DNA of 64,000 bases from Geomonas agri. Its GTDB lineage: Bacteria; Desulfobacterota; Desulfuromonadia; Geobacterales; Geobacteraceae. This document shows, one piece after another, positions 1 to 64,000 of the stretch. The translations under genes and the position numbers were made by a program. The stretch lies in the NCBI RefSeq assembly GCF_020179605.1, contig NZ_JAINZO010000001.1:2330799-2394798 (forward strand). The letters run 5' to 3'. Numbering within the stretch: the stretch's first letter is position 1; each line of letters starts with the position of its first letter. Under the pieces are notes generated by a model. The model was not told the DNA's origin, did no database searches, and was given only the letters and a program-made list of their open reading frames with translations.

Positions 1-616
1 GCAGCGCGGTCTCGCGGGGTACCCCCCCTTTTTGGAAGGCCCTGAGCCCCGCCTCCATGAGGGCGGTGAGGTAGTTGCAGACCAGCACGGAGCCGGCATG
101 GTAGACGGTCTTGAAGCGGGGATCGATGGGGAAGATCCTCCCGCCGATGGCGCCGAAGAGCTCTGCCAGGAACTGGCACGTCTGCGGGTCTCCCTCGATG
201 CCGCACCAGGTCCCGGCGAAATCATCGACACAGACGGCAGGGTCGGCGAAGCTTTTCACCGGGTGAACACTGGCCACCTGTGCCCCCATGGCTCGAGCCG
301 GCTGCAGGATGTCGCTTGCCAGCGAACCACTCAGATGGCACACCGTGGTGTCCGAGTCCAAAAGCCCGGCGCGGCACAGCCCTTGGGCACAAGCGGCAAT
401 GGCGTCGTCGGGACTGGCCACCAGGTACAAGTCGGCGCGCACGAGCTGGTCGAAATCGGCCACGGGACGCCCTGCGCCGATGAAATCGGCCGCGGCCTGC
501 GCGCTCGCCGCTGAGCGGGTCAGGATGTCTTGAACGGCCGCCACTCCCGACTGCTGCAGCAGGCGCCCCGCGGTCTTACCGACGGCGCCACAACCTATCA
601 TGCTGAAGGTTTTCAT
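1..616 (-). CDS. Rossmann-like / DUF2520 protein (C-terminus cut by window edge)
   Basis: The reading frame starts with ATG at 616 after GGGGGAGAGGTG and stays open to the left edge, giving the first 205 residues. The N-terminus begins MKTFSMIGCGAVGKTAG, a glycine-rich dinucleotide-binding turn of a Rossmann fold. After about residue 110 come SVHPVKSF and a GTWCGIEGD-like stretch typical of the DUF2520 half of these proteins. Family members resemble NADP-dependent oxidoreductases (ProC/ketopantoate-reductase-like); the substrate is not known. I translated the frame by hand from the minus strand. The downstream end is not visible, so operon partners to the left cannot be judged. Confidence 0.8.
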   Translation of the reverse strand, partial: MKTFSMIGCGAVGKTAGRLLQQSGVAAVQDILTRSAASAQAAADFIGAGRPVADFDQLVRADLYLVASPDDAIAACAQGLCRAGLLDSDTTVCHLSGSLASDILQPARAMGAQVASVHPVKSFADPAVCVDDFAGTWCGIEGDPQTCQFLAELFGAIGGRIFPIDPRFKTVYHAGSVLVCNYLTALMEAGLRAFQKGGVPRETAL

Positions 617-737
617 CACCTCTCCCCCAAGTCCGGACAACTCGCTCAGGGTACGATACATCAAACGAGGATGTCAACGGTACCGGCGCTTGCAGCAGGT
701 GAGTTACGCAAAGGATGAGAAAAGGGGACGCGAAAAG

Positions 738-767
738 AAAACTCCCCCTCCGGTCGGAGGGGGAGTT
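738..767 (-). terminator. Rho-independent terminator
   Basis: Perfect 13-base stem AAACTCCCCCTCC / GGAGGGGGAGTTT with a 4-base loop. Read on the minus strand it is followed by TCTTTTCG, so it suits the small zinc-ribbon gene that ends at 801. Confidence 0.8.
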
Positions 768-800
768 TCTGGATGATGGGACAGGGGAGAGGCGCGGGGC

Positions 801-1025
801 CTAGGGCTTGCCGTCCATGTTCAGGCTGTAGTCGTCCCCCTCGACGCACTCGCTCTCTACCTGGAGAAACGACTCGGCCTGGGGGTCCTTGACGATCTCG
901 ACGACGCCGTGGTTGGCGGACCAGACCGTGCCGCAGACGCTGCATTCCGTGATCCCTTCGTTGAAACCTTCCGTGTGTAGGTTGGTGTCGACCTGCGCAT
1001 GGTTCTTACATACCGGGCATTTCAT
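801..1025 (-). CDS. Small zinc-ribbon-like protein
   Basis: A 74-residue protein beginning MKCPVCKNHAQ, with CPVC near the start and CSVC about residue 29. The two CxxC knuckles suggest one structural zinc site. The second half is acidic (ESECVEGDD). ATG at 1025 follows a GGAGGAGAGCC ribosome binding site. Proteins of this kind occur in Geobacter relatives as conserved hypotheticals; no function can be read from the sequence. It is a single-gene unit with its own terminator just downstream. Confidence 0.7.
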   Translation of the reverse strand: MKCPVCKNHAQVDTNLHTEGFNEGITECSVCGTVWSANHGVVEIVKDPQAESFLQVESECVEGDDYSLNMDGKP

Positions 1026-1204
1026 GGCTCTCCTCCTCCCGCGGCAACTGCGGTCGCTGATCTCATGAGAGAGATTATGACGGTATTTCCCGGCGTGGCA
1101 AGCGAGAATTATGCGGTTTCCCCCTGCCTGGTACGTGCTGACTGGGGTGCTGCCTGGTGGGTACCGAGTGGTCGCCCGCGGTGCCGGCCGATGACGTCAT
1201 CCTG

Positions 1205-1492
1205 TCAGGGCTGCACCACGGCCGGGGCCGCCGCTTTCTTGGGGCGGGGCGTTTTAGCGCGAGGGGCACCCGTGCGCCCCTTCCCCCTCCCCTTCTGCGC
1301 TTTCTTCACCGGCGGATGGTAGCTGGCCGGGTCGGCGGGGTGGAGGTCCTCGAAATGAGATGCAATGATCTTCCTGACCATACCGTCGCTGAAGCGGATG
1401 GTCGCCCTGACTTCGTCCACCTCGACAACCTTGCCGCTACCCCATTGCTGCGCCATTGCATGACTCACCACGCTGCCGCGTTTGACGATCAT
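1205..1492 (-). CDS. Small DUF3553-like protein with basic tail
   Basis: A 95-residue protein. Residues 1-50 (MIVKRGSVVSHAMAQQWGSG then KVVEV...ATIRFSDG) form a KOW/SH3-like beta module like DUF3553, a fold linked to nucleic-acid-associated proteins. Residues 63-95 are rich in Lys, Arg, Pro and Ala (KKAQKGRGKGR, PRPKKAAA) and probably bind nucleic acid or stay disordered. A longer in-frame reading exists upstream, but GAGGG seven bases before the ATG at 1492 and the domain boundary favour this start. Role unknown; the DUF3553 match is by pattern only. Confidence 0.65.
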   Translation of the reverse strand: MIVKRGSVVSHAMAQQWGSGKVVEVDEVRATIRFSDGMVRKIIASHFEDLHPADPASYHPPVKKAQKGRGKGRTGAPRAKTPRPKKAAAPAVVQP

Positions 1493-1727
1493 GATTTTAC
1501 CCTCGCTGGTGACGTAGTTCGGTCCAGGGCGGACGCGTCGACACGCTCGGCCGGAACGGTCGAGGCTGCTGGCTGCGAACTTGGATCGATTGTTGGAAAG
1601 ACTGATCAAGTGATCAAGAGACGTGACGGCTGCTGCAGAGAACTGGTACCCCGGAAAATGGGCACCATGAGAATATACACCGGAAACGGGAAATGGACAG
1701 GGGACGGGGATTTTTTCAAGGGACCCG

Positions 1728-2594
1728 TCAGCGCCCCGGTGCCCCGGCCTCGGCAGGCGACACGACGGTGGAGGTCGGGACCGGCCGCAACTGTTCGGGC
1801 GGTATCTGCGGCTCGCCCATGATGACCACCGCAGGTCCGCGCAGCCTCTGCAGGGCGCCGGTATCGCGCGCGCCCACCGCCCACTGGTAGAGCTTCTTGG
1901 CGTCCATGAGCAGGGGCTTGGCCGGCTCGCCGTAATAGGCCAGCTGCATCTCCTCGTCGGAGAGCCCAATGCAGCCGTGGGAGGCGGGATAGCCGGGGAG
2001 GTCGCGGCCATGGATCCAGTAGGAGGTCCAGCCGTCGTCCTTCTTGTCCACGTAGAAGCGTAAGCCGTAGTGCATCGGGTAGGGACGCTCCGTCCCCTCC
2101 ACCGGGTAGAGGCTCGACTCGTGCACCGGGTCCACGGTATCGACGCGGTAGGTGCCGTTTCTGAGGCGGTACTCGTCCACCCCCACCGCGACCGGAGCGG
2201 AAAAGACCAGCACACCGTACTCGTAGGCGCCCAGGAACATCTCGTTCTGGTCGATGAGGATCAGCTGCGGCTCCTTCTCCGCCTCGTAATAGAACGGGGG
2301 CATCGGGTTGAACTCCTTGATGTCCTCCATGTGCTTGGGTACTTTGACCGACATACCGACCAGGAAATGGCGCCGGTCCATGCGGTTGAAGCGCAGCCCG
2401 TCCTGCCACTGCTTGCCGAAGATCTTGTACGGGCTGTCCTTGGCGGTGACTTTGACGCAGTCCCACTCGTAGAGGTAGTCGGTGGGGTAATGGATTTCGC
2501 AAAGGGATCGGACCTTGTCGGCGGCATGAGAGGGGAGGCCGGTAATGCCGAGGAGGATCAGCAGGGTGCAGAGTGTGCGCAGCAGCGGTTTCAT
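1728..2594 (-). CDS. L,D-transpeptidase (YkuD domain), exported
   Basis: 288 residues with a signal peptide ending at LPSHA-A near residue 24. The YkuD catalytic motif is complete: His195 in WIHGRDLPGYPASHGCIGL, followed by SHGC with nucleophile Cys208. Such enzymes cross-link peptidoglycan stem peptides (3-3 links) or attach envelope proteins to murein in the periplasm. Residues 25-90 precede the catalytic fold and may be a LysM-like or substrate-binding region, and the last 40 residues are Pro-rich. It stands alone; a 235-base gap separates it from the DUF3553-like gene. The fold assignment is firm; the exact substrate is inferred from the family. Confidence 0.88.
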   Translation of the reverse strand: MKPLLRTLCTLLILLGITGLPSHAADKVRSLCEIHYPTDYLYEWDCVKVTAKDSPYKIFGKQWQDGLRFNRMDRRHFLVGMSVKVPKHMEDIKEFNPMPPFYYEAEKEPQLILIDQNEMFLGAYEYGVLVFSAPVAVGVDEYRLRNGTYRVDTVDPVHESSLYPVEGTERPYPMHYGLRFYVDKKDDGWTSYWIHGRDLPGYPASHGCIGLSDEEMQLAYYGEPAKPLLMDAKKLYQWAVGARDTGALQRLRGPAVVIMGEPQIPPEQLRPVPTSTVVSPAEAGAPGR

Positions 2595-2706
2595 CGTGCG
2601 CCTCGGTCCTTGGCCAGTGAAGCGGCTGGCCGCCGGTTGTGAGACGACTTCATTATACCAAACCTCTCATGAAACTTGAAGCAGCACCTGTAGTCATGAG
2701 AAACAA

Positions 2707-2735
2707 GAAGCCCCGGACCTGGACCCGGGGCTTTC
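2707..2735 (-). terminator. Rho-independent terminator
   Basis: GC stem AGCCCCGG...CCGGGGCT with the minus strand running into TTCTTGTTTCTC. It lies just past the stop of the minus-strand gene at 2761. Confidence 0.7.
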
Positions 2736-2760
2736 GTTTGCGCAGGGTACCGCCGACCGG

Positions 2761-3402
2761 TCAAACGGTCGAGCGCAGCAGACGGTTAACCTGGCCCCAG
2801 CCGCCCTGGGCGCCGGTTGCCGCCATGAAATCTTTCACCGCCGGCTTCATATCCTTGGCGATCAGGCTCAGTTCGTTGTCCAGGTGCAAGACGCCCTTTC
2901 CGGTTACCGCAGGGCTGTCGGCGCTGGCGGCCAGGGAGAAACTGAAGCTCCTGCTGGTGAGTTCCGCGGCGTCCCCCTGGTAGCTGAGCGAGATCCCGTC
3001 CGGGCCCGCCTGGAAGGTCGCGGACTGCTGTTGAACGGCGACGTGGTCGTACTGAAGCTGCAGGCCGAAGCTCACTTGCTTGCCGTCGCTGGTGGCTATG
3101 GTCCCGCTGTACGACAGGGAGGCGGACTGCGCAGCAAGATCCGTTTCCTGGTAGCTCAACTGCTGTACCGTGCTGCCGGTGACCTGGTTTAAGAGGTCGC
3201 CCAGCATGTGCAGCGTGCTGTCCGAGACGGCAGAGGAATCCGCCGTCGCCTGCCTGGACGACGCCAGTGCCTCGTCAGACACGCTTACCTGGTCTTTACC
3301 TGGGTGACCGGAGGTCGTTTTTGCTGAAGGGGAGATACTTGCCTGCGGTGTCTGGGTGGCAAGGGGAAGAGTTGTTGCATTGCGCATGGTGGAAATTTCC
3401 AT
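2761..3402 (-). CDS. Hypothetical protein, Ser/Gln-rich, beta-repeat-like
   Basis: 213 residues from ATG at 3402, chosen because TAAGGAGGAACAGGGT precedes it; a longer frame to 3510 lacks this. There is no signal peptide or membrane segment. Residues 1-60 are low-complexity (Ser/Thr/Ala/Pro) and contain DQVSVSDEALASS, a pattern like the D-x-V-x-[VLI]-S-x-x-A stretch near the start of many flagella-associated small proteins. Residues 75-175 alternate hydrophilic strands (SLSYSGTIATSDGK, VSFGLQLQYD), suggesting a beta domain. The C-terminus holds VKDFMAATG. I do not recognise the family. It forms a single-gene unit with its own terminator. Confidence 0.65.
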   Translation of the reverse strand: MEISTMRNATTLPLATQTPQASISPSAKTTSGHPGKDQVSVSDEALASSRQATADSSAVSDSTLHMLGDLLNQVTGSTVQQLSYQETDLAAQSASLSYSGTIATSDGKQVSFGLQLQYDHVAVQQQSATFQAGPDGISLSYQGDAAELTSRSFSFSLAASADSPAVTGKGVLHLDNELSLIAKDMKPAVKDFMAATGAQGGWGQVNRLLRSTV

Positions 3403-3503
3403 ACCCTGTTCCTCCTTACGGTTTTGAGCACTACCATGCGTATCGGAAGAACCGGCCAACGGCTTAAACACTTTAACCGAAGGAGTCCATTGCCAAGGCA
3501 ACG

Positions 3504-3540
3504 CCCTCACCCCCGCCCCTCTCCCGGAGGGCGAGGGGAG
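3504..3540. repeat. GC-rich palindromic interspersed repeat
   Basis: CCCTCACCCCCGCCCCTCTC with CCGGAGGGCGAGGGGAG folds back on itself. It is of the same general C-run/G-run type as the elements at 21736 and 22347 and lies in the gap between the hypothetical gene and cysM. Confidence 0.5.
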
Positions 3541-3556
3541 AAATGCTTGTTTAAGT

Positions 3557-3593
3557 AAAAAGCCCCGCCGGCAATAACTGCCGTGGGGCTTTT
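3557..3593 (-). terminator. Rho-independent terminator after cysM
   Basis: AAAAGCCCC...GGGGCTTTT stem with an inner GGCA/TGCC pair; the minus strand continues TTTTACTTAAAC. It sits 25 bases past the cysM stop. Confidence 0.8.
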
Positions 3594-3617
3594 CCTTTGC
3601 TGGTACCGGCGTTCAGG

Positions 3618-4535
3618 TTACGGCGGGCACTGGGCGCACATCGACTTGAAGAGGTTGGTGCTCAGGTAGCGGTCGCCGCGGTCGGGGAGAATCACGACGA
3701 TGGTGCCCGACTCCAACTCTTTCGCCAGCTTGAGCGCGCCGAAGACGGCGGCGCCGCCGGACATGCCGCAGAAGATACCGTGCTGGGCCGCCAAGAGCCT
3801 GGCCGTCTCGAAGGCATCGTCATCCTCGACCACGAGCTTCCTGTGGTAGGCATTGGCGTCGTAGATGGGAGGGACGATGGCCTCCTGCATGTTCTTGAGC
3901 CCCTGGATCTTGTGCCCCAGCACCGGCTCGACGCCCACAACCTGGACCTGCGGCGCCGTCTCGCGGAAGTACCGGGACAGCCCCATCAGGGTCCCCCCGG
4001 TCCCCATGCCCGCCACCATGTGGGTGATGGAGCCGTCGGTCTGCCGCCAGATCTCCGGCCCGGTGGTCTCGTAGTGGGCCAGCACGTTGTTGGGGTTGGC
4101 ATACTGGTTGGGCATGTAGTACTTCTCGGGGTGCTCCTCGAAGATCTTGTGTGCCAGCCGAATGGCACCGTCAGTCGCCTCGCAACCGGGGGAAAGGACG
4201 ATCTCGGCGCCGTAGGCCTCCAGCACGCTGCGGCGCTCCATGCTGACGCAGGCCGGCATCACCAGCTTGATGCGGTACCCCCGCGCCGCGGCGATCATGG
4301 CCAGGGCGATGCCGGTGTTGCCCGATGTGGGCTCCAGGATCACCTTGTCCACCGTCAACTCGCCGCTTTTCTCGGCCGCCAGGATCATGTGGCGGGCCGG
4401 GCGGTCCTTGACCGAGCCACCGGGGTTGTTCCCCTCCAGCTTGGCCATGATCCGTACGGCGGGGTTGTCATAGAGTGAGTCGATCTCGATCAGCGGCGTG
4501 GAGCCGATGGAATTTATCAAGCTTTGCCCTTTCAA
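3618..4535 (-). CDS. cysM: Cysteine synthase, CysM type
   Basis: A PLP-dependent fold-type II enzyme that makes L-cysteine from an activated serine (O-acetylserine or O-phosphoserine) and a sulfide donor. The PLP lysine lies in NNPGGSVKDRPA; this SVKDRPA form is typical of CysM rather than CysK. TSGNTGIALA binds the substrate carboxylate and GMGTGGTLMG the cofactor phosphate. Length is about 305 residues, normal for the family. I set the TTG start at 4535 because AGCGAGG lies six bases upstream; another in-frame TTG at 4553 has a poorer site. It is a single gene closed by a terminator. Confidence 0.85.
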   Translation of the reverse strand: MKGQSLINSIGSTPLIEIDSLYDNPAVRIMAKLEGNNPGGSVKDRPARHMILAAEKSGELTVDKVILEPTSGNTGIALAMIAAARGYRIKLVMPACVSMERRSVLEAYGAEIVLSPGCEATDGAIRLAHKIFEEHPEKYYMPNQYANPNNVLAHYETTGPEIWRQTDGSITHMVAGMGTGGTLMGLSRYFRETAPQVQVVGVEPVLGHKIQGLKNMQEAIVPPIYDANAYHRKLVVEDDDAFETARLLAAQHGIFCGMSGGAAVFGALKLAKELESGTIVVILPDRGDRYLSTNLFKSMCAQCPP

Positions 4536-4854
4536 TGTACGCCTCGCTTTCAATCAAGGAATCGGACTATACCGGTTTACCGGACAGCACGGCAGCATAA
4601 CACGCCAGCTCAGCATTCAACAAACTATAATTTCACTATCTTCTCCAGTATCAGCCCCGGTTGACACAGACTCATCTAACATCTTTTAATTTACAACACC
4701 TCAACCTTGCCATATATTCCCCACGTGCGGGCGCCGGCAACCGTCTCCGGAATCGTGGGGCCGTGTCAGCCGGGCTGCAAAGAGCCAGCAACGTGACTGG
4801 AGAGAAACCGCGGACACGGGTGTCGGTACCACGCGATGAGACAAAGGAGCGTTC
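4536..4854. other. Intergenic region between cysM and the lipoprotein gene
   Basis: Divergent control region of about 320 bases. Apart from the sigma-70-like promoter at 4661-4690 I see no gene, repeat or RNA in it. The lipoprotein mRNA would carry a leader of about 160 bases. Confidence 0.5.
4661..4690 (+). promoter_or_regulatory. Sigma-70-type promoter candidate
   Basis: TTGACA, an 18-base spacer, then TTTAAT. It precedes the lipoprotein gene at 4855 in an AT-rich stretch. Confidence 0.5.
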
Positions 4855-5994
4855 GTGCAGGTGAAACGTTACAGATGGATGATGGCATTGTCGCTGATTG
4901 CCCTGGCCGGTTGCGCCGGTGGCCTGTCGGACTCCAGGGGGTCCTGGCCATGGGAGTATGACGGGGATTACGGGAAAGTCCGGACCGGCAACTACATTGG
5001 CCTGAGCGGCGCGGTGGCAACGTTCGATGCTCCGCCTGCCGCGGTGGCCAAGGCAGTGACCGCCAACGGCATGACGCCCGGTCTCGCCGCCGAGGAGAAG
5101 GTGGTGCCCCCAGAGCACGCAGCAGTCTCTACCGGTTCCTTGCCGGGGCAGCCCACGCCTGCCCGGTCCAAGCAGCTCTATGACTTCACCGTGCGGGACG
5201 TAAAGAACGTCCCTCCCGACTACCTGCCGCAAGGTTCGGCCGACACTACCCATGCCATTACGGCGGTCAACCACGGCATGGCCCCCGTCTCTGTCATCCT
5301 GAACATCGACCGGGAGCGATCCGAGAACCTGAAAATCGACATGCAGGTGCCGCTGTACGCGGTGGTGCCGCCTCAAAGCGAACAGGTCCTTTTCCAGGCC
5401 AGGCCCGAGCAGCGAGGGGCTTCCTACCGGGCGCGCGACGCCTACTCCTGGGGCATCGGTGTCTACAACGCCAAACATGACTGCCCGGAACGCTACCGTT
5501 TCCCCTTCAGCAGCGGCACAAAAGCCCGCGCCGTAGTGACCGAAGGAGAGGACACTTACGGGGACCGCTTTGCCATCATCTTCACCATGCCTGCTGGCAC
5601 CACCGTTCTGGCGGCACGCAAAGGGGTCATCAGCAGGATCAAGGACAACAACACCATCGACATCCTTCACGACGACTCCACCATTGCCACCTACGAGCAC
5701 ATCGGCACGATCGGCAAGGACATCAGCGAAGGAAAGGCCGTCCCGGTCGGGGCGCCTTTGGGCGTGCTCAAGCAGATTGGGCAAAGGAACGAAGCCTACC
5801 TGCGCTTCGTGGTGTGGCGCCCGGAACCGCAGCATACCCCCAGCGGCGCGGCATCAGGCTCCTCCCCCGGCTTTACCGTGGTCTCCTTTCCAGTCGAGTT
5901 CTGCGCCGACACCGGAGCATGCTCGGTGTTGACCAGGAACCAGCCGGTACCGTTCGCCCCCCCAGCCAAGGGAAAACACAAGGCAAAGTCGTGA
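4855..5994 (+). CDS. Lipoprotein with degenerate M23 peptidase-like domain
   Basis: 379 residues from GTG at 4855, five bases after AAAGGAG. Lipobox LIALAGC gives a lipidated Cys near residue 20, so the protein should be membrane-anchored in the envelope. The C-terminal part (about 230-340) follows the lysostaphin/LytM fold: GDRFAIIF, a TTVLAARKGVISRI strand, then IGTIGKDISEGKAVPVG. The zinc ligands expected for M23 are missing: the HxxxD region reads GDRFAIIF and the usual HLHF is AYLRFVV. A catalytic role is therefore unlikely; a regulatory or binding role, as in the EnvC/NlpD-type degenerate LytM proteins, is inferred. The N-terminal half is not recognised. Confidence 0.75.
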   Translation: MQVKRYRWMMALSLIALAGCAGGLSDSRGSWPWEYDGDYGKVRTGNYIGLSGAVATFDAPPAAVAKAVTANGMTPGLAAEEKVVPPEHAAVSTGSLPGQPTPARSKQLYDFTVRDVKNVPPDYLPQGSADTTHAITAVNHGMAPVSVILNIDRERSENLKIDMQVPLYAVVPPQSEQVLFQARPEQRGASYRARDAYSWGIGVYNAKHDCPERYRFPFSSGTKARAVVTEGEDTYGDRFAIIFTMPAGTTVLAARKGVISRIKDNNTIDILHDDSTIATYEHIGTIGKDISEGKAVPVGAPLGVLKQIGQRNEAYLRFVVWRPEPQHTPSGAASGSSPGFTVVSFPVEFCADTGACSVLTRNQPVPFAPPAKGKHKAKS

Positions 5995-6016
5995 GAACTC
6001 TCTATTTGTTTTGTGT

Positions 6017-6045
6017 TTTACATTCGGTAAACAATACCTTATATT
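6017..6045 (+). promoter_or_regulatory. Sigma-70-type promoter
   Basis: TTTACA, 17 bases, TATATT, 30 bases upstream of the start at 6075. Each box differs from the consensus by one base and the spacing is ideal. Confidence 0.65.
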
Positions 6046-6074
6046 CCAACGATTGAATGTAACATGGGGGTTGA

Positions 6075-6818
6075 ATGAAGGGTGTTGTCTTAGCCGTTGT
6101 TTTGTACGTTGCGATGTGTGTTCCGGCTTTTGCCGATGAGATCAAGATCGAGGGGGGCGGTACCGCAATCAGCACGGTGTTCCTGCCCATCAAGAAGAGA
6201 TACGAGAAACTGCACGGCGATTACCTTACCATCGTGCAGTCTTCCGCGGTCAAGGGGCTGATAGCCCTGAGCGAGGGGAAAGTGGACATCGCAGCGGGCG
6301 CGCACCCGCTGGAGGACATTATCGCCGGGGCAGCGAAAGACGGCGTCATCCTGGACCCGTCCCAGTTTGTCTCCACCCAGGTCGGTGACAACGAGCTCGT
6401 GGTGATCGCTAACCGTGACAGCGAGGTGTCCCACCTGTCCAAAAAACAGCTGAAGGGGATCTTCACCGGCAAGATCAGCAACTGGAAAGTGGTGGGAGGC
6501 AAGGACATGGCCGTCACCGTGGTGTGGGGAAAGGAAACCGAGGCGCAAAACGTGCAGTTCACCCGCCTCGCGCTGGATGGGGAGCCGGTCACCGCGACCA
6601 GGCACGCAGCCACCACCTACCGCAATATTGCTGAAACCGTGGTGGCCCTGCCGGGGAGCGTGGGCGTGGTGTCCCACGAAATGAGCACCGCCGCCACCCG
6701 AACTATCGAGACCATCGCCATCGCCAGCCCGATCTACGCCATCACCAGGGGGAACCCCAGCCCCAAGGTTCAGTCAGTGATCGACTTCTACAAGACCGAG
6801 TACGGCTTCCTGAAGTAG
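6075..6818 (+). CDS. PstS-like periplasmic substrate-binding protein
   Basis: 247 residues with a signal peptide (MKGVVLAVVLYVAMCVPAFA). The fold is the phosphate-binding PBP-like type: KIEGGGTAISTVFLPI at the mature N-terminus, then an SSAVKGLIAL loop, VDIAAGAHPL, and the LSKKQLKGIFTGKISNWKVV segment shared by PstS-family proteins. No pst or other transporter genes are adjacent, so it may bind phosphate or another oxyanion for sensing, or act without a dedicated ABC transporter; this is inference. It carries its own promoter and is convergent with the DoxX gene, with only 12 bases between the stops. Confidence 0.78.
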   Translation: MKGVVLAVVLYVAMCVPAFADEIKIEGGGTAISTVFLPIKKRYEKLHGDYLTIVQSSAVKGLIALSEGKVDIAAGAHPLEDIIAGAAKDGVILDPSQFVSTQVGDNELVVIANRDSEVSHLSKKQLKGIFTGKISNWKVVGGKDMAVTVVWGKETEAQNVQFTRLALDGEPVTATRHAATTYRNIAETVVALPGSVGVVSHEMSTAATRTIETIAIASPIYAITRGNPSPKVQSVIDFYKTEYGFLK

Positions 6819-6830
6819 GGGAGCCGGCGC

Positions 6831-7277
6831 TCAGGTACGGCGTGACAGCACCCGGTCCACCGACCATTTCCCGCCACCACCTATCATCAGCGCCAGCGCC
6901 ATCCCCACCACCAGCAGGTGGTACTCGAACCCTTCGCCGGCCTGCTTGCCGGTCCAGTTCATGAAAAAGCCGTTGTGCAGGTGTATCAGTACCACGGCCA
7001 CCACCATCTCGCCTGCCATCACCAGGGCCGCCACCCTTGTGGCCAGTCCGGCGATCAGCAGAAACGGCCCGACGAACTCGGTCAGCACCGCCATCAGACC
7101 GAAGAGGTAGGGGATGCCCATCATCCTGGTGAACATGTCCATGGCGCCGGAAAATCCGGGGCCTCCGAACCATCCCAGCACCTTCTGCGCACCGTGAGGG
7201 AACATCACCAGCGCAAGGAACAGTCTCAGTACCATCAAGCTTGCCGTATCCTCCGTTGCCAACACTCTTGCCCACAT
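6831..7277 (-). CDS. DoxX family membrane protein
   Basis: 148 residues with four hydrophobic segments (about 14-32, 58-78, 80-100, 120-138). The DoxX signature is visible: LRLFLALVMFPHGAQKVLGW in the first helix and FGLMAVLTEFVGPFLLIAGL in the second. ATG at 7277 follows GGACAGGAGGCTCT. DoxX proteins are inner-membrane proteins linked to thiosulfate:quinone oxidation in archaea and to redox stress in mycobacteria; for stand-alone bacterial members the function is open. The gene has no co-directional neighbour. Confidence 0.82.
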   Translation of the reverse strand: MWARVLATEDTASLMVLRLFLALVMFPHGAQKVLGWFGGPGFSGAMDMFTRMMGIPYLFGLMAVLTEFVGPFLLIAGLATRVAALVMAGEMVVAVVLIHLHNGFFMNWTGKQAGEGFEYHLLVVGMALALMIGGGGKWSVDRVLSRRT

Positions 7278-7526
7278 AGAGCCTCCTGTCCTTTAAACAA
7301 GTTAAAGAACACCAACGATACCATTCTCACTACTACCTGCAAGATGACAGATTGCCCCTCATGAATCATTCGGGCGCTGTCCGCCCCCTGCCCACAGCAA
7401 TCACTCAAAAACACCATTAGCAACGCCACATTACTCATTAAAAACAACACCTCGTCTATCATCGTAGCATGAATCTTATTTCCCTTGGTCATTGAAAGCC
7501 GCAAATTTAATTTTTATAGGATAAAA

Positions 7527-7572
7527 TTGCCATGACACACTAGAAATTCCTATATGGGATGATATAGGGATT
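7527..7572 (+). promoter_or_regulatory. Promoter with overlapping inverted repeat (operator candidate)
   Basis: TTGCCA (7527), 18 bases, TATATG (7551) form a sigma-70-like promoter before the kinase gene. AATTCCTATAT (7545-7555) and ATATAGGGATT (7562-7572) form an 11-base inverted repeat with one mismatch that covers the -10 box. The remaining AT-rich bases of the gap from 7278 to 7604 show nothing further. Confidence 0.4.
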
Positions 7573-7604
7573 GTCGTTTTGATAGATTTCTTCTCCGGGA
7601 CATA

Positions 7605-9710
7605 GTGAGCAGCATGATGACCGACCACCAAAGACAGTCCCCACCAAAATGCAGACAGAAAACGCCCCTGGCGTTGTTTCTGAGACGACTGATCTGGCTC
7701 AGCATCCTGCCACTCATGCTGTTGTCGCTGTGGCTGGTGGTGGACACGCTGCGCGCCCGCCACCAGCAGGACCTGCGCCATGCCGCCATGCTGGCCGGCA
7801 ACTTCGCCACCGACCTGGACCAGTTCCTCGCCTCCCGGATCGGCGCGCTCCAGATGCTGGGCAATTCGCCGCTCATGGAGGACAGGAGCCGATGGCCGGA
7901 GTTGTACCAGGAGGCCCGCGCCTACCAGAGCTTCTTCGGCAGCCACGTCATCCTTGCCGAGATCGGCCGTCCCATGCCGATGCTGTTCAACACGAAGCTC
8001 CCCCTGGGCAGCAAACTGCCTGCCTTGCCGATCCCCAAGGGGAAGGCCGCCGCCCCCGCCGCCGTCGCCTCGGGCAAGCCGGAGGTGGGAGACGTCATCG
8101 TGGGGCCGGTGAACAAGGTCCCGCTCTGCTCCATCGCGGTCCCGATACGGCGCGGCAACCACACCCAGTACGTGCTGCTCACCCTGCTGGAAACCTCGCT
8201 TTTGCAGCAGCGCATCGACCGGCGCCTCCTGCCCGCGGGGTGGTCTATTGCGGTGAAAGACAGCTCAGGACAGCTGATCGCGCGCCGCAGCGGGGCCAAT
8301 CACCAGGAAACCGATGCGGCGAACCGGGTGGTGGTGAAGTCCGAACTCGCCCCCTGGACGGTGGAGCTGGAGATCCCGAAGGTCGCCTACCGAGGTCCCT
8401 GGGTGCGCTTCGCCATCCTGCTGGTGCTGGGGCTCCTGGTCACCACCGTCGCCGGTGTGCTCGGCGGAAGCATCGCGGCCGGCCACTTAGGCCGTGCGGT
8501 CCGGGGGCTGGTCCAGCCGGGCCCGGCACCGCCCACGAAAGTCGCGGAGATCGCGGAGATTGCCGAGGCGCGCGAGTTTTTGGAACAGGTGGCAGCTGCG
8601 AAACGTGAGAGCGAGGAGCGCCAGGAAGTCTTTATAGAACACGCCCCCGCCGCCCTCGCCATGTTCGACCGGCAGATGCGCTACCTCCATGTCAGCCAGC
8701 GCTGGCTCAGAGATTACGGCATGGAAGGACGCGACATCATCGGCATGTCGCACTACGAGATCTTCCCGGAAATCTCCGCGGAGTGGCGCGAGTTCCATAA
8801 ACGCGGCCTGGCCGGTGAAGTCATACGCTCCGAGGCGGATCGCTTCGACCGCGCCGACGGCTCGGTGCAGTGGGTCCGCTGGGAGATCCGGCCCTGGCGC
8901 CTGGCAGGAGGGGGCATCGGCGGCATCGTCCTCTTCTCCGAGGACATCAGCGATCTCAAAAAGGCCCAGGACGAGATACAGAGCCTCAACACCGACCTGG
9001 AGCGGCGCGTCGAGCTGCGCACGGCCGAGCTGAAGGCGGCCAACCAGGAGCTGGACGCCTTCGCCTACGCGGTATCCCACGACCTGCGCGCGCCGCTGCG
9101 CGCCATGATTGGCTTCAGCGAGGCGCTGCGGGAGGACTGCGCGGCGCAACTATCCGAGGAGGGGCTCGACCACCTGCATGAGATTCAGACGGCGGGGTAC
9201 CGGATGGGGGAACTGGTGGACGGGCTCCTGGTGCTGTCCCGCAGCCTTCGGGGCACCCTGGAGTGTCAGCTGGTCGACGTGAGTGCCCTCGCGCAGCGAC
9301 TGCTCAAGGACCTGGAGCGCGCTGAGCCCAACCGGATGGTGCGGTGGCAAATCGAAGAGGGACTTCAGGTGAACGGCGACCCGCGCATGGTCGAGATGCT
9401 GCTGACCAACCTTTTGTCCAACGCCTGGAAATATTCCGCCACGGCGTCAACGCCCCGGATAACGGTCAGTTCCGAGCGACGCGACGGCAGGCACTTCATC
9501 ACGGTAGCGGACAACGGCGCCGGCTTCGACATGCGCCACGCCGAACGTCTTTTCAAACCCTTTCAGCGGCTGCATCGCCAGGATGAGTTCCCCGGTATCG
9601 GGATCGGCCTGGCCACCGTGCAGCGCATCGTAAACCGCCATGGCGGCGCCATAGAGGCGGACGGGGAACCGGGCAAGGGCGCCACCTTCCGGTTCTGGCT
9701 CCCTTCATGA
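7605..9710 (+). CDS. Membrane sensor histidine kinase (periplasmic sensor-PAS-HisKA-HATPase)
   Basis: 701 residues. Membrane helices at about 25-48 and 265-290 enclose a roughly 215-residue periplasmic sensor region, probably Cache-like. A PAS domain follows (about 340-460, FIEHAPAALAMFDRQMRYLH), then a coiled coil and HisKA with phospho-acceptor His492 in VSHDLRAPLRAMIGF, and a HATPase with NLLSNAWKYS and IGIGLATVQRIV. The HisKA subtype matches phytochrome-like kinases that pair with Rcp-type receivers. Such a receiver is the next gene, 12 bases downstream, so the two probably form a phosphotransfer pair. The GTG start has only a weak upstream CGGGA; ATG at 7614 is an alternative. Confidence 0.82.
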   Translation: MSSMMTDHQRQSPPKCRQKTPLALFLRRLIWLSILPLMLLSLWLVVDTLRARHQQDLRHAAMLAGNFATDLDQFLASRIGALQMLGNSPLMEDRSRWPELYQEARAYQSFFGSHVILAEIGRPMPMLFNTKLPLGSKLPALPIPKGKAAAPAAVASGKPEVGDVIVGPVNKVPLCSIAVPIRRGNHTQYVLLTLLETSLLQQRIDRRLLPAGWSIAVKDSSGQLIARRSGANHQETDAANRVVVKSELAPWTVELEIPKVAYRGPWVRFAILLVLGLLVTTVAGVLGGSIAAGHLGRAVRGLVQPGPAPPTKVAEIAEIAEAREFLEQVAAAKRESEERQEVFIEHAPAALAMFDRQMRYLHVSQRWLRDYGMEGRDIIGMSHYEIFPEISAEWREFHKRGLAGEVIRSEADRFDRADGSVQWVRWEIRPWRLAGGGIGGIVLFSEDISDLKKAQDEIQSLNTDLERRVELRTAELKAANQELDAFAYAVSHDLRAPLRAMIGFSEALREDCAAQLSEEGLDHLHEIQTAGYRMGELVDGLLVLSRSLRGTLECQLVDVSALAQRLLKDLERAEPNRMVRWQIEEGLQVNGDPRMVEMLLTNLLSNAWKYSATASTPRITVSSERRDGRHFITVADNGAGFDMRHAERLFKPFQRLHRQDEFPGIGIGLATVQRIVNRHGGAIEADGEPGKGATFRFWLPS

Positions 9711-9722
9711 CAGGAGGCATCG

Positions 9723-10166
9723 ATGGCAGAACATAAGACCATTTTGCTGGTGGAAGACAACCCGCAGGACGAGAAGCTGATCCTGCGCACCTTGAACAGG
9801 ATCAACCTGGCCAACGAGGTATTCGTGGTGCGCGACGGCCAGCAGGCGCTGGACTACCTGTTCCGTGAGGGGGATTTCGCCGGGCGCGCCGGGGGCGACC
9901 CCACCGTCGTAATGCTCGACGTGAATCTTCCGCGGGTGAACGGGCTGGAGGTGCTGGAGCGCCTGCGCCAGGACCAGAGGACCCGCCTGCTCCCCATAGT
10001 CATTCTCACCTCCTCCGACGAGGAGCAGGACCGCGTGAAGAGCTACCAGGAGGGCGCGAACAGCTTCGTGCGCAAGCCGCTCGATTTCGCGGAATTCGCC
10101 GAGACGGTGGCCCAGTTGGGGGTATATTGGCTGGCCGTGAACCAGGGGCCGAAGGTGGAGGCATGA
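9723..10166 (+). CDS. Rcp-like single-domain response regulator
   Basis: 147 residues, one receiver domain and no output domain. The acidic pair is in LLVEDNPQDEKLIL, the phospho-acceptor Asp in VVMLDVNLPRVNG, the conserved Thr/Ser in VILTSSDEEQD and the Lys in FVRKPLDF. The extended ALDYLFREGDFAGR loop is typical of Rcp1-type regulators that take phosphate from phytochrome-like kinases. Ribosome site AGGAGG lies upstream. Its stop overlaps the start of the next gene (ATGA), so it is translated together with the hybrid kinase and may pass phosphate between the two kinases. Confidence 0.85.
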   Translation: MAEHKTILLVEDNPQDEKLILRTLNRINLANEVFVVRDGQQALDYLFREGDFAGRAGGDPTVVMLDVNLPRVNGLEVLERLRQDQRTRLLPIVILTSSDEEQDRVKSYQEGANSFVRKPLDFAEFAETVAQLGVYWLAVNQGPKVEA

Positions 10167-12433
10167 CAGGGGAGACGCTGAACATCCTGGTGATCGAGGA
10201 CTGCGCAACTGACTTCAAACTGATCAAGCTCCAGGTGGAGGGGCAGGGTTTCGCCGCGACCTTCACCTGGATCGCGGACCGCGACCGGCTGGCGGAGTCC
10301 CTGCAGGAGAGCTGGGACCTGGTGCTCGCCGACTACAACGTCCCCCACATGGAGTTTGAAGAAACCCTGGAGACGATCAGGAGCCGGTACCCGGCGTTGC
10401 CGGTGATCCTCGTTTCCGGCAGCGTCGGCGAGGAGCAGGCGGTGGAACTGCTGAAGCGGGGTATGTCCGACTTCGTGCACAAGGACAACCTCCCCCGCCT
10501 CGCCCCCTGCATCACCCGCGCGCTCAAAGAGGCGCAGGAACACCGCGGCCGGGTGCAGGCCGAGGAAGCCCTCTTCAGCAGCGAGCGCAAGTACCGCTGC
10601 ATGTTCGACAACGCCCCGGTCGGGGTGGGCATCGGCGAACTGGCCACCGGGCGTCTGGTCGAGGTGAATGCGGCCTGGCTCGAGATTCTCGGGTTCAAGC
10701 ACGAGGAAGTGGTGGGCAGGACCGCGGTGGAGCTGGGCATCTACCTCAACAACGCGCAGCGCCTGGCCATCGTGCAACACCTGAAGGAAAACGGGCGCAT
10801 GATCAACCAGCCCCTCAGGCTGCGCCGCAAGTCAGGCGAGATCGCCGACTTGCTCTGCTCCGCCGAGATCGTCGACATCGGCTCGACACCTTACATGCAA
10901 TTCCTGCTGATCGACGTGACCGAAGAAATGAACATCAAGCGGGCCCTGGCTGCATCGGAGGAGACGCTTCGAAAGCTCTACGTGGCGGTCAACCAAAGCC
11001 CCACCGCCATCGTCATCACCGACCGCTACGGCACCATCGACTTCGTCAACCCGCGCTTCTCGGAGATGACCGGCTACAGCGCCGAGGAGATGGTGGGCAA
11101 GAACCCGCAGTTGTTGTGGGCGCAGCTGTGCAAGGGGGAGGTGTGGCAGGGGGACTTCTGCAACACCAGGAAGGACGGCACGGTGTTCTGGGAGCACGAC
11201 ATCATCTCCCCGATCAGGAACCAGGCCGGAGAGATCACCCACTACATGGCGATCAAGGAGGACATCTCGGACAAGCGCACCATGGAAGAGCAGCTGCGCC
11301 AGGCCCAGAAGATGGAGGCGGTGGGCCAGCTGGCCGGCGGGGTTGCCCACGACTTCAACAACATCATGCAGGTGATCACCGGTAACGCCTACCTGCAGAG
11401 CATGGAGAACCAGCTGCGCGGCATGGGCACCCAGCACCTGGACGAGATCATCAGGGCGGTGGAGCATGGCTCCTCGCTCACCAAGAGCCTGCTCGTCTTC
11501 AGCCACAAAAACGCGGTCGAACTCACCTACTTCGACCTGAACGAGCTGCTCGGCCAAAGCCACAAGCTGGCCAGCAAGCTGGTCACCGAGGAGATCGTCA
11601 TAGCGCTGGAGCTGTGCGCCGAGCCGCTGCATATCCTCGCGGACGCCGGACTGGTGCAGCAGATCGTCTTCAACCTGGTCACCAACGCCCGCGACGCCAT
11701 CTCCGGGCGCGGCAGCGTCACGATCAGAACCCGGCAGGTGGAGGCGGGGGGGGCTCCCCTGCCCTGCGGCTGCAGCGCCATTAGTGGCAGTTACGCCATG
11801 CTCTCGGTACGCGATACCGGGCACGGCATCCCCGAGGAGATCAGGGGGCGCATCTTCGAGCCCTTCTTCACCACCAATGAGATCGGCAAGGGGACCGGCC
11901 TGGGACTCGCCATGATCTACGGCACCGTGCAGCGCATGAACGGCTTCATCGCGGTCCAAAGCCCGGCTGAAGGGGGGACCGAGTTCGTTATCTGCGTTCC
12001 GCTGACGCCCCCGCCGGCAGTCGCGCCCCATTCCGAGGAGCAAGGCGCGGTGACCGGCAGCGGCGAGTTGATCCTGGTCGTCGAGGACGAGGAGGCCGTG
12101 CGCAGCGCCCTGACCCGCACCCTGGTTTCCGCGGGGTACCGCGCCGTTGCCGCCGGCAGCGGCGAGGAAGCCCTGACGCTGGCCAAGAGGAGCACCGGCA
12201 TCGCCCTGGCCCTGATCGACATGATCCTGCCCGGGATCAACGGGATCGAGTGCAGCCAGGGGCTCAACTCCCTGCACCCGTCCCTGCCGGTCATCTTCCT
12301 GACTGGCTACGACAACGACATGCTGGCAGAACGGGGTATTTCGGCGAACGTGCTGCACAAGCCGATCCAGAGTACCCGGCTGGTGCAGCGCATCAAGGAA
12401 GTGCTAGAGGCGAGGGAGGAGCAGGGAAGGTAA
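10163..12433 (+). CDS. Cytosolic hybrid histidine kinase REC-PAS-PAS-HisKA-HATPase-REC
   Basis: 756 residues, no membrane helix. Domains in order: receiver (5-125; [21 protein letters not shown]), PAS (about 145-255, [16 protein letters not shown]), PAS/PAC (270-385, [20 protein letters not shown]), HisKA with His396 in [15 protein letters not shown], HATPase ([13 protein letters not shown]) and a C-terminal receiver ([20 protein letters not shown]). The N-terminal receiver suggests that it is itself a target, possibly of the kinase at 7605. An upstream in-frame GTG exists, but the ATG at 10163 has GGTGGAGGC before it and overlaps the previous stop. No DNA-binding output is seen. Confidence 0.85.
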
Positions 12434-12500
12434 AGGCTCTGCAGACATTCAGGGAAGCGGTGACTATGCAGCTACGAAGTGCCGCAGGAGACCTCGCGTC

Positions 12501-12596
12501 CTCCCCTTTGTAAAGGGGAGACAGAGGGGATTTGCTGTTCGGGTGGCAGCTAAGAGAAAAGCAAATCCCCCCTGCCCCCCCTTTTACAAGGGGGGA
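12501..12596. repeat. Inverted-repeat element of the AAATCCCCCC family
   Basis: Left arm 12501-12536 (CTCCCCTTTGTAAAGGGGAG then ACAGAGGGGATTTGCT) and right arm 12560-12596 are imperfect reverse complements, about 37 bases each, around a 23-base centre. Each arm has its own hairpin. The right arm and the bases beyond it (to about 12630, CTTGTTCACGTGC) recur at 40599-40665. The element lies between convergent genes and may act as a two-way terminator. Confidence 0.7.
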
Positions 12597-12661
12597 ACGC
12601 TTGTTCACGTGCATCGGTTAGTGGGCTGTCTTCCCCGCGATTATCTGATGAACCGCGCTAA

Positions 12662-14341
12662 TCAGGGGGTGGGGTCGGAGATGCCATATTCGTGCATCTT
12701 GCGGTACAAGGTCTTGCGGTCAATGTTGAGGGCGCGGGCGGCGCGGGATTTGTTGCCGGCATTGCGCGCCAACGCCTCTAGGATGCGCTCACGCATGGTC
12801 GCTCCGTCCGCGACGGCGGCAACATGAAACACCGGCGGCAGATGGTCGGGAAGGATCATCCTGCTCGGGCACATGATAAAGGCATGCTCCAGCGCGTGCT
12901 CCAGCTCGCGCACGTTGCCCGGCCAGGGGAAGCGGGTAAGCAGCCGCAGCGCCTCGTCGGAAACCCCGCTGATGTTGCGGCCAAGTTTCGCGTTCAGCCT
13001 ACTGACAAAATGCTCCACCAGTAGCGGCAGGTCTTCCGGCCGCTCCCGCAAGGGCGCCACGATCAGTTCCACCACCTTGAGACGGTAGTAGAGGTCCTGG
13101 CGGAACCTCCCCTCATCCACGTCGCGCGCCAGGTCGCGGTTGGTCGCCGCGATGATGCGGACATCCACCTTGACCGGCGTTGCCCCCCCCACCCGCACCA
13201 GTTCCCGCTCCTGCAGCACGCGCAACAGCTTCACCTGCATCTGCGGCGAAATCTCGCCGATCTCGTCCAGGAACAGCGTCCCCCCATCGGCCTTCTCGAA
13301 GAGACCGGCTTTGTCGCGCAAGGCCCCGGTGAAGGCGCCGCGCACGTGACCGAAGAGCTCGCTTTCTAGAAGCGTTTCGGTGAGGGCCGCGCAGTTCACC
13401 TTGATGAAGGGGCGCTCGTGGCGACCGCCGTTGGCGTGCAGCGCCGCCGCCACAAGCTCCTTGCCGGTCCCGTTCTCACCGCGGATCAGCACCGTGGAAG
13501 GGACGCCGGCCAGGCGCTCGATCATCGAGTAGAGCATCTGCATCGCCCCGCTCCTGCCGATCATGCCGGAGAACGAGTTGCGCGGCGCCTGCTTCTTCTC
13601 CAGCTGGTACAGCGAACTCTCGTCCCTGACCACGATCACCGCTCCCTCGACCTGGCGGTCGGTGACCCGGCGTGGCGTGACCGACACGCTCACGTACTGC
13701 TCGTTGCCGAGCCCGCCGCACCTGAAGTAGCGGGTCTGCACCGGTTTCCTGGTGTGGATGGCGGTCTCAAGGGCACCGCGGCATTTCTTGTCGCAGCGTA
13801 AGGGGAGATCGTAAAAGGAGGTGCCGGCGGCGCCACTGTTGATGCCGCAGATAGTGGCGGCCGAGCTGTTGAAGTTGAGCACCTTGAGGTCCCGGTCCAC
13901 CGAGATGATGGCATCCTGGACGCTGGTAAAGATGGCCTCAAGGTCGTTACGGAACCTGTCGTTTTCCTGAGACACCCGCCTGAATTCCAGGGCACGCCGC
14001 GCCACGTGGACGATCTGCTCCTTGTGCACCGGCTTTGAGATGTAATCGAAGGCACCCAGCCTGAGCGCTTCGGAAGCGCTCTCCACCATGGGGGAACCGG
14101 TGATCATGACCACCGGGCAGGGGTTGTCCCGACCGCGCACTGAGCGCAGCACGTCGATCCCCGACCCCTTGGGCATCATGATGTCGGTCACCACGAGGTC
14201 GTACTCGAAGGCGTCGAGCAGGGCCAGGGCCTCGGCCACGTCGGCCGCTTGGGTGACGAAACAGCCGAGCTCTTCGATGAACCGGGACAGTGTGGCACGG
14301 ATGGCAGGCTCATCGTCGACGAGCAGTACCTGTAAAATCAC
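12662..14341 (-). CDS. Sigma-54-dependent response regulator with PAS domain (REC-PAS-AAA-Fis)
   Basis: 559 residues. Receiver (1-120; LLVDDEPAIRATL, VVTDIMMPKGSG), a PAS-like domain (130-250), then an AAA+ activator domain: Walker A GENGTGKE, the sigma-54 contact loop GAFTGA, Walker B GGTLFLDEIGEI and a VRIIAATNRDL segment. A Fis helix-turn-helix ends the protein (NKSRAARALNIDRKTLYRKM). It should activate sigma-54 promoters after phosphorylation. The PAS domain has Cys residues in RCDKKC and FRCGG. GTG at 14341 follows GGAGGCAAC. It is divergent from the chemotaxis operon, with a repeat-rich 528-base gap between them; control of that operon is an inference. Confidence 0.88.
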   Translation of the reverse strand: MILQVLLVDDEPAIRATLSRFIEELGCFVTQAADVAEALALLDAFEYDLVVTDIMMPKGSGIDVLRSVRGRDNPCPVVMITGSPMVESASEALRLGAFDYISKPVHKEQIVHVARRALEFRRVSQENDRFRNDLEAIFTSVQDAIISVDRDLKVLNFNSSAATICGINSGAAGTSFYDLPLRCDKKCRGALETAIHTRKPVQTRYFRCGGLGNEQYVSVSVTPRRVTDRQVEGAVIVVRDESSLYQLEKKQAPRNSFSGMIGRSGAMQMLYSMIERLAGVPSTVLIRGENGTGKELVAAALHANGGRHERPFIKVNCAALTETLLESELFGHVRGAFTGALRDKAGLFEKADGGTLFLDEIGEISPQMQVKLLRVLQERELVRVGGATPVKVDVRIIAATNRDLARDVDEGRFRQDLYYRLKVVELIVAPLRERPEDLPLLVEHFVSRLNAKLGRNISGVSDEALRLLTRFPWPGNVRELEHALEHAFIMCPSRMILPDHLPPVFHVAAVADGATMRERILEALARNAGNKSRAARALNIDRKTLYRKMHEYGISDPTP

Positions 14342-14527
14342 GTTGCCTCCGCAACTACTCCAGTACAGGGTTTACAGTCATAGCCAAGGCATTTTCTGTC
14401 ATTGGCAGCCGCTTCACTGCCTGTACCAGTAAGGCCAGCCGCCACGCCCTCTATCTGGGGTTAAAAGTCCGCAAAATCAGCGGGATGTATTACTCTTCGG
14501 CCATGCTTCCGCATCACTTTAGCCTTG

Positions 14528-14630
14528 GTATACGATTTCTATCAGATTGATGAGAGAAAACGGGTGTGGCATGCTGTGGCGCGCCCCAGCTTTGTGCGCC
14601 ACAGTGTGTGGCGTGCCACGCTTTTGTATA
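14528..14630. promoter_or_regulatory. Nested inverted repeats, candidate activator-binding region
   Basis: TGTGGCGC (14575-14582) and GCGCCACA (14596-14603) form a perfect 8-base inverted repeat. Outside them, GTGTGGCATGC (14564) and GCGTGCCACGC (14611) form another with 9 of 11 matches. GTGGC-GT-GCCAC (14608-14619) is a third palindrome, and GTATAC flanks the set at 14528 and 14625. The layout resembles upstream activator sites; binding is not shown. Confidence 0.5.
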
Positions 14631-14712
14631 CTTCATTAGAAAGCCGTCGAGCCCGCTTTCACCCCCTGCCCATCTTTTTTCCCTACAAACACGCACAAAT
14701 ATTTCAACAACT

Positions 14713-14727
14713 TGGCGACCACCACGC
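14713..14727 (+). promoter_or_regulatory. Weak sigma-54-like promoter candidate
   Basis: TGGCGAC-CACC-ACGC keeps the invariant GG at -24 and GC at -12 with correct spacing, but the other positions fit poorly. It lies about 95 bases downstream of the inverted repeats and 140 bases before the STAS gene. Confidence 0.2.
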
Positions 14728-14869
14728 GGTGGCACTCCCTCATTTTTTCCCACACAGTCAGCCGCGGGAGCGGATCTTGTACCATGCCGGGTAACCAAGG
14801 CAGCAAGCCTGAGACAAGAGAACGGGTCGAGAGCGAGCCATGTGCCGCCGACCGCAAGAGGAGGAAACC

Positions 14870-15187
14870 ATGTTGACCGACGCACGCTGCTACCTGGAAG
14901 GGGAATGGACCATGGACCACGTCAAGGCACGTTCGCTCCAGCTGAGAAACCATCCGCTGTTCACCTTACCCTGCGACGGGGAGAAGGCGGCCTCCCGGCT
15001 GGTCATCAACGTAGAAGGGGTGACCACAATCGATGCCGCCGGCTGCCAGCTGCTGACCGTGTGGCTCTCCTGCCTGGAGTTCTTCGGCGTCAATCCGGCG
15101 CTCGAGAACCCGCCAGAGGCGCTGCTCGAAGCGGCTCGCCGCATGGGGTTCGACTACACACTCGAGCAGTACCTGGGCGACAAGTAA
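14870..15187 (+). CDS. STAS-domain protein of chemotaxis operon
   Basis: 105 residues. The STAS fold is shown by LVINVEGVTTIDAAGCQLLT, where the strand-helix turn carries Asp-Ala-Ala rather than the usual Asp-Ser-Ser/Thr of phosphorylatable anti-anti-sigma factors; Thr residues lie just before it. The start ATG at 14870 has AAGAGGAGGAAACC before it. It is the first gene of the operon, 14 bases before cheA. Small STAS proteins occur at this place in several non-enteric chemotaxis operons; a role in adjusting CheA or the receptor array is inferred only. Confidence 0.72.
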   Translation: MLTDARCYLEGEWTMDHVKARSLQLRNHPLFTLPCDGEKAASRLVINVEGVTTIDAAGCQLLTVWLSCLEFFGVNPALENPPEALLEAARRMGFDYTLEQYLGDK

Positions 15188-15201
15188 GGAGGAGGTGACC
15201 C

Positions 15202-17199
15202 GTGGTCGACCTGGCGCAATTTCACCAGCTCTTCTTTGACGAGAGCGAGGAACACCTGGCCGAGATGGAAAGGCTGTTGCTGTCGCTTCCGGCGGCGGGC
15301 TTCCCCGAAGAGGACCTGCACGCCCTGTTCCGGGCCGCGCATTCCATCAAGGGGGGGGCGGCCACCTTCGGCTTCCCGGAAGTAGCTGAGTTCACCCACG
15401 TGGCGGAATCGATCCTGGACCGGGTCCGAAACCACGAGACGGCGCTGGATACCCAGCTTTTCCTGGAAGCGCGCGACGTGATCGGCGAGCTGATCTCTTT
15501 CCACCGCGACGGTCGTCCCATCGACGGGATTCGGCTGAAAGAGGTGCGGGGCCGGCTGGTCGATGCCTCGGCAGAGAGCGAAAGTGAGCCGGCCCCGAAG
15601 GCCGAGCCGCCGCGCGAGTCGGTATCGGCTCAGCCCCAGTCCCTGACCCTGCTTTATTCCCCATCCCACGATATCTTCCGGCGTGGCGTCAGGTTCGACA
15701 TGATCTTAGATGAACTGCGCGACATGGGGGAGGTCCAGGTCACGGCCGAAGGGACCCTCGCCCCGATCCTCACCCTGTGCGCCCCGGAACTTTGCCAGAC
15801 CAGGTGGCGTATCCACTTCGCAGGGAGCGCCTCGGAGGAGGAAATCCGCGAGCTATTCGCCTTCTTCGCGGAACCGGAAGAACTGGCCTTCCTTTCGGAG
15901 CTCGAAGCGGCGCCCCAGGCTGTCGCGGTGCAGGGATACGGCGCAGGCCAGATCTCCGCACCGCAATACGCGGCCGGCAAGGGAGCCGAGACGACCACCG
16001 GCGCTGCTGCCAGCGAGGGGGGGAGCTTCCGGGTCGGCACCGCCAAGGTGGACGAACTGGTGAACCAGGTCGGGGAGCTGGTGATCACCCATGCCATCGT
16101 CAAGCAGCGGCTCTCCCTCATGGAGGGAGCCCAGTACCGGAACCTCCTCGATGACTTGTCCGCCATGGAGCGCACCATGCGCGGGCTGCAGCAGAGCGTG
16201 CTCTCCCTGCGCATGGTGCCGGTGGCGCAGCTCTTCGGGCGCTTCCCGCGCGTGGTGCACGACCTGTCCAGGAAACTGGGCAAGGAGGTCGAGCTGAAGA
16301 CGGTCGGCGACGCCACCGAGCTGGACAAGACTTTCATCGAACTGCTCACCGATCCCCTGACCCACCTGGTGCGCAACTGCATCGACCACGGCATCGAGGG
16401 GCCCGAGGCGCGGCTGGCGGCGGGGAAACCGGCGAAAGGGACCGTGACCCTGAACGCGGCACACCAGGGTGGTCGCATCGCCCTCGAGGTCTGCGACGAC
16501 GGCGCCGGTCTCAACCGGGAGCGCATCCTGGAGAAAGCGACCCTGCTGGGGCTCATCCCCGAGGGGAGCGAGCTCCCCGACGAGGAGGTCTGGAAGCTCA
16601 TCTTCCTCCCCGGCTTCTCCACCGCGGCCGAGGTCTCCGACGTCTCGGGGCGCGGGGTGGGCATGGACGTGGTGCTCAGGAACGTGCAGAAACTGGGCGG
16701 CCGCATCACGGTCGCCTCCCGCCAGGGGGAAGGGTCGAGCTTCACCATCAGCCTGCCACTCACCCTGGCCATAATGGAGGGGCTGCACGTCCAGTCCGGC
16801 GCCGAGACCGTGATCATCCCGCTGGACGTGATAGTGGAATCTATTCCCCTGGACCACGGCTGCAGCCGCATCACCGGGGAGAGCGAGGTGGTCGAGTTGC
16901 GCGGCGACTTCATCCCCCTGGTCCCACTGGGGCCGCTGCTGAAGCTGCGCGGCGCCGAGGAGAGGGAGCGCATCGCGGTGGTGGTCGACGTCGGCGGCGA
17001 GCGGGTCGGCATTGCGGTGGACGGGTTGTTGGGAGAGCACCAGGTGGTCATGAAGAGCCTGGAGCAGAACTACGGCAGGGTCCCGGGGATGGCCGGCGCG
17101 ACCATCCTGGGCAACGGCCGGGTCGCCTTCGTGGTCGACGCCGCCGAGATAACCGAACTTTGGAGAAGCAAAGGAGGATTCCATGATTACCAGCAATGA
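15202..17199 (+). CDS. cheA: Chemotaxis histidine kinase CheA
   Basis: 665 residues from GTG at 15202 after AAGGAGGTGACCC. Hpt domain 1-110 with phospho-acceptor His47 in FRAAHSIKGGAATFGF. A P2-like region (about 150-230, SPSHDIFRRGVRFDMI) follows, then the dimerisation helices (VDELVNQVGELVITHAIV), the HATPase with LTHLVRNCIDHGIE and GRGVGMDVVLRNV, and a C-terminal CheW-like domain. It phosphorylates CheY and CheB in response to receptor state and forms the core array with CheW and MCP. Length and domain set are complete. cheW overlaps its last 17 bases. Confidence 0.95.
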   Translation: MVDLAQFHQLFFDESEEHLAEMERLLLSLPAAGFPEEDLHALFRAAHSIKGGAATFGFPEVAEFTHVAESILDRVRNHETALDTQLFLEARDVIGELISFHRDGRPIDGIRLKEVRGRLVDASAESESEPAPKAEPPRESVSAQPQSLTLLYSPSHDIFRRGVRFDMILDELRDMGEVQVTAEGTLAPILTLCAPELCQTRWRIHFAGSASEEEIRELFAFFAEPEELAFLSELEAAPQAVAVQGYGAGQISAPQYAAGKGAETTTGAAASEGGSFRVGTAKVDELVNQVGELVITHAIVKQRLSLMEGAQYRNLLDDLSAMERTMRGLQQSVLSLRMVPVAQLFGRFPRVVHDLSRKLGKEVELKTVGDATELDKTFIELLTDPLTHLVRNCIDHGIEGPEARLAAGKPAKGTVTLNAAHQGGRIALEVCDDGAGLNRERILEKATLLGLIPEGSELPDEEVWKLIFLPGFSTAAEVSDVSGRGVGMDVVLRNVQKLGGRITVASRQGEGSSFTISLPLTLAIMEGLHVQSGAETVIIPLDVIVESIPLDHGCSRITGESEVVELRGDFIPLVPLGPLLKLRGAEERERIAVVVDVGGERVGIAVDGLLGEHQVVMKSLEQNYGRVPGMAGATILGNGRVAFVVDAAEITELWRSKGGFHDYQQ

Positions 17200-17644
17200 C
17201 CGCCTGGCCGAGTTTCTCACCTTCACCGTCGGTGCCGGCGAGTACGGCGTCGACATCCTGAAGGTCCAGGAGATAAGGGGCTACGATCCGGTCACCGAAG
17301 TCCCCAACTCCCCCGCCTACATAAACGGGGTGATCAACCTCCGCGGCACGGTGATCCCCATCATGGACCTGCGCACCCGGCTGCAGCGCCGCGCTCCCGA
17401 GGTCACCCCGACCACCGTGGTGATCGTGGTCAACGTCGCCGGCCGCGTGGTCGGGATGGTGGCCGACGCGGTCTCGGACGTGGTCGGCTTCGCCCAGGGG
17501 GAGGTAAAGCCCCCGCCCGAGGTGGCGCCCGGCAGCGAGAGCGGCTTCATCAGCGGCCTCGCCAAGAACGGCGACAACCTCACCCTGCTCATCGACGTGG
17601 AGAGACTGCTCAACGAACCGTGCCCGGCGCACGCACCCAACTAA
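17183..17644 (+). CDS. cheW: Chemotaxis coupling protein CheW
   Basis: 153 residues, a single CheW domain: LTFTVGAGEYGVDILKVQEI, then NSPAYINGVINLRGTVIPIM with the conserved RG pair, and VIVVNVAGRVVGMVADAVSD. It links CheA to receptors in the array. ATG at 17183 lies inside the end of cheA after AAAGGAGGATTCC, and the mcp gene follows after 12 bases. All key residues of the receptor/kinase interface appear intact. Confidence 0.95.
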   Translation: MITSNDRLAEFLTFTVGAGEYGVDILKVQEIRGYDPVTEVPNSPAYINGVINLRGTVIPIMDLRTRLQRRAPEVTPTTVVIVVNVAGRVVGMVADAVSDVVGFAQGEVKPPPEVAPGSESGFISGLAKNGDNLTLLIDVERLLNEPCPAHAPN

Positions 17645-17656
17645 AGGAGGCATCAC

Positions 17657-19387
17657 ATGAACTGGACCAGGAATATGCAACTGAAAACAAGGCTCACCTT
17701 TTCCTTCGGCGTTCTCGGCGTTATCGCCGCCATCATCGCGGCCGTCGCCGTGTTCCAGATCCAGGCGCTGAACAAGAACCAGGCCGACCTGTACGCGGTC
17801 AACACCAAGCCACTTGGCGACCTGATCGAGCTCGGCATCCCCTACCAGCGCATGCGGGTCAACGTGAGGGACATGGCCCTGGTGCGGGAGCCCGAGATCA
17901 AGCAGGCGCGCCTGGCCACGGTGCACGAAATGGAAAAGCTCGTGGAAAGCAACCTGGCTGAATTCGGCAAGACGGTCAAGGCACCGGAGATCCGCAAGGA
18001 ATACGACAACCTGAAGGGGGCACTCACCCGCTACGCCCCCTACCGCGAGGCGATCGTCGCCGCCGCCATGGCGGGGAACCAGGAAAAGGCGGTGGGCATC
18101 ATGAACAACCGCGCCGTGCACAGCCTCGCCCTGGAGATCGACGCCTCCATCAAGCGTCTCACCGACCTGAAGATCAACCAGGCCCGGGTTAAGGCCGAGC
18201 AGAACGAGGCGGCAGGCGCCATGGCCATGAAGATCGCACTGGTGCTCGCGCTCGCCGCCTGTATCGCCTGCGCCATCTTCGCCATGCTCACCATCCGCTC
18301 AATCACCGCCCCCATCAACTACGCGGTCCAGGTGGCGAAAAAGGTGGCCGCCGGGGATCTATCCGCGGAGATAGTGGTGGACCGCGGCGACGAACTGGGC
18401 GTACTGCTGCAGGCCCTGGCCGACATGAACGCAAACCTTTCGCGCATCGTCTCCGAAGTCCGATCCGGCACCGATGCCATCGCGGCCTCCACCGGCCAGA
18501 TCGCCGCCGGTAACACCGACCTCTCCCAGCGCACCGAGGAACAGGCTTCGGCCCTGGAAGAGACCGCCTCAAGCATGGAGGAGCTCACCTCGACGGTGCG
18601 CCAGAATGCCGACAACGCCCGCCACGCCGACCAACTCGCCGCCGAGGCGACCGCCGTGGCCGCCAAGGGTGGCGGTCTCATCGCCGAGGTGGTGCGCGAA
18701 ATGGACCAGATCAGGGAGAGCTCGCGCCGGGTTACCGACATCATCACCGTGATCGACGGCATCGCCTTCCAGACCAACATCCTGGCCTTGAACGCCGCCG
18801 TGGAAGCGGCTCGCGCCGGCGAACAGGGGCGCGGCTTCGCGGTGGTAGCCGGCGAGGTGAGGAACCTGGCCCAGAAAAGCGCCGCGGCAGCCAAGGAGAT
18901 CAAGGCACTCATCGAGGAGTCGGTGGCCAAGGCGGAGTCCGGGAGTAACCTCGTGGCCGGCGCCGGCCGCACCATGAACGAGATCGTCACCGGCGTGAAG
19001 AGGGTGAGCGACATCATGGCGGAAATCTCGGCTGCCTCGGCCGAGCAGTCTACCGGCATCGAGCAGGTCAACACCGCCATCAACCAGATGGACGACGTCA
19101 CCCAGCAAAACGCCTCGCTGGTCGAGGAGTCGGCCGCGGCAGCGGTCGCGCTGGAAGAGCAGGCGCGCACTCTGGCCGAGATGGTGCGCCGCTTCAACGT
19201 GAAGGAAGAGGCAGCGTCGGTCTTTCAGGCGGCAGCGGCGATCCAGCCGGTGCCGGCAACGCAGGCCGTCCCGGCACGGGCAGTGCCGGCGCAGGGGGCC
19301 AAGGTACAGAAGCTGACCAGGAGCGTGCGACCCGTCGCCGTCGAGCCCGAAGCAACCGCGGTAGGCGCCGACTGGAGCGGGTTCTAA
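17657..19387 (+). CDS. Methyl-accepting chemotaxis protein, 4-helix-bundle sensor, C-terminal CheR tether
   Basis: 576 residues. TM1 about 13-32, a mainly helical periplasmic domain (4HB_MCP type), TM2 about 195-215, a HAMP domain, then a long signalling hairpin with tip [20 protein letters not shown]. The flanking [20 protein letters not shown] segment is the methylation helix of the enterobacterial Tsr-like class. After a Pro/Ala/Val-rich linker (about 530-560) the protein ends in DWSGF, which fits the x-W-x-x-F pentapeptide used by some receptors to dock CheR. cheR is the next gene, 15 bases on. Confidence 0.92.
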
Positions 19388-19402
19388 GAAAGCGAGGGGG
19401 CC

Positions 19403-20233
19403 ATGGCGAACGAATTCCGGTTTACCGACAGCGACTTCCAGAAGATACGCGGCATGATCCGCGACCGGGCCGGGATCAACCTGGGCGAGCAGAAGAAGGC
19501 CCTGGTCTACAACCGCCTGGCGCGCCGGCTGCGCGCCACCTCGACCACCAGCTTCGCCCATTACATCCAGATGCTGGAGGCGGGCAACGGCAGGGAATGG
19601 ACCGAGTTCACCAACGCGCTCACCACTAACCTGACCTGTTTCTTCCGGGAGCCGCACCACTTCCCGGTGTTAAGGGAGCACCTGCGCCGGCTGCACCGTT
19701 CCGAGATCCGGCTCTGGAGCTGCGCCGCCTCCACCGGGGAGGAACCCTACTCCATGGCCATGACGGCCCTGGAGGCCCTGGGCGGGAGGGCAAGCAGCGC
19801 GGTGAAGATCCTCGCCACGGACATCGACAGCGCCGTGCTCGAGGTGGCGGCACGCGGGGTCTACCCGGCCGAGCGGGTGGACCATGTCCCCCCCTACCTA
19901 CGCCAGAAGTACTTCAGCCGGGTGGCGGGGGAAAAGGACCTGTACCAGGTGGCCCCCGAGGTGCGCAACCTGGTCACCTTCATCCCCTTCAACCTGACCG
20001 AGCGGAGCTGGCCGCAGAAAAGCAGGTACGACGCCATCTTCTGCCGGAACGTGCTGATCTACTTCGACGGCAGCCTGCAGCAACACCTGGTGCAGCGCAT
20101 GACGGGGCTGCTCCGGGAGGACGGTCTCTTCTTCTCGGGGCACTCGGAGGCCTTCCTCGGTTTCGAGTGCCGGCTCCAGGCCCAGGGGCACACGGTGTAC
20201 CGAATGAAACAGCAACAGGGAGCGTACCTATGA
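19403..20233 (+). CDS. cheR: Chemotaxis protein methyltransferase CheR
   Basis: 276 residues. CheR_N helical domain (1-75, GLN-like [11 protein letters not shown]) and SAM-binding CheR domain: [32 protein letters not shown] and the late [14 protein letters not shown] motif. It methylates glutamates on receptors for adaptation. Ribosome site GAGGGGGCC lies upstream of the ATG. The stop overlaps cheB (ATGA). The adjacent receptor has a possible docking pentapeptide; whether this CheR has the matching beta-subdomain could not be decided by eye. Confidence 0.94.
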
Positions 20234-21303
20234 CAAGGGTTCTGATAATCGACGATTCCGCGGCGATCCGCTGCGTGCTGCAAGAGATCATCAACGGCGA
20301 GGACGACCTCGAGGTGGTGGCCACGGCCACGGACCCGATCAACGCCCTGGACAAGATCCGCAAGTTCCGGCCGGACGTGCTCACCCTGGACGTGGAGATG
20401 CCGCAGATGGACGGCATCACCTTCCTCTCCCGACTCATGAAACTGCATCCCCTGCCGGTGGTGATGATCTCCTCGCTCACGAAGGAGCGCGCCGAGATCA
20501 CGCTGAAGGCCCTGGAGCTGGGCGCGGTGGACGTGGTCGCCAAACCGACCCTGGGCATCCGGGAAGGGATGACCGAGATGGGACATGAGATCGTGGCCAA
20601 GGTCAGGGCGGCGGCAAGGGCGCGCCTGCCGCGGCGCAGCATGGTGCCGCCCCACCACGCCAGCGGAGAGGAGCGCCACTCGGCCGACGTCGTGCTCCCC
20701 TCAAGCCTCCCCCCGCTCATCTCCACCGAGCGCATCCTGGTGGTGGGCGCGTCGACCGGGGGGACCGAGGCGTTGAAGGACCTGTTGACCCCACTGCCGG
20801 CGACGCTCCCCCCCATCCTGATCGCCCAGCACATGCCCAAGAACTTCACCAGGAGCTTCGCCGCGCGACTGGACTCGCTGTGCCGCATGACGGTGCGGGA
20901 GGCCAGAGACGGGGAGCGCCTGCAGCCGGGGCACGCCTACGTGGCACCGGGAGACTACCACCTGATGGTGCAGCGCTGCGGCGCGGTCTACAACGTGAGC
21001 CTCTCGCAGGGGCCGGCGGTGAACCGGCACCGCCCCTCGGTGGACGTGCTGTTCCGCTCGGCGGCCAACAGCGCCGGGAAAAACGCCATCGGGGTGATCC
21101 TGACCGGCATGGGTGACGACGGCGCTGCCGGCATGAAGGAGATGCGCGACGCCGGGGCGGTCACCTTCGCCCAGGACGAGGCGAGCTGCCTGGTGTACGG
21201 CATGCCCAAGGAGGCGGTGCAGCGAGGGGGCGTGGCCGAGGTGGCCCCCCTGAACCTGCTGCCGCGCAAGGTGATGGCCGAACTGGCCCAGAGACGGATG
21301 TGA
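20230..21303 (+). CDS. cheB: Chemotaxis response regulator methylesterase CheB
   Basis: 357 residues. Receiver domain (1-120; [38 protein letters not shown]) and C-terminal methylesterase with the catalytic triad: Ser in [12 protein letters not shown], His in [11 protein letters not shown] and Asp in [12 protein letters not shown]. It removes receptor methyl groups and may deamidate Gln. The ATG at 20230 was chosen over a longer frame because of GGGAG upstream and the ATGA overlap with cheR. The linker (about 125-160) is rich in Arg and His. Confidence 0.95.
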
Positions 21304-21320
21304 GGACAAAGGAGAACGAC

Positions 21321-21689
21321 ATGCCCAAAACGATACTGACCGTGGACGATTCGCAAAGCATCAGGCAGATGATGCGCTTCACCCTGTCGCAGCAGGGCTA
21401 CCAGGTGATCGAGGCCGCCGACGGCGTCGAGGCCCTGGAGAAGATGAAGGGGGCCAGCATCGACCTCGTCTTCACCGACCTCAACATGCCGCGCATGGAC
21501 GGGCTGGACCTGATCCGGAAGCTAAGGGCCGGCGGCACCAACCGCAATCTTCCCATCGTCATGCTCACCACCGAGTCCCAGGAGGTGAAGAAGGCGGAGG
21601 GAAAGAGTGCCGGGGCCACCGGGTGGATCGTGAAGCCGTTTCGCCCGGAACAGCTGCTCCAGGTGACCACGCGCCTGCTGGGTTCCTGA
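21321..21689 (+). CDS. cheY: Chemotaxis response regulator CheY
   Basis: 122 residues, a single receiver: LTVDDSQSIRQMMRFTL with the acidic pair, phospho-acceptor in VFTDLNMPRMDG, Thr in VMLTTESQE and Lys in WIVKPFRPEQL. In its phosphorylated form it would control the flagellar motor or another output of this system. ATG at 21321 follows AAAGGAGAACGAC. It is the last gene of the che operon; a GC-rich repeat follows 46 bases later and may end transcription. Confidence 0.92.
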   Translation: MPKTILTVDDSQSIRQMMRFTLSQQGYQVIEAADGVEALEKMKGASIDLVFTDLNMPRMDGLDLIRKLRAGGTNRNLPIVMLTTESQEVKKAEGKSAGATGWIVKPFRPEQLLQVTTRLLGS

Positions 21690-21735
21690 CTCCCACCTTC
21701 CCTCTTCGCTCTTCCATCTTCCCTCTGCAGTCACT

Positions 21736-21772
21736 CCTCCCCCCGGAGGGGGGAGGTTGGGAGGGGGGAAGG
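21736..21772. repeat. GC-rich repeat, left copy of an inverted pair
   Basis: CCTCCCCCCGGAGGGGGGAG then GTTGGGAGGGGGGAAGG. Its reverse complement recurs at 22347-22380 with about two differences over 34 bases; the pair encloses the YbjN gene. Confidence 0.7.
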
Positions 21773-21856
21773 CCTTCCCTGCACGCCGCTGCGGCCCCCC
21801 CCGCTCCAAAGCCCCTTCCCATCGCCCCTAAGCGCTCTTTTACCGGCTCTTTTTAA

Positions 21857-21885
21857 TTTACATCACATAAATATTCACATATATT
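21857..21885 (+). promoter_or_regulatory. Sigma-70-type promoter
   Basis: TTTACA, 17 bases, TATATT in an AT-rich patch 41 bases before the YbjN gene. Both boxes are identical to those at 6017-6045. Confidence 0.65.
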
Positions 21886-21925
21886 TCCCGCCAACGATCG
21901 AACTGCGGCATTGCGGAGGGCAGAT

Positions 21926-22336
21926 ATGGCACAGAACGCGATTGCGTTTGAGGAATACCTGAGGGGGCAGGAAATCACCCTGGAGAAAAACACGCACGAG
22001 GACAACACCCTGTACGTGATTCGCGAAAATATCGAGGAAGTGGGGCCGGTCTCTCTCATGGCCCTGTTCAATGACAGCGACAGGTATGTTACTCTTATCT
22101 GCTACAAGTATTTCGCCTTCCCGCCGGAGAAGAAACCGGTGCTGCTGGAGATGATCAACACGCTCAATGCCGAATACACCATGGTCAAGTTCGTCGAAAC
22201 AGGGAACGCCGTCTCTGTCCAGGTGGTAGTTCCTTTCCATGACAACTTCTCCAGTGAAGTGATCGTCGACATGATCGCACTCATCTTCCGCGCCATCAAG
22301 GAAGAGCACCCGCGCATAGTGAAAGCTATCCAGTAA
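21926..22336 (+). CDS. YbjN domain-containing protein
   Basis: 136 residues from ATG at 21926 after GCGGAGGGCAGAT. The sequence fits the YbjN/type III secretion chaperone-like fold: a short helix, strands ending in SDRYVTLICYKYFAF, helix KKPVLLEMINTLNAEYTM, strand VSVQVVVPFHD and a final helix. YbjN members in enteric bacteria modulate motility and stress responses; here only the fold is supported. It has its own promoter, follows the che operon, and is enclosed by inverted repeats at 21736 and 22347. Confidence 0.72.
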   Translation: MAQNAIAFEEYLRGQEITLEKNTHEDNTLYVIRENIEEVGPVSLMALFNDSDRYVTLICYKYFAFPPEKKPVLLEMINTLNAEYTMVKFVETGNAVSVQVVVPFHDNFSSEVIVDMIALIFRAIKEEHPRIVKAIQ

Positions 22337-22346
22337 TCACGAGTTG

Positions 22347-22380
22347 CCCCCCCTCCCAGCCTCCCCCCTCCGGGGGAAGG
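22347..22380. repeat. GC-rich repeat, right copy of an inverted pair
   Basis: CCCCCCCTCCCAGCCTCCCC with CCTCCGGGGGAAGG, beginning 11 bases past the YbjN stop. It is the reverse complement of the element at 21736. Confidence 0.7.
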
Positions 22381-22532
22381 AGCCATGTCGGGGGCCGTCT
22401 TTCATAGTCAGTTTTCAGTTGTCCATTGTCATTGCCTTGCTTCTCAATTGCCTTACTGGTCTCACTTGTTTTTATGTTCCGCACTACTACGAGCTTCGAC
22501 AGGAAACCGACCGCCCCCGGAGGAACATTGAT

Positions 22533-23639
22533 ATGGAGAAGGTCTCCTTTGTAATAGATGATGCGCTGGCGTCCATCGTTCGCGCGCCGCTGGTGACGCC
22601 GTTTCGCATCTCCACCGGCCAGCACGACGAACTGGAAAACGTCTTCATCCGTCTGCACGCCAGCGACGGCACCTGCGGTTTCGGCGAGGCCGCCGTCGCG
22701 ACGCATATAACCGGCGAGACGGTTCACGAAACCCTGGAGAACCTGCAGTGCGCCGCCTCGGCTCTGCGCGGACGCAGGATCAGCGACCCCGCCGCGGTCT
22801 GCCGCGAGTTCGCCCCGGCGTTTGCCGGCAACCATGCGGCACTGGCAGCGCTGGAGATGGCGCTGCTCGACCTGTCCGCCCGGGTCCAGGGGATCCCGTT
22901 CTACCGGCTGTTCGCCCCGGTCGGCCCCATGCCGCAGCTCTCGTTCAAGACCGACATCACGGTGGTGATCGGTTCGGTGGCTGAGGCCCGCGCCACCGCA
23001 CAGCAGTACGCAGAGCGCGGCTTCAACTCCTTCAAGATCAAGATCGGCAGGGACGAGGCAGAGGACCTGCAACGAATCCTGGCGGTGCGGGAAATGGCGC
23101 CGGGATGCGAGCTCATCCTCGATGCCAACATGGGCTTCAACGCGCAGCGCATGCTCGCCTTCCTGGAGCGCCTGGACACCCACGGGGCACGCCCGGTCCT
23201 TTTGGAGCAGCCGGTCCCGAAACAGGACTGGGACGGGCTTACTGAGATCACCGCGGCCCTGGAGGGAAGCGGCACCCTGGTCTGCGCCGACGAGAGCGTC
23301 GGCTCCCTCGCCGCGGCCCGTCGCGCAGTGGAGACCAACGCGGTCTCGGCCATCAACATCAAGTTCATGAAAAGCGGCATCCTGGAAGGGGCCGAGATCG
23401 CACGCCTCGCCGCCGCCAACGGCAAGCGGCTCATGCTGGGGGCCATGATGGAGAGCGCGCTCGCCATTACCGCTTCGGCCCACTTCGCCGCGGCGCTGGG
23501 CTGCTTTGACTTCATCGACCTCGACACCACCTTTTTCCTGAAGGGCGACCTGTCCCGTTCTCCCTACCTCGACGACAGCGGCAGGTTCGACCTGACCGCG
23601 GCGGGTAGCGGCATCGGCGTGGTGCTCGAGTTGCCATGA
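22533..23639 (+). CDS. Dipeptide epimerase, enolase superfamily (L-Ala-D/L-Glu epimerase type)
   Basis: 368 residues. N-terminal capping domain to about 120, then a TIM barrel with the muconate-lactonising subgroup residues: the Lys-x-Lys pair in FNSFKIKIG, metal ligands Asp in LDANMGF, Glu in LLEQPVP and Asp in CADES, and the opposite acid/base Lys in INIKFMKSG. This set supports 1,1-proton transfer on a dipeptide, most often L-Ala-D-Glu from murein. ATG at 22533 follows CGGAGGAACATTGAT; a longer frame to 22344 crosses a repeat and is not used. DUF819 overlaps its stop by four bases. Confidence 0.86.
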   Translation: MEKVSFVIDDALASIVRAPLVTPFRISTGQHDELENVFIRLHASDGTCGFGEAAVATHITGETVHETLENLQCAASALRGRRISDPAAVCREFAPAFAGNHAALAALEMALLDLSARVQGIPFYRLFAPVGPMPQLSFKTDITVVIGSVAEARATAQQYAERGFNSFKIKIGRDEAEDLQRILAVREMAPGCELILDANMGFNAQRMLAFLERLDTHGARPVLLEQPVPKQDWDGLTEITAALEGSGTLVCADESVGSLAAARRAVETNAVSAINIKFMKSGILEGAEIARLAAANGKRLMLGAMMESALAITASAHFAAALGCFDFIDLDTTFFLKGDLSRSPYLDDSGRFDLTAAGSGIGVVLELP

Positions 23640-24802
23640 TCAGCCATCCGCTGCTCATCGTCCTGACGCTGCTCGGCATCGAGGCCCTGGTACTGACGCT
23701 GTCGCGCCACGAGCGCACGGCGCGCTACTTCGACCTCTTGCCGGCCGTGTTCTGGATCTACTTCCTCCCCATGCTGGCGGCGACCTTCGGCATCATCGCC
23801 ACCGACAGCCCGGTCTACGGCCTGATCCGGACCTGGCTGTTGCCGGCGAGCCTGGTGCTGTTGCTGCTGCCGGTGGACGTGAGGGCGATCCTGAGGCTCG
23901 GGCCGACGGCACTGGCCATGTTCTTCATCGGGGCGGCCGGCATCATCGTGGGCGCTGCGGCATCCTTCGCGCTGTTCCGGCCGGTGATCGGGTCGCAGTT
24001 CTGGTCCGGCTTTGGCGCCCTGTCCGGGTCGTGGACCGGGGGGAGCGCCAACATGATCGCGGTTAAGGAGGCGCTCGCCATCCCCGACGCAGTGTTCGCC
24101 CCCATGGTCATCGTGGACACCGTGGTCCCCTACCTCTGGATGGGGTTCATGATCGCCATCGTCGGACTGCAGCCGGCCTTTGACCGATGGAACCGTTCCG
24201 AGCGCGGCGTGCTGGAGCACTTGGGGGAACAGGCGGTGCAGCACCTGGCCAGTAAAGGCGGGCGCAGAACGCTCGGTGGCATCGCCGCCACTCTCGCCAT
24301 CGCGCTGGCCGGAGGGGTCTTCTCGCACCTGTTAGCCGGGCAATTGCCGCAGATCCCGGACGTGATCACGCGCTACACCTGGACCATCATGATCGTCACC
24401 CTGCTCGGGATACTGCTCTCCTTCTCGCCGGTGCGCAAACTGGAGCGCGCCGGGGCCTCCCGCACCGGGTACGACCTGCTCTATTTCGTGCTGACCGCCA
24501 TCGGAGCCAAGGCCTCGGTTGCCAGCATCGGCTCCGCGCTGGTACTGATCGCCGCCGGACTTTTGATTGTGGCGATCCACGCCGTCTTCCTGCTGGTCGG
24601 CGCGCGGCTTTTGAAGGCGCCCATGTTCCTGGTGGCAGCTGCCAGCCAGGCCAACGTCGGCGGCGTTGCCTCAGCGCCGGTCGTGGCCGAGGTGTACCAC
24701 CCCGGCCTCGCTTCGGTGGGACTTCTGCTGGCCATCCTCGGCAACATCGTGGGCACCTGGCTCGGCATCCTGGCGGCACAGTTGTGCCGCATGTTCGTAT
24801 GA
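23636..24802 (+). CDS. DUF819 family membrane protein (putative permease)
   Basis: 388 residues with about ten hydrophobic helices. DUF819 hallmarks: FGALSGSWTGGSANMIAVKE and, near the end, LVAAASQANVGGVASAPVVAE, a repeated Gly/Ser/Ala-rich motif that suggests an inverted-repeat transporter. Family members resemble secondary transporters, but substrates are not established. ATG overlaps the epimerase stop and its own stop overlaps the next gene, so the three are translationally coupled. Genomic coupling to a murein-dipeptide epimerase suggests, without proof, a peptide or amino-acid substrate. Confidence 0.85.
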   Translation: MISHPLLIVLTLLGIEALVLTLSRHERTARYFDLLPAVFWIYFLPMLAATFGIIATDSPVYGLIRTWLLPASLVLLLLPVDVRAILRLGPTALAMFFIGAAGIIVGAAASFALFRPVIGSQFWSGFGALSGSWTGGSANMIAVKEALAIPDAVFAPMVIVDTVVPYLWMGFMIAIVGLQPAFDRWNRSERGVLEHLGEQAVQHLASKGGRRTLGGIAATLAIALAGGVFSHLLAGQLPQIPDVITRYTWTIMIVTLLGILLSFSPVRKLERAGASRTGYDLLYFVLTAIGAKASVASIGSALVLIAAGLLIVAIHAVFLLVGARLLKAPMFLVAAASQANVGGVASAPVVAEVYHPGLASVGLLLAILGNIVGTWLGILAAQLCRMFV

Positions 24803-25131
24803 TCACACTGCGCCGCATGAAACTGCTTCTTGCCGGGACGGAGCTGGCCTGTGCCGCGGTGTCGCTCGCGGCCGCCTGGCAGGCCGAGGCTGCCATGGAC
24901 AAGAGTGGTCTGGGCGACCTGGACCAGTTTGCGTTCTGGAACAGCATCGTGGGGCTCAGCCTGATGCTGTTCTTCCTGCTCTGGGTGGCGGCGGTACTGC
25001 TCGCGCTGTTCACCAGGCAGCGGGAACAGTACGCGAGCGCCCGACGCTACTGGAAAGAGTTGATTCCCGACGTGCTGGCCCCGCCGCTTCTTCTCGGCGC
25101 GGGATGGCTCGCATTCGCGTTGCTCCAGTGA
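24799..25131 (+). CDS. Small two-to-three-helix membrane protein
   Basis: 110 residues with hydrophobic segments at about 8-25, 48-68 and 90-108. I place the start at ATG 24799 because it overlaps the DUF819 stop (ATGA); a GTG at 24784 is in frame. No family recognised. The position suggests a partner or accessory subunit of the DUF819 protein. Charged residues cluster in the central loop (TRQREQYASARRYWKE), which would face one side of the membrane. Confidence 0.6.
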   Translation: MITLRRMKLLLAGTELACAAVSLAAAWQAEAAMDKSGLGDLDQFAFWNSIVGLSLMLFFLLWVAAVLLALFTRQREQYASARRYWKELIPDVLAPPLLLGAGWLAFALLQ

Positions 25132-25149
25132 GCACGATGAGGTTTGCAT

Positions 25150-25809
25150 ATGCACATGGTTAGGCTTGTACTGGCGGTGTTTTCCCTGCTTTGTCTGACG
25201 GCGACAACTTCCCACGCCATCTGGCCGGTTTATCACGAACCCGCCTTCGACGGCAGGGTGCTGGACTTCGACACCAAGCAACCGTTAGAAGGAGCGGTGG
25301 TGGTGGTCGTCTACAACAAGAGGTCGATCGGCGCGGAAAAAGGACAATCCTCCACGGTGATCAACATCAAGGAGGCGCTTACCGACAAGGATGGCAAGTT
25401 CCACATCCCCTCGTACACGACCATCATGGCCCAGCCCTTCACCCGGCAGGACCGCACCGGTTTTTTGATCTACAAGCCCGGCTACGCCAGCATCCAACTC
25501 CCCCTCAAGAACCATTTCATTGGCAAGGCGGCCGCCGACCGCGAGCTCTCACCCTGGTACGATCCGGTCCTGAGCGGGAAGTACAAGATCAGGCTGCGCA
25601 GCCCCGGCATCATTGAGCTACCGAGGCTTGCCAGCAAGGACGAGCGGCTCAGGAACCTGCCGGAGCTGCCGGATCAGTTGGATAACCTGGGCAAGCAGAA
25701 GAACCTGACCAGGCTGATCAACGAAGAGAAAAAGGAACTGGGTGAGCCTGCGTTCAACCCCTACAAGGTACGCCAGGACCTGCTGGCACCCGCCAAGGGG
25801 CAGAAGTAG
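25150..25809 (+). CDS. Secreted protein with carboxypeptidase-regulatory-like domain
   Basis: 219 residues, signal peptide ending at TTSHA near residue 23. Residues 35-110 match a CarboxypepD_reg-like beta sandwich: FDGRVLDFDTKQPLEGAVVV, then ALTDKDGKFHIPSY and a YKPGYASIQLPL end. The C-terminal third is helical and charged (RLASKDERLRNLPELPDQLD). ATG at 25150 follows GATGAGG by seven bases. Such domains are often transport or binding modules in envelope proteins. It lies 18 bases after the small membrane protein and 44 bases before the M23 gene. Confidence 0.68.
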   Translation: MHMVRLVLAVFSLLCLTATTSHAIWPVYHEPAFDGRVLDFDTKQPLEGAVVVVVYNKRSIGAEKGQSSTVINIKEALTDKDGKFHIPSYTTIMAQPFTRQDRTGFLIYKPGYASIQLPLKNHFIGKAAADRELSPWYDPVLSGKYKIRLRSPGIIELPRLASKDERLRNLPELPDQLDNLGKQKNLTRLINEEKKELGEPAFNPYKVRQDLLAPAKGQK

Positions 25810-25853
25810 ACCAGAAAGCTTTTTCCACCGCAGCTATTTGCCCACAGCCATTC

Positions 25854-26639
25854 ATGGAGCACCCCCGCCGCATGATCCGCCCGCATCTTTGCCGCCCCCT
25901 GTCCGTTCTCATCGTCACATTGTTGCTTGTCACCGCCCTCTTCCCGCAGGTAGTACTGGGCGCCGACATGGCCAGGCTGCGCGCCCTGGCCCTGGAGTTC
26001 GACGCGCTCAATACGCGCATCCGCGACAACCAGGTGGGCAAGGCCGAGGCCAGGGAACGCTTCACCGGCCTGGTCCAGGCCCTGTCGCAGGAATACCGCG
26101 CGGCGGGAGCTGCAGAGTACCCGGTAGAGAGTTGGTGCTTTCCGCTCAAGGGGTACGGCTACCGCGCTATCGGGGGGCGTGGCAGCGGCTACCAGCCGGG
26201 CGGCTACGACTACTTCGCCGGCAACCGGCACAGCGGGCACCCATCGCACGACATCTTTATCCACGACAAGAACCAGCGCGGTCTCGATGACCGGACCGGG
26301 GAGCCGGTGCAGGTACTCTCCATGACCGGCGGCGTGGTAGTCGCCGCCGAGAACGAGTGGCAACCCGGCAGCCGTCTGCGCGGCGGGAAGTACCTGTGGA
26401 TCCTCGACCCGGCCACGCAGTCGCTGGTCTATTACGCCCACAACGCAGCGCTGCACGTGGCGGTGGGCGACCTGGTGCGTCCCGGCGACGTCATCGCCGA
26501 GGTCGGTCGCACTGGCTTCAACGCCTATAAGAAGAGATCGCCCACCCACCTGCACCTGACCCTGCTCTCCGTCGCCCGCGGTCTCCCCGTCGCCAGGAAT
26601 CCGTACCGGACACTACTGACAACGAAGTCGACTGAGTGA
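25854..26639 (+). CDS. M23 family metallopeptidase, exported
   Basis: 261 residues with a long signal peptide (hydrophobic 18-36). The LytM/M23 domain starts about residue 85: ESWCFPLKGYGYRAIGGRGSG, the zinc motif in HSGHPSHDIFIHD, and the second motif PTHLHLTLL with both histidines of H-x-H. It should therefore be active, cutting peptide cross-bridges of murein in the periplasm. This contrasts with the degenerate M23 lipoprotein at 4855. The ATG at 25854 has no clear ribosome site; ATG at 25872 is an alternative. It closes the epimerase/DUF819 cluster. Confidence 0.85.
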   Translation: MEHPRRMIRPHLCRPLSVLIVTLLLVTALFPQVVLGADMARLRALALEFDALNTRIRDNQVGKAEARERFTGLVQALSQEYRAAGAAEYPVESWCFPLKGYGYRAIGGRGSGYQPGGYDYFAGNRHSGHPSHDIFIHDKNQRGLDDRTGEPVQVLSMTGGVVVAAENEWQPGSRLRGGKYLWILDPATQSLVYYAHNAALHVAVGDLVRPGDVIAEVGRTGFNAYKKRSPTHLHLTLLSVARGLPVARNPYRTLLTTKSTE

Positions 26640-26712
26640 TACTTTCTCTGGAGCTTTTTACTCACTATCGGGTAAAATACTGCTCGACATAGCACACAGA
26701 GGAGGTAGTCGG

Positions 26713-27129
26713 ATGATCTCAGCACTTTCGGCATACAAGGCGATGATACTGGAATCTGCCAACGGCAAGGAACCCGCCAAAGGGAAGAGCGCCGTTGCCG
26801 CCGCCGCTATGCCTGTCGGCAGCGAGGAAAGTTCTGCAGCCGATGCCGACCTGGTCAATATATCCACCTCCCAGGATGTCTTCAGCGCCGTCGACAGCTT
26901 CTTCAACCTGGGTGCCTCCAACCGCTTCGACGCCTTCCACAAGCTCTCCCCGCAGGACAAGGAACAGTTCGTACAGATCGTCGCCGACCTCGCCAAGGCG
27001 GGCTACATGGGGTACGAGGAGCTCGTGGTCAACAACAAGGTCGAACGGCACGATCTGGAAAACAAGATCGGCGACCAGCGCATCCGCGGTGCCAAGGTCT
27101 ACGACAACGCCAAGGATAGCCACAGCTGA
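26713..27129 (+). CDS. Conserved hypothetical protein
   Basis: 138 residues, soluble. ATG at 26713 follows AGAGGAGGTAGTCGG. Residues 1-45 are Ala/Ser/Lys-rich and contain DLVNISTSQDV, a D-x-V-x-I-S pattern like that in the protein at 2761. Residues 52-130 are helical (FSAVDSFFNLGASNRFDAF, QDKEQFVQIVADLAKAGYMG, VVNNKVERHDLENKIGDQ). No known family is recognised. Its stop overlaps the start of the deoxyribosyltransferase gene by one base, so the two probably share an mRNA. Confidence 0.68.
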   Translation: MISALSAYKAMILESANGKEPAKGKSAVAAAAMPVGSEESSAADADLVNISTSQDVFSAVDSFFNLGASNRFDAFHKLSPQDKEQFVQIVADLAKAGYMGYEELVVNNKVERHDLENKIGDQRIRGAKVYDNAKDSHS

Positions 27130-27617
27130 TGAATGAAACCTTCATGACCGAGAAACCTTTGACCGTGTACCTCGCCTCCCCACTGGGCTTCAGCCGCGAA
27201 AACAACCCGTACCGCGAGCGGATCAAGGAGCGCTTGGATGGCCTCGGGTGTAGCGTCTTCGACCCCTGGGAGCAGGAGGAAGTGGCGCAGCGGATCGAGC
27301 AGGCCATGTCTATCGAGGACGGGGCGGAGCGGGCGCACGCGATCCAGGAGGCGGCCCGCTTCACGGGCGCGGTCAACGCGCGGGGACTCAAGGGAAGCGA
27401 CGTCGTGCTGGCGGTCCTGGACGGCACCGAGCCGGACAGCGGCACGGTGGCGGAATTGGGCTACGGCGCCGGGATCGGGAAAAGGTGCTACGGCCTGCGC
27501 ACCGACTTCCGGGACTGCGGCGATTTCCCCGGTGTGCCGCTGAACCTGCAGGTGCTCCACTTCATCGAAGAAAGCGGCGGCCGGCTGTTCAGGAAGATCG
27601 AGGAGATCGAGCTGTAA
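27129..27617 (+). CDS. Nucleoside 2-deoxyribosyltransferase family protein
   Basis: 162 residues. The fold is shown by TVYLASPLGFSRENNPYR at the N-terminus, a KGSDVVLAVLDGTEPDSGTV segment and catalytic Glu in TVAELGYGAGIGK. These enzymes cleave or exchange the base of deoxyribonucleosides, mostly in nucleotide salvage. A start at ATG 27144 (MTEKPLTVYL) is possible, but the overlap with the previous stop (TGATG) favours 27129. All expected active-site segments are present; the substrate base is not predictable from the sequence. Confidence 0.82.
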   Translation: MNETFMTEKPLTVYLASPLGFSRENNPYRERIKERLDGLGCSVFDPWEQEEVAQRIEQAMSIEDGAERAHAIQEAARFTGAVNARGLKGSDVVLAVLDGTEPDSGTVAELGYGAGIGKRCYGLRTDFRDCGDFPGVPLNLQVLHFIEESGGRLFRKIEEIEL

Positions 27618-27647
27618 CCCTGCGGCAACTTTCGGGGATTTTTCTCA

Positions 27648-27676
27648 TTGACAGCGCTCACCGTTGCGGCTAGCTT
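27648..27676 (+). promoter_or_regulatory. Sigma-70-like promoter candidate for MFS gene
   Basis: A perfect TTGACA, 17 bases, then TAGCTT (weak -10). Transcription would start about three bases before the ATG at 27686, i.e. an almost leaderless mRNA; no ribosome site is seen there. Confidence 0.35.
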
Positions 27677-27685
27677 GGCCGGACC

Positions 27686-28912
27686 ATGAGCGACACCCAC
27701 CACGATAGCAATCTTACCGGGCAGTTCCGCCCCCCCAATCACCGGCAGAGCATGCAGGTGCTCGCCTGCTGTGTCATCGGCTTCATCTGTTTCCTCGGGG
27801 CCTACATGCGCATCCCGGTGCTGCCGCTGCTGGCCAGCAGCATCGGCGCCGGCACCGCGCAGATCGGGCTCATCAACGCCGCCTTCATGCTCTCCGCCGG
27901 TATCCTCGCCGTGCCCTCCGGGCTACTCTCGGACCGGATCGGCATCAGGCCCGTTCTCATCACCGGCCTCGCCCTGATGAGCTGCGCCTCCCTCGTCATC
28001 CCGTTCTGCTATACCCCGCTCCTTTTGGGTGCCGTCTACCTCGTTTTCGGCATGGGGCTCTCCGCCTTCACCCCCACCATGATGTCCTCGGTGGCCCGCG
28101 TCGTGCCCCGCTCCCACGTCGGGCGCGCCTACAGCTGGTACACGACGGCGGTCTACCTCGCCATGACCTTCGGGCCCGCCAGCGGCGGCTGGTTCGGCAA
28201 GATGCTGGGGATCCGCGAAGTCTTCTTCGTCTCCGGAGGCCTCATCGTGGCTGCGCTCACTGCCGTCCTCTTTTTCCTCCCCCGCGCGGAGGAGCAGCCC
28301 CACGACGAGCACGCGGACGAGCTCCCGAGCGGTATCTTCTCTAACCGGCGGCTGATGGCGGCGCTGGTGGGAACGCTCGGGGGATGCTTCGGCTTTGGCA
28401 TGTTCATCTCCTTTCTCCCCCTGCACGCCCGTGCCCTCGGTCTCAACGTGGGGCAGATCGGCGTCATCTTCGCGGCGCAGGCCCTGGTGAACGTGCTCCT
28501 ACGCATCCCGTTCGGCCACCTGAGCGACCGGGTCGACCGGGGACTCATGTCGGGCATCGGCCTCGTGCTCTGCGCGCACGCCGTGGGCGCCGTTGGCTTG
28601 GCCCACGGGATGGCGACACTGCTGGTCTGCGCCTGCGTCCTCGGTGCCGGCATGGGGATCGGGTTCACCGCGCTTAGCGCCCTGGTGGTGGTCGTGATGC
28701 CGCCCAAGCAGCGCGGTCTCGGTCTGGGACTGTACAACAGCTGTATCTACCTCGGCATGATGTTAAGTTCAGCTACCATGGGCATGGTCATCAAGGCCGC
28801 GGACTTCGCCACAGGCTTTTTCACCGCCGGTGCCGTCACTTTTGTACTGGCAGTACTTTTCTCTTATCTGTACCGTGATACCATGTTGAGTCTGGCAAGG
28901 AAGGATCAGTAA
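27686..28912 (+). CDS. MFS transporter
   Basis: 408 residues, twelve predicted helices in two halves, with a central loop about 195-220 rich in Glu, Asp and His. The MFS A-motif-like turn GLLSDRIGIRPVL follows helix 2, and its counterpart GHLSDRVDRGLM follows helix 8. YRD..SLARKDQ ends the protein. The substrate cannot be read from the sequence; the general type resembles drug or small-molecule exporters. No clear ribosome site precedes the ATG. The next gene is 25 bases downstream and may be co-transcribed. Confidence 0.82.
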   Translation: MSDTHHDSNLTGQFRPPNHRQSMQVLACCVIGFICFLGAYMRIPVLPLLASSIGAGTAQIGLINAAFMLSAGILAVPSGLLSDRIGIRPVLITGLALMSCASLVIPFCYTPLLLGAVYLVFGMGLSAFTPTMMSSVARVVPRSHVGRAYSWYTTAVYLAMTFGPASGGWFGKMLGIREVFFVSGGLIVAALTAVLFFLPRAEEQPHDEHADELPSGIFSNRRLMAALVGTLGGCFGFGMFISFLPLHARALGLNVGQIGVIFAAQALVNVLLRIPFGHLSDRVDRGLMSGIGLVLCAHAVGAVGLAHGMATLLVCACVLGAGMGIGFTALSALVVVVMPPKQRGLGLGLYNSCIYLGMMLSSATMGMVIKAADFATGFFTAGAVTFVLAVLFSYLYRDTMLSLARKDQ

Positions 28913-28937
28913 CAGTCCCAGACAGGAAGGATGGAGC

Positions 28938-29543
28938 ATGCAACAGTACCTGGAGGCTACGAAGTACATCGACTGGAAACATCCAGCCATACTGGACAAG
29001 GCACAGAGCCTGTCGGCCGGAGAGCTGAACAAGACCGTGATCGCCCGACGCTGTTTCGAGTTCGTCCGCGACCAGATCAAGCACAGCTGGGACTACAAGT
29101 TGAACCCGGTCACCTGCCGCGCCTCCGAGGTCCTCGAGCACGGCACCGGCTACTGCTATGCCAAGAGCCACCTACTGGCCGCGCTCCTGCGCGCCAATGG
29201 CATCCCCGCCGGGTTGTGCTACCAGCGCCTGTCACTGCACGACGGCGGTCCCCCGTACTGCCTGCACGGCCTGAACGCCATCTGGCTGCCAGACCACGGC
29301 TGGTACCGCGTCGATCCCCGCGGCAACAGGCCCGGCATCGACGCACAGTTCGCGCCCCCCGACGAACGTCTTGCCTTCTCCATCAGCGAGCGGCTGGAAG
29401 CCGACCTTCCCGAGATCTGGCCTGAGCCGCTGCCGCTGGTGGTACGCGCCCTCACCGTGCACCAGACCGTCGCCGAGGTGTACCACAACCTGCCCGACAT
29501 CGAACTGATCGGCAACTTCAATTCCGAGTCCATCACCTTCTGA
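28938..29543 (+). CDS. Transglutaminase-like cysteine peptidase family protein
   Basis: 201 residues, cytosolic. The transglutaminase-core triad is visible: Cys in EHGTGYCYAKSHLLAALLRA, His in YCLHGLNAIWLPDHGW and Asp in YRVDPRGN. Members act as peptidases or amidases or have unknown roles. ATG at 28938 follows CAGACAGGAAGGATGGAGC. It sits between the MFS transporter and the MBL-fold gene (14 bases to the latter), so the three may form one unit; no shared pathway is evident. Confidence 0.82.
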   Translation: MQQYLEATKYIDWKHPAILDKAQSLSAGELNKTVIARRCFEFVRDQIKHSWDYKLNPVTCRASEVLEHGTGYCYAKSHLLAALLRANGIPAGLCYQRLSLHDGGPPYCLHGLNAIWLPDHGWYRVDPRGNRPGIDAQFAPPDERLAFSISERLEADLPEIWPEPLPLVVRALTVHQTVAEVYHNLPDIELIGNFNSESITF

Positions 29544-29557
29544 ATAAGGAGACCGAG

Positions 29558-30463
29558 ATGAAACGACCCGCAGTATTGAGCGTAGTCGTCCTCGCTTTCA
29601 CCCTGCTCATGGCCCAGGCAGCCTGCGCCGAACTGACTAGGCTCGCCGACCACGTCTACTCCTACGTCGGGAGCAACGATGCCTCCCCGGGGCACAGCTT
29701 CGCCGCCAACGCCGGTATCGTCATCGGCAAGGATGGCGTGCTGGTGGTCGACACCCTGATCTCGGCCAAAGAAGGGCAACGGTTCCTGGCCGACCTCCGC
29801 AAGGTCACCGACAAGCCGATCAAGTACGTGGTGAACACCCACACCCACCTGGACCACGCGCTGGGCAACTGCGTCTTCGCCAAGCTGGGCGCCACCGTCA
29901 TTTCCCACGAGGCCGACCGCACTTACCTTGCCGCTAACGGCGCCGGCCTGTTGCAGCGTGCCGCCAACTACGGGCTCAAGCCCGAGGACATGGCGGGCAC
30001 CGAGATCGCCGTCCCCACCCTCGCCTTCAGCAACGAAATGCTGCTCGACCTGGGCGGCGAGGAAGTGCGCCTTGTTCGCACCGCCCCCTCTCACACCGCG
30101 GGGAGCCTGGTGGTCTACCTCCCGGCGGAAAAGATCCTCTTTGCCGGCGACATCCTCTTCACCGACTTCCATCCCTTCCTGGCCGACGGCGACTTCGGCG
30201 GCTGGATCCGGAGCATAGACTCCATGCTGGCCATGGACGTCGACAAGGTCGTCCCCGGTCACGGTCCCCTTTCCAGCAAGAAGGATCTGCGGGACATGAA
30301 GGAATACATCCAGGTGTTCGACAAGAAGGCGACTGAGCTGGCAGCCAAGGGGAGCGACGCCGACGCCATCAGCGCCGAACTGTTGAAGACGCTCCCCAAG
30401 CGCACTATGGCGGAATGGATGGTGAGCTACAACGTGAAGAGCCGCTACCTCACCAAGAAGTAG
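29558..30463 (+). CDS. MBL-fold metallo-hydrolase, exported
   Basis: 301 residues with signal peptide (cleavage after QAACA). The metallo-beta-lactamase metal motifs are complete: THTHLDHALGN, His in APSHTAGSLVVY, Asp in LFAGDILFTD and His in VVPGHGPL. The arrangement is like the periplasmic SoxH/QuiP-type hydrolases, with two metal ions. The substrate is unknown. AAGGAGACCGAG precedes the ATG. A strong terminator lies 24 bases after the stop and ends the MFS-transglutaminase-MBL unit. Confidence 0.85.
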   Translation: MKRPAVLSVVVLAFTLLMAQAACAELTRLADHVYSYVGSNDASPGHSFAANAGIVIGKDGVLVVDTLISAKEGQRFLADLRKVTDKPIKYVVNTHTHLDHALGNCVFAKLGATVISHEADRTYLAANGAGLLQRAANYGLKPEDMAGTEIAVPTLAFSNEMLLDLGGEEVRLVRTAPSHTAGSLVVYLPAEKILFAGDILFTDFHPFLADGDFGGWIRSIDSMLAMDVDKVVPGHGPLSSKKDLRDMKEYIQVFDKKATELAAKGSDADAISAELLKTLPKRTMAEWMVSYNVKSRYLTKK

Positions 30464-30486
30464 CGACGGTTTTACAGAATTGAAGC

Positions 30487-30519
30487 GCGAAGGGGCGGCC
30501 TAATCGGCCGCCCCTTCGC
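30487..30519 (+). terminator. Rho-independent terminator
   Basis: Fourteen-base stem GCGAAGGGGCGGCC / GGCCGCCCCTTCGC with a short loop, followed by TTTTAC. It lies between the MBL gene and the convergent tamB. Confidence 0.85.
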
Positions 30520-30606
30520 TTTTACAGTCTGCTTGTCTGCTATCAGGTTCCACACCGGAAGGTGATCAATGTTTATCGCGTCAGAAGGCTTCCGTGGCGC
30601 AAGCTG

Positions 30607-33600
30607 CTACCTGAACTCCAGCTTGTAGTACAGGTCGACGCCGGACTCGGAGCCGCTCTGGGTCTCGAGCTGCAGGCGCTTGAAGATGTCGTAGCGCAGC
30701 CGGAACAGGTTCTGCCCCGTGATCAGGGAACGGCCGTAGCTGAGATAGAGCTCAGGGGTCAGGTACTTGCCGACGGAGAAGACGGACTCGCCGGCGGCGG
30801 GAGTCTTGGCGGAAATGGCGCCGGTCGGGGTGGTGGCGATCTCCTTGTATCCCATCCGGCCGGTCGTGGTGGTGTCGACCTGCTCCAGCCCCAGCGTGCT
30901 CAGGCCGAGCCGGTCCTTGATCTGGTCCTGCAACGACTCTGACTTGCCGAACGAGAACAGGCCGGCGGCCGCGGTGGCCAGCGCGCCCCCTTGCTCGTTG
31001 CTGGTCCCCATGGGGTGCCCGAGCACCATGTAGGCGAGGATGTCCACCTCGGGCATGGTGGGCTCGGAGTAGAGCTTAACCACCGGTGCGTTCAGGAAGC
31101 CTCCCACCGTCACCCCCGCCTTGACGTCCCCCACCGTGCGCAGGGCGAGCACATCGAGGGTGGGACGGGTCACCGGGTCGTTGACGTAGTAGATCCGGCC
31201 GCGCACGATCTCCAGGTTCATGCCGTAGGCGCGGTAGCGTCCCTTGACCACCTTGATCTCCCCGGAACTCTCGATCTTGTCGATGCCGTTAAGCACCAGA
31301 TCCATGCTGCCGCCGAGCTGGGCGTCGATACCGGATGCCTCCACCCGCACCTTGTCCCCGAGCACCACCTTCACCTTCCCCTCCATGAGCAGCGGGATGA
31401 CGGTCTCTTTGCCCTTGGGGGGAGCACCCTCGAACACCACGTCCTCGCTGGGCGCGACCACGTGCTGGGCCGGTGAGCCGGAAATGAGCATCTCGGGGAT
31501 GCCGATCTCGCCGTTGATGGTGGCCTTCTTGGCGTCGCCGGCAATGGTCAGCTGGGGCGAGGTGTACATGGTGAGTTCGGGCAGGTACACGGTCTGGAAC
31601 CGCTGCCCGCTCAGGGTGCCCTTGTAATCCTGCACCTGCCACCCCTTGAGCCGCATGAGCAGGTTGCCGACCAGCTCGCCGCCGCCGGAGAGCGCCCGCA
31701 ACCGTTCGATGCGCATCTCATCGCCTTCCAGGCGCGCCAGCAGTTCCACGCCGGTGAGGGTGATCCCGGCGCTGGGGAGATAGGCGCCGGCATCGGCCAG
31801 CTGCAGGGTCCCGTTCAAGGTGGGATCGCCCCAGGTCCCCCCCGCCTTCAGGTCAACGCTGAGCGTGCCGCGGGTCTCTTGCACCAGCCCGGGGAAGAAG
31901 GTGTTGAGGAAGCCGTGCTCCTGCAGCGTCCCGGACAAGCTCACCTCCACCGCGCCGTTGGGGTTCGGTGCCACCGGCAGCCGGGCCGGGATGGGGAGCA
32001 GTAAGTCCCCCTTGGCCTGGCCGTAGTCGGCGAGGGAAAGATCGAGGTTGCCGGTCAGGGTCTCGCCGCGCCAGGCGAAGTTGAGCAGGGCCGAGCGGAT
32101 CGCGGCGCTCGCCTCGCCGGTACTGCCCTGCCACCGGGCGATCCCCTGCGAGAAGCCGGCGTCGCCCGCCACTTCCAGCCGCTTGCCGGGGAGGAGCCTC
32201 CCCTTGGCGCTGCCGTGCAGTTCCCCGTCGATGTTCACCGTCCCGGGGAGCCACGGGCGCAGCAGGGCGGGCTTGATGTCGCTCCACTGGAGGCTGAAGT
32301 CGCCGGTCTCGGGAAGGGCGCTGCCGGCGGGGGAGTCGGAGGCGAGTGCGGCCTGAAGGCTGCCGCCGGTGTCGAGCCAGATGTCGGCGGCGGCACGGGT
32401 CCCTTTGCCGTCGGCGTCGACACGGAGGGTGAACTGGCGGCCGCTCACCTTTTCGCCCTGTGAGCGGTAGGCCCCGGTGGCATCGGCGCTGCCATGAAGC
32501 ACCAGCGCGCCGCCGGGCTTGCCGGTGTCGCGCCGCTCGAAGGAAAACTGGGCCCGGTCGATGGAGGCATCGAACTCGTCCCCCTTGGCCCGCCAGAGGA
32601 CACGGCCGCCGACCAGGGCGGTGTTACCGCTCAGGTCCAGGCGCCGCCCCGGCCGCAGCCGCCCCTGCACCTCCCCGGCGAGCCTCCCCTCCAGGGCCAG
32701 GTCGGGCGAGAGGTAGGGACGCAGCAGCGCGAGGTCGAGGTCGGCCCAGGCGAGGGTGAGGTCGCCGCGCGCGGGGACGGCGAGTCGGGCGGGTTCCTCG
32801 GAGTGGAAGGTGACGTGGGCATTCCCTTCCCCTTTTTCGAGTGCGAGATCAACGGCGGCGTCGACGCCTTGTGCCCCTCCCTGCAGCGTGGCCTGGAAGC
32901 GCTCCAACCCCACCCGCTTACCCTCGGTGACCACGGCCCCGGTCGCCTCGGTACGTGCCGTGACGGTGGCCCGTCCACCGGGGGCGAGGCGCAGGTCGAA
33001 GCTGCCGGACGAAGCCCCGGTGACATTCCCCTTGGGAAGCCAGACGTCGGCCCGGGCCAGGTTGAGGCCGCTCCAGCTGCCGGTAAAGGCGCCCGAGCGG
33101 TCGCGCTCCAGATGTCCGGCCAGTTCCAGCCGCTCGCCGGGGGCACCGTCGATGACCAGCGGCGTGGTGCTGAAACGCCCCTGTCCGATGGTGAGCCGCG
33201 CCGGTGCCGCGAGCGCGAAGGGGCCGACGCCGTCGCTGCCCGCAAAGCGGGAGAGTTCGCCGCGCCAGACGCCGTCGGCGTAGCCGCCCGCGGCGGCAAG
33301 ATCGACCTTGGCCACGCGGGAGCTAAGCTGCGCATCGACGGTGTGCCGCTTGGAGGTGCCGCGTAGCGCGAGGGTGGCGCCGTCCACCGCGACCTCCCCG
33401 GCCCGAACGGTGGTCGCCGTTCCACTCAGGGAGACCGGGAAATCCTTTCCCTCCCCGAGGCTTGCCTGCAGGTCGACGCTGCCGGCTCGGACACCGCCCA
33501 GCACCAGGTCGTGCCCCTTGGCAGCGGCCGCGCCGGAGAGCATACCTTCGCGCCAGCGCAGCCAGCCGTCGGCGGCAACCGCCCCGGCACTCTGCGGGAC

Positions 33601-35055
33601 CAGTCCGGAGAGGTCGGTCACGTCGGCTGTGAAATCAAAGCGCCGGTCGGGCTCGCCACTCCCCCGGAACCGGAACCCTTTGCCAGCCAGCAGCAGGCGC
33701 CGCACCGCGAGCTTCGCGCCGGCAAAACTCCCCTCCACTTCCCCGCTCAGGTCGTGCCCCTTGAGCCTGCTGTCCAGAAGGCGCGCCTGCACGTTCCCCG
33801 TCACCGGCCCGTGCTCCCGCTGCCCCACGACACCGGTCAGGTCGAGGTTCACCGTCCCTTTCCAGTCGGCGGCCAGCGCTTCCGGGTCGAGCCCCCGTCC
33901 GGACAGTTTCCCGCTCACCCGCCAGCCCCGGCTCCAGTCCACGTTGACCGCGCCGCGCACGCTCCCCTTGAGCCACTTGCCGGAGAGCGAGTTAAGGCGC
34001 ATCCCGTTCTGGTCGCCGCGGTAGCGCGCCGCGAGCCCCATGCTCTCCCAGCCGGGTCCCTGGTTGGTGAGGTTGAAGGTGCCCAGGTAGCGGGACGGGC
34101 TCCCGGAGAAGGTGACGTCGCCGTCGAGCAGGGCGGGGTGATCGAGCTCCCGCTCCAGGTCGAGGTGGCCCGCGTGCAGGGCCAGCGCGAAGAGCGGTTC
34201 GTCCTTGGTGAGGGTCATGCTGCCGTTGCCGGTGAGAAGCCCACGGCGGTCGGGGCGCAGCAGCCGCAAGCCCCTGAAGTTGAAGCCGGTCCGGGTGATG
34301 CCCACTTCGCTGGTCACTTCCAGGCGCCCCTTGCCGCGGCGGCTGCCGGAGAGGGCGACGGGACCCGTCATTTGCTCGGGAGCCCGTCCCGGCTCAAGGC
34401 GCGCCTGCACCGACACCGCATCCAGGTCAGCCACCGGCTGCGAAGGCGCAAAGCGCAGGTCGAGACGCAGCGACGGACGCCGCAGGCCGGCGCTGAGCTC
34501 TACCGATGCCGTCCCCCGGGCCTCGGAGAGGCTCCCCCCTGAGACGGTGAGCACGCCGTCGCGCAGGGTGAGCCCCGCGGCAACCTCGCTCAACAGGAAG
34601 GGCTCAGCCTGCAGGTGGCGGTAGCTCATCTCCTTCAGGCTGAAGTGCTCCACCCGCGCCTCCAGGCGCAGCAGCTTTTCGTTTACCTGCGGCCAACTCA
34701 GTTCCGGGGCCTTGGCAACCAGCGGGGTATCATCCTGGATGCGCAGCGCCGTGAGGGAGAGGTCGTGCACCAGGAGCTTGCCGTGCACAAGGCGCACGGG
34801 CTCCCAGGAGAGGTCCAGGCGCTCGAGCTGCAGCGCCACCTTGGGGCGGTCCACTCGCACGCCCGTCAGGCGCACCCGGTCCCACAGCCGCCCTTCCACC
34901 TGGCGCACTGAGACCTTGGCGCCGGCAAGCCCCCCGAGGGTGGTGACGGCGAACCGGGCGCCCGAGCTGGTATCGAGCAGCCAGAACAGGCCGGCCGCCG
35001 GGACGACCACCAGCCCCAGCAGGGGGACCCCTATGTAGAGTGCCAGCCGCTTCAA
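30607..35055 (-). CDS. tamB: Translocation and assembly module inner-membrane subunit TamB
   Basis: 1482 residues. A single N-terminal membrane anchor (ALYIGVPLLGLVVVPAAGLF) is followed by about 1,100 residues of repeated beta strands and a C-terminal TamB/DUF490 domain (about 1150-1482) with SSGEIKVVKGRYRAYGMNLE and YVNDPVTRPTLDVLA. The protein ends in Phe-Arg after alternating aromatic residues, as usual. TamB spans the periplasm as a lipid-carrying groove and works with TamA in outer-membrane protein or phospholipid delivery. The start is TTG at 35055, overlapping the tamA stop (TTGA), so coupling is tight. Confidence 0.92.
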   Translation of the reverse strand: MKRLALYIGVPLLGLVVVPAAGLFWLLDTSSGARFAVTTLGGLAGAKVSVRQVEGRLWDRVRLTGVRVDRPKVALQLERLDLSWEPVRLVHGKLLVHDLSLTALRIQDDTPLVAKAPELSWPQVNEKLLRLEARVEHFSLKEMSYRHLQAEPFLLSEVAAGLTLRDGVLTVSGGSLSEARGTASVELSAGLRRPSLRLDLRFAPSQPVADLDAVSVQARLEPGRAPEQMTGPVALSGSRRGKGRLEVTSEVGITRTGFNFRGLRLLRPDRRGLLTGNGSMTLTKDEPLFALALHAGHLDLERELDHPALLDGDVTFSGSPSRYLGTFNLTNQGPGWESMGLAARYRGDQNGMRLNSLSGKWLKGSVRGAVNVDWSRGWRVSGKLSGRGLDPEALAADWKGTVNLDLTGVVGQREHGPVTGNVQARLLDSRLKGHDLSGEVEGSFAGAKLAVRRLLLAGKGFRFRGSGEPDRRFDFTADVTDLSGLVPQSAGAVAADGWLRWREGMLSGAAAAKGHDLVLGGVRAGSVDLQASLGEGKDFPVSLSGTATTVRAGEVAVDGATLALRGTSKRHTVDAQLSSRVAKVDLAAAGGYADGVWRGELSRFAGSDGVGPFALAAPARLTIGQGRFSTTPLVIDGAPGERLELAGHLERDRSGAFTGSWSGLNLARADVWLPKGNVTGASSGSFDLRLAPGGRATVTARTEATGAVVTEGKRVGLERFQATLQGGAQGVDAAVDLALEKGEGNAHVTFHSEEPARLAVPARGDLTLAWADLDLALLRPYLSPDLALEGRLAGEVQGRLRPGRRLDLSGNTALVGGRVLWRAKGDEFDASIDRAQFSFERRDTGKPGGALVLHGSADATGAYRSQGEKVSGRQFTLRVDADGKGTRAAADIWLDTGGSLQAALASDSPAGSALPETGDFSLQWSDIKPALLRPWLPGTVNIDGELHGSAKGRLLPGKRLEVAGDAGFSQGIARWQGSTGEASAAIRSALLNFAWRGETLTGNLDLSLADYGQAKGDLLLPIPARLPVAPNPNGAVEVSLSGTLQEHGFLNTFFPGLVQETRGTLSVDLKAGGTWGDPTLNGTLQLADAGAYLPSAGITLTGVELLARLEGDEMRIERLRALSGGGELVGNLLMRLKGWQVQDYKGTLSGQRFQTVYLPELTMYTSPQLTIAGDAKKATINGEIGIPEMLISGSPAQHVVAPSEDVVFEGAPPKGKETVIPLLMEGKVKVVLGDKVRVEASGIDAQLGGSMDLVLNGIDKIESSGEIKVVKGRYRAYGMNLEIVRGRIYYVNDPVTRPTLDVLALRTVGDVKAGVTVGGFLNAPVVKLYSEPTMPEVDILAYMVLGHPMGTSNEQGGALATAAAGLFSFGKSESLQDQIKDRLGLSTLGLEQVDTTTTGRMGYKEIATTPTGAISAKTPAAGESVFSVGKYLTPELYLSYGRSLITGQNLFRLRYDIFKRLQLETQSGSESGVDLYYKLEFR

Positions 35056-36821
35056 AATTCAAACCCCACGGTGAAATGGACGCGGATCGGCGGTGAGTTT
35101 GGCTCGAGCGGATGGGCCAGGTACAGGTTGAGTCCCCCCACCGGTGTGTAGTAGTGGGCGCCTATCCCCACCCCCTGCATGAGCCTCATGTTGGCAAAAT
35201 CGTTGAAAGCGTTGCCGACATCGTCGAAAATCGACACGCCCCAGTTCTTGAAAAGGGCCCGTTCCAACTCCAAGCTTCCCACCAGCAGGTGTTTCCCCCC
35301 TACCACCCGGCCGGAGGAGTCCTTGGGGCCAAGACTTTGATAGGCGTAGCCGCGCACGCTCTGGTCGCCACCGGCGAAGAAGCGGATCGACGGGGGGAGT
35401 TCCGCAAAGGGATCGGTCAACAGGCTGTATCCCGTGTTGATGCGGGCATGTAAGGTAAGGCGCCCGGGGATGGGGATCAGCGCGCTGGCGTTGCCGATGC
35501 CCTGGATCAGGCCGGTGTCGGAGCCTAAGTAGCGGTGGGCGCCGCGCAGGTCCAGGGAAACGCGGTAGCCGCTGGTCGGGCGGACCAGGTCGTTGAAACG
35601 GTCCTTGGAGAAGCGGAAGCCCGGCAGCACCAGCCTGGCCTGCGAGTTTACGCTCCCCACCTGGTAGTTTTCCTGCTGGATCTTGAGGTAAGGAGTGGCG
35701 ACCTCGCCGCGCCCCAGGCCGAAGTTGTGGTCGACTTCCATGGCCGCCAGCCGGCTTTGATAGGTGGTAACAATTTCGCGCTGCAGGTTGAGCTGAATCG
35801 AGGTGGAGCTCCTGAGATCGCTGGCGCTGGGCATGGTGTAGCGCCCTGCAAAGCCCTGCAGGCGCTCCGCCACGTAGAGGCTCATGTCGAGGTCGTTGCC
35901 CTCGTGGGCGAGGTTCAAATCGCGATAGTGCACCGAGAACCTACCGCCGGTGTCGGTACCGTAGCCGAGACCGGGCCGCAGGGTGCGCCGCGGCGCGGCG
36001 GTCAACCGTACCAGAACCGGGACCTTGTGCTCCTTCGCCTCCTCGCGCTGAGGTGTCACCACTACCTGCCGGAAACGCTCGGAATTGGCGAAGTTGAGCT
36101 GGGTCTCCCCGAGCTTGGCGTACGAGAAGGGGTCACCCTCCTTGAAAGCGACGAACCGCTTCAGGTACACCTCGGGATACTCGGAGCCCCCCTCGATGTG
36201 GGTACCGTCGAAGTAATAACGCCCTCCGGTATCCATGGTGAGGCGGATACGGGCGGTGGCAAGATCAGGGGAAATTCGGATCTCGTGGCGTGGAAAGCCG
36301 GCGTCCAAGTAGCCTAAAGTCTGGGCCTGCGCCTGCAGCGCGCTCTTGCCCCGCTCGTAGTCGGGCTGCGACAGCACCTGTCCCTGGCTCACCGGAAAGG
36401 AGGCGGCCAGGCGGCGCAGTTCCTTCTGCTGCGCCCCCTCCCCCTCGAGCTTCAGGTCGACCTCGACCACGCGCACCGGCTCCCCGGGATCGACCGCAAC
36501 CTCGACCCGGGTTTTACCGTCTTTTTCATCCCGCACCGCGGCGGTCACCTTGGCGCGGTAAAAGCCATACGGCTGCAGGGCGACCCGCGCCTTTTCCGGC
36601 GCTTGCCGTGCGAAGCGCTCCAGCCAGAGCCGGTCCACCTTGCCATCGCGCACAAGGCCATGCGGCAACTCGAGCGCCTGGCGCACGTTGTCCTGCGCGT
36701 CCCCCTCGACCCCGGAGACGGCGACCTCCACCGGCTCGGCAGCGCGGGCCGGCGCGGCCAGGCACGAGAGCAAGGCGAGCCCCAGGGCCAGACGGAGGTA
36801 TGTAGCAAGGGTTCGGGACAT
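35052..36821 (-). CDS. tamA: Outer-membrane assembly factor TamA (Omp85 family)
   Basis: 589 residues, signal peptide ending at AAPARA. POTRA-like domains occupy about 30-240 (VEVAVSGVEGDAQDNVRQAL, then FYRAKVTAAV), followed by a 16-strand barrel whose last part carries the Omp85 motif GGDQSVRGYAYQSLGP and ends in VHFTVGFEF with a terminal Phe. It is the outer-membrane partner of TamB. I set the start at ATG 36821 after GCAGGGAGCTGC; a frame reaching 36860 adds 13 residues with no ribosome site. Confidence 0.9.
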   Translation of the reverse strand: MSRTLATYLRLALGLALLSCLAAPARAAEPVEVAVSGVEGDAQDNVRQALELPHGLVRDGKVDRLWLERFARQAPEKARVALQPYGFYRAKVTAAVRDEKDGKTRVEVAVDPGEPVRVVEVDLKLEGEGAQQKELRRLAASFPVSQGQVLSQPDYERGKSALQAQAQTLGYLDAGFPRHEIRISPDLATARIRLTMDTGGRYYFDGTHIEGGSEYPEVYLKRFVAFKEGDPFSYAKLGETQLNFANSERFRQVVVTPQREEAKEHKVPVLVRLTAAPRRTLRPGLGYGTDTGGRFSVHYRDLNLAHEGNDLDMSLYVAERLQGFAGRYTMPSASDLRSSTSIQLNLQREIVTTYQSRLAAMEVDHNFGLGRGEVATPYLKIQQENYQVGSVNSQARLVLPGFRFSKDRFNDLVRPTSGYRVSLDLRGAHRYLGSDTGLIQGIGNASALIPIPGRLTLHARINTGYSLLTDPFAELPPSIRFFAGGDQSVRGYAYQSLGPKDSSGRVVGGKHLLVGSLELERALFKNWGVSIFDDVGNAFNDFANMRLMQGVGIGAHYYTPVGGLNLYLAHPLEPNSPPIRVHFTVGFEF

Positions 36822-37206
36822 GCAGCTCCCTGCACGATGGCAGCTCTCCAGCCACGTCATGGCGGCAGAAGATGGACTAGATGGGAAAGGCCTAACCTCT
36901 CCAGATTACGAACCCATGAAGTTTACCATGTCGAAACGCGATGTTGTGCTTTTGCAGACAATATCCGGCAGGCAGAGCTAAACCACGGGTCAAAACCATG
37001 ACAGCGCGCCTCTTGCCTGTGAAAGCTCCACCCTATTCAAGGCTGGATAAGCACCATCACGACTGAGGTTACACAGTCACATGCCGCGTAATCCCCTTCC
37101 CTCCCCGCCCTCCATGTCAGAAGCGGGTGCGGCTGTCACAGTCTGCCGCCGCGCAACTCTGCTATAATGTGAGCAGCAGCCCAATATGCCGTTCACGAGG
37201 TAGGTC
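36822..37206. other. Divergent gap between tamA and GNAT gene
   Basis: 385 bases with no supported gene. It contains the extended -10 promoter at 37160. A 21-codon frame at about 36916 lacks a ribosome site. No repeat of note. Confidence 0.45.
37160..37168 (+). promoter_or_regulatory. Extended -10 promoter
   Basis: TGCTATAAT, a perfect extended -10, about 39 bases before the start of the GNAT gene; no good -35 box at normal spacing. Confidence 0.55.
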
Positions 37207-37719
37207 ATGTCGCAAACAGATCCGCACGAGGAGGAGGCACCCCGTATCCGGCAGATGATCATCGAGGACCTGCCGGAGGTGTTTCACATCGGGGAGGAGG
37301 TCTTCACCGCGGAATACTCGCAAAGCCTCTACCGCACCTGGGACGAGTACGAGATCACCACGCTGTTCAACTCCGACAACGAACTGTGCATCGTGGCCGA
37401 GCACGAGGAGCGCATCCTCGGCTTCGCACTGGGTACCACGGTGAAGAAGCACCACTCGCCCTGGAAGTACGGCTACCTGGTGTGGCTCGGGGTGCGCCGC
37501 GAGTTGCAGAAGATGCAGGTGGGGGCCAGGCTTTTCAAGGAGCTGAAGAGGCGCTTTAAGGAACAGGGGGTACGCATGATCATCATCGACACCTCGGCCG
37601 ACAACGAGCCGGCCATCCGGTTCTTCAAAAAGCACGGTTTCGACAACGTGCAGGAGCACCTCTACATGACGCTCAACCTCTCCAAGCGGCATAAGAAGAA
37701 AGCGGTGAAAAAGCCATGA
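37207..37719 (+). CDS. GNAT family N-acetyltransferase
   Basis: 170 residues. The GNAT fold is clear: RIRQMIIEDLPEVFHI at the N-terminus, LCIVAEHEERILGFALG, the acetyl-CoA loop in LGVRRELQKMQVGARLFKE (Q/R-x-x-G-x-G/A variant QKMQVGA) and ADNEPAIRFFKKHGF near the end. It resembles RimI-type enzymes; the acceptor is unknown. The C-terminus is Lys-rich. ATG at 37207 follows CACGAGGTAGGTC. It overlaps the M20 peptidase gene by four bases, which suggests a shared step such as deacylation/acylation of amino acids, as inference. Confidence 0.85.
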   Translation: MSQTDPHEEEAPRIRQMIIEDLPEVFHIGEEVFTAEYSQSLYRTWDEYEITTLFNSDNELCIVAEHEERILGFALGTTVKKHHSPWKYGYLVWLGVRRELQKMQVGARLFKELKRRFKEQGVRMIIIDTSADNEPAIRFFKKHGFDNVQEHLYMTLNLSKRHKKKAVKKP

Positions 37720-38933
37720 GCAGCCGTCTCGAAGAGGTCATGGCCGCCATCGACCCGGTCCGGCTCAAGGGGATTCTCACCGACCTGATCGACATCTACT
37801 CCCCCTCGGGGAAGGAGGAGGACATCCAGCTCTACCTGGAGGACCTCCTCTCGCGGGCCGGCTTCACGGTCGAGCGCCAGGAGGTGGAGGAGGAGCGCTA
37901 CAACCTGCGCGTTACCATGGGGGAGGGAGAGCCGAGGCTGTACCTGGTGGGGCACGTGGACACGGTCCCGGCCTGGGACCTGGAGGAGTTCGGGGCGCGT
38001 GAGGAGGGGGACCAGATCAGGGGACTGGGGAGCGCGGACATGAAGGGGGGGTGCGCCGCCATGGTGGAGACCTGGCTCGCCCTGGCCCAGGCGCTCAAAC
38101 CGGCGCGGCGCCCGAACGTCGGGCTGCTGCTGGTGGTGGGTGAAGAGGAGAACGGCGACGGCAGCGCAGCGTTTTTGCAGGATAACCAGGCGCCGTGGGC
38201 GGTGATCGGCGAACCCACCGGCCTGTCGGCCTGCTTCGCGCACTATGGCTACCTCGAAGCGGGCTTCGTCACCCGGGGGGTGCGCAGCCATTCTTCGCTG
38301 CCGGAGTTGGGGCACAACGCCGTAGAGTCCATGCTGCGTGTGCTCCTGCACCTGGGCAAGGACACCCTGTTCAAACGGGGCGAGTCGGAGATCGTCTACT
38401 CCATCAGGGAGATGCGTTCCTCCCAGAAGGGATTCGTGGTGCCGGACCGGTGCGAGGCGTGGATCGATCTGCACCTCCCCCCGGAACGCGGCCCGGATTC
38501 CGTGGAGCAGGCCATCCGACGTATCACGGCCGAGGCCGGGCAGTTCATTCCAGGGCTCGATCTCTCGGTCGACTTCGACTTCGCCTCGGCCGGGTACAAC
38601 CTGGGTACCGACAACCAGCTGGCCTGCATCCTGGAAGAGACCTACCAGCGCTTGGGCCTCACCTTGAAGTTCGAGGCTTTCCGCTCCCACTCCGACGGTA
38701 ACCTGTTCCACGCTGCCGGATGCCGGCCGCTCATCCTGGGGCCGGGCGCGCTGGAGATCTCCCACACCCCCGAGGAACTGGTGAGTTTCCCGGAAGTGCT
38801 GGCCGCGGCGAGGATCTACGCGGCACTGTGCCTGGGGATGGACCAGTATGCGGGGCTCAGGCTGGAGCGCCGGGGAGCGCTGAACTGCTTCGACCGGCAG
38901 GCGAGCTGGATAGGATGTTCAGCGGAAAGGTGA
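37716..38933 (+). CDS. M20 family metallopeptidase/deacylase
   Basis: 405 residues. Zinc ligands and catalytic residues of the ArgE/DapE/carboxypeptidase G2 family: His in YLVGHVDTVPAW with the following Asp, Asp in LGSADMKGGCAAM, Glu-Glu in VVGEEENGDG, Glu in VIGEPTGLSA and the last His in EISHTPEELV. A dimerisation lid lies between about 180 and 290. The substrate may be an N-acyl amino acid or peptide. The C-terminal 25 residues past the domain (RGALNCFDRQASWIGCSAER) look unusual and may reflect loss of the original stop. Confidence 0.85.
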   Translation: MSSRLEEVMAAIDPVRLKGILTDLIDIYSPSGKEEDIQLYLEDLLSRAGFTVERQEVEEERYNLRVTMGEGEPRLYLVGHVDTVPAWDLEEFGAREEGDQIRGLGSADMKGGCAAMVETWLALAQALKPARRPNVGLLLVVGEEENGDGSAAFLQDNQAPWAVIGEPTGLSACFAHYGYLEAGFVTRGVRSHSSLPELGHNAVESMLRVLLHLGKDTLFKRGESEIVYSIREMRSSQKGFVVPDRCEAWIDLHLPPERGPDSVEQAIRRITAEAGQFIPGLDLSVDFDFASAGYNLGTDNQLACILEETYQRLGLTLKFEAFRSHSDGNLFHAAGCRPLILGPGALEISHTPEELVSFPEVLAAARIYAALCLGMDQYAGLRLERRGALNCFDRQASWIGCSAER

Positions 38934-39335
38934 CCTGCCACATGGCGAAGTTGTTGCTCATCCCCTTGTGGCCACACCTGCAGTGGTTCATGGAAAAGCG
39001 ACCAGCATGCGGCAGGCGCTGCAGAAGTCGCCATAGATGCTGGTGTCCATGGTGAAGGCGGTGATCGACTTCACCTTGATGCTGAAGGTGTCGAGATGTC
39101 AGCTGTTTTCAGCACTCCCTCCCGGTCATGTCTGACAGCTGGGAAGACATGATTATGTCGCGAATAAGCCATTCAAAATATGCCAATAACACCGCTGCTT
39201 GCCCACAAGACAAGACCAATGCCCCCCCAATATCCCGCCTTGTGATCCACCTCACCGAAAAGCCGCATGGGGCTTGCCTTCGCGCAAACTTGTGAGGTAA
39301 GCTCCCCCATCATCTCAACCAGAAGGCGGTACGCT
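38934..39335. other. Gap after M20 gene; possible gene remnant
   Basis: 402 bases without a clear gene. On the minus strand 38988-39098 is open and reads TFSIKVKSITAFTMDTSIYG then DFCSACRMLVAFP before TGA, protein-like but lacking an upstream start; it may be the decayed end of a lost gene. Nothing else is visible. Confidence 0.3.
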
Positions 39336-40577
39336 GTGTCTCGAGTTTCATCCTCCGTTGTCGCACTATCCCTCATGCTGTTGCTGCTGTTTCCCGGATT
39401 TTCACATGCCGAGATCGTCAAGACCGGTGCCGAGGTCCTAAGCGAGCAGGGGTTCCTGCCGCTGCAGGGCAAACGCTTCGCCCTGATCACCAACCAGTCC
39501 GCCATGGTGGGAGACGTCCATCTGCTGACGATCATGGAGCACAAAGGGGTAACGCCCACGCTGATCTTCTCTCCCGAGCATGGCCTCAAGGGGAACGCCG
39601 AGGACGGCGTCAAGCTGGCCGACGACAACCAGGCCCCCATACCGGTTAAGAGCCTCTATGGCGCGGGCAAGAAGCCGCGCCCGGACGACCTCAAGGGGAT
39701 TGACCTAATGGTGTTCGATATCCAGGATGCCGGGGCGCGCTTTTACACCTACATCTCCACCATGGGACTGGCCATGCAGGCCGCCGCCGAGGCCGGCATC
39801 CCGTTCCTGGTGCTGGACCGCCCCAACCCGCTGGGAGGGGACTACGTGGCAGGCTTCGTGAGGGAGAAGATACCGGGCAGCTTCACCTCCCTCTACCCCA
39901 TTCCGCTGGCACACGGCCTGACGGTAGGGGAACTGGCGGAGATGATCAAAGGCGAGCGGATGCTCCCCGACCTCGACAAGCTGGACTTGCGGGTGGTGCG
40001 CATGCAGGGGTGGCGGCGGGAGATGCGCTGGCAGGACACCGGGCTGCGCTGGGTGGCGACCAGCCCCAACCTGGCCGCCATCGAGTCGGTACTGCTCTAC
40101 CCCGGCACCGGCATGCTCGAGGGGACCAGCGCGTCCGAAGGACGCGGCAGCATGAGGCCCTTCCAGATCGCGGGGTGGCCGGGCATCGACGCCAACGCAC
40201 TCGCCCTGCGCCTGAACGAGGAGCAGCTCCCGGGACTGCATTTCGAGCCGCTGCAGTTCACCCCGATCCGGCTCCCCGGCATCTCCAGCGCGCCCAAGTA
40301 CCGCGACCGCCTCGTGGCCGGGGTGAGCATCGAGATCACCGACTACCGCAAGGTCGAGCCGGTGCAGACCGGGGTGGCGGTCATGGCCGCGCTGCAGGCG
40401 GCGCTTCCGGAGGCAAACCGCGCGCAGTTCTTCCGCGGCGGCATCGACGATATGGCGGGCTCCCCCGAACTGCGCAAGGGGCTCCAAGCAGGCGAGACGC
40501 CAGCCGCCATCGAGGCACGCTGGACTGCGGGGGTGAAGCACTTCCTGGAGCAGCGCAAGCCGTACCTGCTCTACTGA
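39336..40577 (+). CDS. DUF1343 protein, NamZ-like exo-beta-N-acetylmuramidase, exported
   Basis: 413 residues from GTG 39336 (AAGGCGG upstream), giving a normal signal peptide ending FSHA; an ATG at 39267 would add 23 residues. DUF1343 features: KRFALITNQSAMVGDVHLL, LIFSPEHGLKGNAEDGVK, VFDIQDAGARFYTYISTMG, FLVLDRPNPLGG and TASEGRG-like GTSASEGRGSMRPF. In Bacillus subtilis the family member NamZ releases MurNAc from murein fragments. Here it is exported, so it would act on periplasmic or outer murein sugars. It stands alone. Confidence 0.87.
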   Translation: MSRVSSSVVALSLMLLLLFPGFSHAEIVKTGAEVLSEQGFLPLQGKRFALITNQSAMVGDVHLLTIMEHKGVTPTLIFSPEHGLKGNAEDGVKLADDNQAPIPVKSLYGAGKKPRPDDLKGIDLMVFDIQDAGARFYTYISTMGLAMQAAAEAGIPFLVLDRPNPLGGDYVAGFVREKIPGSFTSLYPIPLAHGLTVGELAEMIKGERMLPDLDKLDLRVVRMQGWRREMRWQDTGLRWVATSPNLAAIESVLLYPGTGMLEGTSASEGRGSMRPFQIAGWPGIDANALALRLNEEQLPGLHFEPLQFTPIRLPGISSAPKYRDRLVAGVSIEITDYRKVEPVQTGVAVMAALQAALPEANRAQFFRGGIDDMAGSPELRKGLQAGETPAAIEARWTAGVKHFLEQRKPYLLY

Positions 40578-40598
40578 TCCATCGATTCCTACGCTACG

Positions 40599-40665
40599 GC
40601 AAATCCCCCCCTGTCCCCCCTTCGTGAAAGGGGGGAACTCTTGTTCACGTGCCGTACTTCGTGGG
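40599..40665. repeat. Second copy of the AAATCCCCCC element
   Basis: GCAAATCCCCCCCTGTCCCC, a CCCCCCTTCGTGAAAGGGGGG hairpin-type stretch and CTTGTTCACGTGC match the right half of the element at 12560-12630 in order and spacing. It follows the DUF1343 gene and may end its transcript. Confidence 0.7.
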
Positions 40666-40810
40666 CCAGCATACTCCTCGCTCCCCGTGTAACTCAAGGG
40701 AATCACTTGGGGAAGATACGCTGAACCTCCCACCTCTCACTTCTCTGAAGAACCAGAACTTCTTATCCACAGCACATATCCTTGGCACACCTAGACTTGC
40801 GGCAATGGGC

Positions 40811-40842
40811 CCAAAAAGAAGGGGTACCCTCTCAGGTACCCC
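40811..40842 (-). terminator. Orphan Rho-independent terminator on minus strand
   Basis: GGGGTACC...GGTACCCC stem (40821-40842) with loop CTCTCA; on the minus strand it runs into TTCTTTTTGG. No minus-strand protein gene precedes it, so it implies an RNA. Confidence 0.6.
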
Positions 40843-40993
40843 CGGTGCAACTCTCATCGGTATCGGCCGCTAAAAAGCACCGATCACATGGCAGAAGGGA
40901 ACTGCGTGCCCTAGGCGCCATTCTGGCACCGGTCCGGCCCTAGCCCGGCCTGCGCACTTCTGTGCCCCGGCATCCCTTCCATGTCAACGCTGT
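40812..40993 (-). ncRNA. Candidate structured small RNA
   Basis: A minus-strand stretch of about 180 bases between a sigma-28-like promoter and an intrinsic terminator. ACATGG-AAGGGA near the 5' end pairs with TCCCTT-CTG-CCATGT, closing a branched core with GCAC/GTGC, GGCC/GGCC and GGTGCC/GGCGCC stems. CGGTGC and GCACCG form a second stem before the terminator. It matches no RNA family I know (not 6S, SRP, RNase P, tmRNA or GEMM). A 23-codon frame MEGMPGHRSA... lies inside but lacks a ribosome site. Confidence 0.4.
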
Positions 40994-40998
40994 CACCT

Positions 40999-41025
40999 TT
41001 ATCGCCAGGGTTGCGCCGGACTTGA
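40999..41025 (-). promoter_or_regulatory. Sigma-28-like promoter (minus strand)
   Basis: TCAAGTCC, 11 bases, GGCGATAA against TAAAGTTT-N11-GCCGATAA (5 of 8 and 7 of 8). It would start the candidate RNA near 40992. Confidence 0.4.
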
Positions 41026-41095
41026 GACTTTTCTGCACAGTCAGTGCAACGTGCGCCGGTGCTATTTGGTGGCAAATAATCCTCAATCTCTGGCC

Positions 41096-41121
41096 GAAAG
41101 TGCCGATATGGATGGCGATAA
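41096..41121 (+). promoter_or_regulatory. Sigma-28-like promoter of chemoreceptor gene
   Basis: GAAAGTGC, 10 bases, GGCGATAA, 39 bases before the ATG. A second possible box GCCGATAT lies at 41102. Chemoreceptor genes are classic FliA targets. TGGCGATAAA here (41113-41122) is repeated inverted at 40998-41007. Confidence 0.45.
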
Positions 41122-41160
41122 AAGAATAAGGCGACGGCGCCTTAGAATGAGGAACCACAC

Positions 41161-42855
41161 ATGAACCAAAAAACGAGACTGTCCTTTCAAACAAAGATAC
41201 TGCTATTGGTCCTGGTGAGCTGCTGCGTACTGGGGGCCCCCACCGGTCTGACAGTGATGAAGCAGTTCTATGACCTCACCACCCGCTTCCACGAGTCCTA
41301 CCGCGAGTCCCTCTACGCCAACTCCGATCTGCTGGCCAAGGCCGAGGTCCAGACCGCGGTCAGCCTGCTGCAGGAGATCAGCGACCGGCAGCAAAAGGGC
41401 GAGATCACCATAGAGGAGGCCAAGAAGCAGGGGGCCGACCTGCTCCGGGGGCTCAAGTTCGGCAAGGACGGCTACTTCTGGGCCGACACCTCAGACGGCA
41501 CCAACGTGGTCCTCCTGGGTAAACCCGCGGAAGGGAAAAACCGCATGAACCTCCAGGACGCCAAGGGGAAATACCTGATCCGGGAGATCATCAAGAATGG
41601 CAAACAGCCCGGCGGCGGCTACACGGACTACCACTTCCCGCGGCCGGGGAGCGATACACCGGCTCCCAAACGCGGCTATTCCCTCTACTTTGCCCCCTTC
41701 GACTGGGTCATCGGCACCGGCACCTACGTGGACGACCTGGACGCCCTGGTGCAACAGGCCGCCGACGCCAACAAGCAGCTGATCCTCAAGGACGTGTACC
41801 TGGTGATAGCGCTTACCGTGGTAATCCTTGCCAGCATCTGCGTGGTCGCCATCCTGGTGGTGCGCAGGCTGATCGCCCATATCGGCACCGAACCGGAAGA
41901 GCTGGAGGAGATCGCCCAACAGGTGGCAGCGGGAGACCTTACCGTGCGCCTGGAGACCGGCAGGACCGGCATCTACGAGGCGATGCGGCGCATGGTCGAG
42001 GGGCTGCGCGACGTGATGGAAAAGGTGAACCGCAGTGCCCTGGACGTCTCCGCCGCAGCGGGGGAACTCAACGCCAACGCCCGCTGCATGGCCGACGACG
42101 CGGGCGCGGTGGTGAATCAAGCCGAGACGGTGGCGGTTGCCAGCGAAGAGATGTCTTGCACCAGCAACGATATATCCCGCAACTGCCACCTGGCCGCCGG
42201 CAGCTCCGGGCGGGCCAACGAATCGGCGCAAAGTGGCGCCGCCATCGTCAGGGAAACCGTTCAGGGCATGAACAGGATTGCCGACCACGTGCGCAACTCC
42301 GCCAACGTTGTCGAGCAGTTGGGGACGCGCAGCGACCAGATTGGCGCAATCGTAGCCACCATCGAAGACATTGCCGACCAGACCAACCTGTTAGCGCTCA
42401 ACGCAGCCATCGAGGCGGCCCGCGCCGGAGAGCAAGGGCGTGGTTTTGCCGTGGTCGCGGACGAGGTCCGCGCCCTGGCCGAGCGTACCACCAAGGCCAC
42501 CCGCGAGATCGGTACCATGATCAAGAACATCCAGCAGGAAACCAAGCTCGCGGTACGTGCCATGGAAGAGGGGGTCGAGGAAGTGACCCGCGGCACCGGT
42601 GAGGCGGCCCGCTCCGGCGAAGCGCTGGAGGACATCCTGGCCCAGATCAACGAGGTGACCAGCCAGATCAACCAGATCGTGACTGCCGCCGAGGAGCAGA
42701 CCGCCACCACCCAGGAGATCACTAACAACATCCACCAGATTTCCGGCACCGTGCAGCAGAGCGCACGCGGCTCGCAGGAGATTTCCGCGGCATCGGAACG
42801 GCTCTCCGCGCTCTCAGGCGAGATGCAGCAGATGGTACAGAGGTTCAGGTTGTAA
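41161..42855 (+). CDS. Methyl-accepting chemotaxis protein with Cache sensor
   Basis: 564 residues. TM1 about 12-33, a periplasmic single-Cache domain (35-205) with the hallmark [21 protein letters not shown] and [19 protein letters not shown]2 about 213-236, HAMP, then a signalling hairpin with tip [20 protein letters not shown]. Flanking helices ([19 protein letters not shown]) differ from those of the receptor at 17657, so the two probably belong to different length classes and arrays. sCache_2-type receptors sense small organic acids. No C-terminal pentapeptide. The gene is alone, under a sigma-28-like promoter. Confidence 0.92.
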
Positions 42856-42863
42856 CCGCAACT

Positions 42864-42901
42864 GGAAGGGGACTGGCTCCGCCAGGTGCCAGTCCCCTTC
42901 C
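42864..42901 (+). terminator. Long hairpin after chemoreceptor gene
   Basis: Perfect 14-base stem GGAAGGGGACTGGC / GCCAGTCCCCTTCC, ten bases past the stop. The T-run is lacking, so it may be a processing or weak termination signal. Confidence 0.5.
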
Positions 42902-42975
42902 CCTCCGCTGTACCCTTCCCCAACTTTCCCCACCTTTCCATTGGCATTCAGGCTCAGTCGTGTATCATATCCGCT

Positions 42976-43941
42976 ATGCCAAATGCCAACCGTCACACTG
43001 ACTCCCGCCTCAACATCGAAGAAAACGTGCCCCTGGCGCCGTTCACCACGTTGCGGATCGGCGGCCCGGCCCGCTTCCTTATCGGCGCCCGCACGCTGCG
43101 CGAACTCCAGGAGGCCTTGCGCTTCGCCCAGCAGGTGCACCTCCCCTTCTGCATCCTCGGGGGGGGAAGCAACCTCCTGGTCAGCGACGAAGGCTTCCCC
43201 GGCGTTGCGATACGGCTGCTGATGAACCGGGTCACCCGGTCCGGCGGCATGGTCCAAGTCCAGTCCGGCTTCGACCTGACCGCCCTGGTGCACCGAACCG
43301 TGGCCTGGGGACTGTCCGGGCTTGAGTCGCTGGCAGGCATCCCGGGTACCGTGGGAGGCGCGGTCCGGGGTAACGCGGGCGCCTACGGCGGCTCCATCGG
43401 CGACGCAGTGGCCACGGTCTCCGTCGTCGACACCGCGACGCTGAAGACGGTGACGTTGCGCCGCGACGAGTGCACCTTCGGCTACCGGGCCAGCCGCTTC
43501 AAGGGCGATACGCGGCTGATCGTAGTAGGCACACTGCTGGCGCTTACCCCGGGAGACCCGGAGGAGATCGGCGCCAAGGTTGCGCAAACGCTGGCGAAGC
43601 GGGAGGCGAAACAGCTTTCCTGCGACCAGAGCGCCGGCTCCTTCTTCATGAATCCGATAGTGGATGACGCGGAACTGATCAGTCAGTTCGAGGAGGACCA
43701 GGGGGGGCGCTGCCGGGAATGCCGCATCCCCGCCGGGTGGCTCATCGACCGGGCCGGGCTGCGCGACTTGAGGGTGGGGGGGGCGGCGGTGAGCCACAGG
43801 CACGCCAACTACCTGGTCAACACGGGATCGGCCACGGCGGCGGACATGGTGCAGCTGGCCAGGCTGGTACGCAAGGAAGTGCAGGTGAAACTGGGGGTGG
43901 TACTCAAGGAGGAGGTGAGCCCTCTCGGTGTGGTGATCTAA
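42976..43941 (+). CDS. murB: UDP-N-acetylenolpyruvoylglucosamine reductase MurB
   Basis: 321 residues. It reduces UDP-GlcNAc-enolpyruvate to UDP-MurNAc with NADPH in murein synthesis. FAD-binding motifs are clear: FCILGGGSNLLVSDEGFPG, LAGIPGTVGGAVRGNAGAYGG and the catalytic segment SCDQSAGSFFMNP with Ser. The late loop AGWLIDRAGLRDLRVGGAAV is also typical. ATG at 42976 has no strong ribosome site. The gene stands outside any mur/fts cluster in this window, between a chemoreceptor and a convergent hybrid kinase. Confidence 0.93.
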   Translation: MPNANRHTDSRLNIEENVPLAPFTTLRIGGPARFLIGARTLRELQEALRFAQQVHLPFCILGGGSNLLVSDEGFPGVAIRLLMNRVTRSGGMVQVQSGFDLTALVHRTVAWGLSGLESLAGIPGTVGGAVRGNAGAYGGSIGDAVATVSVVDTATLKTVTLRRDECTFGYRASRFKGDTRLIVVGTLLALTPGDPEEIGAKVAQTLAKREAKQLSCDQSAGSFFMNPIVDDAELISQFEEDQGGRCRECRIPAGWLIDRAGLRDLRVGGAAVSHRHANYLVNTGSATAADMVQLARLVRKEVQVKLGVVLKEEVSPLGVVI

Positions 43942-43952
43942 ACGATGATGAT

Positions 43953-46454
<2,502 letters not shown>

Positions 46455-46587
46455 CGAGTTTCCCATGGTGCCCAGGGCGCAACGCAGGGTGCGCCGCCCG
46501 GGGAGCTTGCTAATCCTTAGCTCATTAGTCGGCATCAGTCGCGGATTCTTTAGCGGCAAATGCCCGGCACCACGCTATCGAGAGGGT

Positions 46588-47280
46588 TCAGTTGGGGGCG
46601 ACCTGCTTCAGCCATTCGACCTGCCGCGACGACAGCCCCTTGTCGAACATGACGCCAATCCCGGGTATGCTGCGGCACCCTCCCCAGGGGATACTCCAGC
46701 AAACGCCGGCTTCGATGGCCGGATCCCCGCCAAGTTCCGGAAAGCTCAACCAGACGCGGTCGGCCTTGGCGAAGGGGTTGGTGGTGTGCACGAAGGCGCC
46801 ACCCTGGGAAATGTTGACGGTGAAGGTCTTGACCGTGAGGGCTCCGGGCAGGCCGTCCCGGGCGGAAAGAAGCAGGTTCAGGTAGCTGTCCTTCCTGGCG
46901 AAACGCCTCAAACAGCGAGCGGAGAAGGTGCCGCAGCTGTCCTGGACGAAGCGGGTCAGCGCGGCGTCGGGGTCGGCTGCGGCGGGGGAGTTTTCCTGCG
47001 GCCCCATGGTGATGCTCTGCAGCCTGGGGTCCCACTTGATGCGCAAGGTCGGATAGAAGTTGATGCAGTCGTACGCGATGCTCTTTTCTTCCTTGGAGCA
47101 GCGCACCAGGGTCAGGATATCGACCAGCAGCCCGTTGTAGGCCGACTCCACGGTCATGCGCAGCACCTCGTTGAAGTCGCCGGCGGTGTGGTAGCTGACC
47201 CCGATCCGGTCCAGGATCTGCTCGTAAGCCGACCTTGCCCCGGGCTCTCGCACCACCATCAGTATCCTGGTATCTGCCAT
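46588..47280 (-). CDS. PilZ-domain protein with receiver-like N-terminal region
   Basis: 230 residues. The C-terminal half is a PilZ domain: RCLRRFARKDSYLNLLL provides the RxxxR motif and FTVNISQGGAFVHT the [D/N]xSxxG motif, so c-di-GMP binding is likely. Residues 1-80 (RILMVVREPGARSAYEQIL) look like a receiver fold, but the phospho-acceptor and acidic pair cannot be placed, so it may be a pseudo-receiver. ATG at 47280 was chosen over a longer frame. It lies 133 bases upstream of the kinase start and may work with that kinase. Confidence 0.72.
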   Translation of the reverse strand: MADTRILMVVREPGARSAYEQILDRIGVSYHTAGDFNEVLRMTVESAYNGLLVDILTLVRCSKEEKSIAYDCINFYPTLRIKWDPRLQSITMGPQENSPAAADPDAALTRFVQDSCGTFSARCLRRFARKDSYLNLLLSARDGLPGALTVKTFTVNISQGGAFVHTTNPFAKADRVWLSFPELGGDPAIEAGVCWSIPWGGCRSIPGIGVMFDKGLSSRQVEWLKQVAPN

Positions 47281-47366
47281 CACGTCCGATCGCCCCTGTA
47301 ACTGGGCCGGTGCCGGGCGCGCCTCTGCCCGGACACCGGCGCTGGAGTCCACGTCCCGGCCCGCTC

Positions 47367-47441
47367 TTATTTCTCCTCGGTAGCCTTGCTGAGTTCCAGG
47401 CGCAGCCACATAACGATCGAGATCTTCCTGGTGATCCCCAT
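47367..47441 (-). CDS. Small ORF, 24 residues
   Basis: MGITRKISIVMWLRLELSKA followed by TEEK and TAA. It is preceded by AAAAAGGAGGTAGACC, one of the best ribosome sites in the window, six bases before the ATG. It lies between the PilZ gene and the 45-residue ORF, on the same strand. No family recognised; the central part is amphipathic. Confidence 0.45.
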   Translation of the reverse strand: MGITRKISIVMWLRLELSKATEEK

Positions 47442-47494
47442 GGTCTACCTCCTTTTTGCCCCAGCCGTGTCGGCCCGCAGGCCTTATGTCCCGT

Positions 47495-47632
47495 CTAGTG
47501 CTCCGCCTGGGCCGCGCCGTAGTGAAACGACGACGTCATGCCGCGATCCTTGGCGACGACATGCCCCACTACCGCGATCCCGGCCACGATGACTGCAATG
47601 CAGCAATACCTCGTCCTCCTGGTGATCTTCAT
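47495..47632 (-). CDS. Small membrane ORF, 45 residues
   Basis: I translated this by hand: MKITRRTRYCCIAVIVAGIA then VVGHVVAKDRG... to TAG. A positively charged start and one hydrophobic helix (10-26) predict a single-pass membrane peptide. AACGGGAGGCGCTTTC precedes the ATG, and a TTGACA box lies about 60 bases upstream. The 24-residue ORF begins 53 bases after it, so the two are probably one transcript. Function unknown. Confidence 0.45.
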   Translation of the reverse strand: MKITRRTRYCCIAVIVAGIAVVGHVVAKDRGMTSSFHYGAAQAEH

Positions 47633-47668
47633 GAAAGCGCCTCCCGTTAGATTAATTTTGACCAACAA

Positions 47669-47696
47669 TGAATATCACAGGGGGGAAGGTTGTCAA
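47669..47696 (-). promoter_or_regulatory. Sigma-70-like promoter candidate for the small ORFs
   Basis: On the minus strand TTGACA (47696-47691), 16 bases, TATTCA (47674-47669). The -35 is perfect and the -10 weak. Confidence 0.35.
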
Positions 47697-47751
47697 CGGA
47701 CGGCGCCGGTTCCAGCGCGGCGGGACGGGGGGGAGAGTTGTCGGGAAGGAG

Positions 47752-47786
47752 GCAAAAAAAAAGTCCCGGATTGCTCCGAGACTTTC
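47752..47786 (-). terminator. Rho-independent terminator of cold-shock gene
   Basis: AAAGTCTCGGA / TCCGGGACTTT stem, followed on the minus strand by an unbroken run of Ts. It lies 25 bases past the csp stop. Confidence 0.85.
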
Positions 47787-47810
47787 ATTACAGCGTTGGA
47801 CGAGACCTTT

Positions 47811-48011
47811 TTAGACGCGGGTCACGTTGGCAGCCTGCAGCCCTTTGGGGCCTTTGACCACTTCGAAGGTGACGCTATCGCCTTCAGCCAGGGATTTGAA
47901 CCCGTCGCCGGTGATGGCGGAGAAGTGAACGAACACGTCGTCGCCATTCTCCTGCTCGATGAAACCAAACCCCTTGCTGTCGTTGAACCACTTTACAGTA
48001 CCGTTAACCAT
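47811..48011 (-). CDS. Cold-shock domain protein (CspA family)
   Basis: 66 residues, one cold-shock domain with both RNA-binding motifs: KGFGFIEQ (RNP1) and DVFVHFSAI (RNP2), starting [12 protein letters not shown]. It binds single-stranded RNA or DNA and acts as an RNA chaperone. GGAGAAGG lies upstream of the ATG. The leader is about 100 bases and contains a GTCCGG/CCGGAC hairpin (48051-48068), as common in cold-shock mRNAs whose leaders control expression. It is a single gene with a strong terminator. Confidence 0.94.
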
Positions 48012-48138
48012 TTACTTTTACCTTCTCCATGCTTTCTGCTTGTTTTTATTGTCCGGGCCATTCCGGACCTTGGCCACCTTAGCAGCTTGCCTGTGACAAT
48101 GCAAGCTATTTAAATTTTCTTGTTTTCCGGACCGACGG

Positions 48139-48858
48139 CTACGGCACGGTCAGGTTCACCACGGTGTCCCCCCCCTGTATGGTGAGGGTAGTGACCGCCA
48201 AAGCGTTGCTGGCCAGGTTGCGCACCCAGATCCTCTTGCCGGTTAGGGTATAGCTCTGCGGCTGGATGGTGAACAGGTTCGGGTCCGGGTTGATCACCGC
48301 GATGTCGGTGACTTGGTACTGCGCGCCGGACGGGTTGGCCGTGTCCTTGATGCTGACGGAGACCGGTACGGCCACGGCGTCGCTGACATCGGTATAGGTC
48401 ATGGTGTAGGCCCCGTTTACCGTCGGGGGGGAGAACGCGCCCAACTGGACGAATTTCGTGGTGCTGACGAAGTCGGCGCTCTGATCCCCGATGGTGAGGG
48501 TGCTCGTGGTCGAGGTGCCGAGGACGGTCGAGGACTTGTGGGTCACGGTGACGGTGTCGCCGTTTTTCACGGTGCCGGCGCTGCTCGTGGCGGTGCCGCC
48601 GTTGATGGAATAGGTGCTGCCGGTCGCCCCGCTGACGCTGATGGGACTGGTGGCCGCGGTCAGCCCGCTGACCGTGATGGGGGCGGAGGTGACATCGACG
48701 TTCTTCTCGGTGCCGTTTATCGCCCCAATGGTGAAGGGATCGGGGGAGGTCGCGGACCTCACGTAGGGGGGAAACCACTCGACTCCGCAACCGGCGAAAG
48801 CAAACAGCAGCAACAAGGGGAGCATCCGCGCAAGGAATCGTAACAAGGAAAACTTCAT
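48139..48858 (-). CDS. Lipoprotein with Ig-like beta repeats
   Basis: 239 residues. The signal peptide ends in the lipobox FAFAGC, so the mature protein starts with a lipidated Cys near residue 24. The rest is Thr/Ser/Val-rich with alternating strands (TSAPITVSGLTAATSPISVS, VKNGDTVTVTHKSSTVLG) that suggest two or three immunoglobulin-like modules. The C-terminal part (QPQSYTLTGKRIWVRNLASN) could be a surface or assembly domain. No enzyme motif. It stands alone, divergent from none; the next gene is a hybrid kinase 70 bases upstream on the same strand. Confidence 0.7.
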   Translation of the reverse strand: MKFSLLRFLARMLPLLLLFAFAGCGVEWFPPYVRSATSPDPFTIGAINGTEKNVDVTSAPITVSGLTAATSPISVSGATGSTYSINGGTATSSAGTVKNGDTVTVTHKSSTVLGTSTTSTLTIGDQSADFVSTTKFVQLGAFSPPTVNGAYTMTYTDVSDAVAVPVSVSIKDTANPSGAQYQVTDIAVINPDPNLFTIQPQSYTLTGKRIWVRNLASNALAVTTLTIQGGDTVVNLTVP

Positions 48859-48928
48859 GGCATGCCTCCCTGGTTAGTTTTTCGCAAAGCTCGGATAGTA
48901 CTCAAAGGATGAAACGTTGACAAGAGAT

Positions 48929-51469
48929 TTAACGGAGCTGGCGGGCGCTCTCCCAGTCCAGCGATGAGAGGACCTCACGCAACGCCGAGAGCTTGTAGGG
49001 CTTCTGCACGAAACCGGAAATCCCTTTGCCCAGGAACTTTCGGGACACCTCGTGCTCGCTGAAGCCGCTCGACATCACGACCCTAACCCGCGGATCCATC
49101 CGGCGCAGTTCCATCAAGCACTGTTCCCCGTCCATCTGCGGCATGGTCAGGTCGAGCAGCACCAGGACGATGTCGTTGCGGCTGCGGAAGATCTCTATTC
49201 CTTCGTACCCGTCCGCGGCGGTCACCACCTGGAACCCCAACTCGCCGAGCATGTCGCTACCGAGCGCCCGGATGGTGTCCTCGTCGTCGATCAGGAGGAC
49301 GGTCCCGCTGCCGCGCCAGGTCTGCTGCGGTGCGGCAGCAGCATGTTGGAGCAGGGCCGGCTCGTCTTCCGCCGGAAGCACCACGGTGAAGGTACTCCCC
49401 TGCCCCGGCTGGCTGTCGACGCGGATCGCGCCCAGGTGGCCGCGCACGATGCCCAGTACCGCTGCCATTCCCAGCCCCCGCCCGGTGAACTTGGTGGTGA
49501 AGAACGGCTCGAAGATTTTGGCCATGAGGTCACGGTCCATGCCGCACCCGGTGTCGGACACCTTGACGTAGACGTAGCGTCCGGGCTGGAGCGCATCGGA
49601 GAGCCAGCCGCCGCCAGGGAGGGAGTCGGTGCACTCGACACTGCCGGTGGATACGGTGATGGTCCCGCTCTGGTCGCCGATCGCCTCCGAGGCGTTGATG
49701 ACCAGGTTCATCAGCACCTGTCTGATCTGGGTGGCATCGGCGGTTACCGCAGGCAGAGGGCGACACAGATTGTAGACGAGTTGCGACTTCTTAGAGACGG
49801 AGACGCTGAGCATGTGCCCCATCTCCTCCACCAGTCGGTTCAGGTCCAGTTCCTCGGTTATGAAATGCCCCTTGCCGGAATAGGCGAGCATCTGGTGCGC
49901 CAGGTCCGAAGCCCTGGTCGCCGCCAGCTCGATGCGGTGCAGGTTGTCGACCACGGGGGAATCGGGGGTGAGCCGCATCAGGGCCAGGTCGGTGTTGCCG
50001 ACGATGACGGTGAGGATGTTGTTGAAATCGTGAGCGATACCGCCGGCCAGGACGCCCAGGCTTTCCAGCTTCTGGGCATGCAGCATCTGCTTTTCCAGCT
50101 TCAGGCGCTCCTCCTCGGCCCGTCTGCGCTGGGTGATGTCGTGGGCGGACCAGATCACCCGTCCGCCCGGCATGGGGGTGACGTTGCCGGTGAACCAGAC
50201 CTCCTCATCGTCGAGGGTGAGGGCGTAGTCGACCGTCACGGTCTTCCCGGAAGCGAGCGCCCTGCCGATGGTGGTGATGAAGAGATCGGACAGCTCCTTG
50301 GGGAACAGATCGGGAATTTTCTTGCCCAGCAGCTCGTCCGGGGGAAGATACAGCCTCTTGGTGCTGGTGGGTGCGATCTCCAGGTAGCGTCCTTCGGCGT
50401 CCAGCACCAGGATGACCTCGGTGAGGGAGGCAAAGATGGAGCGGAGCTTCTCCTCCGAGGCCTGCAGCGCCTCCTCGGCATGCCTGCGCTCGACCACCTC
50501 GGTCTGCAGCCTCGCGTTGGTTGCCTGGAGTTCGCGGGTCCGCTCATCGACCATCCGTCTCAAAACGATGGGCTGGCGTACCAGCCAGTAGGCCGTCAGC
50601 GCGCACAGGGAACTCAAGAGCAGTACCAGGGCCGCCTCTCCCAAGACCACCCGTTGCGCGTACCATCCCCCCACCGGTTCGACGGACAGGAGCCACTCCC
50701 CATTGGGGAGGGCGATGTGCTGGCTTACCGGGCGTTCCAAGGGCGCGCCATGGCTCCAGAAGACGTCCAGGGCCCCGGTATCGGGCTTGATCCGGCTGAT
50801 CCGGTAGTTCAAGTCGGGAGTGAGCGTGGTCTGCAGGTGCACCGCCTCGAAGAAGCTCTCCAGGCGGATCATGGCGGCGGTGAAGCCCCAGAACTGTTTC
50901 TGCCCGTCGGAACCCTTGAGGTATACCGGGAGCCGCCCCATGAGCGCGAGTCCCCCCTGCACCAGTTGAAACGGGCCAGCAAGGGTGAGCGAACCGTGGC
51001 GCAACGCCTCGACGGCCTCTGTGTTGGCGTGGGACTTGTCCAGGAGGTTCAGGCCGATAGCCTTCTCGTTCCCCTGCAACGGGACGATTTCGGTGATGAT
51101 GCCGCCGGGAACCAGCTGCAGAGCGGAAAGCCCAGGGTAGAGATCGAGCATCTCCCTGGCCAGTTCCTGAAAGTTATCGATGCGTCCGTTCCCCTGGCGG
51201 ATCACGGCGGCGAGGGCGTAGGTGGAGGAAATGGAGCGGTTCAGGTACTCCTGGATGTCGTGGGCGGCGTTGGTGGTGAGGTCGGAGACAGCCTGGCGGC
51301 GGCTGTCCTGGCGCGTGGTCTCGAACAGCAGCATGGTGGAGCCGGACAGGAACAGGCCGACCAGGAAAGCAAGGAGCGTGACAGTCCAGACCCGGACAGT
51401 GTCCGCGGATGGCGGTGGTGACGGGGGGGGTGACGCGGTAGGCGCATGGCTCATGCGAGCGTTGTCCAT
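48929..51469 (-). CDS. CHASE-PAS hybrid histidine kinase with C-terminal receiver
   Basis: 846 residues. TM1 about 25-45, a periplasmic CHASE domain (60-250; ALQLVPGGIITEIVPLQGNE and ANTEAVEALRHGS), TM2 about 265-285, coiled coil, PAS (315-430), HisKA with His480 in LAGGIAHDFNNILTVIVGN, HATPase (FTGRGLGMAAVLGIV) and a receiver (VLLIDDEDTIRALG, LVLLDLTMPQMDG). CHASE domains bind small extracellular ligands. No output partner is adjacent. The ATG at 51469 begins the Pro-rich N-terminus; the frame continues to 51547 without a ribosome site. Confidence 0.87.
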   Translation of the reverse strand: MDNARMSHAPTASPPPSPPPSADTVRVWTVTLLAFLVGLFLSGSTMLLFETTRQDSRRQAVSDLTTNAAHDIQEYLNRSISSTYALAAVIRQGNGRIDNFQELAREMLDLYPGLSALQLVPGGIITEIVPLQGNEKAIGLNLLDKSHANTEAVEALRHGSLTLAGPFQLVQGGLALMGRLPVYLKGSDGQKQFWGFTAAMIRLESFFEAVHLQTTLTPDLNYRISRIKPDTGALDVFWSHGAPLERPVSQHIALPNGEWLLSVEPVGGWYAQRVVLGEAALVLLLSSLCALTAYWLVRQPIVLRRMVDERTRELQATNARLQTEVVERRHAEEALQASEEKLRSIFASLTEVILVLDAEGRYLEIAPTSTKRLYLPPDELLGKKIPDLFPKELSDLFITTIGRALASGKTVTVDYALTLDDEEVWFTGNVTPMPGGRVIWSAHDITQRRRAEEERLKLEKQMLHAQKLESLGVLAGGIAHDFNNILTVIVGNTDLALMRLTPDSPVVDNLHRIELAATRASDLAHQMLAYSGKGHFITEELDLNRLVEEMGHMLSVSVSKKSQLVYNLCRPLPAVTADATQIRQVLMNLVINASEAIGDQSGTITVSTGSVECTDSLPGGGWLSDALQPGRYVYVKVSDTGCGMDRDLMAKIFEPFFTTKFTGRGLGMAAVLGIVRGHLGAIRVDSQPGQGSTFTVVLPAEDEPALLQHAAAAPQQTWRGSGTVLLIDDEDTIRALGSDMLGELGFQVVTAADGYEGIEIFRSRNDIVLVLLDLTMPQMDGEQCLMELRRMDPRVRVVMSSGFSEHEVSRKFLGKGISGFVQKPYKLSALREVLSSLDWESARQLR

Positions 51470-51569
51470 GGGAACTCGACTGCTACGGGTTCGGTGCGGC
51501 AAAAAAGCGGCAACTTCCTGAATAACCGAAACTTCGCAGGAGTGCAAGCCTTTTCGGAGGCAAGCCCGT

Positions 51570-52328
51570 TCAGCCCATGCGGTCCAGAAGGCGCAGCAGT
51601 CCGTCGAGGATGGTCACCGGGTGGGGCGGACACCCCGGGATGTAGAGGTCGACCGGCAGCAGGCGGTCGACCCCGTCGTGGGCCGCGGGTGAGCCGATGA
51701 AGGGGCCGCCGTTGATGGCGCAGGCGCCACAGGCGACGACGAGCTTGGGTGCGGGGATGGCCTGGTAGGTCTGCAGCAACGCCTCGCGCATGTTCTCGGT
51801 GACGGGGCCGGTGACCCACAGGGCGTCGGCGTGGCGCGGGCTGGCGACGAACTGCAGTCCGAAGCGCCCGATGTCCCAGCCGATGGTGGAGAGGACGTTG
51901 CTGTCGGCCTCGCAGGCGTTACAGCCGCCGGCGACCACGGAGCGGAACTTGAGCGAACGGCCGAACAGGGCCAGCATCTTCTCGTCGAGCGCCTGGGCCA
52001 GCCTGCGCTCCTCCCCTTCCCGCACCACCAGGTCCTCGCGCCGGTTAACGGCCAGGCGGGCATCGTTGCCGTAGGAGATGGCGCCCTTGGGGCAGGCGTC
52101 GGCGCATTCTGCGCAGAACAGGCACTTGCCCAGGTCGACCGAGAGCCCCTTGCCGCACCCCACCGCCCCGACTGGGCAGGCGTCGGCGCAGAGACTGCAG
52201 TCCGGGGGGCAGAGGGAGCTTTTCAGCTCCGGGTAGCCGCGGAAGCGCTCCGGCAGCGGCAGCGGCTCTTTCGGGTACGCCATGGTGCGGTGCCCCTGCT
52301 TGATGCGGGCGAGGATGGCCTTGATCAT
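51570..52328 (-). CDS. Ehr complex small subunit fused to ferredoxin domain (HyfH/HyfI-like)
   Basis: 252 residues. The N-terminus holds two [4Fe-4S] motifs (Cys40, 44, 47, 51 and CLFCAECADACP at 69-79). The C-terminal half is a NuoB/hydrogenase-small-subunit module with Cys136 and Cys139 in GGCNACEADSN, Cys200 and Cys203 in ACGACAI and Cys233 in PGCPPHP. It should pass electrons from a soluble or periplasmic donor to the large subunit. It is the last gene of the six-gene Ehr operon. The ferredoxin part replaces a separate HyfH subunit. Confidence 0.85.
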   Translation of the reverse strand: MIKAILARIKQGHRTMAYPKEPLPLPERFRGYPELKSSLCPPDCSLCADACPVGAVGCGKGLSVDLGKCLFCAECADACPKGAISYGNDARLAVNRREDLVVREGEERRLAQALDEKMLALFGRSLKFRSVVAGGCNACEADSNVLSTIGWDIGRFGLQFVASPRHADALWVTGPVTENMREALLQTYQAIPAPKLVVACGACAINGGPFIGSPAAHDGVDRLLPVDLYIPGCPPHPVTILDGLLRLLDRMG

Positions 52329-52349
52329 GATGCGACTCCTGTCGATCCC

Positions 52350-53861
52350 CTACAGGTCGAACCCGCAGTAGGAAAGGTTGAAGCTCTTGTTGCACAGCGG
52401 GAAGTCGGAGATCTGCCCACCGCGCAGCGCCAACGCGAGCCCGGTCCAGTTGTGGAAGGAGGGGTCGGTCACCTTGTAGCGCTGGAAATTCCCCTTGGCA
52501 TCGGTGAGTGCCACGTGGCAGATCTCGCCGCGCCACCCTTCAGTGAGCGCGATTGCGAGCTGGTCCCCCGCCACCTCGCGCACCGGGTTGGCCAAGGCCG
52601 CTCCGGGCAACTGGGAGAGTTGCTCCTCGATGAAGTCGAGGGACTTCTCGATCTCCAGCCAGCGCACCAGGGTCCGCGCGTAGACGTCGCCGCTCCTGGC
52701 GGTCTCCACCGGGATCTGGCTCATGCTGTAGATGCCGAAGGGATGGTCGCGGCGGATGTCCCGGTTCAGGCCGCTGGCACGAGCGGCAGGTCCCACCAGC
52801 CCCAGCTCGATCGCAGTCTGCTCGCTCACCACGCCGGTCCCCTCGAGCCGTGCCATTACCGACGGCGTATCCCAGAGGAGATCGATCGCGTTGTGCACCT
52901 CGTCACGGGCCACCTTGATCCGGTCGGCAAGCTGGCGCGCCCCCTCGCCGTCGAGGTCGAAACGCACGCCTCCCGGGAGCACCAGGTCGCGGCCGAAGCG
53001 GCTGCCGCAGATCCCCGCGGTCATGTTAAGGAAATCACCGCGGATCCTACCGCAGAACGAGGCGGTGGGAAGGTAGCCCACATCGCCGGCGATGGCACCC
53101 AGGTCGCCGGTGTGGTTGGCGAGCCGCTCGAGTTCCAGGGCGATGCCGCGCACTACCTGGGCCCGGGCCGGCACCCGCGTCCCGGTGAGCGCCTCGAGTA
53201 TCATGGCGTAGGCGGTGCCGTGACCGATGGTGGTGTCCCCTGCCACGGTCTCCATCAGCTTGCGCTTGCGCTCGCCCGGGCGCCCCAGCATCATCCGCTC
53301 GACGCCCCGGTGCTGGTAGCCAAGCGAGATCTCCAGGTGCATCACCTCCTCGCCGAAGCACTGGAAGCGGAAATGGCCGGGTTCGATGATACCGGCATGG
53401 ACCGGGCCGACGGCCACCTCGTGCACCTCCTCACCCTCCACGCGGTAGAAGTCCATGACGCCGATGGTGGGGGGTGCCTCGGGAATCTCGCCGGGGAGAG
53501 AGCCAAGCGCCGGGGCGAAGCGGACCGGCTTGGGCCAGGGGTGCCCCTCCAGGTCCAGGAAGAACTGCTCGGCGATCTCGCGTTCGAAGAGGTGCAACTG
53601 CGGCGCGTCAGCGACCAGCGAGTAGAAGCTTTTGCCGGTGACCAGGGTGCTCATGACGCCTATGGAGGCGTGGCTCTTGAAGGAAAGGAGGCAGAACAGG
53701 CAAACGCCGTCCTCCTCCTGCATGCCGAAGTAGGAGACCACACGCCAGCCGCCGGCAAGGGCGGAGAGCAGGGCTTGGGCGAAGCGTTCGGGCGCGTGGC
53801 GCGGAATCTCGCGGCGCGGCAGCACGCCGCCGTTCTGGGTGAAGACCATGGCCGGGCTCAT
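52350..53861 (-). CDS. Ehr complex large subunit (HyfG/HycE-like) without nickel ligands
   Basis: 503 residues: NuoC-like domain (1-150) fused to a NuoD/NiFe-large-subunit domain. The proximal motif, which in group 4 hydrogenases reads R-x-CG-x-C, is here ETVAGDTTIGHGTAY, with Ala207 and non-Cys residues at the nickel positions. The C-terminal D-P-C-x-x-C is replaced by FPLCNKSFNLSYCGFDL (Cys490 and Cys499, wrong spacing). The [NiFe] centre cannot form. This is the defining trait of energy-converting-hydrogenase-related complexes. It overlaps the preceding HyfF-like gene by four bases. Confidence 0.88.
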   Translation of the reverse strand: MSPAMVFTQNGGVLPRREIPRHAPERFAQALLSALAGGWRVVSYFGMQEEDGVCLFCLLSFKSHASIGVMSTLVTGKSFYSLVADAPQLHLFEREIAEQFFLDLEGHPWPKPVRFAPALGSLPGEIPEAPPTIGVMDFYRVEGEEVHEVAVGPVHAGIIEPGHFRFQCFGEEVMHLEISLGYQHRGVERMMLGRPGERKRKLMETVAGDTTIGHGTAYAMILEALTGTRVPARAQVVRGIALELERLANHTGDLGAIAGDVGYLPTASFCGRIRGDFLNMTAGICGSRFGRDLVLPGGVRFDLDGEGARQLADRIKVARDEVHNAIDLLWDTPSVMARLEGTGVVSEQTAIELGLVGPAARASGLNRDIRRDHPFGIYSMSQIPVETARSGDVYARTLVRWLEIEKSLDFIEEQLSQLPGAALANPVREVAGDQLAIALTEGWRGEICHVALTDAKGNFQRYKVTDPSFHNWTGLALALRGGQISDFPLCNKSFNLSYCGFDL

Positions 53862-55291
53862 GCCTCACCTCCCAAAAGCCGCGCTGCGTCGCGCAAGAGG
53901 TCCTGCAGCGGCGTCGGGATCCACAGCCCCAGCACCAGGACGAGCCCCATCAGGACCAAGGGGGGCAACACCGTGGGGACCGCATCCCGGTAGCGGGTCC
54001 GCTCCAGGTCCGGCGGCACCTCGCCCAGGACCACAGGGAGCACGGTGGAGGCCATGCCGATGAAGATCAGCGCCAGGAAGAGGAGGAATAGCCCGCCGGT
54101 CCAGTGGTTCCCCTGCCCGAAGGCGGAAGAGACAATCAGGAACTCGCTGACGAAGGGGGCGAAAGGGGGCGACCCGGTGATGGCAAGGAAGGCAGCGAGA
54201 AAGAGCGCCGCCGACCAGGGTGTACGACGGAGGGCTCCGCGCACAAACTGGGTGCTCTTGGAGTTGAAGGCGCGGTGGATGTTACCGCAGGCGAGAAAGA
54301 GCACCCCCTTGGTGAGGGAGTTGTTGATCATGTGCAAAAGCCCGGCGAAGAGTGCCCCCTTCCCCAGCCCCAACGCCACCGCAATGATGCCGACGTGCTC
54401 GACGCTTGAGTAGGCAAGCATGCGCTTGAAGTCGCTCTGGCGCGCCATGAAGACGGCGGCGAAGGCCATGGAGACGAGCCCCATGGTGAGGAGCACCTGC
54501 TGGAAGAGCGCCCCTTCTGTCGAGGCGGCCGCTACCTGGTACACACGCAACAGCGCCAGCAGGGCGCAGTTGACCAGCCCCCCGGCCAAGAGGGCGCCGA
54601 CCAGGCCGGGCGCCTCACCGTAGGCGTCGGGCTTCCAGGTGTGCAGAGGGGCGAGCCCCATCTTTGAGCCGAAGCCGACCAGCAGGAAGATGAAAGCGGC
54701 ATGGCGCCACCCCGGGTGCAGCGCCGCCGCGTCCCGGATCAGGGCCGGGAGGAGGAGGCTCACCTCCTGCTTGGCAACGATGGTGGAGTAGGCCAGGAAG
54801 AACAACCCCAAGAGGGCGATGGCGATACCGACCGAGCAGATCAGGAGGTACTTCCAGGTGGCCTCGATGGAGCGGGCGTTGTGGTTGAAGTAGATGAGCG
54901 GCGCCATGGTCAGGGTGGTGGCCTCCAGTGCGATCCACAAAAGCCCCAGGTGCTGCGAGATGACCACCAGCGAGGTCGCGGAAAGGCAGACCAGCAGCGA
55001 GGCGCACAGGATCCGATTGGGGCGCTTGAGGCGATAGCTCAGGTAGCCGACCGCGTAGAGGGAGCAGATCGTGAACAGCACGCTGTTGGCCATGAGCACG
55101 AGCTTGCCCAAGGAATCGAGCCAGATCCATCCCGCCGGGGACGGTGGCGGGGTGTGCACGAGGAGCCCGGCGCTCACGGCGAGGTGCGCCAGCGAGAAAA
55201 CGGGGAGCACCCAGACGCGCCGGCGGTTGTCCGGGACAAGCCAGGAGAGCGCGGCGCCGAGAAGCGGAAGCAGGACCAGGGCCCACAACAT
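53858..55291 (-). CDS. Ehr complex membrane subunit, HyfF/NuoN-like
   Basis: 477 residues, about 14 helices. The Mrp/Nuo antiporter core is intact: LLWIALEATTLTMAPLIYF with Glu in helix 5, KMGLAPLHTWKPDAYGEAP with Lys/His, a KRMLAYSSVEHVGIIAVALG segment and NNSLTKGVLFLACGNIHRAF. These residues carry protons or sodium in complex I and Hyf. It is the fourth gene of the operon, five bases from the HyfE-like gene. Confidence 0.88.
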   Translation of the reverse strand: MLWALVLLPLLGAALSWLVPDNRRRVWVLPVFSLAHLAVSAGLLVHTPPPSPAGWIWLDSLGKLVLMANSVLFTICSLYAVGYLSYRLKRPNRILCASLLVCLSATSLVVISQHLGLLWIALEATTLTMAPLIYFNHNARSIEATWKYLLICSVGIAIALLGLFFLAYSTIVAKQEVSLLLPALIRDAAALHPGWRHAAFIFLLVGFGSKMGLAPLHTWKPDAYGEAPGLVGALLAGGLVNCALLALLRVYQVAAASTEGALFQQVLLTMGLVSMAFAAVFMARQSDFKRMLAYSSVEHVGIIAVALGLGKGALFAGLLHMINNSLTKGVLFLACGNIHRAFNSKSTQFVRGALRRTPWSAALFLAAFLAITGSPPFAPFVSEFLIVSSAFGQGNHWTGGLFLLFLALIFIGMASTVLPVVLGEVPPDLERTRYRDAVPTVLPPLVLMGLVLVLGLWIPTPLQDLLRDAARLLGGEA

Positions 55292-55295
55292 GTCG

Positions 55296-55937
55296 CTATT
55301 CCTCCCTCAGCGCGGAGAGTCTCGAGGTGTCGATGCTCGAGAATTCGCGGCTGATGTGGTTGATGACGATCCCCATGACGAAGATACCGACCAGGAGGTC
55401 GAGGAGCGCCCCGGCCTCCACCATGACCGGCATGGCGTCGGCCAGAAGAAGGCCGAACAGGAAGATGCCGTTTTCCATGAGCAGGTAGCCCAGAACCTGC
55501 GAGATCGCCTTGCGTCTCCCCATGAGCACCAGAAAGCCGCTCATGAGGGTAGCGGCGGCCGCCGGCACGATCAGGAGCCCCTCGTGCTCCGGGGCGAGCG
55601 GGAGTTTGGCCGCGAAGATGAAGGCGAGCGAGGTGAAGAGCGCCCCCAGAACCAGCGACGGGATGTAGCCGATGAACGGAGAGAACTCGCGCTCGATCTC
55701 CGCCTTCTTGATGGCGCGGATGATCAGGACCGGGATCAGCCCCCCCTTGACCAGGATGATGCTCACCACGATGAAGCTGACGTGCCAGGAGAAGGGGTGC
55801 ACCAGCGCCGGGAGCGTGCCGAGCAGCACCCCCTGCACCGCCACACAACGCACCGAGAAGGCGAGCCGGCTGGTGCCCAGGACGGCGAAATTGATCAAGA
55901 GACAGAGAACCAGCAGCTGGTCGGCCAGGGAATTCAT
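55296..55937 (-). CDS. Ehr complex membrane subunit, HyfE/NuoK-like
   Basis: 213 residues, about six helices. HyfE-like features include LGRRKAISQVLGYLLMENG (the Glu in the helix corresponds to the NuoK proton residue) and VGIFVMGIVINHISREFSSI. HyfE is longer than NuoK, and this protein has the HyfE length. It lies between HyfC- and HyfF-like genes with only four-base gaps. Confidence 0.84.
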   Translation of the reverse strand: MNSLADQLLVLCLLINFAVLGTSRLAFSVRCVAVQGVLLGTLPALVHPFSWHVSFIVVSIILVKGGLIPVLIIRAIKKAEIEREFSPFIGYIPSLVLGALFTSLAFIFAAKLPLAPEHEGLLIVPAAAATLMSGFLVLMGRRKAISQVLGYLLMENGIFLFGLLLADAMPVMVEAGALLDLLVGIFVMGIVINHISREFSSIDTSRLSALREE

Positions 55938-55941
55938 ATGG

Positions 55942-56856
55942 TCACCTCACAACCAGAACCAGGGAGAATGCGGTCAGGATCAAGGCCGCGACCAGGAGCT
56001 GCGGCACGCGGATCAGCCTCAGGCGCGCCATCACCGACTCCACCACCCCGATGGCGACGGCGAGGAGCAGCATCCCCCCCGCGAACACCACCCAATCCAC
56101 GTAGGCGTTACCCGAGGCGAAAGGAAGCGCGATGTTCACGAAGAGCGCGCCCAGGAGGTAGAGCTTCAACGCGGCGCCGTAGAGGACGCAGCAGAAATAG
56201 GGACCACTGTGGTCCAGCACCATCACCTCGTGGATCATGGTGAGCTCGAGGTGGGTGTTGGGGTCGTCGAAGGGGATGCGGCAGTTCTCCGCCAAAAGCA
56301 CGACGAACAGGCCGGCCAGCAGCAGGATCAGCGAGGCGCCGGTACCCATCCACACCGGGAGCGTCACGTGGTGCAACATCGGGGTGAGGCTCATGGCCCC
56401 GGAGAGCCTGGTCAGGGTGATCAGGGCGAAGAAGAGCGTCGGCTCGGCCAGGCAGGAGAAGCTCACCTCGCGGGCCGCCCCCATCCCCTCGAAACTGGAG
56501 GCGGTGTCGAGCGCCGCCGTCGTGGTGAAGAAGCGACCCAGGGCGAAGAGGTAGGCGAACAGGATCATGTCCCCTTCGAAGGAGATGGGCGCCGGGTGTT
56601 TGCCGAGCGGCACCAGGAGCGCCGCGAACAGGGTGGCCGCCAGCGTCACCACCGGCCCGGCCCGGAAGATCCAGGTGGTGCTGTCGGAGAGGACGATCCC
56701 CTTTTTCATGAGCCGTCCCATGTCGTAGTAGGGCTGCAGGAAAGGAGCACCCACCCGCCCGGCGAAGGCCGCCTTGGTCTTGCCGATCACCCCCAGCAAC
56801 AGCGGCGGCATGGCCAGCACCAGTACCACGTGGAAGATTGTGTCGATCATGTCCAA
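55942..56856 (-). CDS. Ehr complex membrane subunit, HyfC/NuoH-like
   Basis: 304 residues, about eight helices. It matches complex I subunit 1: GAPFLQPYYDMGRLMKKG, AREVSFSCLAEPTLFFALI and ENCRIPFDDPNTHLELTM, with the acidic residues that lead from the redox site into the membrane. NuoH lines the quinone pocket in complex I; in Ehr and Hyf the quinone site is not proven. The next gene is four bases downstream. Confidence 0.88.
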   Translation of the reverse strand: MDMIDTIFHVVLVLAMPPLLLGVIGKTKAAFAGRVGAPFLQPYYDMGRLMKKGIVLSDSTTWIFRAGPVVTLAATLFAALLVPLGKHPAPISFEGDMILFAYLFALGRFFTTTAALDTASSFEGMGAAREVSFSCLAEPTLFFALITLTRLSGAMSLTPMLHHVTLPVWMGTGASLILLLAGLFVVLLAENCRIPFDDPNTHLELTMIHEVMVLDHSGPYFCCVLYGAALKLYLLGALFVNIALPFASGNAYVDWVVFAGGMLLLAVAIGVVESVMARLRLIRVPQLLVAALILTAFSLVLVVR

Positions 56857-56869
56857 CTCCTGTGCCCCT

Positions 56870-58846
56870 CTAATGCACCCACAACAAAAGCAGCATCAGC
56901 GTCACGAAGATATAGAGAATATAGATCTGCACCTCGCCGTGCTGCAGTCTCCGCACGAAGGCGCAGCCGACGCCGAGCACGTTCAGCACCGGCAGCACCA
57001 CCCGGTGCAGCAGGGTCTCCTCGGGATGGTAACTCAACCGCACGGTAGCCGGGGTGAGGCCGGTCACGGCCCCCATGGTGATTCGGGTGCGGATCAACGA
57101 CCCCGAAAGAGAGGAAAAGAAGGCGCCGAAGGAGCTGCCGGTGTACTGGATACGCGGCGACGGCCGGAGATAGCCACAGCCCCAGGTGGAGGCGGCAGCG
57201 GTGCACCCACGGGTCTTCGCCTTCAGGAACAGGAACAGGGCCGTGGCGAGGCAGATGACTGAGCCTCCCGCCAGCGCGAACCAGACCGGCGCAATCGGGA
57301 GCACCGCGGCGTGGGCCAGGTCGGGGGCCAGCCCCCGGATGGCCGGCCGCACCAGCGCCAGGAAGAGCTGCGGGAAAAGGCCGCCGGTAAGGGCGAGGCA
57401 GGCGAGCAGGGCGATAGGGGCGAGCATGGTGCCGCTCGCCTCGTGGGCACCGGCAGCCTCGGCTGTTCGAGGCTCCCCCAAAAAGGCGATGCCGTAGAGT
57501 TTCACGAAGGAGATCACCGCGACGCCCCCGACCAGGGCCAGCACCGGCGCGCCAAGGGCCAGGAAAGGTTGCCCGGCGCGGGCCTCGCCGAAGAACCCGA
57601 GGTAGAGGAGCATCTCGCTGGCGAAGCCGTTGAAGGGGGGGAGGCCGCAGATGGCGATGGCGCCGCACAGGGTGAAGAAGGCGGTGTAGGGGAGCCGGCG
57701 CGCCAGCCCGCCCATCCGGTCAAGGTCGCGGGTGCCGGCGGCGTGCATGACACTGCCGGCGCAGAAAAAGAGCAGCGGCTTGAAGATGGCGTGGTTCAGC
57801 ACGTGGAACAGGGCACCGGCAAGCCCCAGGAAAGCGAGCCGCTCGTTGCCAGTCCCCTGCCCGACGAGGAACATGCCGATACCGGCGCAGATGATGCCCA
57901 GGTTTTCGATGCTGCTGTAGGCCAAAAGCCGCTTGATGTCCTTCTGAGCCGAGGCGACGCAGATCCCCATCACGGCGGAGCTGAGTCCAGCGCCGATGAG
58001 CACCCCGCCCCACCAGAGCGGGCGCTCCGGGAAGAACGAGACCACGCGCAGGATGCCGTACACCCCGATCTTCAACATGACGCCGGAGAGAAGCGCCGAG
58101 ACGTGGCTCGGCGCGTTGGCGTGGGCAGACGGGAGCCACAAGTGCAGCGGCATGAGCCCTGCTTTGGAGCCAAACCCCGCCAAAGCAAGCCAGAAGAGCG
58201 TGCCGGCCAAGCCCGCCCCCACCGCGAGCGAACCGGCAGCGGGAAAGCCGAAGCCGCCGGTGATCATGAACAGCGAGGCGAACAGGAACAGGAGTGCCGC
58301 CCCACCCAGGTGGCTCGCCACCAAGTACACCGTCCCCGCGCCGCGCACCTCACCCTCGCGATGCTCCGCCACCAGCAGGAAGTAGCCGGAAAGCGCCATG
58401 ATTTCCCACGCCATCACGAACAGGGCGCCGTTACGCGACACCACCACCAGCGCCATGGCGCACGCCAGCAGACCGTAGAAAAAGGTGACACTTCGTTGGG
58501 AGCTGTGCGAGGCGGCGGGCCAGTAACCGAGGGCGTAGAGGGAGCCGGCGGGGAACACCAGGAAGATGGGGATCAGAAAGAATAGAGAGAGAGGGTCGAG
58601 GGCGACTTCGCAGGGGCCGAAAGGGAGGTTCCAGTTCAGAAGGAAGCTTGCTTCTCCTCCCCCGAGCAACAGGTAGAGAAGAGACGGTAGCGCGAGAAGT
58701 GAGCTGGCTAGCGCGGCTACCGAGGCCAGCCGTTGTCCGAGTGTCCCGTCTCGCAACACGAGACCGGGAAGCCCTGAACAGCCGGCTAGAGCTATTGCGC
58801 AAAGGACCAGGAAAGCCGGGTCCCGCATCATGTCAAAAAACAACAT
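56870..58846 (-). CDS. Ehr complex membrane subunit, HyfB/NuoL-like (first copy)
   Basis: 658 residues, about 16 helices. Antiporter core: FVMAWEIMALSGYFLLVAEH with the membrane Glu, GLMPLHLWLPSAHANAPSHV and KRLLAYSSIENLGIICAGIG. The C-terminal part has WGCGYLRPSPRIQYTGSSFG before a last membrane helix, a feature of HyfB-type subunits. It is the first gene of the operon; ATG at 58846 follows AAGGGTGGGTT. A paralogue with the same C-terminal motif lies at 61870. Confidence 0.88.
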   Translation of the reverse strand: MLFFDMMRDPAFLVLCAIALAGCSGLPGLVLRDGTLGQRLASVAALASSLLALPSLLYLLLGGGEASFLLNWNLPFGPCEVALDPLSLFFLIPIFLVFPAGSLYALGYWPAASHSSQRSVTFFYGLLACAMALVVVSRNGALFVMAWEIMALSGYFLLVAEHREGEVRGAGTVYLVASHLGGAALLFLFASLFMITGGFGFPAAGSLAVGAGLAGTLFWLALAGFGSKAGLMPLHLWLPSAHANAPSHVSALLSGVMLKIGVYGILRVVSFFPERPLWWGGVLIGAGLSSAVMGICVASAQKDIKRLLAYSSIENLGIICAGIGMFLVGQGTGNERLAFLGLAGALFHVLNHAIFKPLLFFCAGSVMHAAGTRDLDRMGGLARRLPYTAFFTLCGAIAICGLPPFNGFASEMLLYLGFFGEARAGQPFLALGAPVLALVGGVAVISFVKLYGIAFLGEPRTAEAAGAHEASGTMLAPIALLACLALTGGLFPQLFLALVRPAIRGLAPDLAHAAVLPIAPVWFALAGGSVICLATALFLFLKAKTRGCTAAASTWGCGYLRPSPRIQYTGSSFGAFFSSLSGSLIRTRITMGAVTGLTPATVRLSYHPEETLLHRVVLPVLNVLGVGCAFVRRLQHGEVQIYILYIFVTLMLLLLWVH

Positions 58847-59245
58847 AACCCACCCTTTCGAACCAGGAACGGATCGTCATCTGCCCATCGAGTTTCAACC
58901 TCCAGCGCAACCGGGGATGCCGGCGACGCAGAAGGGGAGCAAAGCTGCCACAGCTGCCGCTTTTCCATTCAACTGTAACGACAGCGTGTCGATACTGTTT
59001 ACAGGGGGCGACAGGGACCTCACCATACTCCCTGAAAATGGATTTGTCAAAAAAAGATTTTTAATGTTCTACAGGAGGATATAAAACAACAATACCGGCG
59101 AAGTGCCTTGTTTTCAAGCGGGTTGCCGCTATCATTAAACACTAGCTCCGCTTTTTGTTCGAACATTGTTATACAAAGCGAGACAGCGCGACGTTTTTCC
59201 CCACGCTGTCGAGAAATGATACATCTGGGTGAAAGGAGGGAGTCC
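58847..59245. other. Divergent control region of Ehr and cytochrome operons
   Basis: 399 bases with no supported gene. TGTTCGAACA at 59156-59165 is a perfect palindrome about 80 bases before the cytochrome start and may be an operator. An AGGAGG at 59072 has no start codon after it. No confident promoter could be read on either strand. Confidence 0.4.
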
Positions 59246-59722
59246 GTGAAGAGTCATGTTTGGCGCCCGCTTTATGTGGTGCTGGTGGTGATCGCCCTGG
59301 TGCTGGTTGTCCGCAAGGTCCTGGTCCCGGCGGACTTCGGGATCGGCGCCAGGGGGTACATGTACGGCTGGCACCGCGCCGGCAACGAGCAGCAGTGGAA
59401 AGATGTGAAGGTGAAGTACAAGACCGCGGCCTTTTGCAAGGATTGCCATCCCGACAAGTACGATGAGATGAAGGAGTCGCCACATCGCAACATCAACTGC
59501 GAGAACTGTCACGGCCCCGCCCTCAATCACCCGGACGATCCCAAGTCGCTGACCATCGACCGCAGCCGCGAACTCTGCGCCCGCTGTCACACCCGTCTCC
59601 CCTACCCCAACAGCGGCCGCGGCATCATGAAGGGGATCGATCCCAAGACCCACAACGTCGGCCTGGACTGCGTCACCTGCCACTGGCCGCACGATCCCAG
59701 GAAGGAGGGGCACAAGAAATGA
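59246..59722 (+). CDS. Membrane-anchored tetrahaem c-type cytochrome (CbcS-like)
   Basis: 158 residues from GTG 59246 after AAAGGAGGGAGTCC. One N-terminal helix (8-25, VVLVVIALVLVV) anchors it with the haem domain outside. Four CxxCH sites: CKDCH (64), CENCH (85), CARCH (111) and CVTCH (142); a lone His at other positions could be a distal ligand. It should exchange electrons with periplasmic cytochromes. A longer frame from 59108 lacks a ribosome site. The order cytochrome, Fe-S, NrfD matches the Cbc4 (CbcSTU) complex of Geobacter; the assignment is by layout and motifs. Confidence 0.85.
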   Translation: MKSHVWRPLYVVLVVIALVLVVRKVLVPADFGIGARGYMYGWHRAGNEQQWKDVKVKYKTAAFCKDCHPDKYDEMKESPHRNINCENCHGPALNHPDDPKSLTIDRSRELCARCHTRLPYPNSGRGIMKGIDPKTHNVGLDCVTCHWPHDPRKEGHKK

Positions 59723-60501
59723 TTTCGAGACGATCCTTCTGCAAGAAATCTCTCCTCATCGCGGGGGGACTGGCGATCCCGCTCTCGTGCCTGGAACTGT
59801 TTGATCCCAAGCGGCTGCTGGCCGAGAAGGACCAGAAGGGGCCGCGCTGGGTCTTCCTGGTCGATACCCGCAAATGCGTGGGGTGCGGCTTCTGCGTCAA
59901 GGGGTGCAAGGTCGAGAACGAGGTCCCCTACGACGCCAACGTGACCCGCACCTGGGTGGAGCGCTACGTCGTGACCAACGACGGCAAGACGCACATCGAC
60001 TCGCCTAAGGGGGCGCGTGACGGCTTCCCCAACAAAGGGATCGACATCGGCCACGGCAAGCTGGAGGAAATCAAGGACGACGACATCGATAAGGCCTTCT
60101 TCGTGCCCAAACTCTGTAACCAGTGCGACAACCCGCCCTGCGTCCAGGTTTGCCCCGTGGGCGCCACCTACCAGACGGCGGACGGCGTGGTGCTGGTCGA
60201 CCGGAGCTGGTGCATCGGCTGCGGCTACTGCATCATGGGATGCCCCTACGGGGTGCGTTTCTTCCATCCGGTGTTCCACGTTGCCGAGAAGTGCAACTTC
60301 TGCTACCACCGCATCACCAAGGGGATGCAGACCGCCTGCGTCGACAGCTGCGCCTTCGGGGCGCGCCGCGTGGGGAACCTCAGGGACCCCGAAGACCCGG
60401 TAACCAAGGTCATCATGACCGAGCGCGTCAACGTACTCAAGGAAGAGTACGGCACCAAGCCGCAGGTCTTCTACCTCGGCCTTTCCAAGGAGGTGAAATA
60501 G
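59719..60501 (+). CDS. Periplasmic four-cluster ferredoxin (CbcT/NrfC-like), Tat signal
   Basis: 260 residues. It begins MISRRSFCKKSLLIAGG, a twin-arginine signal (S-R-R-x-F). Four [4Fe-4S] motifs follow: CVGCGFCVKGC, CNQCDNPPCVQVCP, CIGCGYCIMGCP and CNFCYHRITKG with a later ACVDSC. This is the DMSO-reductase-chain B / HybA / NrfC type, which carries electrons between a membrane quinone protein and a periplasmic partner. It overlaps the cytochrome stop by four bases and is two bases from the NrfD gene. Confidence 0.9.
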   Translation: MISRRSFCKKSLLIAGGLAIPLSCLELFDPKRLLAEKDQKGPRWVFLVDTRKCVGCGFCVKGCKVENEVPYDANVTRTWVERYVVTNDGKTHIDSPKGARDGFPNKGIDIGHGKLEEIKDDDIDKAFFVPKLCNQCDNPPCVQVCPVGATYQTADGVVLVDRSWCIGCGYCIMGCPYGVRFFHPVFHVAEKCNFCYHRITKGMQTACVDSCAFGARRVGNLRDPEDPVTKVIMTERVNVLKEEYGTKPQVFYLGLSKEVK

Positions 60502-60503
60502 CC

Positions 60504-61751
60504 ATGGTGCACGGAGAAGCCTGGACCATAAAAGAGTTTTTCACCTACCCCAACGAGTACATCTACTGGACCATCCAGATCGTCATGTACCCCTTCATGA
60601 CCGGCCTGGTCGCCGGCGCTTTCGTGCTCTCCTCGCTGTACCACGTCTTCGGCGTGAAGCAGTTGAAGGGGATCGCGCGTTTCTCGCTGGTGTTTTCCTT
60701 CGCGCTGCTGCCGGTCGCCATGCTGCCGCTTCTGATGCACCTGCAGCAGCCGCTGCGCGGCATCGAGGTGATGATGACGCCGCACTTCACTTCGGCCATC
60801 GCCGCCTTCGGCATCGTATTCAGCACCTACGGCATGATCGTCGCCTCGGAACTCTGGTTCGTGTTCCGCAAGCACTTCGTGGAGACCGCGCTGGCGCTGA
60901 AGAGAGTCGAGGGGCGCACGGCGCTGCAGCAAGGGCAGTATGTCCTGTTTAGCGTGCTGACGCTCGGAGCCTGGGATGTCTCGCACGAGGCGCTCGAGGC
61001 CGACGAGCGCGCGGTCAAGAAGCTCGCCGCCGCCGGCATCCCGGTCGCCTGCTTCCTGCACGGCTACGCCGGCTTCATCTTCGGCTCAGTCAAGGCGAAC
61101 GCGCTCTGGATGACCCCGCTCATGCCGGTCATCTTCATCTGTTCCGCGGTCGTCTCCGGCATCGCCCTCTGCATCCTGACCTACATCCTCACCATGGAGA
61201 TCAGGAAGCAGCTGGCACGGCGGCACCGGCTCGCCCACCCCGAGCTCCCCTCGATGGAGGAGCTGAAGAGTGCGGAAGCCCATGTGGTCGCGATGACCTC
61301 GCGCTACCTGCTCATGTTCATGGTGGCGGCCATCACGCTGGAGCTTTTGGACCTGATCTTCAGGGGATACACGGCGGTGAAATCGTGGGACATCCTCAGG
61401 AGCGTCATCTACGAGCGGGATTTCGTGAACATCTTCGTGATTCAGTACGGACTGGGCAACCTCGTCCCCTTCGTGTTGTTCATGATCCCGGGACTGACCA
61501 TCCGCCGGGCTGCGGTGGGGACCATGCTGGTACTGGTGGGTGTCTTCATGATGCGCTGGAACGTCGTCATCGGCGGGCAGGCCTTCTCGTCTTCATTCTC
61601 GGGATTCATGCACTACGTCCTGCCGATATGGCCGGACAGCATGGAGACACTAAAGGAAGGATTTTTCGGCGCCATGATCGTGGCGGTGGTTCCCTTCTGC
61701 ATCTTCTACGTGCTGAACAAGGTAATGCCGGTCTTTAAGGAGACGCACTAA
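60504..61751 (+). CDS. NrfD/PsrC-type quinone-interacting membrane protein (CbcU-like)
   Basis: 415 residues with about ten membrane helices. NrfD/PsrC features: YPNEYIYWTIQIVMYPFMTG at the start, VCSSL-like VLSSLYHVFGVKQL, and a buried Glu in VASELWFVFRK. It probably oxidises or reduces menaquinone and feeds the ferredoxin and cytochrome encoded upstream. ATG at 60504 follows AAGGAGGTGAAATAGCC. The operon ends here; a terminator lies 60 bases on, shared with the convergent gene. Confidence 0.88.
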   Translation: MVHGEAWTIKEFFTYPNEYIYWTIQIVMYPFMTGLVAGAFVLSSLYHVFGVKQLKGIARFSLVFSFALLPVAMLPLLMHLQQPLRGIEVMMTPHFTSAIAAFGIVFSTYGMIVASELWFVFRKHFVETALALKRVEGRTALQQGQYVLFSVLTLGAWDVSHEALEADERAVKKLAAAGIPVACFLHGYAGFIFGSVKANALWMTPLMPVIFICSAVVSGIALCILTYILTMEIRKQLARRHRLAHPELPSMEELKSAEAHVVAMTSRYLLMFMVAAITLELLDLIFRGYTAVKSWDILRSVIYERDFVNIFVIQYGLGNLVPFVLFMIPGLTIRRAAVGTMLVLVGVFMMRWNVVIGGQAFSSSFSGFMHYVLPIWPDSMETLKEGFFGAMIVAVVPFCIFYVLNKVMPVFKETH

Positions 61752-61758
61752 AAGGCAA

Positions 61759-61775
61759 AGAACGTTCAACGTTCT
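61759..61775. repeat. Short perfect palindrome
   Basis: AGAACGTT-C-AACGTTCT just past the NrfD gene stop. It could be a protein site or a chance hairpin. Confidence 0.3.
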
Positions 61776-61811
61776 AGTTTCCAGGTTTTAAGCTTTAGGT
61801 TCTAAAGGCAA

Positions 61812-61849
61812 AACAAAGGCGGGCGAATAACTAATTCGCCCGCCTTGTT
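61812..61849. terminator. Bidirectional terminator between convergent operons
   Basis: GGCGGGCGAAT / ATTCGCCCGCC stem extended by AACAA/TTGTT. T-rich tails follow on both strands (TTGTTGTTAAC and TTTGTTTTGCC). It serves the cytochrome operon and the minus-strand HyfB-like gene. Confidence 0.85.
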
Positions 61850-61869
61850 GTTAACAAGAGGAAAAACCG

Positions 61870-63873
61870 CTACCCGCTGGTGATGGCGAGCAGTAGCACC
61901 AAGGTCACGAAGGTGTAGAAGATGTAGATGTTCAGCTTGCCATGCTGCAGGCGGCGCACTGGCTGGGCCTTCTCGAACAGGTACTCGAGAAAAGGAAGAT
62001 ACCCCTTCTCAAGCACTGTCTCCGGAACGTGACTCTCGTGACTCGCGTGCCCCGGGAAAAGCTCCTTAACCTCTTCGCGATGCAGCACGGGACGGAGCAC
62101 CAGCGCGAACCACCCTACCAGGATGGCCCCGAAAGAGGAGGCCGTGTACTGCATCCGCGGCGTCGGTCTGAGGTAGCCGCACCCCCAGGTCGGCGCGACA
62201 GGGACCGATAAACGGGCGGCACGCCTGGCGAAGAAGATCCACATAACCACCAGCAGCAGGATCATGGCTACCCCGAGGATCGATATCCAAACGAAGGGAA
62301 CGTGGTTCGCGATCCCTTGCTGCAACTCGAGCGCACGGCCGTACTCGTGCAGGGCGCCGTTCAGGACCGGGACCACCAGCCCCGGCGCCAGCCCGATCAG
62401 GGCACAGCACGCGGCGATTACCCCCATTGGGGCCAGCATGCCGATACCCGCCTCATGCCCCCCCTCGTGTTCCGGCGAGCGCGGCGCCCCCAGGAACACC
62501 ACCCCGTACACCTTGACGAAGCAGGCCACCGCCAGCCCTCCCACCAGTGCCAGCACCGGCGCCGCCAGCGCCGGCAGCGACGGCCCCAGGCCGACGGCAG
62601 CACCGATGGAGTTGAAGGCTCCCAGGTAGATCATCAGTTCGCTGACGAAGCCGTTCAAAGGGGGAAGGCCGCAGATGGCGACGGCGCCGACCAGGAAAAG
62701 AAGGGCGGTCTTGGGCAACCGGCGCGCCACGCCCCCCATTAGGTCGATCTCCCTGGTACCGGTGGCATGGATCACGGAACCGGCGGAAAGAAATAGCAGT
62801 GCCTTGAACAGAGCATGATTCACGACATGCAGGAGCGCCCCCGCCATCCCGAGCGCAACCAGCGCCTCCCACCCCTGGTTGGCGCCGATCAGCGCCATGC
62901 CGAGACCGATCAGGATGATGCCGATGTTCTCGATGCTGTGGTAGGCCAGAAGCCGCTTCAGGTCGTGCTGCCCGATGGCGTAGGCGACCCCGAGCACGGC
63001 GGAGATGCATCCCAGCACCAGTACCACGGCGCCCCACCACAGCGGCGGATCGTTGAAAGCGGAGAAGACGCGCATCATCCCGTAGATCCCGGTTTTCAGC
63101 ACCACGCCGGAGAGAATCGCGGAGACGTGGCTGGGGGCGTTGGCGTGGGCCGAGGGGAGCCAGATGTGCAGCGGCATCACGCCCGCTTTCATCCCAAAAC
63201 CGAATAGGGCGGTGAGAAAAATGGCCGTGGCCATGGGGCCTGCGGCAGAGAGGGAGCCGGGAGCGGGAAACAGGTAGGCGCCGGTGGCGGCGTTGAGGAG
63301 CGAGAAAGTGGCGAAGAGCGCCAGGGCCCCGAGGTGGGCGGTGATCAGGTAGAGCACCCCGGCCTCGCGCACCTCCTGCTTTTCGTCCTCGGTGGTAAGG
63401 GCGAAGTAGGCGGCTAGGGCCATCACTTCCCACCCCATCAAGAAGAGCATGGTGCTTCTGGCCACCAGCACCACGGTGAGGGCCGCGGACAGTAGTCCCA
63501 GGAAGAACGCAAGCTTACCGCCGTGTTCCGGGTGCTGCGCCACCGGCCAATAGCCGGCGCCGTAGACGGCGCAGCAGCCGGTGACGATGAAAATGGGGAG
63601 AAGAAAGAGTGCGGACAGTGCATCGACGCCTATCTCGAGCCCACCGAAAGGGAGCCCTGAGGGAAGGAGCCAGGTTCCGGGGACGGGGAAGAAGACCGCA
63701 CCGAGGGCACCGGCACAACCGGCCAGCGATGCCATGACCATGAGGGCGACGCCGGCGCGCTGGGCGAGGCTCGATCCTTTGGCCAGCAACAGCGGCAGCC
63801 CGGAGGCAGCCTGGCAGCAAACGGCGAGCAACAACAGTCCAAGAGAAGTCGCAGGCTCGCCGGAGAAGGTCAT
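61870..63873 (-). CDS. HyfB/NuoL-like membrane subunit (second copy)
   Basis: 667 residues, about 16 helices, clearly paralogous to the protein at 56870. Shared parts include FLMGWEVMALAAYFALTTED, GVMPLHIWLPSAHANAPSHV, KRLLAYHSIENIGIILIGLG and a C-terminal WGCGYLRPTPRMQYTASSFG. ATG at 63873 follows AAGAGGAGCTGATC. No other Hyf-like gene lies downstream on this strand, so it is the last gene of a second cluster whose beginning is beyond the right edge. Confidence 0.88.
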   Translation of the reverse strand: MTFSGEPATSLGLLLLAVCCQAASGLPLLLAKGSSLAQRAGVALMVMASLAGCAGALGAVFFPVPGTWLLPSGLPFGGLEIGVDALSALFLLPIFIVTGCCAVYGAGYWPVAQHPEHGGKLAFFLGLLSAALTVVLVARSTMLFLMGWEVMALAAYFALTTEDEKQEVREAGVLYLITAHLGALALFATFSLLNAATGAYLFPAPGSLSAAGPMATAIFLTALFGFGMKAGVMPLHIWLPSAHANAPSHVSAILSGVVLKTGIYGMMRVFSAFNDPPLWWGAVVLVLGCISAVLGVAYAIGQHDLKRLLAYHSIENIGIILIGLGMALIGANQGWEALVALGMAGALLHVVNHALFKALLFLSAGSVIHATGTREIDLMGGVARRLPKTALLFLVGAVAICGLPPLNGFVSELMIYLGAFNSIGAAVGLGPSLPALAAPVLALVGGLAVACFVKVYGVVFLGAPRSPEHEGGHEAGIGMLAPMGVIAACCALIGLAPGLVVPVLNGALHEYGRALELQQGIANHVPFVWISILGVAMILLLVVMWIFFARRAARLSVPVAPTWGCGYLRPTPRMQYTASSFGAILVGWFALVLRPVLHREEVKELFPGHASHESHVPETVLEKGYLPFLEYLFEKAQPVRRLQHGKLNIYIFYTFVTLVLLLAITSG

Positions 63874-63875
63874 GA

Positions 63876-64000
63876 TCAGCTCCTCTTGCCGCGCTCGCAG
63901 CGCCGGGCGGCATCCATGATGGCCGCGGGATCACAGGCGTTATTGAGGATGCCCCGAAATCCCTGGTCGTGCAGGGCGTAGGCGAGTCGGGACAGGAGGT
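63876..64000 (-). CDS. Unidentified protein (N-terminal part beyond window)
   Basis: The minus strand is open from the right edge to TGA at 63876, giving about 40 C-terminal residues that include LSRLAYALHDQGFRGIL and DPAAIMDAARRCERGKRS. Its stop is two bases before the ATG of the HyfB-like gene, so both are on one mRNA. The sequence is too short to identify. Confidence 0.5.
   Translation of the reverse strand, partial: LLSRLAYALHDQGFRGILNNACDPAAIMDAARRCERGKRS

Follow-up and report, generated by a model that had tools for sequence, protein, structure and literature searches.

An Ehr-type operon of Geomonas agri with a hydrogenase-like large subunit that lacks nickel-ligand cysteines and carries a nearly invariant polar pocket

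Ech-hydrogenase-related (Ehr) complexes have been reported in Geobacter, Nitrospira, ammonia-oxidising archaea and candidate phyla, and in the extracts of that literature consulted here their function is not established; as a preliminary description of the present DNA had stated, the same extracts leave donor, acceptor and pumped ion unestablished as well. The complex of G. sulfurreducens is encoded by GSU0739-0745 and is reported to have no nickel site (extracts of PMC7894505, PMC8691401 and PMC13194489), and the Geobacter complex is called non-functional in the last of these extracts. In the window analysed here, a 64,000-nucleotide stretch of the Geomonas agri genome, six closely packed open reading frames with verified coordinates and strand occupy positions 51570-58846 of the minus strand, the start of the EhrL frame overlapping the end of the hyfF-like gene (EhrD). 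They are listed below with the adjoining genes; family calls are Pfam and NCBIfam profile matches, several of the latter falling below the curated cut-off.

56870..58846, minus strand: EhrA1, HyfB-like antiporter subunit, 658 aa (NCBIfam hyfB, 4.1e-167, below cut-off)
55942..56856, minus strand: EhrB, HyfC/NuoH-like, 304 aa (Pfam NADHdh, 1e-30)
55296..55937, minus strand: EhrC, HyfE-like, 213 aa (NCBIfam hydrogenase 4 membrane subunit, 1.7e-22, below cut-off)
53858..55291, minus strand: EhrD, HyfF-like antiporter subunit, 477 aa (NCBIfam hyfF, 1.1e-100, below cut-off)
52350..53861, minus strand: EhrL, NuoC-NuoD/HycE-like large subunit without nickel ligands, 503 aa (phmmer to formate hydrogenlyase subunit 5, 7z0s, 2.7e-50)
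52350..52409, minus strand: codons of the EhrL C-terminal tail including the stop, SDFPLCNKSFNLSYCGFDL, the strictest part of the pocket
51570..52328, minus strand: EhrS, HyfI/NuoB-like small subunit carrying a fused two-cluster ferredoxin domain, 252 aa (Pfam Fer4 and Oxidored_q6)
59108..61751, plus strand: divergent genes for a multihaem cytochrome c, an Fe-S protein and NrfD, between the two HyfB genes (Pfam/NCBIfam)
61870..63873, minus strand: EhrA2, second HyfB-like subunit, 667 aa (NCBIfam hyfB, 2.1e-172, below cut-off; 48.7% identity to EhrA1)
63876..64000, minus strand: 3' part of a gene with HTH_17 and PTS_EIIA_2 domains (P; Pfam PTS_EIIA_2, 5.5e-24, and HTH_17, 4.4e-09)

The order A-B-C-D-L-S was found in 82 of 91 loci, window included, contig ends cutting some of the other nine. 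The subunit set resembles that of a group-4 hydrogenase, with antiporter and NuoH-like membrane subunits, and in a tree 98 Ehr-type large subunits formed one clade (support 0.924) sister to HycE/HyfG, with only five non-Ehr sequences for comparison. Together with the missing nickel ligands, these features uphold the earlier assignment to the energy-converting-hydrogenase-related complexes, and judged from its sequence the locus is an Ehr complex, a known kind, assigned by its composition and host group. Matched by description in the published extracts, both loci have a NuoL-like EhrA, a HyfE-like EhrC, EhrL and EhrS and belong to the same host group, whereas here a divergent cytochrome/NrfD operon separates the second HyfB gene.

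The six-gene hyfB-C-E-F-G-I operon of the preliminary description stood as to gene order, gene types and the fusion of ferredoxin domain and small subunit, but its extent omits the second HyfB gene and the HTH-EIIA gene, which probably belong to the Ehr locus. A HyfB gene adjoining an HTH-EIIA gene recurs in many loci, and EhrA2 probably supplies this system with another pump module. The whole HTH-EIIA gene runs past the window end (63876-64553 in extended coordinates; L015:4675-5352); such a gene was detected in 42 of 91 loci, 38 of the 42 showing a G-x-x-x-P-H motif by regular expression. The cytochrome c/Fe-S/NrfD trio accompanies the operon in the window and in eight of nine near relatives (L005-L013) and never occurs as a set in the other compared loci, where partial matches comprise a single NrfD-like gene (L108) and a cytochrome with an Fe-S protein (L049). 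Because the set is restricted to near relatives, it was rejected as a general Ehr partner, and it is probably a local neighbour outside Ehr.

Alignment of EhrL with HycE and HyfG placed A207, T210, S497 and G500 at the four nickel-ligand columns, and both strings singled out previously, VAGDTTIGH at the position of the first CxxC and FPLCNKSFNLSYCGFDL, are present. Across 92 EhrL sequences including that of the window, these columns read A72/S16/C2/G1/T1, T77/S14/A1, S91/A1 and G92, so that a residue other than cysteine occupies three columns in 92/92 sequences and the fourth in 90/92. With no cysteine at any of the four columns, EhrL should not carry a [NiFe] site, in line with the earlier view that it cannot bind nickel, and the complex is almost certainly not a [NiFe] hydrogenase. 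It had also been proposed that Cys490 and Cys499 form a new site. Among 106 sequences (window included) the two columns read C90/I9/N6/T1 and C76/S23/A7, respectively; operons of the L117 type lack both residues, and C499 is offset by one column from the second cysteine of DPCxxC. This conservation was too weak, and the proposed site was rejected. The homology to HycE/HyfG, and the presence of the maturation gene HypD in 68 of the 75 Ehr genomes tested, would suit a cryptic [NiFe] hydrogenase whose ligands are shifted cysteines, C490 and C499 for example; the first CxxC has no cysteine, however, C490 and C499 vary, and seven of the 75 near-complete Ehr genomes gave no HypD match. Besides EhrL, the window's own genome encodes a group-4 large subunit whose ligands are intact (L016), so HypD may serve other hydrogenases, and we regard a cryptic hydrogenase as scarcely credible.

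Like E. coli HycE and HyfG, to which it is sister in a tree that contains few outgroups, EhrL is a fused NuoC-NuoD large subunit; the complexes share the form of the proximal cluster, and two residues named in PMC9474812 align with residues of EhrL, the HycE beta1-beta2 glutamate E193 with E160 and the canopy arginine R478 with R444. Unlike HycE, it has lost all four nickel cysteines and has N495 in place of the canopy Asp529, and unlike E. coli formate hydrogenlyase the operon has no FdhF or HycB gene among its six. EhrL stops without further extension at the column of the HycE D-R, its terminal D-L standing exactly where HycE and NuoD have D-R. As in complex I, where the large subunit ends at this column, antiporter, NuoH and NuoD/NuoB homologues are present; in contrast to complex I, the operon encodes no NADH module.

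The former Ni-Fe cavity appears to have been rebuilt into a nearly invariant polar pocket, comprising E160, G208-D209, N249-H250, D253, R444, N491-K492-S493, S497-Y498-x-G500 and D502-L503. Out of 106 sequences, G208 is kept in 106, D209 in 104, D253 in 103, and N491 and K492 in 105 each; in the tail, Y498, G500 and D502 are kept in 106 and L503 in 105. Of these, D209, D253, N491, K492, G500 and L503 are specific to Ehr. Several of the exceptions come from an Alicyclobacillus large subunit (L139), which was retained in the set; its tail is diverged, and its stretch shows no annotated sibling genes. Fe-S ligands vary more across the relatives than does this pocket. An AlphaFold model of EhrL, built from a 10-sequence alignment, is poor (mean pLDDT 54.8), so the geometry of the pocket is taken from alignment with published residues.

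Such a strict pocket argues against decay. A non-functional hydrogenase relic under relaxed selection, as proposed for G. sulfurreducens KN400 in the extract of PMC13194489, would agree with the loss of the nickel site and with the missense mutations that the same extract reports for two subunits of ehr following prolonged culture on electrodes. Against it stand the conservation over 106 sequences, the kept gene order, and EhrL dN/dS values of 0.09 against both L005 and L008 and 0.16 in the cluster-free pair L117/L156 described below, which make a relic very improbable.

The membrane arm is kept as had been described. In the aligned sets, EhrA1 E148, K228, K305, E314, K356 and E411 are present in 83/83 sequences, EhrB R129, E130, E138, E190, D197, E204 and E210 in 86/86, and EhrD K147, K210, K289 and K328 in 89/89. 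The companion claim that Fe-S ligands are kept holds for the window, whose EhrS has all 12 cluster cysteines (distal, medial and proximal sets each CCCC), but not for some relatives. Judged from ligands, 60 of 105 EhrS have all three sets, in 21 the distal set is incomplete or absent, 19 have the proximal set only, Allomeiothermus has the medial set only, and four from one bacterial family have none complete; a count over 102 EhrS gave 60 with all three, 20 without the distal set, one with three of four distal cysteines, 19 proximal only, one medial only (Allomeiothermus) and one with none (L117). L137, whose N-terminal region shows letters other than the ligands, was counted among the proximal-only sequences. 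All 81 EhrS long enough to align retain the medial and proximal cysteines, and electron transfer thus clearly matters in the window's type.

On the assumption that the three clusters carry electrons from ferredoxin to menaquinone bound between EhrL, EhrS and EhrB, the complex would be a proton-pumping ferredoxin:menaquinone oxidoreductase, working as complex I does but lacking the NADH module, that may run backwards to make reduced ferredoxin. The three-cluster chain and the NuoH-like EhrB with its E-channel residues fit this proposal, and according to the extract of PMC7894505 the G. sulfurreducens complex was more abundant in the formate condition, and its authors suggest reverse electron transport. 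Of the 75 Ehr genomes tested, 74 have the menaquinone methyltransferase MenG (73 over the cut-off), an observation that does not discriminate between readings and would suit a quinone role just as well. In EhrL, however, the two residues that serve the quinone headgroup in complex I, Nqo4 H38 and Y87 (named in the extract of PMC7684303), are replaced by I159 (105/106) and G208 (106/106), and the proximal cluster of EhrS is of the hydrogenase C-x2-C type as opposed to the adjacent CC of the N2-type cluster in NuoB. Some members also lack a complete cluster set, and Riflemargulisbacteria have Ehr where, in the extract of PMC6349859, a full quinone pathway was not identified. We consider a menaquinone reaction rather unlikely.

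The pocket might alternatively bind a small polar molecule that the proximal cluster reduces or oxidises to drive pumping. Its motif is as strict as that of an active site, 100 of 105 EhrS have a complete proximal set, and a precedent exists in the P. furiosus sulfane sulphur reductase MBS (polysulphide), a hydrogenase-derived complex with a new substrate that, like Ehr, lacks the Ni-Fe centre and the H38/Y87 pair (extract of PMC7684303). The same extract gives the MBS proximal cluster three cysteines and a shortened loop, whereas the EhrS loop C136-x2-C139 is full-length, equal to that of HycG and without the three-residue shortening, in a four-cysteine set; an MBS-type open iron is therefore not expected in EhrS. 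Comparison of locus neighbours revealed no widely conserved enzyme pointing to a substrate, and cluster-free members retain the pocket. A new soluble substrate is accordingly an unlikely solution.

These cluster-free members come from a search of 155 genomes of the class of L117, in which the operon (E <= 1e-90) occurred in four genomes from three genera of one family. None of their EhrS has a ferredoxin domain, and of the four proximal ligands each lacks three or more, a single cysteine being left in two of the proteins, while all four operons retain the EhrL motif and, with few exceptions, the antiporter and E-channel residues; the EhrA of L158 lies in two frames over an assembly N run and its last residues were left unscored. 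Between L117 and L156, a 74% relative, dN/dS was 0.13-0.17 for all six genes, and in this one pair the cluster-free operon is, by its substitution pattern, under purifying selection. The other small-subunit matches in the four genomes (E <= 1e-8) were two each, all eight of NuoB type with adjacent CC. A simple explanation of cluster loss by aerobic life was not borne out, COX1 (E <= 1e-40) being present in one of the four cluster-free genomes and in 40 of the 75 Ehr genomes. In Allomeiothermus, where the medial set remains, the pocket has drifted, with the D209 and D253 columns changed; both it and the cluster-free members could have acquired a different job. A search of the open literature with narrow terms returned no cluster-free Ehr-like complex, which does not imply absence from print. 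The Rv0082-Rv0087 locus of M. tuberculosis may be a relative.

Since pocket and membrane arm are kept without a complete EhrS Fe-S set, we infer that the essential event lies at the pocket. Our preferred reading, which we hold tentatively and at just under an even chance, is that Ehr would be an ion-translocating relative of complex I and formate hydrogenlyase, not a hydrogenase, and that H2 chemistry is not its essential event, nor need electron transfer be. In the three-cluster form, electrons, on balance probably from reduced ferredoxin, would reach the rim of the pocket by way of EhrS, and a protonation or ligand-binding change there would be relayed to the antiporter subunits by the charge chain of EhrB; where clusters exist, electrons would drive or gate the pocket event. 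Ion translocation itself is very probable, and function in the family without electrons reasonably so. It is possible, although we consider it doubtful, that Ehr is at heart no oxidoreductase but an ion-translocating member of the complex I superfamily, driven by a non-redox event in the rebuilt pocket, among whose strict residues there is no cysteine, the Fe-S chains being accessories that some members have shed and one family being free of redox cofactors.

The relatives without Fe-S ligands make it testable whether a complex-I-type membrane arm can work without electron transfer, a question so far difficult to address, which bears on how chemistry is coupled to ion flow in complex I, hydrogenases and Mrp antiporters.

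The six closely packed minus-strand genes running from 58846 to 51570 bear out the preliminary description, which had proposed a Hyf-like six-gene order with a ferredoxin domain fused to the small subunit:

EhrA1: within 51570-58846, minus strand, HyfB-like
EhrB: within 51570-58846, minus strand, HyfC/NuoH-like
EhrC: within 51570-58846, minus strand, HyfE-like
EhrD: within 51570-58846, minus strand, HyfF-like
EhrL: within 51570-58846, minus strand, NuoC-NuoD/HycE-like
EhrS: within 51570-58846, minus strand, HyfI/NuoB-like small subunit carrying a fused two-cluster ferredoxin domain

The operon is a new member of the Ehr (Ech-hydrogenase-related) complexes, which are already known and whose nickel-site ligands are reported missing in the available text of PMC6349859, PMC10284858, PMC10432482, PMC12342949 and PMC13194489, several of which call the function of Ehr unknown there. 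Among solved structures, EhrL matches formate hydrogenlyase subunit 5 (HycE; 7z0s, E 2.7e-50) best, together with the alpha subunit of membrane-bound hydrogenase (6cfw). The operon lies in a genome of 4.68 Mb, and the nearest named relatives found are other Geomonas species (86-95% EhrL identity), Citrifermentans (75%) and Geomesophilobacter (70%), with a match at 55% on a Verrucomicrobia contig.

Of 395 genomes searched within the phylum, 85 had a match at E <= 1e-60; 80 stretches were taken, and seven listed places (G141, G305, G372, G005, G016, G096 and G173) were left out. The window, 10 loci of relatives and an additional copy from the L080 stretch bring the set to 92 EhrL sequences, extended to 106 by three more and by 11 carried on plasmids (10 of the 40 records listed, of 89 in all); all counts take in the window sequence. 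The absence of nickel ligands from the large subunit, already proposed for the window, held throughout the 92, in which the four ligand columns are almost wholly non-cysteine (A72/S16/C2/G1/T1; T77/S14/A1; S91/A1; G92). Hydrogenase large subunits are matured by C-terminal cleavage; because the D502-L503 end of EhrL falls exactly on the D-R column of NuoD and of HycE before its C-terminal extension, the gene appears to encode EhrL at its mature length already. The Ni-Fe maturation protein HypD was searched for in 75 near-complete Ehr genomes, 7 of which gave no match (the 75 being 72 of the 85 from the phylum search, the other 13 being excluded, plus three from the search of L117's class).

The window's own genome encodes a separate group-4-type large subunit (L016:10661-11743, G000:C2) with intact ligands (C-S-L-C, DPCIACTDR), whose last column is the D-R one, no extension following. 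Elsewhere, group-4 hydrogenase-like large subunits carry in-frame TGA at each cysteine position of the first nickel CxxC (U-G-I-U; L167 in G085, L168 in G011, L169 in G182) or solely at the first (U-G-I-C; L170 in G009), and G049 and G160 are listed with two TGA each; these are possibly double-selenocysteine hydrogenases.

The former Ni-Fe cavity has been rebuilt into a strictly conserved pocket. G208, R444, S493, Y498 and D502 are invariant in all 106 EhrL sequences, and the strict residues that differ from aligned HycE, HyfG and NuoD-type proteins include, with counts out of 106, I159 (105), D209 (104), D253 (103), D466 (105), N491 (105), K492 (105), S497 (104), G500 (106) and L503 (105). 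By alignment with residues named in the available text of PMC9474812/PMC7684303, the proton-transferring Glu193 of HycE corresponds to E160 and its canopy Arg478 to R444, canopy Asp529 is replaced by N495, and the complex I quinone residues H38 and Y87 by I159 and G208. Cys490 and Cys499, which had been put forward as a possible new site, did not hold up: position 490 reads C90/I9/N6/T1 and position 499 C76/S23/A7 (n = 106), with both cysteines kept around the window's branch, substituted elsewhere and jointly replaced in the cluster-free family described below. On these alignments they are not the core of any site.

All three Fe-S ligand sets (distal, medial and proximal) are present in the window EhrS, as first described. 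Unlike the pocket, the cluster ligands erode across 102 EhrS sequences: all 12 ligand cysteines occur in 60, the distal set is lost in 20 and reduced to three of four cysteines in 1, and the proximal set stands alone, without the ferredoxin domain, in 19; Allomeiothermus silvanus has the medial set alone (1/102) and L117 none (1/102). Because its EhrL pocket has drifted, Allomeiothermus is the weaker case for cluster loss with the pocket retained. Two Ehr types, with and without the ferredoxin domain, lie near each other in single genomes (L080; L125 and L057; L126 and L048; L131), as adjacent operons in L080 and in Variovorax L131.

Among 155 genomes of L117's class searched (E <= 1e-90), the L117-type operon was found in four genomes of three genera, all in one family, here called cluster-free. 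The proximal ligand columns of their EhrS read D,A,D,N; D,A,D,D; T,C,D,D; and D,C,D,D, so that the set is broken in all, and their EhrL proteins retain GIIEPGHF, SGD[ST], NKS and the D-L end. At the positions checked, antiporter and E-channel residues are almost all retained, the exceptions being one EhrD E to K in two operons, EhrC E174 to Q in four and D180 to N in three, and EhrB R193 to H in one; two EhrA columns of L158 are unread owing to a run of N in the assembly. Further small-subunit matches in these genomes (E <= 1e-8) number two per genome, all eight NuoB-type with adjacent CC. The one pair compared of the four members, L117 with L156 (a relative at 74%), gives dN/dS values of 0.13-0.17 in all six genes.

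The window EhrL is under purifying selection: dN/dS is 0.09 against L005 and L008, 0.15 against L010, 0.23 against L011 and 0.37 against L012, by a simple method whose synonymous-change estimate codon bias can distort. A value of 2.97 for the neighbouring histidine kinase against L008 was discarded, since it resembles what a wrong reading frame or a paralogue would give. The Ehr of G. sulfurreducens KN400 is regarded as already non-functional in the available text of PMC13194489; conservation across the family speaks against this.

Two diverged forms were also seen: a Rhodococcus Ehr (L137:10277-11794) whose HyfF-like subunit lacks several pump lysines and glutamates retained in the other operons compared, and an EhrL-like gene with a diverged tail on an Alicyclobacillus plasmid (L139:11866-13362), the other subunits being unannotated in the stretch shown.

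Upstream of the operon lies a second HyfB (61870-63873; 48.7% identity to the first), followed by an HTH_17 and PTS_EIIA_2 gene that crosses the window edge (read in L015). Of 91 loci, the window counted, 42 have a detected EIIA gene, and 38 of the 42 match by regex a motif resembling the EIIA phospho-histidine site. A NapC/NirT-type multihaem cytochrome adjoins this gene just past the window (L015:5825-7351). The two HyfB genes are separated by a divergent operon (59108-61751) for a multihaem cytochrome c, a DsrO/TtrB-like Fe-S protein and NrfD, complete only in Geomonas-type loci; it was rejected as a general Ehr partner, being confined to the window and eight of the nine near relatives L005-L013. 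Directly downstream of EhrS, a CHASE-PAS hybrid histidine kinase (48929-51547) and a protein without Pfam match (48139-48858) form a pair that the window shares, at this place, with 8 near relatives.

Because all three ligand sets are present, electrons most likely flow in the window-type Ehr, with ferredoxin as the simplest source. No terminal acceptor is visible in the sequence: Ni-Fe ligands and complex-I quinone residues are absent, as is the shortened proximal-cluster loop of MBS, the EhrS loop not being shortened. That Ehr carries out ferredoxin:menaquinone reduction is in our estimate unlikely; MenG occurs in 74 of the 75 Ehr genomes tested, a distribution that can neither prove this reading nor exclude it. 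A limited open literature library, as far as its text was available, yielded no description of the strict pocket motif, of cluster loss by degrees or of the family that lacks clusters. Because one family retains pocket and membrane arm although its clusters are gone, the common denominator of Ehr looks like ion translocation that the EhrL pocket works. The version of this reading in which electrons drive or gate the process is quite possible; the strong version, with redox accessory throughout the Ehr family, we consider somewhat less likely.
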